Shown in pieces: positions 1-35,282 of a DNA stretch of 35,282 bases (position 1 is its first letter; the number at the start of each line of letters is the position of its first letter). Made by a program: the position numbers and the translations under genes. Below the pieces are notes generated by a model. The model saw only the letters and a program-made list of their open reading frames with translations. It had not been told where the DNA came from and searched no databases. This stretch comes from Phascolarctobacterium sp. (GTDB lineage: Bacteria; Bacillota; Negativicutes; Acidaminococcales; Acidaminococcaceae). The stretch lies in NCBI GenBank assembly GCA_017467905.1, contig JAFUKD010000037.1:1-35282 (forward strand), read 5' to 3'.

Positions 1-1082
1 GCGACAAATTGATGACCCGTTATGAAATGGCTCAAATCGTAGCAAAAGCTATGGCAAAAGGCGCAAACGTTGACAAACTGGCTGCAGAATTTGCTGACGA
101 ACTGGATACCCTTGGTGTTCGCGTAGCTAAATTGGAAAAAGCTGCTGACAACGTAAAAATTACTGGTCAGGCTCGTTTCGACTACAGAAGCGCTGACAGC
201 AAATGGTCTGAAAAATTCTGGGGTAACAGTGCTGCCGGTTTGCGTAGCCGTTTGTGGATAACCGGTCAAGTTAATGATAACTGGAGCTATACTGCTATGC
301 TTCAAAATTATCAAAACTTTAGAGATACTGTTGCAGATGAAGATACTAAATTCAAACGTGCATATCTAGAAGGTAGATTAGGTGGTTTTGATGTGTTGGC
401 AGGTCACTGGAACGAATTTTTCTGGAATGCTAATATCCTCGACCAATTTGTTGATGGCGTAAGACTCACTTACGGTGAAGACGTAAAACTTGGTGTTATC
501 GTTGGCAAAGTAACTGACGATGGTTATGTACCTATGGATGGTGACTTCTATGCAGTTAACTTGTCTAGCAAAATTGGTGCGGTAGATGCTTCTTTCAACT
601 ATTTTAATGTTGATGATGCTAGCCGTAATGGTATTGCTAAAACCTTTGACACTGCAGGCACTTTGACTAATGCTGGCGAAATTGATTTTGGTAAAAAAGA
701 AGTTTACAACATCAACTTGGGTTTAGACGTTGCTAAAGACTTGCACCTCTCCTATGAATACATGTGGGGCGACAAAAAATATAATAAAGCAGTTTCTAAA
801 GACGGCTTTATTGCACGTTTGGACTACAAGGGCGCTGGTGAAGAAGCTGGTTCCTATGGTATTCACGCTCAATGGTTTGACCAACCAATCAACGCATATC
901 TGACTCCGACCACTGATGCTACTCAATTTAATGATGAAGGTGGTTATGAAGGCTGGAACATTGGTGTTGACTACACTTTGGCTAAAAACATTCAATTGTG
1001 TGTAAATTACTATGACACCGAAGCAAAAGCAGGTAAGTCTGATGACCAAGTGTTGTACAGTGAATTGTACTTCATGTTCTAA
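1..1082 (+). CDS. OmpM-like SLH-domain porin, 5' end outside window
   Basis: C-terminal part of an outer-membrane porin of the Negativicutes OmpM type. The reading frame is already open at the window edge (codons for D-K-L-M precede TRYEMAQIVAKAM), so the TTG and ATG codons at 9 and 12 are internal and the true start lies upstream. The visible start matches the last third of an SLH domain (TRYEMA motif), which tethers such porins to modified peptidoglycan. A short helical linker follows (about residues 25-45 of the visible part), then a region rich in alternating aromatic and polar residues that fits a beta-barrel. The protein ends in YFMF, and a terminal Phe is usual for outer-membrane proteins. 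The role would be diffusion of small solutes plus envelope anchoring. Family membership is confident; substrate specificity cannot be seen. Confidence 0.88.
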   Translation, partial: DKLMTRYEMAQIVAKAMAKGANVDKLAAEFADELDTLGVRVAKLEKAADNVKITGQARFDYRSADSKWSEKFWGNSAAGLRSRLWITGQVNDNWSYTAMLQNYQNFRDTVADEDTKFKRAYLEGRLGGFDVLAGHWNEFFWNANILDQFVDGVRLTYGEDVKLGVIVGKVTDDGYVPMDGDFYAVNLSSKIGAVDASFNYFNVDDASRNGIAKTFDTAGTLTNAGEIDFGKKEVYNINLGLDVAKDLHLSYEYMWGDKKYNKAVSKDGFIARLDYKGAGEEAGSYGIHAQWFDQPINAYLTPTTDATQFNDEGGYEGWNIGVDYTLAKNIQLCVNYYDTEAKAGKSDDQVLYSELYFMF

Positions 1083-1118
1083 TTTTAAACTTAGTTAGTC
1101 TTTAAAAATTTATTATAA

Positions 1119-1174
1119 AAAAACAGATACAGCAATCCCCTGCTTCCGTTTGGAGGCAGGGGATTTGTGCGTAT
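1119..1174. repeat. 56-bp direct repeat, copy 1
   Basis: This copy is identical to 1873-1928 at 55 of 56 positions (T1149 versus C1903). The two copies bracket the toxin-antitoxin pair at an offset of 754 bp. Each copy contains a strong hairpin. Confidence 0.92.
1134..1165 (+). terminator. Hairpin terminator after the porin gene
   Basis: The arms AATCCCCTGC and GCAGGGGATT pair perfectly, and TTCC/GGAG extends the stem with one G-U pair. Only a short T-run follows, so termination may be partial. It lies about 50 bp after the porin stop. Confidence 0.65.
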
Positions 1175-1255
1175 TTGGAAAGATTTGAAGGATAGAGCTT
1201 TATCGCCTTTTGGTTGCATTATATGTGAATTTTATTGGCATTGTATTGAGATTTA

Positions 1256-1284
1256 TTGACGATGTACAGCAATAATATTATAAT
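1256..1284 (+). promoter_or_regulatory. Promoter of the toxin-antitoxin pair
   Basis: TTGACG (1256-1261) and TATAAT (1279-1284) are separated by 17 bp. The -10 overlaps the palindrome ATAATATTAT (1272-1281), a possible autoregulation site for the antitoxin. The site is inferred from sequence only. Confidence 0.75.
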
Positions 1285-1311
1285 GGGATTGAAAGAAGGG
1301 AGTTGATTTCG

Positions 1312-1587
1312 ATGGCACAAGCAAATGTTAATATTCGTATGGATGCAGAATTAAAGAATAATCTTGATCAACTTTGCAATGAGTTAGGTATGACTATTTC
1401 AACGGCAGTAACTATTTTTGCCAAGGTAATGGTTCGTAGAGGTGGTATCCCTTTTGATGTGAGAATTGATGTTCCTAACAAAGAAACATTGGAAGCATTT
1501 CAGGAAATTGAAGAGATGAAGAAAAATCCTTCTGCCTATAAACGATATAATAATGTTAGAGATATGATGAAGGAGCTGCTCGAATGA
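1312..1587 (+). CDS. dinJ: RelB/DinJ-family antitoxin
   Basis: Antitoxin of a type II toxin-antitoxin pair; it would bind the toxin encoded immediately downstream and repress their shared promoter. The N-terminus (ANVNIRMDAELKNNLDQLCNELGMTISTAVTIF) has the ribbon-helix-helix layout of RelB/DinJ proteins, and the acidic C-terminal half is the expected toxin-binding part. The ATG at 1312 is chosen over a TTG at 1303 because the ribosome binding site GGGAG (1298-1302) sits 9 bases before it; this gives 91 residues, normal for the family. The stop overlaps the toxin start by 4 bp (ATGA), which implies translational coupling. Confidence 0.88.
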   Translation: MAQANVNIRMDAELKNNLDQLCNELGMTISTAVTIFAKVMVRRGGIPFDVRIDVPNKETLEAFQEIEEMKKNPSAYKRYNNVRDMMKELLE

Positions 1588-1865
1588 AGTTTGATGTAGT
1601 ACCCTCGAATAGATTTAAGAAAGATTTAAAACTTGTTCAAAGTAGAGGTTATGACATAGAGCTTCTTACAGAAGTAATCGAAATGTTAGCAGATGGTAAG
1701 GAACTTCCTGCTAAATATAGGGACCATGCGTTGGTCAATTCTCGGAATTACAAAAATAAACGTGAGTGTCATATTTTACCTGATTGGTTATTGATTTACG
1801 AAATTTGTAATGATGAGTTGTTGTTGTACTTAACAAGAACGGGAACCCATAGTGATTTGTTTTGA
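1584..1865 (+). CDS. yafQ: YafQ-family mRNA interferase toxin
   Basis: Small RelE-fold ribonuclease of the YafQ subfamily, which cuts mRNA in the ribosomal A site. The 93 residues match the family length. The C-terminal half carries the typical pattern: DHAL with H48, then CHILPDWLLIYEI with H63, D67 and W68, and RTGTHSDLF with R85, H89 and F93. By alignment from memory these correspond to E. coli YafQ H50, H63, D67, R83, H87 and F91, so the catalytic site looks intact and the toxin is probably active. It overlaps dinJ by 4 bp. The pair lies between two near-identical repeats, which suggests the module arrived as a unit or could be lost by recombination. Confidence 0.9.
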   Translation: MKFDVVPSNRFKKDLKLVQSRGYDIELLTEVIEMLADGKELPAKYRDHALVNSRNYKNKRECHILPDWLLIYEICNDELLLYLTRTGTHSDLF

Positions 1866-1872
1866 ATAAACT

Positions 1873-1928
1873 AAAAACAGATACAGCAATCCCCTGCTTC
1901 CGCTTGGAGGCAGGGGATTTGTGCGTAT
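1873..1928. repeat. 56-bp direct repeat, copy 2, with hairpin
   Basis: This is the second copy of the repeat at 1119-1174, starting 8 bp after the toxin stop. Its hairpin (1888-1919) lies between two convergent genes, the toxin on plus and the CDF exporter on minus, and could serve as a weak terminator for either. Confidence 0.92.
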
Positions 1929-1942
1929 GTGAATATTAAATT

Positions 1943-2881
1943 TTATTCTTTAGGTCTCAGTTCTTCCGGCAGTTCCGGACAGCAATCGTGGTCGCTTTCG
2001 CTGAGAGGGTTAACGTGTACCATGCAGTGCTTTACCAAAGGGAAGTTAGCCTCAATTGCGGCGTGGGTAGTTTCCGCAATGCGGTGAGCTTCTATTAAGG
2101 GCAGGGCATCTTTAACGCTAATTTCTACATCTGCATAAATGCGATTGCCAAAGATGCGGGTGGTAATGCTATCTACATGTTCAACACCGGGAACGCGGTG
2201 GATTAGCTCACAGAGCTTCTGGGTGGTCTCGTCATCACAGCTGTGATCTACCATTTTGTAGATGGCATCAGCAAAAACCTCGTAGGAAGCGTACAAAATC
2301 ATTAAGCAAATGATGATGCTGGCAATGGGGTCTAAAATAGGATAACCCATACGCGCACCCAAGATGCCTGCGAAGCTGCCTATGGAAGAAAGGGCGTCGC
2401 TACGGTGATGCCAGGCATCTGCCATTAGTGCGCCGGATTTTATTTTTACGGCGGCGTTGCGGGTGTACCAGTACATAGCTTCCTTAACGATAATGGAAAC
2501 TATTGCTGCCCACAGGGCAAGCTGCCCCGGAATGAGCAGGTCTTCATGATTTTCATTAAATATTTTTTCGTAACCACTGTAGCCTATGGCAAGGGCAACC
2601 ATGGTCAGCATAGTTGCTAAGATGATGGCTGCCGTACATTCCATACGTTCGTGTCCGTATTGGTGCTCTTTATCCGAAGCCTTGTTGGCGTAGCGCACCC
2701 CTGCCATTACTACCAAGGTACTAAGCACGTCGGAAGCTGAATGGATGCCGTCAGAAATCATTGCTGCAGAATTTGCCATAAAGCCGGCAAAGAGCTTGCC
2801 TATGGAAAGCACAATGTTTCCTATAATACTATTGATGGAAACTATCATAGCGGTACGTTCGTCTTGATTTGCAAATTGCAT
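1943..2881 (-). CDS. CDF metal exporter (Ni/Co/Fe type inferred)
   Basis: Cation diffusion facilitator of 312 residues that would export a divalent metal in exchange for protons across the cytoplasmic membrane. About six membrane segments fill residues 10-205. Metal-site motifs are visible in TM2 (SDGIHSASDV, with D44, H47 and D51) and in TM5 (DAWHHRSDA). A cytoplasmic ferredoxin-like domain follows, ending in a His/Cys-bearing tail (HVNPLSESDHDCC). The reading frame is open 70 codons further upstream, but that part covers the riboswitch. The ATG at 2881 has a strong site, AGGAGGTAAG, just before it. The NiCo-type leader points to Co2+, Ni2+ or Fe2+ as cargo rather than Zn2+; this is inference from regulation, not from the protein. 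Confidence 0.9.
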   Translation of the reverse strand: MQFANQDERTAMIVSINSIIGNIVLSIGKLFAGFMANSAAMISDGIHSASDVLSTLVVMAGVRYANKASDKEHQYGHERMECTAAIILATMLTMVALAIGYSGYEKIFNENHEDLLIPGQLALWAAIVSIIVKEAMYWYTRNAAVKIKSGALMADAWHHRSDALSSIGSFAGILGARMGYPILDPIASIIICLMILYASYEVFADAIYKMVDHSCDDETTQKLCELIHRVPGVEHVDSITTRIFGNRIYADVEISVKDALPLIEAHRIAETTHAAIEANFPLVKHCMVHVNPLSESDHDCCPELPEELRPKE

Positions 2882-2917
2882 GGTCTTACCTCCTATAGTC
2901 TTTGCGTGCAGGCATAT

Positions 2918-2957
2918 AAAAAACGCCTGCGGAATAGTAGTAACTGTCCCGCAGACG
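2918..2957 (-). terminator. Riboswitch-controlled intrinsic terminator
   Basis: Read on the minus strand, CGTCTGCGG (2957-2949) pairs with CCGCAGGCG (2932-2924) with one G-U pair, followed by six T. The 5' arm is also the 3' strand of the last aptamer helix, so aptamer and terminator cannot form together. Confidence 0.85.
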
Positions 2958-3029
2958 TTGTGTTTTGTCTGCTGCCGTAAGGCCCGGCTGCAAAAACCAT
3001 TTTGGTTTACCGCCTGATCAGATTGTACT
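2937..3029 (-). promoter_or_regulatory. NiCo-type (czcD) riboswitch aptamer
   Basis: Minus-strand leader of the CDF gene. It contains, in order, CTGATCAGGCGG, a helix AAACC/GGTTT, GCAGCCGGGC, GGCAGCAGAC, a loop, GTCTGCGGGACAGTT. This order and the conserved segments GCAGCCGGGC and GGGACAGTT match the NiCo riboswitch as I remember it from the crystallised Erysipelotrichaceae RNA. Co2+, Ni2+ or Fe2+ binding would hold the GCAGAC/GTCTGC helix and block the downstream terminator, so the exporter is switched on by metal. The outer P1 helix looks weak here. Confidence 0.85.
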
Positions 3030-3061
3030 GTAGCTTGTCGCAGTGCAAAGAGATTAGTTTC

Positions 3062-3091
3062 AGTATAAGCGGTTAGCGAAAGCTTCGTCAA
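3062..3091 (-). promoter_or_regulatory. Promoter of the riboswitch-CDF transcript
   Basis: On the minus strand TTGACG (3091-3086) and TATACT (3067-3062) are 18 bp apart. It starts just after the stop codon of the upstream reductase gene and would place the transcript start near 3055, just before the aptamer. Confidence 0.7.
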
Positions 3092-3094
3092 GTC

Positions 3095-4357
3095 TTAGCC
3101 ACGAATATATTTGAGAGCACTTTGAGCGGCGATGGCTCCGTCGTTGGTAGCAGTTACCACTTGGCGAAGTACCTTGGCGCACACGTCGCCTGCACCGTAG
3201 ATGCCGGGGATGGCGGTGCTCATATCTTCATTTACTTGCAGGTAACCTTGGGCATTGGTGATGCCTAAGTCTTTTATAAATTTAGTAACAGGGTCCGCGC
3301 CAATGTAGGGGAATATGCCGTTGGCGGGTATGATTTCTTCCTCGTTGGTTTGGGTGTTTAACACTCGCATGCCTGCAACCTTATTGTCTTTAACTACAAC
3401 TTCCAGTGATTCGCGGAAGGGAAGGATGGTAATTTTGGGATTGTCCTTCACCTTTTGTTGAGTGATAAGCTCGGCAATGTACTTGTCGCTACGGGCAAGG
3501 ATGGTTACGTGAGTTGCGAATTCTGCTAAATAAAGAGATTCTTCGAAAGCAGAGTTGCCTGCACCGATAATTACTACCGGCTTGTTACGATAGAAGGCAG
3601 CATCGCATACTGCGCAGAAGCTTACCCCGCGCCCAATCATTTCCATTTCGCCGGGAATGCCAAGGGTACGTTCCACTGTTCCCGTGGCGATAATCACTGC
3701 CGTTGCGGCAAAGCGTTTATTATTTTCGCAGACAACAATTTTTTGCTTGCCTTCATCAATAATCTGCTCTGCCTTTTCGTACAGGTAGTCCGTGCCCAGC
3801 GCCATTGCCTGCTCGTAAATATCGTAAGCAAGCTGGCTGCCGCTTACGTTCTTGTGTCCGGGCCAGTTTTCCAGCTCGAAGGTTTTAATGAGCTTGCCGC
3901 CGGGAGCGAAGGCTTCCAACACCAAGGTCTTTAAGCCTGCTCGTCTGGCGTAGATGGCAGAGGTCAAACCTGCTGCGCCACCGCCGATGATAATTAAATC
4001 GTAGTTTTCTTCCGGCGCAGCTTCTACAGGCGGTTCGTTGCCAAGGAGCTTTTCGCAACGTGCCTGTAAGCGTTCCAAGGGAAGGAAGCCGCTGTAACGG
4101 GAAGCAATTTCTCCATCTTTAATAAAGAGCAGGGTGGGGACAATGGTTACATCCAGCTCTTCCGTCAGTTCAGGTTCTTTATCTATGTCAATTTTCAAAA
4201 TATCTAATTTGTCGCCCATAATTTTATCTAAATCGTCCAGCACGTAGCTTTCCATTTTACAGGGACCGCACCAAGTTGCGAAGAAGTCTGCAAAAAAGGT
4301 TTTCTTTGCTGCCAACATTTCCTTGAATTCTTGAGCGTTGGGATGTTTGATAGCCAT
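3095..4357 (-). CDS. Thioredoxin / thioredoxin-reductase-like fusion
   Basis: A 420-residue fusion. Residues 1-105 form a thioredoxin with the active site WCGPC (29-33) and the cis-Pro loop VPTLLF. Residues 118-420 form a thioredoxin-reductase-type flavoprotein with an FAD loop GGGAAG (125-130), the redox pair CAVC (248-251), a nucleotide loop GAGNSA (265-270) and a C-terminal GAGDV FAD motif. A single chain would pass electrons from flavin through CAVC to its own thioredoxin. The order is thioredoxin first, opposite to the Mycobacterium leprae fusion. The HRRxxxR segment that binds the NADPH phosphate in E. coli TrxB reads ARSDKYIAE here, so the usual NADPH preference is doubtful. Start ATG at 4357 with AGGAAGTG upstream. 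It is probably monocistronic, because the next gene has its own promoter. Confidence 0.9.
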   Translation of the reverse strand: MAIKHPNAQEFKEMLAAKKTFFADFFATWCGPCKMESYVLDDLDKIMGDKLDILKIDIDKEPELTEELDVTIVPTLLFIKDGEIASRYSGFLPLERLQARCEKLLGNEPPVEAAPEENYDLIIIGGGAAGLTSAIYARRAGLKTLVLEAFAPGGKLIKTFELENWPGHKNVSGSQLAYDIYEQAMALGTDYLYEKAEQIIDEGKQKIVVCENNKRFAATAVIIATGTVERTLGIPGEMEMIGRGVSFCAVCDAAFYRNKPVVIIGAGNSAFEESLYLAEFATHVTILARSDKYIAELITQQKVKDNPKITILPFRESLEVVVKDNKVAGMRVLNTQTNEEEIIPANGIFPYIGADPVTKFIKDLGITNAQGYLQVNEDMSTAIPGIYGAGDVCAKVLRQVVTATNDGAIAAQSALKYIRG

Positions 4358-4388
4358 GGTTTCACTTCCTTTATATATCTTTTATTTT

Positions 4389-4394
4389 ATTATA
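4389..4394 (-). promoter_or_regulatory. Possible -10 box of the thioredoxin fusion gene
   Basis: A minus-strand TATAAT lies about 32 bp before the start codon. No convincing -35 was found at the right distance, so this is tentative. Confidence 0.35.
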
Positions 4395-4461
4395 ACTTAG
4401 ATGCTACAAGTTTACTCTACTTTCTGCTTCTCCAATTGTGAACTTATTGGGAAAAATCATA

Positions 4462-4680
4462 GCCTCCTCATAAATTTGGAAGTGCCTTCTCAAATCGGAA
4501 GGCTGTGTTCCAAAATGAGTTGCTGCTCTCCAAATTGAAAAGCTGTGTTCCAAAATGAGTTGCTGCTTCTAAAATTGAAAGGCTGTATTCCAAAATGAGT
4601 TGTTGCTTCTCAAATTGAAGTGCTGTGTTCTGAAATGAGTTGCTGCTCTCCAAATTGAAAAGCTGTGTTACGAATTTGGT
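4462..4680. repeat. 40-bp tandem repeat array (4 full units plus ends)
   Basis: Four head-to-tail 40-bp units at 4502-4541, 4542-4581, 4582-4621 and 4622-4661, flanked by degenerate partial units. Each starts GCTGTGTTC(C)AAAATGAG and continues GCTGCTCTCCAAATTGAA with a few changes. No spacers separate the units. Forty is not a multiple of three, so the units read in shifting frames. The array lies between the divergent reductase and feoA genes, ending 21 bp before the feoA -35 box. Confidence 0.9.
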
Positions 4681-4700
4681 TAGCACCTGCTAAATTTTGT

Positions 4701-4729
4701 TTGACAAAAGCAGGCATTGGTGGTATATT
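4701..4729 (+). promoter_or_regulatory. Promoter of feoA
   Basis: TTGACA (4701-4706) and TATATT (4724-4729) are spaced by 17 bp. The -35 is a perfect consensus. Confidence 0.85.
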
Positions 4730-4738
4730 CTTATAGAA

Positions 4739-4754
4739 GTTAGATTTAGCTAAC
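4739..4754. promoter_or_regulatory. Candidate metalloregulator operator at feoA
   Basis: The imperfect palindrome GTTAGATTTAGCTAAC sits at the expected transcript start, where a repressor would block initiation. A closely related palindrome occurs before feoB at 5039. A DtxR- or Fur-family repressor is a guess from the iron-uptake context. Confidence 0.5.
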
Positions 4755-4780
4755 TGTGTCTTAAAAGGTAGGAGATAGCT

Positions 4781-4993
4781 ATGAACTTAAATGATGCTCA
4801 AGAAGGAAGAGAGTATATCGTAAGAGAGCTTGACACTGGAGACGAAGAGGTAGATGCTTTTCTGTTTTCTTTGGGCTGTTATGTAGGCGAACCTATTACG
4901 GTAATCTCACACTTAAAGGGTGGTTGCATTGTTTCCATTAAAGATGGTCGCTATACTATCGATAAGGAATTGGCAGAAACCATTAAGATTTAA
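4781..4993 (+). CDS. feoA: FeoA, ferrous iron transport accessory protein
   Basis: A 70-residue protein of the FeoA family, a small SH3-like fold that assists the FeoB ferrous iron transporter in the cytoplasm. The sequence shows the family features: an N-terminal acidic stretch, a central FSLGCYVGEPITVISHLKGGCIVSI segment equivalent to the usual glycine-rich turn and beta strands, and a final DKELAETIKI where the usual wording is a residue set ending A..I.V. The ATG at 4781 has GGTAGGAG upstream at a good distance. It is followed by a hairpin terminator and then feoB, so FeoA may be made in excess of FeoB. Iron control is suggested by the palindrome over its start site. Confidence 0.85.
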   Translation: MNLNDAQEGREYIVRELDTGDEEVDAFLFSLGCYVGEPITVISHLKGGCIVSIKDGRYTIDKELAETIKI

Positions 4994-5001
4994 GTGCAAC
5001 G

Positions 5002-5030
5002 AAAGGCTAAGATTTTAGCCTTTTCTTTTT
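5002..5030 (+). terminator. Intrinsic terminator between feoA and feoB
   Basis: AAAGGCTAA (5002-5010) pairs with TTAGCCTTT (5015-5023) over a GATT loop and runs into a T-rich tail to 5030. Confidence 0.8.
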
Positions 5031-5038
5031 CGGACAGA

Positions 5039-5054
5039 GTTAGCTCAAGCTAAT
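5039..5054. promoter_or_regulatory. Candidate metalloregulator operator before feoB
   Basis: GTTAGCTCAAGCTAAT contains the exact palindrome TTAGCT-CA-AGCTAA, related to the one at 4739. It stands 51 bp before the feoB start. A possible -10 (TATATT, 5083-5088) follows, without a clear -35. Confidence 0.5.
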
Positions 5055-5104
5055 TTTTACTGATGTTTATTTGGCAGTCAGATATATTATAAGGAGGCGT
5101 GAAA

Positions 5105-7096
5105 ATGAAAATTGCTTTAACCGGTAATCCTAACAGTGGCAAAACTACTATGTATAATGCTCTTACCGGCAGAAACGAACGTGTTGGCAACTGGGCAGGC
5201 GTTACTGTAGAAAAGAAAGAGGCTTTGATTAACAAGAAGTTTTATGGCGGTGCAGAAGAATTAGTTGCAGTTGACCTTCCGGGTGCGTACTCTATGTCCC
5301 CGTTTACTTCTGAAGAAAGCATTACCAGTGCTTATGTTAAGAACGCTAATGCAGATGTTATCATTAACATTGTGGATGCTACTAACCTGAGCCGTAGCTT
5401 GTTCTTCACTACCCAATTGCTGGAATTGGGTGTTCCCGTAGTTGTTGCTTTGAATAAGAGCGACATCAATGAAAAGAAAGAAACCGTTATCAATGTAGCA
5501 GAGCTTTCTAAAGCTTTGGGTTGCCCCGTTGTAGAAACTGTTTCTACTTCTGAAAAAGGCTTGCAAGAGCTGGTGGCAACTGCTGTAGAACAAAACGGCA
5601 AGGCACAAAAGGCTCCCTATACCCAAGCTGATATTGATTTAACCGATAAGACTGCAGTTGTAGAAGCTGATAAAAAACGTTTTAACTTTGTCAACAAGGT
5701 TGTTGCTGATGTTGAAACCCGCAAAGTGCTGACCAAAGAGAAAAATTCTCAAGACAGCATTGACGCTATCTTAACCAATAAAATTTTGGGCTTGCCTATT
5801 TTTGCAGTAATCATGTATTTTGTATTTGACGTTTCCCAAGCAAGCTTTGGTCCCTTCCTGGCAGATACCTTGGTTGGCTGGATTGAAGGCTTCCAAGAAA
5901 GCGTTGCTGCTTCCGTTGAAGACAGCTCCCCGCTGATGCAGGCAATCTTAGTTGACGGCATCGTTGGCGGTGTTGGCGCGGTAGTAGGCTTCCTGCCCTT
6001 GGTAATGGTTATGTACTTCCTGATTGCGTTGCTGGAAGACTGCGGTTACATGGCGCGTGCTAGCGTTGTACTGGATCCCATCTTCAAGAAAGTTGGTCTT
6101 TCCGGTAAATCCGTAATCCCCTTCGTAATCGGTACTGGTTGTGCAATTCCTGGTATTATGGCTTGCCGAACCATTCGTAACGAACGTGAACGTAGAGCAA
6201 CTGCAATGCTCACTCCGTTTATGCCTTGCGGCGCTAAGCTTCCGGTAATCGCACTTTTCGCAGGTGTGTTCTTCGGTGACGAAGCTTGGGTTGGCAATCT
6301 GATGTATTTTGTTGGCTTGGCACTTATCTTCTTTGGCGCTTTGCTGGTTAACAAGATTGCAGGTCATAAAAACCGTAAATCCTTCTTCATCATGGAATTG
6401 CCGGAATATAAATTCCCTAGCTTTGTACGCGCATTTAAATCCATGTGCTCCCGTGGTTGGGCTTATGTTGTAAAAGCAGGTACCATCATTTTGCTGTGCA
6501 ACACTGCAGTACAAATCATGCAAACCTTTAACTGGAATTTTGAAGTTGTAGAAGAAGGTATGGAAAGCACTTCCATTCTCGCTTCCATTGCTTCTCCTTT
6601 CGCACTGTTCATGGTTCCCCTTGGCTTTGGCGCATGGCAATTGGCAGCAGCTGCTGTAACCGGTTTCATTGCTAAAGAAAACGTTGTTGGTACCTTGGCT
6701 GTAGTTTACGGCGTAACCAACTTCATTGATACCGAAGAGCTGGCACTTATCGAAGGCGCAAACGAAGTTGCTACTATGATGGGCTTGACTTCCGTTGCAG
6801 CACTTGCTTACCTTATGTTTAACCTTTATACCCCACCTTGCTTTGCAGCTTTGGGCGCAATGAACTCCGAAATTAACGATAGAAAATGGTTCTGGGGCGG
6901 CGTTGGCTTGCAATTTGCAACCGGTTATGTTGTAGCTTTCCTGGTATATCAATTTGGTACTTTGGCAACCCTGGGTACTTTGGGCGAAGGCTTCCTTCCC
7001 GGTTTGGTAGTTGTAGTGGCAATTGTTGGTTACATTGCTCACTTGATTAAGAAAACCAACCAAGAATTGGCAGCAGAATACAAATTAAAAAAATAA
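5105..7096 (+). CDS. feoB: FeoB, ferrous iron transporter
   Basis: Inner-membrane Fe2+ transporter of 663 residues with a cytosolic G domain. G1 is GNPNSGKTT (7-15), G3 is DLPG (57-60) and G4 is NKSD (117-120). A helical linker leads to two Gate-type membrane domains: Gly-rich segments around GGVGAVVGFLPLVMVMYFLIALLEDCGYMARA, the conserved GTGCAIPGIMACR, and PFMPCGAKLPV. It is shorter than E. coli FeoB (773 residues), as usual for Firmicutes. The ATG at 5105 is chosen over a GTG at 5099 because AAGGAGG ends at 5097. A small Cys-rich membrane protein follows, taking the place of FeoC. Confidence 0.95.
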   Translation: MKIALTGNPNSGKTTMYNALTGRNERVGNWAGVTVEKKEALINKKFYGGAEELVAVDLPGAYSMSPFTSEESITSAYVKNANADVIINIVDATNLSRSLFFTTQLLELGVPVVVALNKSDINEKKETVINVAELSKALGCPVVETVSTSEKGLQELVATAVEQNGKAQKAPYTQADIDLTDKTAVVEADKKRFNFVNKVVADVETRKVLTKEKNSQDSIDAILTNKILGLPIFAVIMYFVFDVSQASFGPFLADTLVGWIEGFQESVAASVEDSSPLMQAILVDGIVGGVGAVVGFLPLVMVMYFLIALLEDCGYMARASVVLDPIFKKVGLSGKSVIPFVIGTGCAIPGIMACRTIRNERERRATAMLTPFMPCGAKLPVIALFAGVFFGDEAWVGNLMYFVGLALIFFGALLVNKIAGHKNRKSFFIMELPEYKFPSFVRAFKSMCSRGWAYVVKAGTIILLCNTAVQIMQTFNWNFEVVEEGMESTSILASIASPFALFMVPLGFGAWQLAAAAVTGFIAKENVVGTLAVVYGVTNFIDTEELALIEGANEVATMMGLTSVAALAYLMFNLYTPPCFAALGAMNSEINDRKWFWGGVGLQFATGYVVAFLVYQFGTLATLGTLGEGFLPGLVVVVAIVGYIAHLIKKTNQELAAEYKLKK

Positions 7097-7124
7097 TTTA
7101 GACTTATAAGTTTAGGAGAAAATT

Positions 7125-7298
7125 ATGGCAGATTTAATCGTTGGGGGCATCATCCTGGTAATCGTCGGATTAGCAGCAAGACATGTTTACATGGCTAAAA
7201 AACGCGGTGTGAAATGTATTGGCTGTCCCGAAGGATGTAGCTGCTCCACTTCTAAAGACAATGAAAAAACTTCCTGCGGCTGTGGCTGTGGTAAGTAA
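7125..7298 (+). CDS. FeoB-associated Cys-rich membrane protein
   Basis: A 57-residue protein that short-gene filters would miss. The start ATG follows TTTAGGAGAAAATT. Residues 4-18 form one hydrophobic segment (LIVGGIILVIVGLAA), then a basic turn AKKRGVK and a cytoplasmic tail with seven cysteines (CIGCPEGCSCS near 31-41 and CGCGCGK at the end). This layout matches the FeoB-associated Cys-rich membrane protein family, found next to feoB in Firmicutes in place of FeoC. The cysteines may bind iron or an Fe-S cluster; that is not proven by the sequence. It lies 28 bp after feoB and ends at a terminator, so it closes the feo unit. Confidence 0.85.
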   Translation: MADLIVGGIILVIVGLAARHVYMAKKRGVKCIGCPEGCSCSTSKDNEKTSCGCGCGK

Positions 7299-7311
7299 TC
7301 CCTAAAAAATT

Positions 7312-7345
7312 AACCTGTACGTTTAGGCGTGCAGGTTATTTTTTC
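7312..7345 (+). terminator. Intrinsic terminator of the feo unit
   Basis: AACCTGTACG pairs with CGTGCAGGTT (one G-U pair), followed by ATTTTTTC. Confidence 0.88.
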
Positions 7346-7443
7346 TTGGGGCAGTCTTTAGCCACAGAATAAACACAATTCTTGGTTAAGCTATACTTAA
7401 CGAAAGAAAGGTATGCTTAAAATAGATGCTGGAGGTAACACAG

Positions 7444-8109
7444 ATGTTGGAACGTAAAAAGCTTTTAGCCGGAATTTTCATTGCCCTGTTATCTTTAAAT
7501 ATTTGTAGCAGCGAAGCACAGGCTGGTACTACTACGGAAAAGGAAGAAGCGAGAATGTGGGGAGGCTTTAGGGATAAGGTTTCCTGCACGGTGGAAGGCA
7601 GCACTGTAACCACTACCACTACAGAAAAAGTTGTAGTAAAGGAAGTGGCAGTGCCTGTTTACCGCTATCCCTTCCTCTTTATTTGGGACGATTGGTATCA
7701 TTGGGGCAGGTGGCATCATCACCATCGCATCTATAGACCTTTGCCTGCACCGCCTCATAGACCAGCCATGGGCAGACCAATGCCCAGACCGCCCAAGCCT
7801 TCTGCTGTGAGACCTGCTTCCCGTCCTGAAAGACCTGCTATAGGTAAGCCTGTTCCCAGACCAAGCAGACCTGCCATCGGCAAACCGGCTTCCAGACCGC
7901 CAAGGCAGGAGCAGATAGGCAGACCGAGTGCAAAACCTAATAGACCTGCCATTTCAAGACAAGCTCCACAGCCCAGACCGAGACCGCAGGTAAAGAGCGC
8001 GCCGCGCTCTCGTGATGAGCAGATGATTTTCCAAAATGGAGGACCCCGTGGTGGAGTAAGGCATCATGGTGGGAGACCGGATGGTGCAAGACCGCCAAGA
8101 GGTAGATGA
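7444..8109 (+). CDS. Secreted Pro/Arg-rich repeat protein, unknown function
   Basis: A 221-residue protein with a signal peptide (MLERKKLLAGIFIALLSLNICSSEAQA) and no recognised domain. After a Thr-rich stretch comes an aromatic/His cluster (FIWDDWYHWGRWHHHHRIY, about residues 75-93). The C-terminal 130 residues are built from loose repeats of the form RPAIGKPxPRPxR and end in Gly/Arg/His-rich sequence, so this half is basic and probably disordered. The start at 7444 has GGAGGT seven bases before it; an earlier in-frame ATG at 7426 has no such site. An inverted repeat GTTAAG-N5-CTTAAC (7385-7401), overlapping a possible -10 (TATACT), stands upstream. Its stop overlaps the next gene. Possible roles are binding of acidic polymers or metal in the periplasm; this is a guess. 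Confidence 0.75.
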   Translation: MLERKKLLAGIFIALLSLNICSSEAQAGTTTEKEEARMWGGFRDKVSCTVEGSTVTTTTTEKVVVKEVAVPVYRYPFLFIWDDWYHWGRWHHHHRIYRPLPAPPHRPAMGRPMPRPPKPSAVRPASRPERPAIGKPVPRPSRPAIGKPASRPPRQEQIGRPSAKPNRPAISRQAPQPRPRPQVKSAPRSRDEQMIFQNGGPRGGVRHHGGRPDGARPPRGR

Positions 8110-9002
8110 TGGGGGTATGGAAGATGAAGAAAGTAAAGAAGCTTTTATTAACTGTGGCGTTGTGCTGTGTAAGCAGTGTGGCCGCCGCCTATAACCCTGC
8201 TCTTGCAGATGAAGGTAGATGGGTTTTCTACGATAGCGACAAGGAAGGGGTAATGCGCTTTGATAAGGAAAGCATTACCTTGGAAGGCGACAGGTACGCC
8301 TATGTATGGGCGAAGAAAATTTACAACAGTCCTGAGCTTTTGGGCAAGGAAGACCTGCAGTTGATGTATATTGATTGCGAAAAGAAAAAGTATAAAATTT
8401 TGGACTACGTTTTTTATAGCGATAAGGAAACTGTAGCCTCCAGTGCCAGGTTCAACGCGCTGACTGGCGATAAGGGAGAGCCTTGGAAGGATAAGCATAT
8501 TGAGAAAAAGGCTAACAAGGAGATGGTGAAGCTTATCTTCGACAAAAAGCAGAAGAGCCTTTTAGTAGAAGAGGATGACAGCAGGGCGGTAGTGCCTACG
8601 GATAATACAGAGATGTGGAATTACATTAGTGACCTTTCTACTAATGTGTGGCAGTACATTGGTGGCAGAAACTTATTGGATGCAGCTACAGGCTTGGGTG
8701 AAAGCTATGTCTTTTACTACGACAAGCAGAATGTAAGCAAGTCTAATGATGGCAAAGAGGTAACTGCTTGGATAAAGTATAGATACATTGACGGTAAGGA
8801 CCCAGGTAAGGCGAAGCCGACTGTTAAGTATGGGTTAAGCAGAACTACTATCAATTTGGAGAAGAACACTTACACTGACCATGTAATGCTGTGCTACGAC
8901 GAGAAGGGTGAGTTCGAGGAAGAGTTCACCGCGGAAACAGGCATTAGCAGACCGATATATACGGGAACCATTATGGATATGATTGCTAAAAGCTTGTCGT
9001 AA
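8109..9002 (+). CDS. Exported protein of unknown function, two similar halves
   Basis: A roughly 297-residue secreted protein: a basic N-terminus (MKKVKK), a hydrophobic stretch and a likely cleavage site near AAAYNPALADEG. Two halves look related. The first begins RWVFYDSDKEGVMRFDK and continues YAYVWAKKIY; the second begins SYVFYYDKQNVSKSND and continues VTAWIKYRY. Each half then has a strand-rich segment naming tyrosine and aspartate (LMYIDCEKKKYK and VMLCYDEKGEFE). The pattern recalls surface-adhesin E-like domains, but I cannot confirm the family. Start choice is uncertain: ATG at 8106, 8109 or 8124. The site AAGAGG lies 6 bases before 8109. It overlaps the previous gene and is probably co-translated with it. 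Confidence 0.7.
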   Translation: MGVWKMKKVKKLLLTVALCCVSSVAAAYNPALADEGRWVFYDSDKEGVMRFDKESITLEGDRYAYVWAKKIYNSPELLGKEDLQLMYIDCEKKKYKILDYVFYSDKETVASSARFNALTGDKGEPWKDKHIEKKANKEMVKLIFDKKQKSLLVEEDDSRAVVPTDNTEMWNYISDLSTNVWQYIGGRNLLDAATGLGESYVFYYDKQNVSKSNDGKEVTAWIKYRYIDGKDPGKAKPTVKYGLSRTTINLEKNTYTDHVMLCYDEKGEFEEEFTAETGISRPIYTGTIMDMIAKSLS

Positions 9003-9060
9003 GCGCTGTTGTGCTTCGAGTCTTTCAGTACTTCTAAGTTTAAGTGAATGTGGCAAAATA

Positions 9061-9109
9061 AAAAAGCAGGGTAGCTTTAGTACGAAACTAAAACTACTCT
9101 GCTTTTTTT
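9061..9109. terminator. Bidirectional terminator between convergent genes
   Basis: A long stem pairs AAAAAGCAGGGTAGCTTTAGT with ACTAAAACTACTCTGCTTTTT (a few mismatches) and has A and T tracts on the two sides, so it works for both strands. Confidence 0.85.
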
Positions 9110-9114
9110 AAATA

Positions 9115-10329
9115 TTACTTTTCAGTTTTGAATTTCAGGATGAGGGAAACGATAAGGCTCAGTACGAAGCAGCCGGAGAAAAAGTACAGGGTTAAGCTGT
9201 AGCTATGGGTGCGTTCGTAAATGATGGAAAGTAGCAGGGGACCAGCGATACCTGCCAAGCCCCAAGCAGTAAGGATACGGCCATGGATGGCGCTAAGCTG
9301 CTTAGTTCCGAATAAATCGCTGAGGTAGGCAGGCATACAGGAGAAGCCGCCGCCGTAGCAGGTAATAATAATGAAGATAAGTGCTTGGAACATGAAGCTA
9401 TCTGTTACGCTTGCCAACAGGTAGAAGGCTACGATTTGAATTGCGAAGAAGAGGACGTAGGTGTTGCGGCGACCAATATAGTCAGAAAGGGTTGACCAAG
9501 CAATACGTCCACCGCCATTTAGCAAGCCAATGATACCAACCATGGAAGCTGCTTCTAACGGAGACATTTTGATAACCTCTTGCGCCATGGGGGAAGCTAC
9601 TGCCAAAAGACCAATGCCACAGGTAATGTTGGTAAAGAAAATCCACCACAGTGCTGCGAACATCCAGGTTTTCATTGCTTCCTTAGCAGTGTATTGGGGA
9701 CCGGTAACTGCAGGCTGGTTTACGGGGAATTTGTTAGGACCTGCGGTAAGGGGAATGGTTTTAGGAGGTTCTAAGTAAAGAGCAGAGGCTACCATCACAA
9801 CAAAATAAACGCAGCCAAGAATGATGAAGTTTTGAATTAAGCCATATTTAGCTATTAAAAGCTGCATTACAGGACCTGCGATAAGGCTGGCGAAGCCAAA
9901 GCCCATGATTGCCAAGCCTGTTGCCAAGCCGCGGTTATTGGGGAACCATTTTACCAAAGTGGATACGGGAGTGATGTAGCCTGTACCCAAGCCAATGCCG
10001 CCAATGACACCGTAGAACAGATACATTAAAGTTAAACTGTGTTGGGTAAGGGCATAGGCAGTACCAAACATGCCCAAACAAAAAAATGTAGCAGAAACAA
10101 GACCACTGCGGCGAGGGCCATATTTCTCTACATAGCTACCTAAGAAGCCTGCGGAAAGACCCAAGAATAAAATCGCAAGGGAAAAGGTCCAAGTAACATC
10201 TTTCAAGGAGAAACCCATTGCCTCCATAATGGGCTTGGTAAGAACGCTCCAAGCGTAAACGCTACCGATACAGATGTGAATACCAATTGCGGATAGGGCG
10301 ATAAGCCATTTGTTCTTAGTTTGCTGCAT
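9115..10329 (-). CDS. OFA-family MFS transporter under ZTP riboswitch
   Basis: A 404-residue major facilitator with about 12 membrane helices, of the oxalate/formate antiporter (OFA) family. The N-terminal GIHICIGSVYAWSVLTKPI is the family hallmark, followed by the loop-2 motif GSYVEKYGPRRSG and later GIGLGTGYITPVSTLVKWFP. Members carry small carboxylates such as oxalate, formate or lactate, and the cargo cannot be read from sequence alone. Its leader is a ZTP riboswitch, which reports shortage of 10-formyl-tetrahydrofolate, so a link to formate or one-carbon supply is the most sensible inference. It is transcribed alone, and the plus-strand neighbour converges on it at a shared terminator. 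Confidence 0.88.
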   Translation of the reverse strand: MQQTKNKWLIALSAIGIHICIGSVYAWSVLTKPIMEAMGFSLKDVTWTFSLAILFLGLSAGFLGSYVEKYGPRRSGLVSATFFCLGMFGTAYALTQHSLTLMYLFYGVIGGIGLGTGYITPVSTLVKWFPNNRGLATGLAIMGFGFASLIAGPVMQLLIAKYGLIQNFIILGCVYFVVMVASALYLEPPKTIPLTAGPNKFPVNQPAVTGPQYTAKEAMKTWMFAALWWIFFTNITCGIGLLAVASPMAQEVIKMSPLEAASMVGIIGLLNGGGRIAWSTLSDYIGRRNTYVLFFAIQIVAFYLLASVTDSFMFQALIFIIITCYGGGFSCMPAYLSDLFGTKQLSAIHGRILTAWGLAGIAGPLLLSIIYERTHSYSLTLYFFSGCFVLSLIVSLILKFKTEK

Positions 10330-10380
10330 TGTGAAAACCTCTCTTCGTCATAATTTTTAGAAGAAGCACTTGCCGTCCCT

Positions 10381-10420
10381 AAAAACAAAAATCGCCCGGG
10401 CTCAAGTGCTTGCCCAGACG
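10381..10420 (-). terminator. ZTP-riboswitch terminator
   Basis: On the minus strand CGTCTGGGC (10420-10412) pairs with GCCCGGGCG (10401-10393) with two G-U pairs, then ATTTTTGTTTTT. The 5' arm is the conserved 3' end of the aptamer, so ligand binding would prevent termination. Confidence 0.88.
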
Positions 10421-10476
10421 GTCGGCTTTATCACAATACAGTACACGTGGTTGATTCCACTTAATTCCGTCAGTCC
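10412..10476 (-). promoter_or_regulatory. ZTP (pfl) riboswitch aptamer
   Basis: The minus-strand leader reads GGACTGACGG, a hairpin GTGG-AATCAA-CCAC, a variable linker, then GCCGACCGTCTGGGC. These are the conserved parts of the ZTP/pfl riboswitch in the right order. The ligand ZMP/ZTP accumulates when 10-formyl-tetrahydrofolate is short, and binding would turn the transporter on. Confidence 0.88.
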
Positions 10477-10503
10477 TGCATTGCTCTATGAAGTTATGCC
10501 TCT

Positions 10504-10531
10504 ATTATAGCGGATTCCGTCCGTTTGTCAA
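10504..10531 (-). promoter_or_regulatory. Promoter of the ZTP-transporter transcript
   Basis: A perfect TTGACA (10531-10526) and a perfect TATAAT (10509-10504) on the minus strand are spaced by 16 bp. The -35 lies 3 bp from the -35 of the opposite promoter. Confidence 0.85.
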
Positions 10532-10534
10532 CTC

Positions 10535-10564
10535 TTGACATTAGCATGTAAAAATTGTTAATAT
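10535..10564 (+). promoter_or_regulatory. Promoter of the T-box-valS-folC transcript
   Basis: TTGACA (10535-10540) is followed after 18 bp by TAATAT (10559-10564), the best -10 candidate in an AT-rich run. The exact -10 is uncertain. Confidence 0.65.
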
Positions 10565-10584
10565 ATATGGGTAATAAAATATTT

Positions 10585-10780
10585 GAAACGCTATGAAGGA
10601 AAGTTCTTGGGCAAGGCTAAGCTTTTAGAGAAACGGCGGTTGGTGCAAGCCGTAGCGCAGCAGCTAAAGATGTAGTTCCGGAGCAGCTTTGTTGAAGTAG
10701 CAGTAGGCAGAGCCGTTGGCGCACGTTACGCGCATTGAGTGCCCGACAAAATTTGTTGGGAAAATAGGTGGTACCGCGGT
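10585..10780 (+). promoter_or_regulatory. T-box leader of valS
   Basis: Stem I distal-loop features are visible (GGTTGGTGCAAGCC near 10637) and the 14-base T-box AGGTGGTACCGCGG lies at 10766-10779. It should bind uncharged tRNA-Val and allow read-through of the terminator that follows. A candidate specifier codon is GTA at 10672-10674, but I could not fold Stem I well enough to be sure. Confidence 0.92.
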
Positions 10781-10786
10781 TATTCG

Positions 10787-10814
10787 CCCTGTTCTAGTTT
10801 AGGACAGGGTTTTT
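10787..10814 (+). terminator. T-box terminator
   Basis: CCCTGTTCT pairs with AGGACAGGG (one G-U pair) over an AGTTT loop, then five T. It competes with the antiterminator that uses the T-box sequence. Confidence 0.92.
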
Positions 10815-10849
10815 ATATTTTGTTAAACAATGCAAAAGCGTTAGAAGTG

Positions 10850-10954
10850 CCAGAAGGCGCGAAATATTGAAATTCGTGAAGCGAAGGCGTACTGATTGTA
10901 CGTCGAGCAAGCGAATGAAATGTGACAAAGCATAATGGCGCTTATTACGCTTTT
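10850..10954 (+). other. Structured leader segment between T-box and valS
   Basis: About 100 bp with two hairpins. GGCGTAC/GTACGTC has an outer helper helix ATTCG/CGAAT, and AAAGC-A-TAAT pairs with ATTA-C-GCTTT (10927-10954). No gene fits. The function is unknown: perhaps a second control step or a repeat remnant. Confidence 0.45.
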
Positions 10955-10976
10955 AGTGATAGGAGGACTAAAGTTA

Positions 10977-13637
10977 ATGTGCGAACAACAAGAACACAAC
11001 ATCCCTAAAGTATACGATCCCGCTTCCGTTGAGAAGAAATGGTATAAATATTGGGAAGACAATCGTTATTTTCATGCAGAAGTAGAGGAAGGTAAAGAAG
11101 CATTCAGCATCGTAATTCCCCCTCCGAATATCACCGGTCAACTGCATATGGGTCACGCTTTGGACAACACCCTGCAAGATATTCTGATTCGTTGGCACCG
11201 CATGATGGGTCACAATACTCTGTGGATGCCCGGCTATGACCATGCAGGCTTGGCTACCCAAATTAAAGTAGAAGAAGTAATTAAAAAAGAAGAAAATAAA
11301 ACCCGCTATGATCTTGGTCGTGAAGAATTCCTGAAACGTGTTTGGGAATGGAAGGACCAATACGGCGACCGCATCATCAACCAATTGAAATGCTTGGGCG
11401 TTTCCTGCGATTGGGAACGCAAACGCTTTACTATGGATGAAGGTTGCTCTCAAGCTGTACGCGAAGTGTTCTGCTCCTTGTACGAAAAAGGCTTGATTTA
11501 CAAAGGTACCCGCATTACTAACTGGTGCGTAAACTGTAACACAGCTTTGAGTGATATCGAAGTAGAACATAAGGATGACGCAGGTAATCTGTGGTATATC
11601 CAATACCCTGTTGTGGAAGAAGAGGGCACCTTCCTGACTATCGCTACCACTCGTCCGGAAACCATGCTGGGCGATACTGCAGTAGCAGTTAATCCGGAAG
11701 ACCCCCGTTATGGTCATTTGGTTGGCAAGCATTTGCGCCTGCCCATTACTGAACGCATCATTCCCATTATTGCAGATAGCTATGTAGATTTGGAATTTGG
11801 TACCGGCGCTGTAAAAATTACTCCGGCACACGACCCCAACGACTATGAAATGGGTATCCGTCATAAACTTCCCAGCATCGTTGTTATTGGCATGAACGGC
11901 TTGATGACTGAAGAAGCTGGCAAATACGCTGGTCAAGAACGTTACGAATGTCGTAAAAATTTGCTGAAAGAGCTGAAAGAAATTGGCGCGCTTGTAAAAA
12001 TTGAAGACCACGCTCACGCTGTTGGTCACTGCCAACGTTGCGGCAGCGTAGTAGAACCCTTGGTATCTACCCAATGGTTTGTAAAAATGGAGCCCTTGGT
12101 AAAAGCTGCTGTTGACTGCGTTGAAGACGGTCGCACCAAATTCGTTCCTGAACGTTTTACCAAAACTTATACTGGCTGGATGGAAAATATCCGCGATTGG
12201 TGTATCTCTCGCCAAATTTGGTGGGGTCACCGTATTCCCGTTTGGTACTGCGATGATTGCGGCGAAATGCACGCTTCCCGTATCGACTTGACTGCTTGCC
12301 CCAAATGTGGCAGCGCTAACATTCACCAAGACGAAGATGCTCTGGACACTTGGTTCAGTAGCGCACTGTGGCCTTTCTCCACTATGGGCTGGCCGGAGAA
12401 AACTCCTCTCTTAAAACAATTCTATCCCACTAGCGTACTGGTAACCGGTTACGACATCATCTTCTTCTGGGTTGCTCGTATGCTTATAATGGGTATGGAA
12501 TTTATGGAAGATATTCCCTTCGAAAAAGTATTCATCCACGGTCTGGTTCGTGATAGCCAAGGCCGTAAGATGTCTAAATCCTTGGGCAACGGCATTGACC
12601 CCTTGGAAGTTATTGATAAATACGGCGCTGACACCCTGCGCTTTATGCTTATCACCGGTAACACTCCGGGTAACGATATGCGCTTCTATTGGGAACGTGT
12701 GGAATCTACCCGTAACTTTGCTAACAAAATCTGGAACGCATCCCGTTTTGCATTGATGAACATTGAAGGCTATGACCCCAATGCTAAGCTTGCTCCCTAC
12801 ACCTTGGCAGATAAATGGATTCTTTCCCGCCTGCAACACGTGTCCAAAGAAGTTACCGATTTGCTGGGCAAATTTGAATTGGGCGAAGCTGGCCGTAGCA
12901 TTTATGACTTTATCTGGGGCGAAGTTTGTGACTGGTACATTGAACTTGCTAAACCTCGTCTGTACAATAAAGAAAACGCTGAAGAACGCGCAACTGCTCA
13001 ACATGTACTGGCAACCGTTCTTACTAGCGCAATGCAGCTCTTGCATCCCTACATGCCCTTCATCACCGAAGAAATTTACCAATGCCTGCCTCACCAAGCA
13101 GAAAGCATTATGGTTTCTGAGTGGCCCTTTGCTAAAGAAGAGCTTGTGGACGATGAAGCAGAACGCCTGATGGGCGCAATCATGGACAGCATCAAAGCTA
13201 TCCGTAACATGCGTGCAGAAGTTAACGTACCGCCCGGAAAGAAGGTTCCTGCAATTCTCCTGGCAGCTGCAGACCTGAAAGCCGGCGTAGAAGCTAACGC
13301 TAATTACATCCACCTGATGGGTGCTATTGACGAGCTGACTGTTTTGGCTGACGACGCAGCTAAACCGGAAAACGCAATGGCAGCAGTTGTAAGCGGCATT
13401 GAAGTTTACCTGCCCTTGGCTGGCTTGATTGACGTTGAAAAAGAAAACCAACGCTTGAATAAAGAATTGGCTACCATCGACAAAGAGCTGAGCCGCGTAG
13501 AAGGCAAGCTGGGCAACGCAGGCTTCTTGGCAAAAGCTCCGGCTGATGTTATCGAAAAAGAAAAAGCTAAGGCTGAAGAACTTAACGGTAAGAAAAATGC
13601 CATTCTTGAACGCCTTGAGTATTTGAAAACATTATGA
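10977..13637 (+). CDS. valS: Valyl-tRNA synthetase
   Basis: Class I synthetase of 886 residues that charges tRNA-Val. The signature HMGH appears in PPNITGQLHMGHALDN and KMSKS in GRKMSKSLGN. Between them lies the editing (CP1) domain with TTRPETMLGDTAVAVNP and a zinc-type Cys pattern (CQRCG, CDDCG, CPKCG). The last 70 residues form the coiled-coil tRNA-binding arm (ENQRLNKELATIDKELSRVEGKL). The start at 10977 is preferred because AGGAGG lies just before it; an ATG at 10935 overlaps a hairpin and has no ribosome site. Expression is set by the T-box leader. The stop overlaps folC by 4 bp. Confidence 0.97.
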   Translation: MCEQQEHNIPKVYDPASVEKKWYKYWEDNRYFHAEVEEGKEAFSIVIPPPNITGQLHMGHALDNTLQDILIRWHRMMGHNTLWMPGYDHAGLATQIKVEEVIKKEENKTRYDLGREEFLKRVWEWKDQYGDRIINQLKCLGVSCDWERKRFTMDEGCSQAVREVFCSLYEKGLIYKGTRITNWCVNCNTALSDIEVEHKDDAGNLWYIQYPVVEEEGTFLTIATTRPETMLGDTAVAVNPEDPRYGHLVGKHLRLPITERIIPIIADSYVDLEFGTGAVKITPAHDPNDYEMGIRHKLPSIVVIGMNGLMTEEAGKYAGQERYECRKNLLKELKEIGALVKIEDHAHAVGHCQRCGSVVEPLVSTQWFVKMEPLVKAAVDCVEDGRTKFVPERFTKTYTGWMENIRDWCISRQIWWGHRIPVWYCDDCGEMHASRIDLTACPKCGSANIHQDEDALDTWFSSALWPFSTMGWPEKTPLLKQFYPTSVLVTGYDIIFFWVARMLIMGMEFMEDIPFEKVFIHGLVRDSQGRKMSKSLGNGIDPLEVIDKYGADTLRFMLITGNTPGNDMRFYWERVESTRNFANKIWNASRFALMNIEGYDPNAKLAPYTLADKWILSRLQHVSKEVTDLLGKFELGEAGRSIYDFIWGEVCDWYIELAKPRLYNKENAEERATAQHVLATVLTSAMQLLHPYMPFITEEIYQCLPHQAESIMVSEWPFAKEELVDDEAERLMGAIMDSIKAIRNMRAEVNVPPGKKVPAILLAAADLKAGVEANANYIHLMGAIDELTVLADDAAKPENAMAAVVSGIEVYLPLAGLIDVEKENQRLNKELATIDKELSRVEGKLGNAGFLAKAPADVIEKEKAKAEELNGKKNAILERLEYLKTL

Positions 13638-14938
13638 ATTACATTGAAAGTTTAGAATATCTTAATAGCTTAGGAAAATTTGGCATCCAATTGGGTATGG
13701 AACGCATTGAAGGTTTGCTGCGTGAACTGGGTAACCCGGAACAAAAGATTAAAACCGTACACGTTACCGGAACCAATGGCAAAGGCTCTGTCAGCAGTAT
13801 GATTACCAATATCATCTTGGCGGCGGGCTTAAAGGCTGGCAAATTTACCTCTCCCCACCTTGTGAAATATAACGAGCGTATCGAGTTGAACGGCAAGGAC
13901 ATCAGCGACGAGGACTTCGCAACTGTTATCACTGCCGTAAGGGTAGCAGCAGATAGCATTGTGAAAAAAGGTGTGTGCGAGCAGCCTACTCAATTTGAAA
14001 TCTTAACCGCTGCTGCCTTCCTCTACTTTTACTTACAAAAGGTAGATTACGCCGTTATCGAAGTTGGCTTGGGTGGCTTGTGGGATTCCACAAACATCAT
14101 TACTCCTGTGGTATCCGTAATCACCAATGTTTCCTTAGACCACACTGACCGTTGCGGCGGTACTGTGGCGCGTATCGCCATGCAAAAGGCAGGCATCATC
14201 AAGGAGAAGGTTCCCGTAGTAACTGCGGCAGAAGGTGAAGAAGCACTTGGCCCCATTGTTACCATGGCAATGTTCAAGGAAGCGCCTGTGTATTTGTACG
14301 GTAAGGCTTTCTACGGAACAGAAGTTACCAGCTCCATGGATGGTCAAAGGTTTACTTTGCACGCAGGGGACTACTACCATTCCGATTACGAGATTAGGTT
14401 GCCCGGCGAACATCAAATTAAAAATACCAGCGTGGCGATTGTGGCGGCGAAGCTTGTTTCCAAACAGGATGCACGCATTAACGAGATTGCCCTGCACATG
14501 GGTGTGGCTAATACTCTGTGGCCCGGTCGTTTGGAACGCATTGCTCAAAAGCCTGATTTGATTTTGGACGGCGCTCATAATCCTGACGGAGCAAAAGCAC
14601 TGCGTAATGCTTTGGATAAATATTATTCTGGCAAGCCCGTACATTTTGTTTTTGGTATGATGGGCGATAAGGATATGACAAGCGTTATCAAAACCTTGAT
14701 TAAGCCTTGCGACGTGGTGTTCACTGTTCGTGCGGATGGTGGCGCTCGTGCTGCGGAAGCCAATGTGCTGGCTGAGCTTGTGGGCAGTAATGCCATTGCT
14801 GAAAGTGATTTGCAGGAAGCCTACCACAAGGCAATGGCGCAAGCCGGCGAAGATGGCGTTGTGTGCGTATGCGGTAGCCTGTATCTGGTAGGTGAGTTCA
14901 AGGCAATGCTGCAACGTGAAAAAGAGCAGTGCCATTAA
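13634..14938 (+). CDS. folC: Folylpolyglutamate / dihydrofolate synthase
   Basis: A 434-residue Mur-ligase-like enzyme that adds glutamate to (dihydro)folates, retaining them in the cell. The ATP loop is TGTNGKGSVSSMI (about 45-57). Family motifs follow: FTSPHLVKYNERIELNG, VEVGLGGLWDSTNII, and LDHTDRCGGTVARIAMQKAGIIK. The C-terminal ligase domain holds DGAHNPDGA. It overlaps valS by ATGA and shares its transcript, the common valS-folC order in Firmicutes. The folate link is notable because the divergent neighbour is controlled by a ZTP riboswitch that senses folate one-carbon status. Confidence 0.95.
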   Translation: MNYIESLEYLNSLGKFGIQLGMERIEGLLRELGNPEQKIKTVHVTGTNGKGSVSSMITNIILAAGLKAGKFTSPHLVKYNERIELNGKDISDEDFATVITAVRVAADSIVKKGVCEQPTQFEILTAAAFLYFYLQKVDYAVIEVGLGGLWDSTNIITPVVSVITNVSLDHTDRCGGTVARIAMQKAGIIKEKVPVVTAAEGEEALGPIVTMAMFKEAPVYLYGKAFYGTEVTSSMDGQRFTLHAGDYYHSDYEIRLPGEHQIKNTSVAIVAAKLVSKQDARINEIALHMGVANTLWPGRLERIAQKPDLILDGAHNPDGAKALRNALDKYYSGKPVHFVFGMMGDKDMTSVIKTLIKPCDVVFTVRADGGARAAEANVLAELVGSNAIAESDLQEAYHKAMAQAGEDGVVCVCGSLYLVGEFKAMLQREKEQCH

Positions 14939-14957
14939 AAGTAATATTGCTATTTTG

Positions 14958-14989
14958 AGACGAGTTCAAGAAAGTGGGCTCGTCTTTTT
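14958..14989 (+). terminator. Intrinsic terminator after folC
   Basis: AGACGAG pairs with CTCGTCT and runs into five T. Confidence 0.85.
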
Positions 14990-15051
14990 GTATAAATAGA
15001 CCATTTTCTTTTAAAAATTCACGTGGATTTCACAACTATCCGATTTAAAAG

Positions 15052-15080
15052 TTGGAGCTTCGCATACCCATTGCTATAAT
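15052..15080 (+). promoter_or_regulatory. Promoter of a candidate small RNA
   Basis: TTGGAG (15052-15057), 17 bp, then a perfect TATAAT (15075-15080). The transcript would start near 15087. Confidence 0.65.
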
Positions 15081-15086
15081 TTATTT

Positions 15087-15205
15087 AGGAGATACGCGCG
15101 TCTCTTAGGTGCTGCAAAATTTTGACTGCTGATTTTGTAGTGTAGTTGACGAGAATCTGTACTGTTCAGGCAAGGACCCCGCTAAGGTTGAGTAGCGGGG
15201 TTTTT
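15087..15205 (+). ncRNA. Candidate small RNA or orphan leader, about 120 nt
   Basis: A unit with its own promoter and a strong terminator but no believable reading frame. It contains a small 5' hairpin (GAGATACGCGCGTCTC), a 9-bp helix CTGCAAAAT/ATTTTGTAG (15111-15141), an unpaired middle part GACGAGAATCTGTACTGTTCAGG, and the terminator at the 3' end. I could not match it to a known RNA family. It may be a stand-alone regulator, since the next gene starts about 480 bp further on. Confidence 0.5.
15177..15205 (+). terminator. Intrinsic terminator of the candidate small RNA
   Basis: CCCCGCTA pairs perfectly with TAGCGGGG over an 8-base loop, then five T. Confidence 0.92.
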
Positions 15206-15224
15206 GCTTTTTCTTTTCTGCGAA

Positions 15225-15240
15225 TGTTTCACGTGAAACA
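15225..15240. promoter_or_regulatory. parS: parS chromosome partition site
   Basis: TGTTTCACGTGAAACA is a perfect 16-bp palindrome identical to the bacterial parS consensus that binds ParB and loads SMC. It lies in a gene-free stretch away from parAB. Such sites cluster on the origin-proximal part of the chromosome. Confidence 0.92.
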
Positions 15241-15577
15241 TTTTCTAGAGGGGGACATGCTTGTAATAAAAATTTTAATATTTACTTTTCAAGGAACAAG
15301 GTTAGTAACGCTTACGCATTACTTAGATTAAAGACTATACTGAGAGAAAGGAGGAAAAACTTTTTATAAAAGTTTTTCTATGAACAGGGCAGAAGAAAAT
15401 AAAGACAGGAAAGGGAAAAAGAAAAATATATAAAAAGAAAAAGGGAAAGGACAGAAAAAAAGAAGATCTCATAATTATAGTTGTCATCTAGACCCCCAAA
15501 ACGGCAAAAATTTTGAAAAAGATTTTTAATCACTCGATTAAAAACGTGAAAACTAAACTTGCAAAATTTACTGCGCC
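15241..15577. other. Gene-free stretch with AT-rich hairpins and a purine tract
   Basis: No convincing gene. AAAAACTTTT/AAAAGTTTTT forms a hairpin at about 15355-15376, preceded by AAGGAGG. Positions 15382-15466 on the plus strand are about 90 percent purine (77 of 85). TTTTTAATC/GATTAAAAA forms a perfect hairpin at 15523-15544. A 17-codon frame (start ATG at 15380, lysine-rich) exists but its ribosome site is too far away. Confidence 0.6.
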
Positions 15578-15606
15578 TTTACTTACTGACGGTAACAGAG
15601 TAAAAT
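15578..15606 (+). promoter_or_regulatory. Likely promoter of the hydrogenase sensor operon
   Basis: TTTACT (15578-15583), 17 bp, TAAAAT (15601-15606), about 85 bp before the first gene. Confidence 0.5.
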
Positions 15607-15689
15607 AAAATAGTACAACTGTAATTTAAACAGAGGTTATTTTGACCTGCGAAGCTATAAAACATTTTGGAAATAGGGGAGAGATGTTT

Positions 15690-16061
15690 ATGAATTTGCG
15701 CGATGTACAAAAGCTGCTTGATGCAACTATTTTGACTGGTGGAGAACTTTTGGATAGAACTGTGGAGACCTGCTGTGGCAGTGATTTGATGAGCGACGTG
15801 CTTGCCTTTACCAAGCGCAACACTTTGCTGTGTACCGGTCTTACTAATTTACAGGTGGTTCGTACTGCGGATATGACGGATTTGTGCGCTATCGTAGTGG
15901 TGCGGGGGAAGATTCCTTCTGAGGAAGTCCTTGAGGCTGCTGCGGAAAACTGCTTGCCAATTTTGTCTACGGAGTCTACTTTGTTTGATACCTGTGGCAT
16001 TTTGTATAAGGCTGGCATTCGTGGTTGTTTGAAAAAGGAGTGCAGCTATGGCAGAAAATAA
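15690..16061 (+). CDS. DRTGG-domain protein of hydrogenase cluster
   Basis: A 123-residue single-domain protein resembling the DRTGG fold found in some phosphotransacetylases and near HPr kinase: a start MNLRDVQKLLDATILTGGELLDR, then V/I-rich strands and a final IRGCLKKE. DRTGG-like proteins are often encoded with [FeFe]-hydrogenase genes in Clostridia; their exact role is unknown, and ligand sensing is likely. The start at 15690 is chosen because AGGGGAG ends 8 bases before it; ATGs at 15684 and further upstream fit less well. The next gene begins 14 bp before its stop, so the two are coupled. It is the first gene of a five-gene set around the hydrogenase-like protein. Confidence 0.75.
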   Translation: MNLRDVQKLLDATILTGGELLDRTVETCCGSDLMSDVLAFTKRNTLLCTGLTNLQVVRTADMTDLCAIVVVRGKIPSEEVLEAAAENCLPILSTESTLFDTCGILYKAGIRGCLKKECSYGRK

Positions 16062-16491
16062 ATCTTTAAAATTAGGCTTTGATGTAGCTGGCGGCGATTT
16101 TGAACGAGCGGGAGAAGCTTCTGCGAAAATTAAGAAGATGCTTAAAATGATTGGTGTTCCTGCAGATATTGTGCGCCGTATTGCCATTGGTACCTATGAG
16201 GCAGAGATGAACGTGATTATTCACGCCGGCGGAGGGAATGTGGCAGCGGAAGCCTTTACTGATGCGACGGTTATTACTGTCAGCGATAAGGGACCGGGGA
16301 TTCCTGATATTGAAAAGGCGTTGCAGGAGGGGTATTCTACTGCGCCTGACCATGTGCGCCAAATGGGTTTTGGTGCGGGTATGGGGCTGCCCAATATGGT
16401 GAAGTGCTCCGATGAATTTGACATTAAGTCTGTTGTTGGTGAAGGTACTACCATCACCATGCGCTTTGAGCATATTAGCGAAGATTTATAA
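16048..16491 (+). CDS. Anti-sigma-factor-like serine kinase / GHKL ATPase
   Basis: A 147-residue stand-alone histidine-kinase-type ATPase domain, closest in layout to RsbW/SpoIIAB anti-sigma kinases. The N box reads YEAEMNVIIHAGG with E51 and N55, matching the base and Mg ligand of SpoIIAB. The G1 box is VSDKGPGIPD (D79) and the G2 box FGAGMGLPNM. With all boxes intact it probably binds ATP and may phosphorylate a partner protein. No sigma or anti-anti-sigma gene lies nearby, so the partner may be one of the DRTGG-like proteins or the hydrogenase-like protein encoded next. It overlaps the preceding gene by 14 bp. Confidence 0.82.
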   Translation: MAENKSLKLGFDVAGGDFERAGEASAKIKKMLKMIGVPADIVRRIAIGTYEAEMNVIIHAGGGNVAAEAFTDATVITVSDKGPGIPDIEKALQEGYSTAPDHVRQMGFGAGMGLPNMVKCSDEFDIKSVVGEGTTITMRFEHISEDL

Positions 16492-16515
16492 ATTTTGAGG
16501 AAATGAGGTGGTACG

Positions 16516-17883
16516 ATGGCTCCGACAGAATACTTCCATTCGGTAAGATTGCTGCGTGATAAATGTCAGGGCTGCGTATCCTGCGTTAAGGCTTGCCCTA
16601 CGGAAGCAATACGTGTGCGTAACGGAAAGGCAGAGATTTTGCCTGACCGCTGCGTTGATTGCGGTGCTTGTGCGGCAATTTGTCCTTATCACGCCTTTAG
16701 TATAAAGACAGCCAGCTTAGATGGCTTAGAAGAATATGCCTATAATATTGTTTTGCCTGCGCCTTCTATGTATTCTCAGTTTCCGGAGCATGTTCCCATG
16801 GAAGATATTTGGCAAGGGTTACATAATTTAGGCTTTGATGAAATTTTTGATGTTTCCTTAGCGTCGGAATATATTTCCAAGGAAATTGAGGAGTATGTTA
16901 AAAATTATACTGGCGGGCGTAAGCCCTTGATTTCCAGTACCTGTCCTTCCGTATTGCGTTTGATTCAGGTAAAGTTCCCTGAGCTTATCAAGCAGGTTGT
17001 GCCTGTGCTTGCTCCTGCGGAAGCGGCAGCGATTTACATTCGCCAGAGAACGGAAGCCAGATTGGACTTGACTTCTGAAAAAATTGGGGTGTGGTTCGTT
17101 TCTCCCTGTCCTTCTAAGGAAACCAATATCCGCCAATCCGTTGACGTTAGGAAAACAGCGTTAAGCGGCAGCTTTAGTCTGGCAGAGATTTATGGCAAGC
17201 TACTGAGGGTTTTGGGCGGCAATAATGAGCTGAAGGTTGTTACCGGTTCTTCCTACGGGATGGGCTGGGGCTCTTATGGCGGCGAGATTAGGGCGGCAGG
17301 CTTAGAGAATGCTTTGGCTGTTCATGGCGTTGATAATGTGTACGAGGTTCTGGAGCAGGTTTCCATGAACAAGATGCCCACCTTGGATTACGTGGAATGT
17401 AATATGTGCGAGCGTGGCTGCATTGGTGGTGTGCTGGCTGCCGAAAACAAATTTGTGGCAGAAAGTAATTTGCGTAGGCGTATTAATGTTTTGCGTGCCC
17501 AAGAGCCTGTGGAAAGAGAGCTGACCATGGCAAGCAGTATGACTTTGGAGGATTTCCCCAAATCTGCTGCGTATCTGAAAAAGTTAGTGGCGCGACCCAT
17601 GATGCATCTTGATGAAAACATTATGGAAGCCATGAAAAAGTTTGAGCAGATGGAAGAGGTGCTGTATTCCCTGCCCGGCTTGAACTGTGGTGCCTGTGGT
17701 GCTCCCAGCTGTCAGGGCTTGGCAGAGGATATTGTACAGGGCAAGGCACACGAGATAGATTGTATTTTTAAACTGCGTGGCAGTGTTCATAAATTAGCGC
17801 AGGGCATGATAGAGCTGGCGAAGCAGATTCCCATTTCTCACGAGCCCCAATCCTTGAATGCAGTAGAGGAGGACGAAAGATGA
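16516..17883 (+). CDS. Divergent [FeFe]-hydrogenase, sensory-type (HydS/HfsB-like)
   Basis: A 455-residue iron-sulfur protein. Residues 17-56 hold two [4Fe-4S] motifs (CQGCVSCVKACP and CVDCGACAAICP). Residues 75-330 are a hydrogenase H domain that keeps the cluster cysteines: SSTCPS (C143), SPCPSK (C198) and MCERGCIGG (C298, C302). By eye, the proton-transfer cysteine next to C143 is Thr142. A C-terminal [4Fe-4S] domain (LNCGACGAPSC) follows. This set-up fits the group D / HfsB type proposed to sense H2 or redox state rather than make H2. It is linked to an ATPase, DRTGG-like and PHP proteins and lies before the catalytic HydABC genes. The start ATG at 16516 has GAGGTGG upstream. Its stop overlaps the next gene by 4 bp. 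Confidence 0.85.
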   Translation: MAPTEYFHSVRLLRDKCQGCVSCVKACPTEAIRVRNGKAEILPDRCVDCGACAAICPYHAFSIKTASLDGLEEYAYNIVLPAPSMYSQFPEHVPMEDIWQGLHNLGFDEIFDVSLASEYISKEIEEYVKNYTGGRKPLISSTCPSVLRLIQVKFPELIKQVVPVLAPAEAAAIYIRQRTEARLDLTSEKIGVWFVSPCPSKETNIRQSVDVRKTALSGSFSLAEIYGKLLRVLGGNNELKVVTGSSYGMGWGSYGGEIRAAGLENALAVHGVDNVYEVLEQVSMNKMPTLDYVECNMCERGCIGGVLAAENKFVAESNLRRRINVLRAQEPVERELTMASSMTLEDFPKSAAYLKKLVARPMMHLDENIMEAMKKFEQMEEVLYSLPGLNCGACGAPSCQGLAEDIVQGKAHEIDCIFKLRGSVHKLAQGMIELAKQIPISHEPQSLNAVEEDER

Positions 17884-18221
17884 AAGTAAGCGAGCTGATG
17901 GAAGCTTTAAATTTAAAATTGCTGACCAAGGATGTTGCCCTTGACGGAGAGGTGAGAGGCGGCTATGCTTCTGATTTATTAAGCAACGCCATGGGACAGG
18001 CGCAGCCTGATATGGTGTGGGTAACCATGCAGGGACATCAGAACATTGCGGCAGTGGCTTCCCTTATCGGACTGGCTGCCATAATCGTAGCCGGCGACGC
18101 TCCTGTTGCCGAAGACACCTTGAGCAAGGCAGAGCTGAATGACGTGGTTATTTTTGCTACGGAAGCATCTGCCTTTGAAGTGATTGGCAAATTGTACGAA
18201 TTGGGTATTGGTAAGGAATAA
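17880..18221 (+). CDS. Second small DRTGG-like protein
   Basis: A 113-residue protein starting MKVSELMEALNLKLLTKD, with the helix-strand pattern of DRTGG-like proteins (GGYASDLLSNAMGQAQPDMVWVT, then an IIVAGD strand and a final EVIGKLYELGI). It overlaps the hydrogenase-like gene by ATGA and shares one base with the PHP gene, so the whole set is tightly coupled. It is not a copy of the first DRTGG-like protein: sequence identity looks low. A small regulatory or nucleotide-sensing role is inferred from context. Confidence 0.75.
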   Translation: MKVSELMEALNLKLLTKDVALDGEVRGGYASDLLSNAMGQAQPDMVWVTMQGHQNIAAVASLIGLAAIIVAGDAPVAEDTLSKAELNDVVIFATEASAFEVIGKLYELGIGKE

Positions 18222-18988
18222 TGCGTACTTTTTTGGTAGACCTGCATATTCATAGCTTGCTTTCGCCCTGTGCGGAGGTGGAGATGACTCCCCATCATAT
18301 TGTGATGCGTGCGGCAGAGTTTGGCATTGATGCCATTGCCATTACAGACCACAATGCTTCTGCTAATGTGGAGGCTGCCCTTAGGGCGGGGGAGCGTTAC
18401 GGGGTGAAGGTTTTTCCCGGAATGGAAGTGGAGTGCATGGAAGAGGCACATATTGTAGTGCTGTTTGATTGCCTCACGCAGCTACAGGCTTGGCAAAGCA
18501 TTGTGGATGCCAGGATGAATGGCTTAAAGAACAATGCAGAAAAGTTTGGCGCCCAGTTTGTAGTTGATGACGATGACAATTTTATTCGGGAAGAAGAACG
18601 CCTGCTGCTGGCGCCCTTGCAGATGACTGCGGCAGAAGTGGTGCGGCAGGTTGAAGCCTTGGGCGGAATGAGCATTGCTGCTCACGTTGACAGGCCTGCT
18701 TATAGCATTGTGGGGCAGCTGGGCTTTATAGAGCCGGACTTTGGCTTTACGGCAGCAGAGCTGTCTACGGTAGGCTGGCGTAATAATTTACAAAGCAGGC
18801 TGCAGCGCTTAACAGGCTTTTTGCCCTACGTTACCAATTCCGATGCTCACAATATTTTAGATTTTGTCCAAGGTCCTAAAAATCTAATTACCGTTCAGGA
18901 GCTGACGTTGTCAGAATTAAAGCTTGCCCTTAAAAGCAGTGGCGGACGCTTGTGGCAAGCAGGGAAGTTCGCCAAATTTGAAGATTAA
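18221..18988 (+). CDS. PHP-domain phosphoesterase
   Basis: A 255-residue metal-dependent phosphoesterase of the PHP superfamily. The metal-binding motifs are complete: DLHIHSLLSPC, ITDHN, a glutamate in GMEVEC, AHVDRP, and TNSDAH. Family members hydrolyse phosphate esters such as nucleotides or histidinol phosphate; the substrate here is unknown. The same gene ends hydrogenase-sensor clusters in Clostridia, and it could act on a nucleotide or phosphoprotein signal made by the ATPase partner (inference). It begins on the last base of the preceding stop and is the last gene of the set. Confidence 0.85.
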   Translation: MRTFLVDLHIHSLLSPCAEVEMTPHHIVMRAAEFGIDAIAITDHNASANVEAALRAGERYGVKVFPGMEVECMEEAHIVVLFDCLTQLQAWQSIVDARMNGLKNNAEKFGAQFVVDDDDNFIREEERLLLAPLQMTAAEVVRQVEALGGMSIAAHVDRPAYSIVGQLGFIEPDFGFTAAELSTVGWRNNLQSRLQRLTGFLPYVTNSDAHNILDFVQGPKNLITVQELTLSELKLALKSSGGRLWQAGKFAKFED

Positions 18989-19022
18989 TACTGTATACAA
19001 TTCTTAGCGTTGCCATAAAGCA

Positions 19023-19051
19023 TTGTATGCTTAAAGTGATAATGCTATACT
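19023..19051 (+). promoter_or_regulatory. Promoter of the hydABC operon
   Basis: TTGTAT (19023-19028), 17 bp, TATACT (19046-19051), about 40 bp before hydC. Confidence 0.55.
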
Positions 19052-19089
19052 GATATATAAATTTACCTTACAGCTAAAGGAGAATGGAT

Positions 19090-19587
19090 ATGAGCCTAAC
19101 TGAAAGAAAATGTAGTTGCTGTGGCTGTGAAAATCCTGAGAAGGTTCAGGTTGATGCTATCTTGGCAAGGTATGAGGGGAGAAAGGGTTCCCTGATACCC
19201 ATCCTGCAAGAGGTACAAAGCTTGTATAACTATTTGCCGAAGGATGTTTTGGAATACGTTGCCGAAAAGACAAATATTCCTGTTTCTGAAATTTACGGCG
19301 TGGTTACCTTTTATTCTTTGTTCCATCTTAATCCCCGTGGCCGCAATATTGTGCGTGTGTGCCAAGGTACTGCCTGCCATGTGCGTGGCGGTAAGCTGAT
19401 TTTACAAACCCTGGAAAAGGAGCTGGGCATTAAGGCAGGGCATACCACTGATGATTTGCGCTTTACCTTGGAAACTGTTGCCTGCATTGGCGCTTGCGGT
19501 TTGGCACCGGTAATGCAAATCAACGATGATACCCATGGTCGTTTGACTCCGGATAAGCTGCCTGCAATTTTACAAAGGTACGAATAA
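19090..19587 (+). CDS. hydC: Bifurcating hydrogenase gamma subunit (HydC/HndA)
   Basis: A 165-residue thioredoxin-like [2Fe-2S] subunit related to NuoE. The cluster ligands are in CQGTAC and CIGACG, four cysteines in the usual CxxxxC and CxxxC spacing. An extra Cys-rich N-terminus (CSCCGC) is unusual but has no clear role. It relays electrons to the NADH-oxidising HydB subunit. The ATG at 19090 is chosen because AAAGGAG ends 7 bases before it; the ATG at 19084 is too close. It starts an operon of five genes that ends with hydA. Confidence 0.9.
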   Translation: MSLTERKCSCCGCENPEKVQVDAILARYEGRKGSLIPILQEVQSLYNYLPKDVLEYVAEKTNIPVSEIYGVVTFYSLFHLNPRGRNIVRVCQGTACHVRGGKLILQTLEKELGIKAGHTTDDLRFTLETVACIGACGLAPVMQINDDTHGRLTPDKLPAILQRYE

Positions 19588-19590
19588 ATC

Positions 19591-20148
19591 ATGCGTGAGC
19601 TTTCACTGCATATTTTAGATTTGGCGCAGAACTCCATTGGAGCCGGCGCCCATAATGTAGCCATCGTAATAGATGAGGATGAAGCAGGCTTCTTTACCTT
19701 TAGCATTGAGGACGATGGCTGTGGTATGAGTGAAGAGATGGTCAGGCAAGTGCGTGACCCTTTCGTTACCACTCGTAAGACCCGCAAGGTAGGAATGGGC
19801 ATTCCCTTTATTGATATGGTCAGCCAGCAATGTGGCGGACGTTTGGAGATAAAATCCGTAGAGGACGAGGGAACCTTGATTAAGGCCTATTTTGCCAAGG
19901 ATAATATTGATAGACCTCCCTTGGGTGATATTGTTGAAAGCATTAAGGTGCTTTTGGTAGGAGCGCCCTGGCTGGATGTTGTCTTTACCTATAGGAATAA
20001 AACTAAAGAATTTACCTTCGACACTCAAGCAGTGCGGGAAGTGTTAGGCGATGCTGCCGATTTTACCAATCCAGAAGTCTATGCCTGGATAGAGGGTTAT
20101 TTAAGGCAAGAGGTTGCCCTTGTTCAGGATAAGGAGGAGCAAGTATGA
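19591..20148 (+). CDS. GHKL ATPase of the hydrogenase operon
   Basis: A 185-residue protein with a histidine-kinase-type ATPase domain and no sensor or phospho-acceptor region. The N box is ILDLAQNSIGAGA (N14), G1 is EDDGCGMS and G2 is GMGIPFI. The position four before N14 is Asp instead of the usual Glu, so ATP binding is likely but kinase activity is less certain. Such an ORF commonly stands between hydC and hydB in Clostridia and is not a subunit of the purified enzyme; maturation or regulation is a guess. It lies 3 bp after hydC and overlaps the next gene by ATGA. Confidence 0.82.
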   Translation: MRELSLHILDLAQNSIGAGAHNVAIVIDEDEAGFFTFSIEDDGCGMSEEMVRQVRDPFVTTRKTRKVGMGIPFIDMVSQQCGGRLEIKSVEDEGTLIKAYFAKDNIDRPPLGDIVESIKVLLVGAPWLDVVFTYRNKTKEFTFDTQAVREVLGDAADFTNPEVYAWIEGYLRQEVALVQDKEEQV

Positions 20149-20513
20149 AAAGTTTAGCTGATTTGCAGGCTTTGCGTGAAAAGTTAAAAGCAGATATTAA
20201 GCTGCGCAGAAATGAAGGCACCATCGTAATTGTTGGCATGGGTACCTGTGGTATTGCAGCAGGTGCGCGCGAGGTAATGAGCGCTGTTTTAGATGAGCTG
20301 GCTGTGCGTAAATTAGTGGATGTGCAGGTGCGCCAAACCGGTTGCATCGGTATGTGCGAAAAAGAGGTTTTGGTGGATGTCATTCGTCCCAATGAACCGC
20401 GTATTACCTACGGCAAGGTAAAACCGGAAGATGTAAAGAAGATTATTGCGGACCACGTTGTAAATGGACGCATTGTAGAAGAGCTGGTTGTTGGCAAGAT
20501 AGAGCAAAACTAA
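20145..20513 (+). CDS. HndB-like [2Fe-2S] ferredoxin subunit
   Basis: A 122-residue thioredoxin-like ferredoxin related to HndB of the Desulfovibrio NADP-reducing hydrogenase. It has the hallmarks IVGMGTCGIAAGARE and TGCIGMCE, giving C35, C67 and C71. The family has no obvious fourth cysteine in the first motif, so cluster ligation may be incomplete or use another residue. Its presence makes the complex Hnd-like (four subunits) rather than the three-subunit HydABC. It is coupled to the ATPase gene by a 4-bp overlap. Confidence 0.87.
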   Translation: MKSLADLQALREKLKADIKLRRNEGTIVIVGMGTCGIAAGAREVMSAVLDELAVRKLVDVQVRQTGCIGMCEKEVLVDVIRPNEPRITYGKVKPEDVKKIIADHVVNGRIVEELVVGKIEQN

Positions 20514-20531
20514 TTTTTGGAGGAGAGTATT

Positions 20532-22322
20532 ATGCAGCACATTAGAGCACACGTCTTGGTTTGTGGTGGTACAGGCTGTAAGTCTGCTGGTTCTAAGGAT
20601 ATACAGCTTAGCTTCGCCAAAAATTTAGAAGCCTATGGCTTGCAGGACGAAGTTATGGTTGTGGAAACCGGTTGTCATGGTTTCTGCGAAAATGGTCCCT
20701 TGGTTATTATTTATCCGGAGGGAACCTTTTATTGCAAGGTTAAGGTAGAGGACGTTAAGGAAATTGTTGAAAGCCATTTGTACAAAGGCCGTATTGTGGA
20801 ACGCCTGTTGTACCGCGAGCCTATGAGTTTAGAGCAGGTTCCCAGCTATTCTGAAATTGGCTTCTACAAAAAACAAAAGCGTTTGGTTCTGGAAAACTGC
20901 GGTGCTATTAACCCGGAACAAATTGAAGAATACATTGCGGTTGGCGGGTACGAGGCTTTGGCTAAGGCAGTAACCACTATGAGCCCGCAGGAAGTTATAG
21001 ACGAAGTGAAGAAATCCGGCTTGCGTGGTCGTGGCGGCGGTGGCTTCCCTACTGGTATGAAGTGGGAGTTTGCTGCCAAATCCGTGAGCGATAAAAAATA
21101 TGTAATCTGCAACGCCGACGAAGGTGATCCTGGTGCGTTCATGGATCGTAGCGTTTTAGAGGGCGATCCCCACAGGGTTTTGGAAGGCATGGCTATCTGC
21201 GGTTATGCCATGGGCGCTGATGAAGGCTATATTTACGTGCGTGCGGAATACCCCTTGGCAATTAAACGCTTACGCATTGCCATAGAGCAGGCAGAGGCAT
21301 TGGGACTTTTGGGTGACAATATTTTTGACAGCGGCTTTAGCTTCAAGCTGCACATCAAGGAAGGTGCAGGTGCCTTCGTTTGCGGCGAAGAAACTGCTTT
21401 GATGGCATCTATCGAAGGTAAGCGCGGTATGCCCCGTCCTCGTCCTCCTTTCCCTGCTGTGTCCGGCTTGTGGGGTAAGCCCACCAATATCAACAACGTA
21501 GAAACCTTTGCCAACGTAGCGCAAATTATCGTACACGGAGCAGATTGGTACTGCCAGTTTGGTACGGAGCGTTCTAAAGGTACTAAGGTATTTGCTTTGA
21601 CCGGTAAGATTAACAATACCGGTTTGGCAGAAGTTCCCATGGGTATTACCATGCGCGAGATTATCTATGATATTGGCGGCGGTATTACCAATGGCAAGAA
21701 GTTCAAGGCTGTACAAATTGGCGGTCCTTCCGGTGGCTGCTTGCCTGAAAATATGCTGGATTTGCCCGTTGATTACGATTCTCTTATTGCAGCAGGCGCT
21801 ATGATGGGCAGTGGTGGCTTGGTTGTTATGGATGAAGACACCTGTATGGTTGACGTAGCAAAATTCTTCTTGAACTTTACCCAGTCTGAATCCTGCGGTA
21901 AATGTACTCCCTGCCGTGAAGGTACTAAGCGTATGCTGGAAATCTTGACCCGCATTACCGAAGGTCAAGGTGTAGAAGGGGATATTGAGCTGTTAGAAAA
22001 TTTGGCTAAGAATATCAAGGAAACCGCTCTGTGCGGCTTGGGACAAACGGCTCCCAACCCTGTACTGAGTACTTTAAAATATTTCCGTCATGAATATGAG
22101 GCACACATTAAGGAAAAACGCTGTCCTGCAGGCGTGTGCGAAAAGCTTGCTAATTATACTATTACTGATGCTTGTCGTGGCTGCGGGTTGTGTGCTCGTA
22201 ATTGTCCTGTGCAGGCTATTAGTGGCAAGATTAAATCTAAACACGTTATTGACCAGGCTGTGTGCATTAAATGCGGTGCTTGCATGGCGGCGTGTCCGTT
22301 TAAGGCAATTATCAAAGGTTAA
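20532..22322 (+). CDS. hydB: NADH-binding hydrogenase subunit (HydB/HndC)
   Basis: A 596-residue NuoF-type flavoprotein. An N-terminal thioredoxin-like [2Fe-2S] domain has C11, C16, C48 and C52. The NADH/FMN fold contains GLRGRGGGGFPTGMKW. A [4Fe-4S] site is in ESCGKCTPCREG. The C-terminal extension has two ferredoxin motifs (CRGCGLCARNCP and CIKCGACMAACP). In bifurcating complexes this subunit carries the site where NADH and ferredoxin electrons meet. The start ATG at 20532 is preferred because GGAGGAG precedes it; an upstream TTG at 20517 would remove that site. It lies 15 bp before hydA. Confidence 0.94.
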   Translation: MQHIRAHVLVCGGTGCKSAGSKDIQLSFAKNLEAYGLQDEVMVVETGCHGFCENGPLVIIYPEGTFYCKVKVEDVKEIVESHLYKGRIVERLLYREPMSLEQVPSYSEIGFYKKQKRLVLENCGAINPEQIEEYIAVGGYEALAKAVTTMSPQEVIDEVKKSGLRGRGGGGFPTGMKWEFAAKSVSDKKYVICNADEGDPGAFMDRSVLEGDPHRVLEGMAICGYAMGADEGYIYVRAEYPLAIKRLRIAIEQAEALGLLGDNIFDSGFSFKLHIKEGAGAFVCGEETALMASIEGKRGMPRPRPPFPAVSGLWGKPTNINNVETFANVAQIIVHGADWYCQFGTERSKGTKVFALTGKINNTGLAEVPMGITMREIIYDIGGGITNGKKFKAVQIGGPSGGCLPENMLDLPVDYDSLIAAGAMMGSGGLVVMDEDTCMVDVAKFFLNFTQSESCGKCTPCREGTKRMLEILTRITEGQGVEGDIELLENLAKNIKETALCGLGQTAPNPVLSTLKYFRHEYEAHIKEKRCPAGVCEKLANYTITDACRGCGLCARNCPVQAISGKIKSKHVIDQAVCIKCGACMAACPFKAIIKG

Positions 22323-22336
22323 GGAGGGGCTTAGAG

Positions 22337-24061
22337 ATGACAATGGTAAATTTGACTATCAACGGCAAGCAAATTCAAGCTCCTCAAGGTGCTACTATTT
22401 TAGAAGCAGCACGTGGAGCAGGTATTCATATTCCCACCCTGTGCTATCATCCGGAGCTGCGTCCTGAGGGAGCGTGCCGCCTGTGCATGGTAGAAGCTTC
22501 TGGTGCCAGAACCTTGGTTGCTTCCTGCGTATATCCCATTAGTGAAGGTATGGTGGTAAATACCAATACCAATAAGGTGCGTGAAGCACGTAAAACAGTA
22601 GTAGAGCTTTTGCTGGCGAACCATCCTAAGGATTGTTTGAGCTGCCAAAGAAGCGGTGATTGCGAACTGCAGAAAATTGCTGCCGATTTGGGCATGCGTA
22701 AGATTCGTTTTGATGGCGGTGCAAGAAAGGCTCATACTATCGACTGCAGCAATCCGTCCTTGGTACGCGACCAGGAAAAATGTATTTTGTGTGGTCGTTG
22801 TATCCGTGTTTGCCGCGATGTTCAGGGTATGAGCGTGTATAGCTTTGCAAGACGTGGCTTTGATACTATCGTATCTACTGCGTTTGAAAATGATTTGAAG
22901 GATGCTGTTTGTACCTACTGCGGTCAATGCGCAAGTGTTTGTCCCACTGCTGCTATTGTAGAAAAGGATGATACTGAGAAGGTTTGGGCTGCCATTAATG
23001 ACCCTGGAAAGGTTGTGCTGGTGCAAACTGCTCCTGCAGTACGCGTTGCCCTTGGCGAAGAGCTGGGGATTCCTGCCGGCAGCATTGTTACAGGGAAAAT
23101 GGTTGCAGCCTTGCGCCGTTTAGGCTTTGATAAAGTTTTTGATACTAATTTCTCTGCGGATTTGACTATTATGGAAGAAGGGCATGAGTTCCTTCACCGT
23201 TTACAAAATGGCGGCGTGTTGCCCATGATCACATCCTGCAGTCCCGGATGGGTTAATATGATGGAGCTTAAATATCCTGAACTGCTGCCCCATCTTTCCA
23301 CTGCTAAATCTCCGCAGCAGATGTTTGGCGCCGTAGCCAAAACTTATTACGCAGAAAAAGCCGGTATCAATCCTGCTGACATTGTGTGCGTATCCGTGAT
23401 GCCCTGCACTGCGAAGAAGGCAGAGGCTGCCCGCGAGGAGATGTGTGACAGCGGCTATCGCGATGTTGATGTGGTAATTACTACCCGCGAGCTGGGACGC
23501 ATGATTCGCGAAGCCGGTCTGGACTTTGCTAATCTGCCTGAAGAAAAATACGATTCTCCTTTGGGAGCAGGTACCGGTGCTGCAGTTATCTTCGGTACTA
23601 CCGGCGGCGTGATGGAAGCTGCCCTGCGCACTGTTGCCGAGGTTGTTCTGGGTGAAGAGATTGCAAATGTAGAGTATCATGATGTGCGCGGCATGGAGCA
23701 AACTCGTGAAGCTGTAATCAAGGTGGGTGAGACAGAGGTAAAGGTTGCCGTTGTTCACACTTTGGCTTCTGCGAGAAAAATGCTGGAACGCATCAAGGCA
23801 GGTACTGCAGATTACCACTTTATCGAAGTAATGGCTTGCCCTGGAGGCTGCATTGGTGGCGGTGGTCAACCCTTGCCGGTGAACGCTGAAATCAGGAGGA
23901 TTCGCCGCGAAGCATTATTTGAATGCGACAGAGCAAGTGAATTACGAAAATCACATGAAAATCCTGAAATTAAAGAGCTTTATGATACTTGGCTCGGAAA
24001 ACCTCTTGGAGAAAAGGCGCATAGTCTTTTGCACACGCACTATTCTGCGCAAAAACGTTAA
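22337..24061 (+). CDS. hydA: Catalytic [FeFe]-hydrogenase subunit (HydA/HndD)
   Basis: A 574-residue catalytic subunit. N-terminal [2Fe-2S] domain (C36, C47, C50, C64), a His-ligated [4Fe-4S] (H96, C100, C103, C109), two [4Fe-4S] motifs near 149-202, then the H-cluster domain: TSCSPGW (299-305), MPCTAKKAE (C357) and ACPGGCIGGGGQP (C501, C505). A C-terminal tail after 515 resembles small-subunit HydA tails. The first motif has Ser where the textbook form is TSCCPxW; I draw no conclusion from this. It makes H2 from ferredoxin and NADH electrons, disposing of excess reductant in fermentation. It ends at a strong terminator. Confidence 0.95.
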   Translation: MTMVNLTINGKQIQAPQGATILEAARGAGIHIPTLCYHPELRPEGACRLCMVEASGARTLVASCVYPISEGMVVNTNTNKVREARKTVVELLLANHPKDCLSCQRSGDCELQKIAADLGMRKIRFDGGARKAHTIDCSNPSLVRDQEKCILCGRCIRVCRDVQGMSVYSFARRGFDTIVSTAFENDLKDAVCTYCGQCASVCPTAAIVEKDDTEKVWAAINDPGKVVLVQTAPAVRVALGEELGIPAGSIVTGKMVAALRRLGFDKVFDTNFSADLTIMEEGHEFLHRLQNGGVLPMITSCSPGWVNMMELKYPELLPHLSTAKSPQQMFGAVAKTYYAEKAGINPADIVCVSVMPCTAKKAEAAREEMCDSGYRDVDVVITTRELGRMIREAGLDFANLPEEKYDSPLGAGTGAAVIFGTTGGVMEAALRTVAEVVLGEEIANVEYHDVRGMEQTREAVIKVGETEVKVAVVHTLASARKMLERIKAGTADYHFIEVMACPGGCIGGGGQPLPVNAEIRRIRREALFECDRASELRKSHENPEIKELYDTWLGKPLGEKAHSLLHTHYSAQKR

Positions 24062-24082
24062 TTGTATTAGCTGAACACTATA

Positions 24083-24120
24083 AATCCCCCTTCCGCAAGC
24101 AATCGGGAGGGGGATTTTTT
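24083..24120 (+). terminator. Intrinsic terminator of the hydABC operon
   Basis: AATCCCCCTTCC pairs with GGGAGGGGGATT (one wobble and one mismatch at most), followed by six T. Confidence 0.92.
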
Positions 24121-24124
24121 GAAG

Positions 24125-24162
24125 AAATTGTAAACAAAAACCTTGCGAGTTTACAATTTTCT
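24125..24162. other. Perfect inverted repeat downstream of hydA
   Basis: AAATTGTAAAC and GTTTACAATTT are exact reverse complements around a 13-base loop. There is no T-run, so it may be a protein site or an mRNA end rather than a terminator. Confidence 0.55.
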
Positions 24163-24257
24163 TGGTATTATAATATGCGTTGAGTTTTATTTTTTATATC
24201 TGATTAAAAATTTAACGGATAAATTTTAGGAAAGTATGTGAATAAATTTGTCCGATG

Positions 24258-24266
24258 TGTTATAAT
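24258..24266 (+). promoter_or_regulatory. Extended -10 promoter of the propionate operon
   Basis: TGTTATAAT is a TGn-TATAAT extended -10; no -35 was recognised. The transcript would start near 24273, about 225 bp before the first gene. Confidence 0.6.
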
Positions 24267-24298
24267 TGTGTCAGTATGTGAACAGTTTCGTGAAAAAT

Positions 24299-24325
24299 CT
24301 CTTGTTAAACAGCAGGAGTTTTTTT
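24299..24325 (+). terminator. Early terminator / attenuator in the propionate leader
   Basis: CTCTTGTT pairs with AGCAGGAG (two G-U pairs) over AAAC, followed by seven T. It stands only about 25 nt into the predicted transcript, so it would stop most RNA unless something opens it. Confidence 0.7.
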
Positions 24326-24487
24326 GTACGTGTCGAATACGACAATAGAAGAGTGTGAGGAGTCTGTGATTTGTTTGCAAGCTCTTCGTGAAAAAGGTAA
24401 AGTCTTATGTGTAGGGCTGCTTTTGCAGACTACAGATAGGTTTTATATAAGGGAAACCTTAATAAACATAATGTCCTAAATATAAGG
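24326..24487 (+). other. Structured leader of the propionate operon
   Basis: Four hairpins follow the early terminator: TGTCG/CGACA (24331-24344), GAAGAGT/GCTCTTC (24348-24387), GTAG-CTGC/GCAG-CTAC (24411-24433) and AGGTTT/AAACCT (24438-24459). None matches a riboswitch family I recognise; a B12 box is absent although the operon encodes a B12 enzyme. Confidence 0.55.
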
Positions 24488-24499
24488 AGGAAGGTAAAC

Positions 24500-26020
24500 A
24501 TGATCGACATTAAAGATCGCATTTGTGACGTAGTAGCTGACAAAGTTATGTCCGCTGAAGCTGCTGCAGAATTCGTAAAAGATGGTGACAACGTAGGTAC
24601 CAGTGGTTTTACCCCGTCTGGTTATCCGAAAGCTGTTCCTCTGGCTCTTGCTGAAAGAGGCAAAGTTAACCCCTTCAAAATCAATGTTTGGACTGGCGCA
24701 TCCGTAGGTCCCGAAATGGATACCGCTATGAGCCAAGCAGGCATCGTTGACCGTCGTCTGCCCTACCAAACCAACAACGATATGCGTAAAGCTATCAACA
24801 ATGGTTCCGTAAAATACACCGACTTGCACTTGAGCCATGTTGCTCAAATGTCCCGTTATGGCTTCTATGCTAACCGTCGTGACGTTGACGTAGCTATCGT
24901 AGAAGTTTGCAAAATCATCGACCTCGGCGAAGGCAAAGTAGGTTTGATTCCGACCACTTCCATGGGCAACAGCTCTTCCTTCGTTCAATCCGCTAAAAAA
25001 GTTATCGTTGAAGTTAACACCACTCAACCGGTAGCTCTGGAAGGCATGCATGACTCCTATGTTCCCCTGGATCCTCCGTGCCGCGAAGCTATCCCCGTTG
25101 TTGACTCCGGTACCATCATTGGCACCCCGTACATTCCTTGCGAAGTTGAAAAAATTGCTGCAGTAGTTGGCTGCGACATCACCGATAAAGTTCGTCCTTT
25201 GGGCGCTATCGACGACGACGCAAAAGCTATGGGCAAAAACTTGGTTGACTTCTTCAAAGCTGAAGTTGCTGCTGGCCGCTTGCCGAAAAACTTGTTGCCG
25301 TTGCAATCTGGCGTAGGTTCCGTTGCTAACGCAGTTATCAATGGCCTCGTTAACTCCGACTTCGAAGACCTCACCGTTTACACCGAAGTTATCCAAGACG
25401 GTATGTTCGACCTCATCGACGCTGGCAAACTCCGCGTTTGCTCCGGTACCGCTTTGAGCCCGTCTCCGGAATGCCTCAAAAAATTCTATGACAATGTAGA
25501 AACCTACAAAAAATACATCATCCTCCGTCCGCAAGAAGTTGCTAACAGCCCGGAAGTTGCTCGTCGTATCGGCGTTATCGCTATGAACACCGCTATCGAA
25601 GTTGACATCTATGGTAACGTTAACTCCACTCATATCTGCGGCACCAAAATCATGAACGGCATCGGCGGTTCCGGCGACTATGCTCGTAACGGCTTCTTGA
25701 CCGTATTCTTCACCACCTCCTTGGCAAAAGGCGGCGCTATCTCTTCTGTAGTTCCGTTCTGCAGCCATATCGACCACACCGAACATGACGTTGACGTTAT
25801 CGTTTCCGAACGTGGTGTAGCTGACCTTCGTGGCCTCTGCCCGAAAGAACGCGCTCTGGTTATCATCGACAAGATTGCTAACCCGAAATATCAACCGATT
25901 CTGTTGGATTACTTCCACAGAGCATGCGAAGCTTGCGGCAACAGCCAAACTCCGCACATCCTGACCGAAGCATTCGATTTCCACAACCGTTTCGTTGCTA
26001 CCGGCACCATGGAAAAATAA
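24500..26020 (+). CDS. scpC: Succinate / propionyl-CoA CoA-transferase
   Basis: A 506-residue class I CoA-transferase of the acetyl-CoA hydrolase/transferase family. It most likely moves CoA from propionyl-CoA to succinate, releasing propionate and supplying succinyl-CoA to the mutase. The active-site glutamate is in LTVYTEVIQDG (E296), and Gly-rich CoA-binding segments include GVGSVANAV and GGSGDYARNG. The ATG at 24500 follows AAGGAGGAAGG. Codon use is strongly biased, as in highly expressed genes. It is the first gene of the propionate operon. The exact CoA donor cannot be seen; butyryl- or acetyl-CoA is possible. Confidence 0.85.
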   Translation: MIDIKDRICDVVADKVMSAEAAAEFVKDGDNVGTSGFTPSGYPKAVPLALAERGKVNPFKINVWTGASVGPEMDTAMSQAGIVDRRLPYQTNNDMRKAINNGSVKYTDLHLSHVAQMSRYGFYANRRDVDVAIVEVCKIIDLGEGKVGLIPTTSMGNSSSFVQSAKKVIVEVNTTQPVALEGMHDSYVPLDPPCREAIPVVDSGTIIGTPYIPCEVEKIAAVVGCDITDKVRPLGAIDDDAKAMGKNLVDFFKAEVAAGRLPKNLLPLQSGVGSVANAVINGLVNSDFEDLTVYTEVIQDGMFDLIDAGKLRVCSGTALSPSPECLKKFYDNVETYKKYIILRPQEVANSPEVARRIGVIAMNTAIEVDIYGNVNSTHICGTKIMNGIGGSGDYARNGFLTVFFTTSLAKGGAISSVVPFCSHIDHTEHDVDVIVSERGVADLRGLCPKERALVIIDKIANPKYQPILLDYFHRACEACGNSQTPHILTEAFDFHNRFVATGTMEK

Positions 26021-26196
26021 TTCAAAAACTCTTGTTAAGTTTTTGAAAATAGGTTAAACTATTAAATGTACCTTGCCCATAGATGATAGTTCTATGGGCG
26101 GGTCATTTATGAATTTGTTGACGAAGCGTGAGCTTTGCCATATACCGTCTTTGACGGAACACTCTCACCATCGTTTCGGATCCGTCCAATCCGAAA
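26021..26196 (+). other. Four hairpins between the CoA-transferase and mutase genes
   Basis: Perfect stems: TTCAAAAACT/AGTTTTTGAA (26021-26047), GCCCATAGA/TCTATGGGC (26075-26099), CCGTC/GACGG (26145-26157) and TTTCGGAT/ATCCGAAA (26174-26196). There are no U-tracts, so they look like mRNA-protecting or processing elements, or an unrecognised regulatory RNA. Confidence 0.6.
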
Positions 26197-26231
26197 TATG
26201 TAAACCAAATATTTTAAGGAGGATTTTCAGA

Positions 26232-27878
26232 ATGGCATTTGAAGAAATTAAAGCTGGTTTAGAAAAATACACCGCTGGTGTAGAAGCTAAACTCGACAAA
26301 GCACCTGAACGTGCAAACCTCGCACCTAACAGACTGTACACCCCGGTTGACCTCGGTGAAGGCTTCGACTACGTTGAAAAACTGGGCTTCCCCGGTGAAT
26401 ATCCTTTCACTCGTGGCGTACAACCCACCATGTATCGTGGTCGTTTCTGGACCATGCGTATGTACGCTGGTTTCTCCACCGCAGAAGAATCCAACAAACG
26501 TTATCGTTACCTGTTGGCTAACGGCGGTTCCGGCTTGTCCTGCGCATTTGACCTTCCGACCCAAATCGGTTATGACTCCACCGACGCTATGTCCGAAGGC
26601 GAAGTTGGTAAAGTAGGCGTAGCAATCGACTCCTTGGCTGACATGGAAATCCTGTTCGACGGCATCTCCCTCGACAAAGTTTCCACCTCCATGACCATCA
26701 ACGCTCCTGCTTCCGTACTGCTCGCTATGTACATTGCAGTTGCTGAAAAACAAGGCGTTTCCGCTGACAAACTCCGCGGCACCATCCAAAACGACATCCT
26801 GAAAGAATACGCAGCTCGCGGCACCTATATCTTCCCGCCTGCTCCGTCCATGCGTTTGATCACCAATATTTTCGAATATTGCTCCAAAAACGTACCGCTG
26901 TGGAACACCATCTCCATCTCCGGTTACCACATCCGTGAAGCTGGTTCCACCGCTTCCCAAGAAATCGCATTCACCATCGCTGACGGCATCGCTTATGTAG
27001 AAGCTGCTATCAAAGCTGGTTTGGACGTTGACGCTTTCGCTGGCCGTCTGTCCTTCTTCTGGAATGCTCACAACAACGTACTCGAAGAAGTTGCTAAATT
27101 CCGCGCTTCCCGTCGTGTATGGGCAAAAGTTATGAAAGAACGTTTTGGCGCTAAAAAAGCTAAATCCATGATGCTCCGCGTTCACACCCAAACCGCAGGC
27201 TCCATGCTGACCGCTCAACAACCGAACAACAACATCGTTCGCGTTGCTTTGCAAACCGCTGCAGCTGTAATGGGTGGCACCCAATCCTTGCACACCAACT
27301 CCAAAGACGAAGCTTTGGCTCTCCCGACCACTGAATCCGTAACCATCGCTCTCCGTACCCAACAAATCGTTGCTTACGAATCCGGCTTGGCTGACACCGT
27401 TGACCCGTTGGGCGGTTCCTACTATGTAGAAGCTTTGACTGACAAAATCGAAGCTGAAGCTTGGGAATACATCCAAAAAATCGACGAAATCGGTGGCGCT
27501 CCGGAAGCTATCGCTAAAGGCTACATCCAAAAAGAAATCCAAGACTCCGCTTACAAATGGCAAATGGATATCGAAAAAGGCGACCGTATCATCGTTGGCG
27601 TTAACAAATTCCAACAAGAAGAAGAACCGCCGACAAACCTGCTCCGCGTAGACGGCTCTGTAGGCAAACTGCAAGCTGACAAAATCGCTGCATTGAAAGC
27701 TCGTCGTGACAACGCTAAAGTTGAAGAAACCTTGGCTGCTTTGGAAAAAGCTTGCGCAGGCGACGACAACCTGATGCCGTTCATCCTCGACGCAGTTCGT
27801 GCATATGCTACCGAAGGCGAAATCTGCGGCGTTATGAGAAAAGTATTTGGCGAATACAAAGCTAATATCACTCTCTAA
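26232..27878 (+). CDS. mcmA1: Methylmalonyl-CoA mutase, catalytic subunit
   Basis: The large (catalytic) chain of the two-chain B12-dependent mutase that isomerises succinyl-CoA to (R)-methylmalonyl-CoA. 548 residues without the cobalamin domain, which is encoded next. Family signatures: [37 protein letters not shown] and [21 protein letters not shown]196 in this last segment matches the carboxylate-binding R207 of Propionibacterium MutB; the position of its Y89 reads Gln64 by my alignment. The start ATG at 26232 has AAGGAGG upstream; a longer frame from 26073 runs through hairpins and lacks support. Codon bias is very strong. Confidence 0.93.
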
Positions 27879-27923
27879 TTCCTAAAATTTGTAAACACTA
27901 ACATTATACGGAGGTAACTTATA

Positions 27924-28313
27924 ATGGCAAACGTAAAAGTTTTAGTTGCTAAACCGGGTCTTGATGGTCATGACCGCGGTGCTAAAGTTGTAGCTCGTGC
28001 ATTGCGCGACGCTGGTTTTGAAGTAATCTACACCGGTATTCGTCTGACCCCGGAACAAATCGCTGAAGCTGCTCTGCAAGACGACGTTAACGTAGTTGCA
28101 TTGTCCTTGCTCTCCGGCGCTCACAACACCCTGTTCCCGACCGTAGTAGAACTGTTGAAAGCTAAAGGCTTGGAAGACGTTCTGGTAATCGGCGGCGGCG
28201 TTATTCCTGACGCTGACATCCCTGGCTTGAAAGCTGCTGGCATTGCAGAAGTATTCACCCCGGGCACCCCGACCAGCAACATCGTTGACTTCATCAACGC
28301 TAACGTTAAATAA
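27924..28313 (+). CDS. mcmA2: Methylmalonyl-CoA mutase, B12-binding subunit
   Basis: A 129-residue cobalamin-binding chain, partner of the preceding catalytic chain. The lower-ligand motif DGHDRGAK supplies the histidine to cobalt; SLLSGAHNT and VIGGGVIP complete the B12-binding fold, and the C-terminus is [16 protein letters not shown]. Separate chains are typical for archaeal and some Firmicute mutases. It lies 45 bp after the catalytic gene with its own GGAGG site; a strong hairpin follows the stop. Confidence 0.95.
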
Positions 28314-28333
28314 TTTAGTTTCTTAACTTTTTG

Positions 28334-28360
28334 TGCAGGGCGGGCGTGTTCCGCCCTGCA
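28334..28360 (+). other. Intercistronic hairpin after mcmA2
   Basis: TGCAGGGCGG and CCGCCCTGCA form a perfect GC-rich 10-bp stem with a 7-base loop but no following T-run. It probably protects or ends a processed mRNA rather than stopping transcription. Confidence 0.7.
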
Positions 28361-28397
28361 TTAAAAAATACACTGACAAGACAAGGCGGTGTGAATT

Positions 28398-29336
28398 TTG
28401 GAAATCGTAAGTAAATTATTAGATCATTCTCGTCTTGCATTATCTAAAGCAATTACTGCTGTTGAAAATGAATATGACGATGCTGTCAAAATTATGACAG
28501 AAATCTATCCCCATACCGGTAATGCTTATGTAATCGGTATTACTGGCCCTCCGGGTGCTGGTAAATCTACCCTGACTGATAAACTTGCAAAAGAATATCG
28601 CAAACGCGGTAAAACTGTAGGTATCGTAGCGATTGACCCCACTAGCCCGTATTCCGGCGGTGCTATTCTTGGTGACCGTATTAGAATGATGGATTTGATG
28701 GCCGATGAAGGAATCTTTGTTCGTTCTATGGCTACTCGCGGCAGCCTCGGCGGCCTCTCCCAAAAAGCAGGCGATGCTGTAAAACTTATGGATGCTTTTG
28801 GCATGGACGTAGTTATCGTTGAAACCGTAGGCGTTGGTCAATCTGAAGTTGACATCGTTAAAACTGCGGATACTACCATGGTAGTTGTAATCCCCGGCAT
28901 GGGCGACGACATCCAAGCTATTAAAGCAGGTGTACTTGAAATCGGTGACCTTTTCACTATCAACAAAGCTGATCGTGAAGGTACAGACAAGCTCAACATT
29001 GAGATTGAAATGATGCTCGAATTAAATCCCGAACATGTTGGCTGGCGTCCTCCGATTAACAGGACCATAGCTAGCAAGGGTGAAGGTATAGAAGCTGTTG
29101 TGGACTCCATTGAAGCTCACAAAGCATATTTGATTGACACCGGTAGATTGGCAGAAATCCGTAAAGCTCGTATCAAAAACGAAGTTACTGCAATGCTCAA
29201 TGACCGTGTAAATCGCTACATCGACAAAGAAGTTGTTTCCACTGATGCATTTGATGCTCTGGTAGTTAAGATGCAAAACCGTGAAATCGAACCGTACTCT
29301 GTCGTTGATGATATCGTTGGTAAAGTTTTAAAATAA
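28398..29336 (+). CDS. meaB: MeaB/ArgK GTPase, mutase chaperone
   Basis: A 312-residue G3E-type GTPase that loads and protects the B12 cofactor of methylmalonyl-CoA mutase. P-loop GITGPPGAGKST (47-58), switch segment AIDPTSPYSGGAILGDR, VETVGVGQSE (G3 region) and NKAD (G4). The start is a TTG at 28398, with AAGGCGGTG 6 bases upstream; no ATG fits. The residues before the P-loop match the usual N-terminal helices. Its place directly after the mutase genes fits the chaperone role. Codon bias is lower than in the structural genes, so less protein is expected. Confidence 0.93.
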   Translation: MEIVSKLLDHSRLALSKAITAVENEYDDAVKIMTEIYPHTGNAYVIGITGPPGAGKSTLTDKLAKEYRKRGKTVGIVAIDPTSPYSGGAILGDRIRMMDLMADEGIFVRSMATRGSLGGLSQKAGDAVKLMDAFGMDVVIVETVGVGQSEVDIVKTADTTMVVVIPGMGDDIQAIKAGVLEIGDLFTINKADREGTDKLNIEIEMMLELNPEHVGWRPPINRTIASKGEGIEAVVDSIEAHKAYLIDTGRLAEIRKARIKNEVTAMLNDRVNRYIDKEVVSTDAFDALVVKMQNREIEPYSVVDDIVGKVLK

Positions 29337-29376
29337 ATAAAACCACCAAAATTCAAACATTTAGGAGGAATTTACT

Positions 29377-29805
29377 ATGGCATTCAAAACTATTTGTGTT
29401 GACCACGTTGGTATTGCTTGCGCTGACCTCGAAGCAGCTGCAAAAATTTACACCGAAGTTCTCGGTTTAGAAATCACCAACCGTGAAGAAGTTAAAGAAC
29501 AAGGCGTTGCAACCGTATTCATTCCTTGCGGCGAAACCCTGCTCGAACTCCTCGTTGATATCACCGAAAACAATGATGGCCCGATCGGCAAATACATTGC
29601 TAAAAACGGCCCTGGCATCCAACACATCGCATTGCGCGTTGACGACATCAAAGCTGCAATCGCTGAATGTGAAGCTGCTGGCATCAAAATGATTGACAAA
29701 GTTGCTCGTAACGGCGCTGGTCAAATGAAAATTGCTTTCGTTCATCCGAAATCCGCTGGCTGCCTGTTGGAACTCTGCCAACCGGCTGCAACCTATGTTG
29801 ACTAA
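29377..29805 (+). CDS. mce: Methylmalonyl-CoA epimerase
   Basis: A 142-residue member of the glyoxalase/vicinal oxygen chelate fold that interconverts (R)- and (S)-methylmalonyl-CoA, linking the mutase to the decarboxylase. The metal ligands are in CVDHVGIACADLE (H10), GIQHIALRVDDI and the terminal LLELCQP. It matches the usual family length. AGGAGG precedes the ATG at 29377. A long hairpin follows in the gap to mmdA. Confidence 0.93.
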   Translation: MAFKTICVDHVGIACADLEAAAKIYTEVLGLEITNREEVKEQGVATVFIPCGETLLELLVDITENNDGPIGKYIAKNGPGIQHIALRVDDIKAAIAECEAAGIKMIDKVARNGAGQMKIAFVHPKSAGCLLELCQPAATYVD

Positions 29806-29856
29806 TTTATAAGCTTTAGTTTGTAAATTAACTTAGGTATTTAAACTTGTTACATG

Positions 29857-29887
29857 GTGCAGAGCGTGCAAGTGACATGCTCTGCAC
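29857..29887 (+). other. Intercistronic hairpin before mmdA
   Basis: GTGCAGAGC pairs perfectly with GCTCTGCAC over a 13-base loop. There is no U-tract. It is similar in build to the hairpin after mcmA2. Confidence 0.68.
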
Positions 29888-29932
29888 ATGTATATAAAAT
29901 TTGTTCTCCCAATAATGATGGAGGTGTAAGAT

Positions 29933-31459
29933 TTGTCTACTCAAGAAAGAATTGAGAAAATGCTCAAAAAAGCCGAAGTTATCATTGCTGCTGGCGGCGA
30001 AAAACGCGTTGCTAAACAACATGAATCCGGCAAAATGACTGCACGTGAAAGAATTGCGGCTCTCCTCGACGAAGGCTCCTTCGTAGAATTGGACCGTTTT
30101 GTTCGTCATCGTTGCACCAACTTCGGTCAAGAAAAGAAAGAACTTCCGGGTGAAGGCGTAACCACCGGTTACGGCACTGTTGATGGTCGTCTTGTTTATG
30201 TATTCGCACAAGACTTCACCGTAGAAGGCGGTTCCCTCGGCGAAATGCACGCTGCTAAAATCGTTAAAGTTCAACGTTTGGCAATGAAAATGGGTGCTCC
30301 GCTCGTAGGTCTGAATGACTCCGGCGGCGCTCGTATTCAAGAAGCTATCGACGCATTGGCTGGCTATGGTAAAATCTTCTTCGAAAACACCATCGCTTCC
30401 GGCGTTGTACCGCAAATTTCCGCTATCATGGGTCCCTCCGCAGGCGGCGCTGTATACAGCCCGGCTCTGACCGACTTCATCTACATGGTAAAGAACACTT
30501 CCAAAATGTTCATTACCGGCCCTGCAGTTGTTAAATCCGTAACTGGCGAAGACGTTACCCAAGAACAATTGGGCGGCGCTATGACCCACAACTCCACTTC
30601 TGGTGTTGCTCACTTCGCAGCTGAAAACGACGAAGACTGCTTGCAACAAATCCGTTACCTGCTCTCCTTCCTGCCTTCCAACAACATGGAATGCGCTCCG
30701 ATCGTAGAAACTGGTGACGACCCGATGCGTATCGACGAAAGCTTGAACACCTTGTTGCCTGACAACTCCAACCAAGCTTACGATATGTACACCGTTATCA
30801 AATCTATCGTTGACAACGGCGAATACTATGAATCTCAAAAATATTGGGCAACCAATATCATTACCTGCTTCGCTCGTATGGACGGCAAAACCGTAGGTAT
30901 CATTGCAAACCAACCGAAAGTAATGGCTGGCTGCTTGGATATCAACGCTTCTGACAAATCTTCCCGCTTCATCCGTTTCTGCGACGCTTTCAACATTCCT
31001 CTGTTGAACTTGGTAGACGTTCCTGGCTTCCTGCCCGGCTGCAACCAAGAATATGGCGGCATCATCCGTCACGGCGCAAAAATGCTGTATGCTTACTCTG
31101 AAGCAACCGTTCCCAAAATCACTTTGGTTACCCGTAAAGCTTACGGCGGTTCCTACCTGGCAATGTGCTCTCAAGACTTAGGCGCTGACCAAGTAATCGC
31201 ATGGCCGACCGCTGAAATCGCAGTTATGGGTCCTGCTGGCGCTGCTAACATCATCTTCAAAAACGATCCTGATGTTGCTGCTAAAACCGCTGAGTACATC
31301 GACAACTTTGCTACTCCGTATCAAGCTGCTATGCGCGGTATGGTTGACATGGTTATCGAACCGAAAAACTCTCGTCCCACCATCATCAACGCTTTGCAAA
31401 TGCTCGAAAGCAAACGCGAAACCCGTCCGGCAAAACGCCACGGCAACATTCCTTTGTAA
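29933..31459 (+). CDS. mmdA: Methylmalonyl-CoA decarboxylase alpha (carboxyltransferase)
   Basis: A 508-residue carboxyltransferase that moves CO2 from (S)-methylmalonyl-CoA to biotin on MmdC, yielding propionyl-CoA. Two crotonase-like halves are visible: the first with GLNDSGGARIQEA and GPSAGGAVYSPAL, the second with DVPGFLPGCNQEYGGIIRHGAK and RKAYGGSYLAMCSQ, whose glycine pairs form the oxyanion holes. The start is a TTG at 29933 with GGAGGTG 6 bases upstream. It is soluble and binds the membrane part through MmdD. Glutaconyl-CoA decarboxylase alpha is a close relative, but the mutase and epimerase next door support methylmalonyl-CoA. Confidence 0.93.
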   Translation: MSTQERIEKMLKKAEVIIAAGGEKRVAKQHESGKMTARERIAALLDEGSFVELDRFVRHRCTNFGQEKKELPGEGVTTGYGTVDGRLVYVFAQDFTVEGGSLGEMHAAKIVKVQRLAMKMGAPLVGLNDSGGARIQEAIDALAGYGKIFFENTIASGVVPQISAIMGPSAGGAVYSPALTDFIYMVKNTSKMFITGPAVVKSVTGEDVTQEQLGGAMTHNSTSGVAHFAAENDEDCLQQIRYLLSFLPSNNMECAPIVETGDDPMRIDESLNTLLPDNSNQAYDMYTVIKSIVDNGEYYESQKYWATNIITCFARMDGKTVGIIANQPKVMAGCLDINASDKSSRFIRFCDAFNIPLLNLVDVPGFLPGCNQEYGGIIRHGAKMLYAYSEATVPKITLVTRKAYGGSYLAMCSQDLGADQVIAWPTAEIAVMGPAGAANIIFKNDPDVAAKTAEYIDNFATPYQAAMRGMVDMVIEPKNSRPTIINALQMLESKRETRPAKRHGNIPL

Positions 31460-31520
31460 TTCGAAGCAAAGAATTGCTTAGTGCTTAATAGCTAAATTAA
31501 GAAAAGATGAGGTGAAATAA

Positions 31521-31871
31521 ATGGGTGCTGTAACCACTAACCCTTGGCTGATTGCTATCATCAACATGACCATCGTATTCGGCGTATTGATCGCTTTGGG
31601 CGTATTGATGAGCTTGATCCAAGTAGTCGATCCCACTAAAAAAAAAGCTGATGCTCCCAAAGTAGCTGCTCCGGCTCCGGCTCCGGCTGCTGCTCCTGTA
31701 GCAGCTCCCGCAGCTTCCAGCAACGATGAAATCATCGCTGCTATCGCAGCTGCAGTTGCAGCTCTTGGTTGCTCTGCTGACGACATCGCTTATGTTCGTC
31801 GTCTCCCGAACACTGGTTGGACCAACGCAGCTCGCGTTGAAGCTAACAGCGTTCGTAAAGAATGCTTCTAA
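31521..31871 (+). CDS. mmdD: Methylmalonyl-CoA decarboxylase delta (membrane anchor)
   Basis: A 116-residue subunit of the OadG/MmdD type. One membrane helix (about residues 8-35), a charged KKKAD border, an Ala/Pro linker (about 45-67) and a C-terminal domain (SSNDEIIAAIAAAVAALGCSADDIAYVRRL...). The helix anchors the complex, and the C-terminal part should hold MmdA. The C-terminal domain ends VRKECF. AAGATGAGGTG precedes the ATG. A second gene at 34100 encodes exactly the first 43 residues of this protein. Confidence 0.92.
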   Translation: MGAVTTNPWLIAIINMTIVFGVLIALGVLMSLIQVVDPTKKKADAPKVAAPAPAPAAAPVAAPAASSNDEIIAAIAAAVAALGCSADDIAYVRRLPNTGWTNAARVEANSVRKECF

Positions 31872-31930
31872 TTTAAAATTAGAATATAATCTATTTATTT
31901 AAATACGAGATTTAAGGAGGATTCATTTCC

Positions 31931-32329
31931 ATGAAAAACTATACTATCACCGTTAATGGTACCGCTTATGAAGTATGTGTAGAAGAAGCTGGCGCAGTTG
32001 CTGCTGCTCCGAAAGCTGCTCCTGCTCCGAAAGCTGCTCCGGCTCCGGCTGCTGCTCCCGCTCCGAAAGCTGCTCCGGCTCCCGCTCCGGCTGCTGCTCC
32101 CGCTCCGGTTGCTGCTGGTGCTACCACCGTATCCGCTCCGATGCCTGGTAAAGTATTGTCCGTAAACGTTAAAGCTGGCGACGCTGTTAAATCTGGCGAC
32201 GTTCTCTTGATTCTCGAAGCTATGAAAATGCAAAACGAAATCATGGCTCCGGCTGACGGCACCATTGCAGACGTTCGTGTTTCCGCTAACCAAAACGTTA
32301 ACACCGGCGACGTAATGATCGTTATGTAA
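31931..32329 (+). CDS. mmdC: Methylmalonyl-CoA decarboxylase gamma (biotin carrier)
   Basis: A 132-residue biotin carrier. A short N-terminal strand region (MKNYTITVNGTAYEV) leads to an Ala/Pro/Lys-rich flexible linker (about 24-62), then a biotinyl domain with EAMKM, biotin on K99. The linker lets the biotin swing from MmdA to the membrane subunit MmdB. The linker-coding DNA repeats GCTCCGGCT-like units, so it could expand or contract. AAGGAGG stands before the ATG. Two hairpins follow the stop. Confidence 0.95.
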   Translation: MKNYTITVNGTAYEVCVEEAGAVAAAPKAAPAPKAAPAPAAAPAPKAAPAPAPAAAPAPVAAGATTVSAPMPGKVLSVNVKAGDAVKSGDVLLILEAMKMQNEIMAPADGTIADVRVSANQNVNTGDVMIVM

Positions 32330-32334
32330 TTTTT

Positions 32335-32409
32335 AGTTAACAGTTCGCAAGGTTAACTAATTATTAAAATACTTGTTCCTTGGAGGGGCTCCTTCGCAAG
32401 AGCCCTTCC
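32335..32409 (+). other. Two intercistronic hairpins before mmdB
   Basis: AGTTAAC/GTTAACT (32335-32358) and the stronger GGAGGGGCTC/GAGCCCTTCC (32382-32409, one G-U pair). There are no U-tracts. The second lies 27 bp before the mmdB start. Confidence 0.68.
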
Positions 32410-32436
32410 ACAAATTGAAAATTGGGAGGATATTAA

Positions 32437-33567
32437 ATGGAAGCTTTTATTGTTGCTTTAGCGTCTGTTTGGGCTGACTCCGGTTTTTCCGCTTTGACCG
32501 GCGGTCATGTAATTATGATTATTGTAGGTCTTATTCTTTTATACATGGCTATTGGTAAAGGCTTTGAGCCGTTGCTGCTCTCTCCGATTGCATTTGGTTG
32601 TATCTTGGCTAATATTCCTAAAAACGGTTTTGATGCTCCTGGTGTTATGTCCGTAATCGCATACGGTATCCATCACGAAGTATTCCCGCCGTTGATTTTC
32701 TTGGGCGTAGGTGCAATGACTGACTTTGGTCCGTTGTTGGCTAATCCTAAAACTTTGCTCCTTGGTGCTGCTGCACAAGGTGGTGTATTTGTTGCATTAT
32801 TAGGCGCTATGTTGTTGGGCTTCTCTGTACAAGAGGCAGCTGCTATCGGTATTATCGGTGGTGCTGACGGCCCGACTTCTATTTATTTAGCGGCTAAAAT
32901 GGCACCGCAACTGTTAGGCGCAATCGCAGTAGCTGCGTATTCCTACATGTCTTTGGTACCGCTTATTCAACCGCCTATCATGAAACTTTGCACCAGCGAA
33001 GCTGATCGTAAGATTGTTATGAAACAACTTCGTCCGGTAAGTCGTTTCGAAAAAATCGCGTTCCCGATTATGTGCACCATCGTAATTTCTTTGCTGTTGC
33101 CTTCTGTAACCGCATTGATTGGTATGTTGATGCTTGGTAACCTGTTTAAAGAAGCAGGCTGCTTGGATCGTTTGTCCGATACTTCTCAAAATGCATTGAT
33201 GAATATCGTAACCATTATGCTCGCAACTGGTACTGGTTGCACTATGAGTGCAGAATCTTTCTTGAACTACCAAACCATTCTTATTATTTGCCTTGGCTTG
33301 GTAGCATTCATTGCAGGTACTGCTATGGGCGCTATGTTCGGTACTCTTATGTGCAAACTCGATGGTGGTCAAACCAATCCGCTTATCGGTTCTGCTGGTG
33401 TATCTGCAGTTCCGATGGCAGCACGTGTATCCCAAAAAGTTGGTCAACAATGCAACCCTGCAAACTTCCTGCTCATGCATGCTATGGGCCCCAACGTTGC
33501 AGGTGTAATTGGTACCGCAGTAGCAGCTGGTACAATGCTGGCTATGATTGGTCCTGTTGCTAAATAA
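32437..33567 (+). CDS. mmdB: Methylmalonyl-CoA decarboxylase beta, Na+ pump subunit
   Basis: A 376-residue integral membrane protein (OadB/MmdB/GcdB family) that decarboxylates carboxybiotin and exports Na+, converting decarboxylation into a sodium gradient. About nine or more membrane helices. Family motifs: [60 protein letters not shown] (its Asp is the key Na+/proton residue in OadB), and [15 protein letters not shown] at the end. AAATTGGGAGG precedes the ATG. It ends at a terminator, closing the first operon. A paralogue about 89 percent identical over its visible part starts at 34458. Confidence 0.95.
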
Positions 33568-33583
33568 CTTTATGTGATCTTAC

Positions 33584-33613
33584 AACCGACACTTTATGTG
33601 TCGGTTGTTTTTT
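33584..33613 (+). terminator. Intrinsic terminator after mmdB
   Basis: AACCGACAC pairs perfectly with GTGTCGGTT over TTTAT, then GTTTTTT. Confidence 0.93.
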
Positions 33614-33714
33614 ATTTTATTTCACATCGTTTATGAGAGTTTTTAGCGGCACATATCCAATGTAAGGACGAAGTTGTAAAATCAGTTTATATAAGATTTG
33701 AAGAGAAGTTTATC

Positions 33715-33744
33715 AAGAGTCGATGGTTAATTGGCTCTTTTTTT
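33715..33744 (+). terminator. Second intrinsic terminator downstream of mmdB
   Basis: AAGAGTC pairs with GGCTCTT (one G-U pair), then a run of T. Either a backup terminator or the 3' end of a small transcript between 33614 and 33744. Confidence 0.65.
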
Positions 33745-34080
33745 ATTTGTTGTGTAAGAGGTAGAAAATTAAAAAAGTACATATTACGGAAGAGCGAATT
33801 ATTAAATCTATATGAAAGTTTTTTAAGACGGATTAAAGAAAAGATTACCTTGCTTATTTAAGCTATAAGAATTTTTTTATAAAATAATCAAACAAGATTA
33901 TCAAGTTATTTTAGAATTAAAACATTAACTACTGATAAAGTAAATAGCCAAACTGCAAGTACTCTTTCAAAAATGATATGGGCAACAATTGTAAAATACT
34001 TAGGCCTTATAATGTGGAAAGACAAGGGGAGGCTTGTCTTATAGTGCGTTTACTCAATAAAAAATGTGCTTAAAAAATTA
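33745..34080. other. AT-rich stretch without a recognisable gene
   Basis: This stretch has clearly lower GC than its neighbours and no start-plus-ribosome-site combination. A start-less frame of about 50 codons (around 33886-34044) matches nothing I know. AGACAAG/CTTGTCT forms a hairpin at 34020-34039. Confidence 0.5.
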
Positions 34081-34099
34081 TGAGAAAGAGGTGAGGAGA

Positions 34100-34231
34100 G
34101 TGGGTGCTGTTACCACTAATCCGTGGCTGATTGCTATTATCAATATGACCATTGTATTTGGTGTATTGATTGCTTTAGGTGTGTTGATGAGTTTGATTCA
34201 AGTCGTTGACCCCACCAAGAAAAAAGCTTAA
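34100..34231 (+). CDS. Short MmdD-anchor paralogue, 43 residues
   Basis: The GTG start at 34100 follows GAGGTGAGGAG. The 43-residue product equals the first 43 residues of MmdD without one change: the membrane helix and the TKKKA border, then a stop where MmdD goes on into its Ala/Pro linker. At DNA level 19 of the 42 codons after the start differ, all silently, and the start codon is GTG instead of ATG. The protein has therefore been kept by selection after an old duplication and is not a fresh pseudogene. It would anchor or stabilise MmdB without binding MmdA. It is not the Veillonella MmdE subunit, which resembles the C-terminal part of MmdD. Confidence 0.85.
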   Translation: MGAVTTNPWLIAIINMTIVFGVLIALGVLMSLIQVVDPTKKKA

Positions 34232-34457
34232 TTGGGTTTATAAGCAGCTTGCTGCTTTAAGCATTCTCACAGTGGTGAATTGGCTTTTTAACAGGCATTA
34301 TATTGCTGAAGAGTAGGGGAGGCTGAATAAGCTGAAAATGTCTGTCAGAATGGCTGTAGAAGCCTCTGTAAGGATTTAAAATGTCGTTAGACAAAAGTTT
34401 TATCTGGATTCATAATTTATATTCGTCCCGTAAGGGAAATAAGGAGGAAATTTATCA

Positions 34458-35282
34458 ATGTTTGAAGCATTTATTGTAGCTTTAGCATCTGTATGGAACG
34501 ATTCCGGTTTCTCCGCATTGACCGGTGGTCACGTTATTATGATCACTGTAGGTATCGTTCTTCTGTATCTCGCAATTGGTAAAGGTTTCGAACCTTTGCT
34601 GCTCTCCCCGATCGCATTCGGTTGCATTCTCGCAAACATTCCTAAAAACGGTTTCGACGCTCCCGGCGTAATGTCCGTAATCATGTATGGTATTCACCAC
34701 GAAGTATTCCCGCCGTTGATTTTCTTGGGCGTAGGCGCAATGACCGACTTTGGTCCGTTGATTGCTAACCCCAAAACCTTGATGTTGGGCGCTGCAGCTC
34801 GAATCGGCGTATTCGTATCCTTGATTGGTGCTATGATGCTTGGCTTCACCGTACACGAAGCTTCTGCTATCGGTATCATCGGTGGTGCTGACGGCCCGAC
34901 CGCTATTTACCTGGCAGCAAAAATGGCTCCGAACCTGTTGGGTGCAATCGCAGTAGCAGCATACTCCTACATGTCCTTGGTTCCCCTGATTCAACCGCCT
35001 ATCATGAAACTCTTCACCACCGAAGCTGAACGTAAAATTGTTATGAAACAATTGCGTCCGGTTTCCAAATTTGAAAAAGTTGTATTCCCGGTAATGTGCA
35101 CCATCGTTATCTCCTTGTTGCTCCCACCGGTAACTGCTTTGATTGGTATGTTGATGCTCGGTAACTTGTTCAAAGAAGCAGGCTGCTTGGATCGTCTGTC
35201 CGACACCGCACAAAACGCTTTGATGAACACTGTAACCATCTTCTTGGCTACTGGTACCGGTTGCACCATGAGTGCAGAAGCA
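34458..35282 (+). CDS. Second decarboxylase beta (Na+ pump) subunit, 3' end cut
   Basis: Open from ATG 34458 (ribosome site AAGGAGG) to the window edge, 275 codons. The protein starts [19 protein letters not shown] and follows MmdB at about 89 percent identity (roughly 30 changes in 274 positions by hand count). It keeps the GGADGPT Na+ motif, [12 protein letters not shown] and the IQPPIMK segment. Differences include ARIG for AQGG, IMYG for IAYG and KLFTTEAE for KLCTSEAD, so it is a true paralogue. Codon use is more strongly biased than in the first copy. It could be an alternative pump subunit of the same decarboxylase or belong to a second substrate system further right. Confidence 0.92.
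   Translation, partial: MFEAFIVALASVWNDSGFSALTGGHVIMITVGIVLLYLAIGKGFEPLLLSPIAFGCILANIPKNGFDAPGVMSVIMYGIHHEVFPPLIFLGVGAMTDFGPLIANPKTLMLGAAARIGVFVSLIGAMMLGFTVHEASAIGIIGGADGPTAIYLAAKMAPNLLGAIAVAAYSYMSLVPLIQPPIMKLFTTEAERKIVMKQLRPVSKFEKVVFPVMCTIVISLLLPPVTALIGMLMLGNLFKEAGCLDRLSDTAQNALMNTVTIFLATGTGCTMSAEA

Follow-up and report, generated by a model that had tools for sequence, protein, structure and literature searches.

The published core list of genes under ZTP riboswitches comprises purH, fhs, pfl, glyA and folD (ZMP/ZTP class: Weinberg 2010, PMC2864571; T. carboxydivorans switch PMC7337938). Why, at this locus, would such a switch lie in front of a gene for a membrane carrier, and what would that carrier transport? 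An earlier note on this DNA had described a ZTP/pfl leader on the minus strand controlling an OFA-family small-carboxylate transporter, with formate as its guess for the cargo. We analysed the window, by which we mean the whole stretch of 35,282 nucleotides; it makes up one entire contig, C31, in a draft genome of 1.84 Mb. The features of the carrier unit are as follows, in the order of transcription.

10504..10531, minus strand: sigma-70 type promoter, TTGACA-16-TATAAT, matching the consensus at 12/12 positions.
10405..10487, minus strand: ZMP/ZTP riboswitch aptamer (pfl motif), RF01750, 57.3 bits (gathering score 39).
10381..10420, minus strand: intrinsic terminator sharing the 3′ strand of P3 (CTGGGC end), identified by sequence and fold, with its U-tract at 10391-10381.
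10364..10411, minus strand: candidate antiterminator helix, AAGCACTTG (10411-10403) with CAAGTGCTT (10372-10364), a 9-bp perfect complement.
9115..10329, minus strand: MFS monocarboxylate carrier (SfMCT/OFA type, 404 aa) and proposed importer of formate; NF049980 393 bits, PF07690 135 bits.
9071..9097, minus strand: terminator-like hairpin 3′ of the carrier gene, which fits a single-gene transcript.

A covariance search of the window with all Rfam families identified ZMP-ZTP (RF01750) on the minus strand at 10487-10405 with an E value of 6e-7, and the match covered the full model (positions 1-86). The leader described in the earlier note was thereby confirmed; the interval given for it, 10381-10476, ended exactly at the end of the U-tract but started 11 bases inside the aptamer. 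The riboswitch in front of the carrier is an ordinary member of the known class. The promoter ends 16 bases before the aptamer, the ribosome binding site of the carrier gene is GAGAGG at 10343-10338, and the next gene past the carrier (8106-9002, plus strand) is convergent. The genome contains two ZTP switches, the second of which lies upstream of an AICAR-formyltransferase (purH-type) gene. On the plus strand, a promoter-like site at 10535-10564 begins 4 bases from the promoter of the ZTP switch, and a T-box leader (10584-10794, 111.9 bits) lies upstream of valS (10935-13637) and folC (13634-14938); this unit is divergent from the ZTP-carrier unit.

Downstream of the aptamer we found an expression platform that competes with P3. 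The 3′ part of P3, CGTCTGGGC at 10420-10412, is able to form a stem with GCCCGGGCG (10401-10393), and ATTTTTGTTTTT (10392-10381) follows; reuse of the CTGGGC end by a terminator had been claimed before and was borne out by both sequence and fold. Terminators that reuse this segment were present in 26 of 41 orthologous leaders. Validated ZTP switches of the ON type are built in this way, with the terminator overlapping P3 (PMC7337938). Since the terminator shares the CTGGGC end of P3, we infer by homology with those switches that the leader is also an ON switch. The locus thus resembles known ZMP/ZTP riboswitches in its aptamer, its pseudoknot segments, the terminator overlapping P3, the ON logic predicted by homology and the purH partner in the genome, whereas it differs in that its target is a membrane carrier.

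A second difference from the known switches is that some leaders, including that of the window, carry an additional helix, a possible antiterminator, on the 3′ side of P3. AAGCACTTG is the loop of the terminator and directly follows P3, whereas its partner CAAGTGCTT lies beyond the U-tract, such that the helix would span the terminator 3′ arm and the U-tract. None of 400 shuffles gave an equally good complement. In the orthologous leaders of L125/L126 the corresponding segments are AGCATTT/AAATGCT, in which both sides are altered, constituting one compensatory change. A comparable helix at p <= 0.05 versus shuffles was found in 10 of 30 distinct leaders, some of which are related. This helix could be an antiterminator that stacks on P3 in the ligand-bound state.

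Comparison across genomes indicated that the arrangement is conserved. ZTP switches were present in 57 of the 59 genomes of the family. In 25 of the 59 a switch lay directly upstream of the carrier; the other switches preceded mainly purH-type genes, and also fhs, pfl or pflA. Four carriers in the family were without a visible ZTP switch; three of these are paralogues that are 57-60% identical and the fourth has a contig that ends at its start codon. Outside the family, all 56 carriers of at least 62% identity that could be assessed in a class-wide sample have a ZTP aptamer upstream (counting that of L161, which at 38.0 bits is slightly under the threshold), with the distance from the aptamer to the match usually being 55-95 bases. 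The link was mixed among carriers of 51-61% identity, and below 50% it was found at three loci only, all in one genus (G131, G174 and an arrangement in G177). The possibility that the ZTP-carrier link is an accident of a single genome was ruled out by this class-wide conservation. Near orthologues of the carrier had no conserved operon partner, their downstream neighbors being variable, and none of the 17 upstream regions of FNT channels that we tested, one of them cut short, was under ZTP control.

Several variants of the arrangement were also observed. Two tandem ZTP aptamers precede the carrier in four genomes (G079:C17, G089:C6, G119:C100 and G140:C2), and in G026 (C80 and C45) the ZTP-linked carrier is apparently broken by frame breaks and an internal stop. 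L224 has a Molybdenum cofactor riboswitch (3115-3239, plus strand, 47.3 bits) some 3.8 kb away from its ZTP-carrier unit.

The assignment of the carrier to the OFA family held in part. The protein is an MFS carrier of the OFA/MCT type, but it scored below both cut-offs for oxalate/formate antiporters (TIGR00890, 210 versus 375 bits; TIGR04259, 154 versus 335 bits) and instead exceeded that of the SfMCT "L-lactate MFS transporter" model (NCBIfam NF049980, 393 versus 320 bits). Its closest solved structure is SfMCT (6g9x, E 1e-34), followed by OxlT (E 5e-24). We therefore mapped its residues on the published substrate sites of SfMCT, an L-lactate:H+ transporter that by sequence belongs to the same MFS family (PDB 6g9x/6hcl; PMC6573034), and of OxlT, an oxalate:formate antiporter with which it shares the OFA superfamily (PDB 8hpk; PMC10070484). 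The substrate arginine R275, together with N271 and Y118, was invariant in 43 close ZTP-linked orthologues. The equivalents of R280, N276, Y119, Y331 and F335 of SfMCT are conserved in the carrier of the window, as are those of R272, N268, Y35 and Y124 of OxlT, whereas C362, L145, F359 and H250 of SfMCT are replaced by W, F, L and V. Judged from these residues, the pocket is of the monocarboxylate type, with F144 and W356 being bulkier than the residues that SfMCT has at these positions.

The same comparison bears on oxalate, which the carrier might import in exchange for formate as a one-carbon source. In support of such an exchange are the distant similarity to OxlT and the reported expression of acetyl-CoA:oxalate CoA-transferase in Phascolarctobacterium (PMC11204068). 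However, K355, the second substrate-binding base of OxlT and essential there for oxalate, corresponds to W356, and Q34 to V24, in all 43 close ZTP-linked proteins, and both OFA models were failed. Moreover, no oxalate pathway accompanies the carrier: a scan of 200 Negativicutes genomes gave no oxalyl-CoA decarboxylase (Oxc), whereas the E. coli control was positive. The absence of both K355 and this enzyme makes oxalate very improbable as the cargo, and we rejected it.

The match to SfMCT raises the alternative that the carrier imports L-lactate or pyruvate, which ZTP would call for as a feed of serine and glycine, and hence of one-carbon units, or of pyruvate formate-lyase (PFL) where this enzyme is present. 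The curated model, the closest solved relative and the five conserved site residues all favor this reading, and the curated annotation of the carrier as an L-lactate transporter counts against formate. Conversely, the pocket changes of C362 to W and L145 to F and the replacement of the proton-site residue H250 by V argue against it. Near paralogues without ZTP share almost the same pocket, and we saw no clear difference between ZTP-linked and unlinked proteins; the pocket therefore does not single out formate. It is the genomic context that favors formate over lactate.

The first part of this context is gene content. The genome of the window contains Fhs and FolD, and neither a FocA-type (FNT) channel nor PFL was found in it; formate would therefore need to be imported. 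Canonical PFL or a strong FNT channel occurred in 0 of the 25 family genomes with the ZTP-carrier, versus 25 of the 34 family genomes without it (naive Fisher p 2e-9). Within genus g17, 11 genomes have FNT without the carrier and 3 have the ZTP-carrier without FNT, and in genus g2 canonical PFL is missing from just two genomes, which are those with the carrier. On a PurH tree these distributions reduced to some three contrasts that were both independent and informative; all pointed the expected way without reaching significance, such that exclusion between the carrier and PFL or FNT inside the family is suggestive. Outside the family exclusion of FNT or PFL was not found, and a general, class-wide mutual exclusion is thus unsupported; there, six genomes have both PFL and the carrier under ZTP, an arrangement that still fits a shared task of formate supply. 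Because canonical PFL, which converts pyruvate to formate, is absent from all 25 family genomes with the ZTP-carrier, the possible use of imported lactate or pyruvate by this enzyme is weakened. Two points count against a need for outside formate or against the formate reading itself. Nearly every family genome has FolD, and therefore serine can also supply formyl-THF. In addition, the FNT family includes nitrite and hydrosulfide channels.

The second part is linkage to fhs, whose product uses formate as its substrate. Of 18 examined loci that encode distant relatives of the carrier (about 37% identity to the protein of the window), 6 have fhs as its neighbor, and the fhs assignments at these loci pass curated models. 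In L223 the ZTP switch, carrier and fhs all have one direction, whereas in L222 the order is carrier, ZTP, fhs and FNT, with the FNT piece cut by the contig end. In L246, L248 and L250 the carrier begins about 15 bases after the end of fhs, and L252 has the opposite order, carrier and then fhs. The formate-THF ligase of these last four loci is a second, diverged one (41-43% identity to that of L223), and their operon-like pairs of fhs and SfMCT-type carrier are without a ZTP switch. The occurrence of two fhs types and two gene orders argues against a single accidental inheritance, while the low identity of these relatives to the carrier of the window counts against transferring the formate reading to it. 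The FocA/FNT formate channels (PF01226) belong to a channel family unrelated to the MFS carrier, yet the two have formate as a proposed common cargo, occupy alternative positions in the family genomes and adjoin each other, ZTP and fhs in L222. Import of L-lactate or pyruvate, which the fhs operons and the family-wide absence of PFL weaken, is nevertheless the main rival, albeit an unlikely one.

Family exclusion of PFL and FocA together with the fhs-linked operons makes formate, the original guess for this locus, the best-supported cargo, and we consider it probable that the ZTP riboswitch turns on a monocarboxylate importer that takes up formate. In the proposed mechanism, a shortage of 10-formyl-THF would leave AICAR unconsumed by AICAR formyltransferase, and ZMP/ZTP would rise. 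ZMP would then stabilize the aptamer pseudoknot and P3, making the CTGGGC strand unavailable for the terminator. With termination blocked, RNA polymerase would continue into the carrier gene, the carrier would take up formate from the environment, and Fhs would charge it onto THF, thereby restoring 10-formyl-THF.

The direction of flux was considered separately. Transport by OFA-type carriers is reversible, formate being released by OxlT (PMC10070484), and Fhs would stall at low THF; the carrier might thus export formate, or another acid, that piles up under THF limitation, easing its toxicity. However, the other ZTP targets in the family (purH, fhs, pfl and pflA) increase the supply or use of formate, and the genome of the window has no PFL to make it, such that export would deepen the shortage. 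We regard export as improbable. Both export and oxalate exchange fit less well than import of formate or of lactate/pyruvate.

If formate import is correct, a widespread family of proteins annotated as L-lactate transporters would really, or also, be a formate uptake system, and many annotations of gut microbes would have to be corrected. The odds seem about even that many Negativicutes carriers annotated in this way are dedicated to formate import within the ZTP (folate-alarm) regulon, unrelated to FocA and replacing PFL and FocA as the formate source in gut Phascolarctobacterium and relatives. The ZTP regulon would gain a transporter, and asaccharolytic succinate users without PFL would have an identified one-carbon source, predicting cross-feeding of formate from PFL-bearing neighbors for purine synthesis. 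The riboswitch predicts that the gene is induced by folate stress, when formate would come to matter. Within the open-access literature, the gene lists of Kim 2015 lying outside this scope, we found nothing that ties ZTP to formate or oxalate transporters; on that coverage the class-wide link of ZTP to the carrier and the formate assignment appear to be new.

Other features of the window were also recorded. A succinate-to-propionate cluster (24500-33567, plus strand) encodes the ScpC CoA transferase, methylmalonyl-CoA mutase, MeaB, MmdA and the beta subunit of a Na+-pumping decarboxylase, and is preceded by a gene for an NADH-dependent FeFe hydrogenase (22337-24061); the cluster fits an asaccharolytic succinate user. 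On the minus strand, a NiCo riboswitch (2942-3031, 68.8 bits) lies inside the 5′ part of a cation efflux family ORF (called at 3091-1943), the true start of which is probably downstream of the riboswitch. Directly upstream of this NiCo-controlled gene, at 3095-4357 on the same strand, is a gene encoding thioredoxin fused to a thioredoxin-reductase-like flavoprotein.
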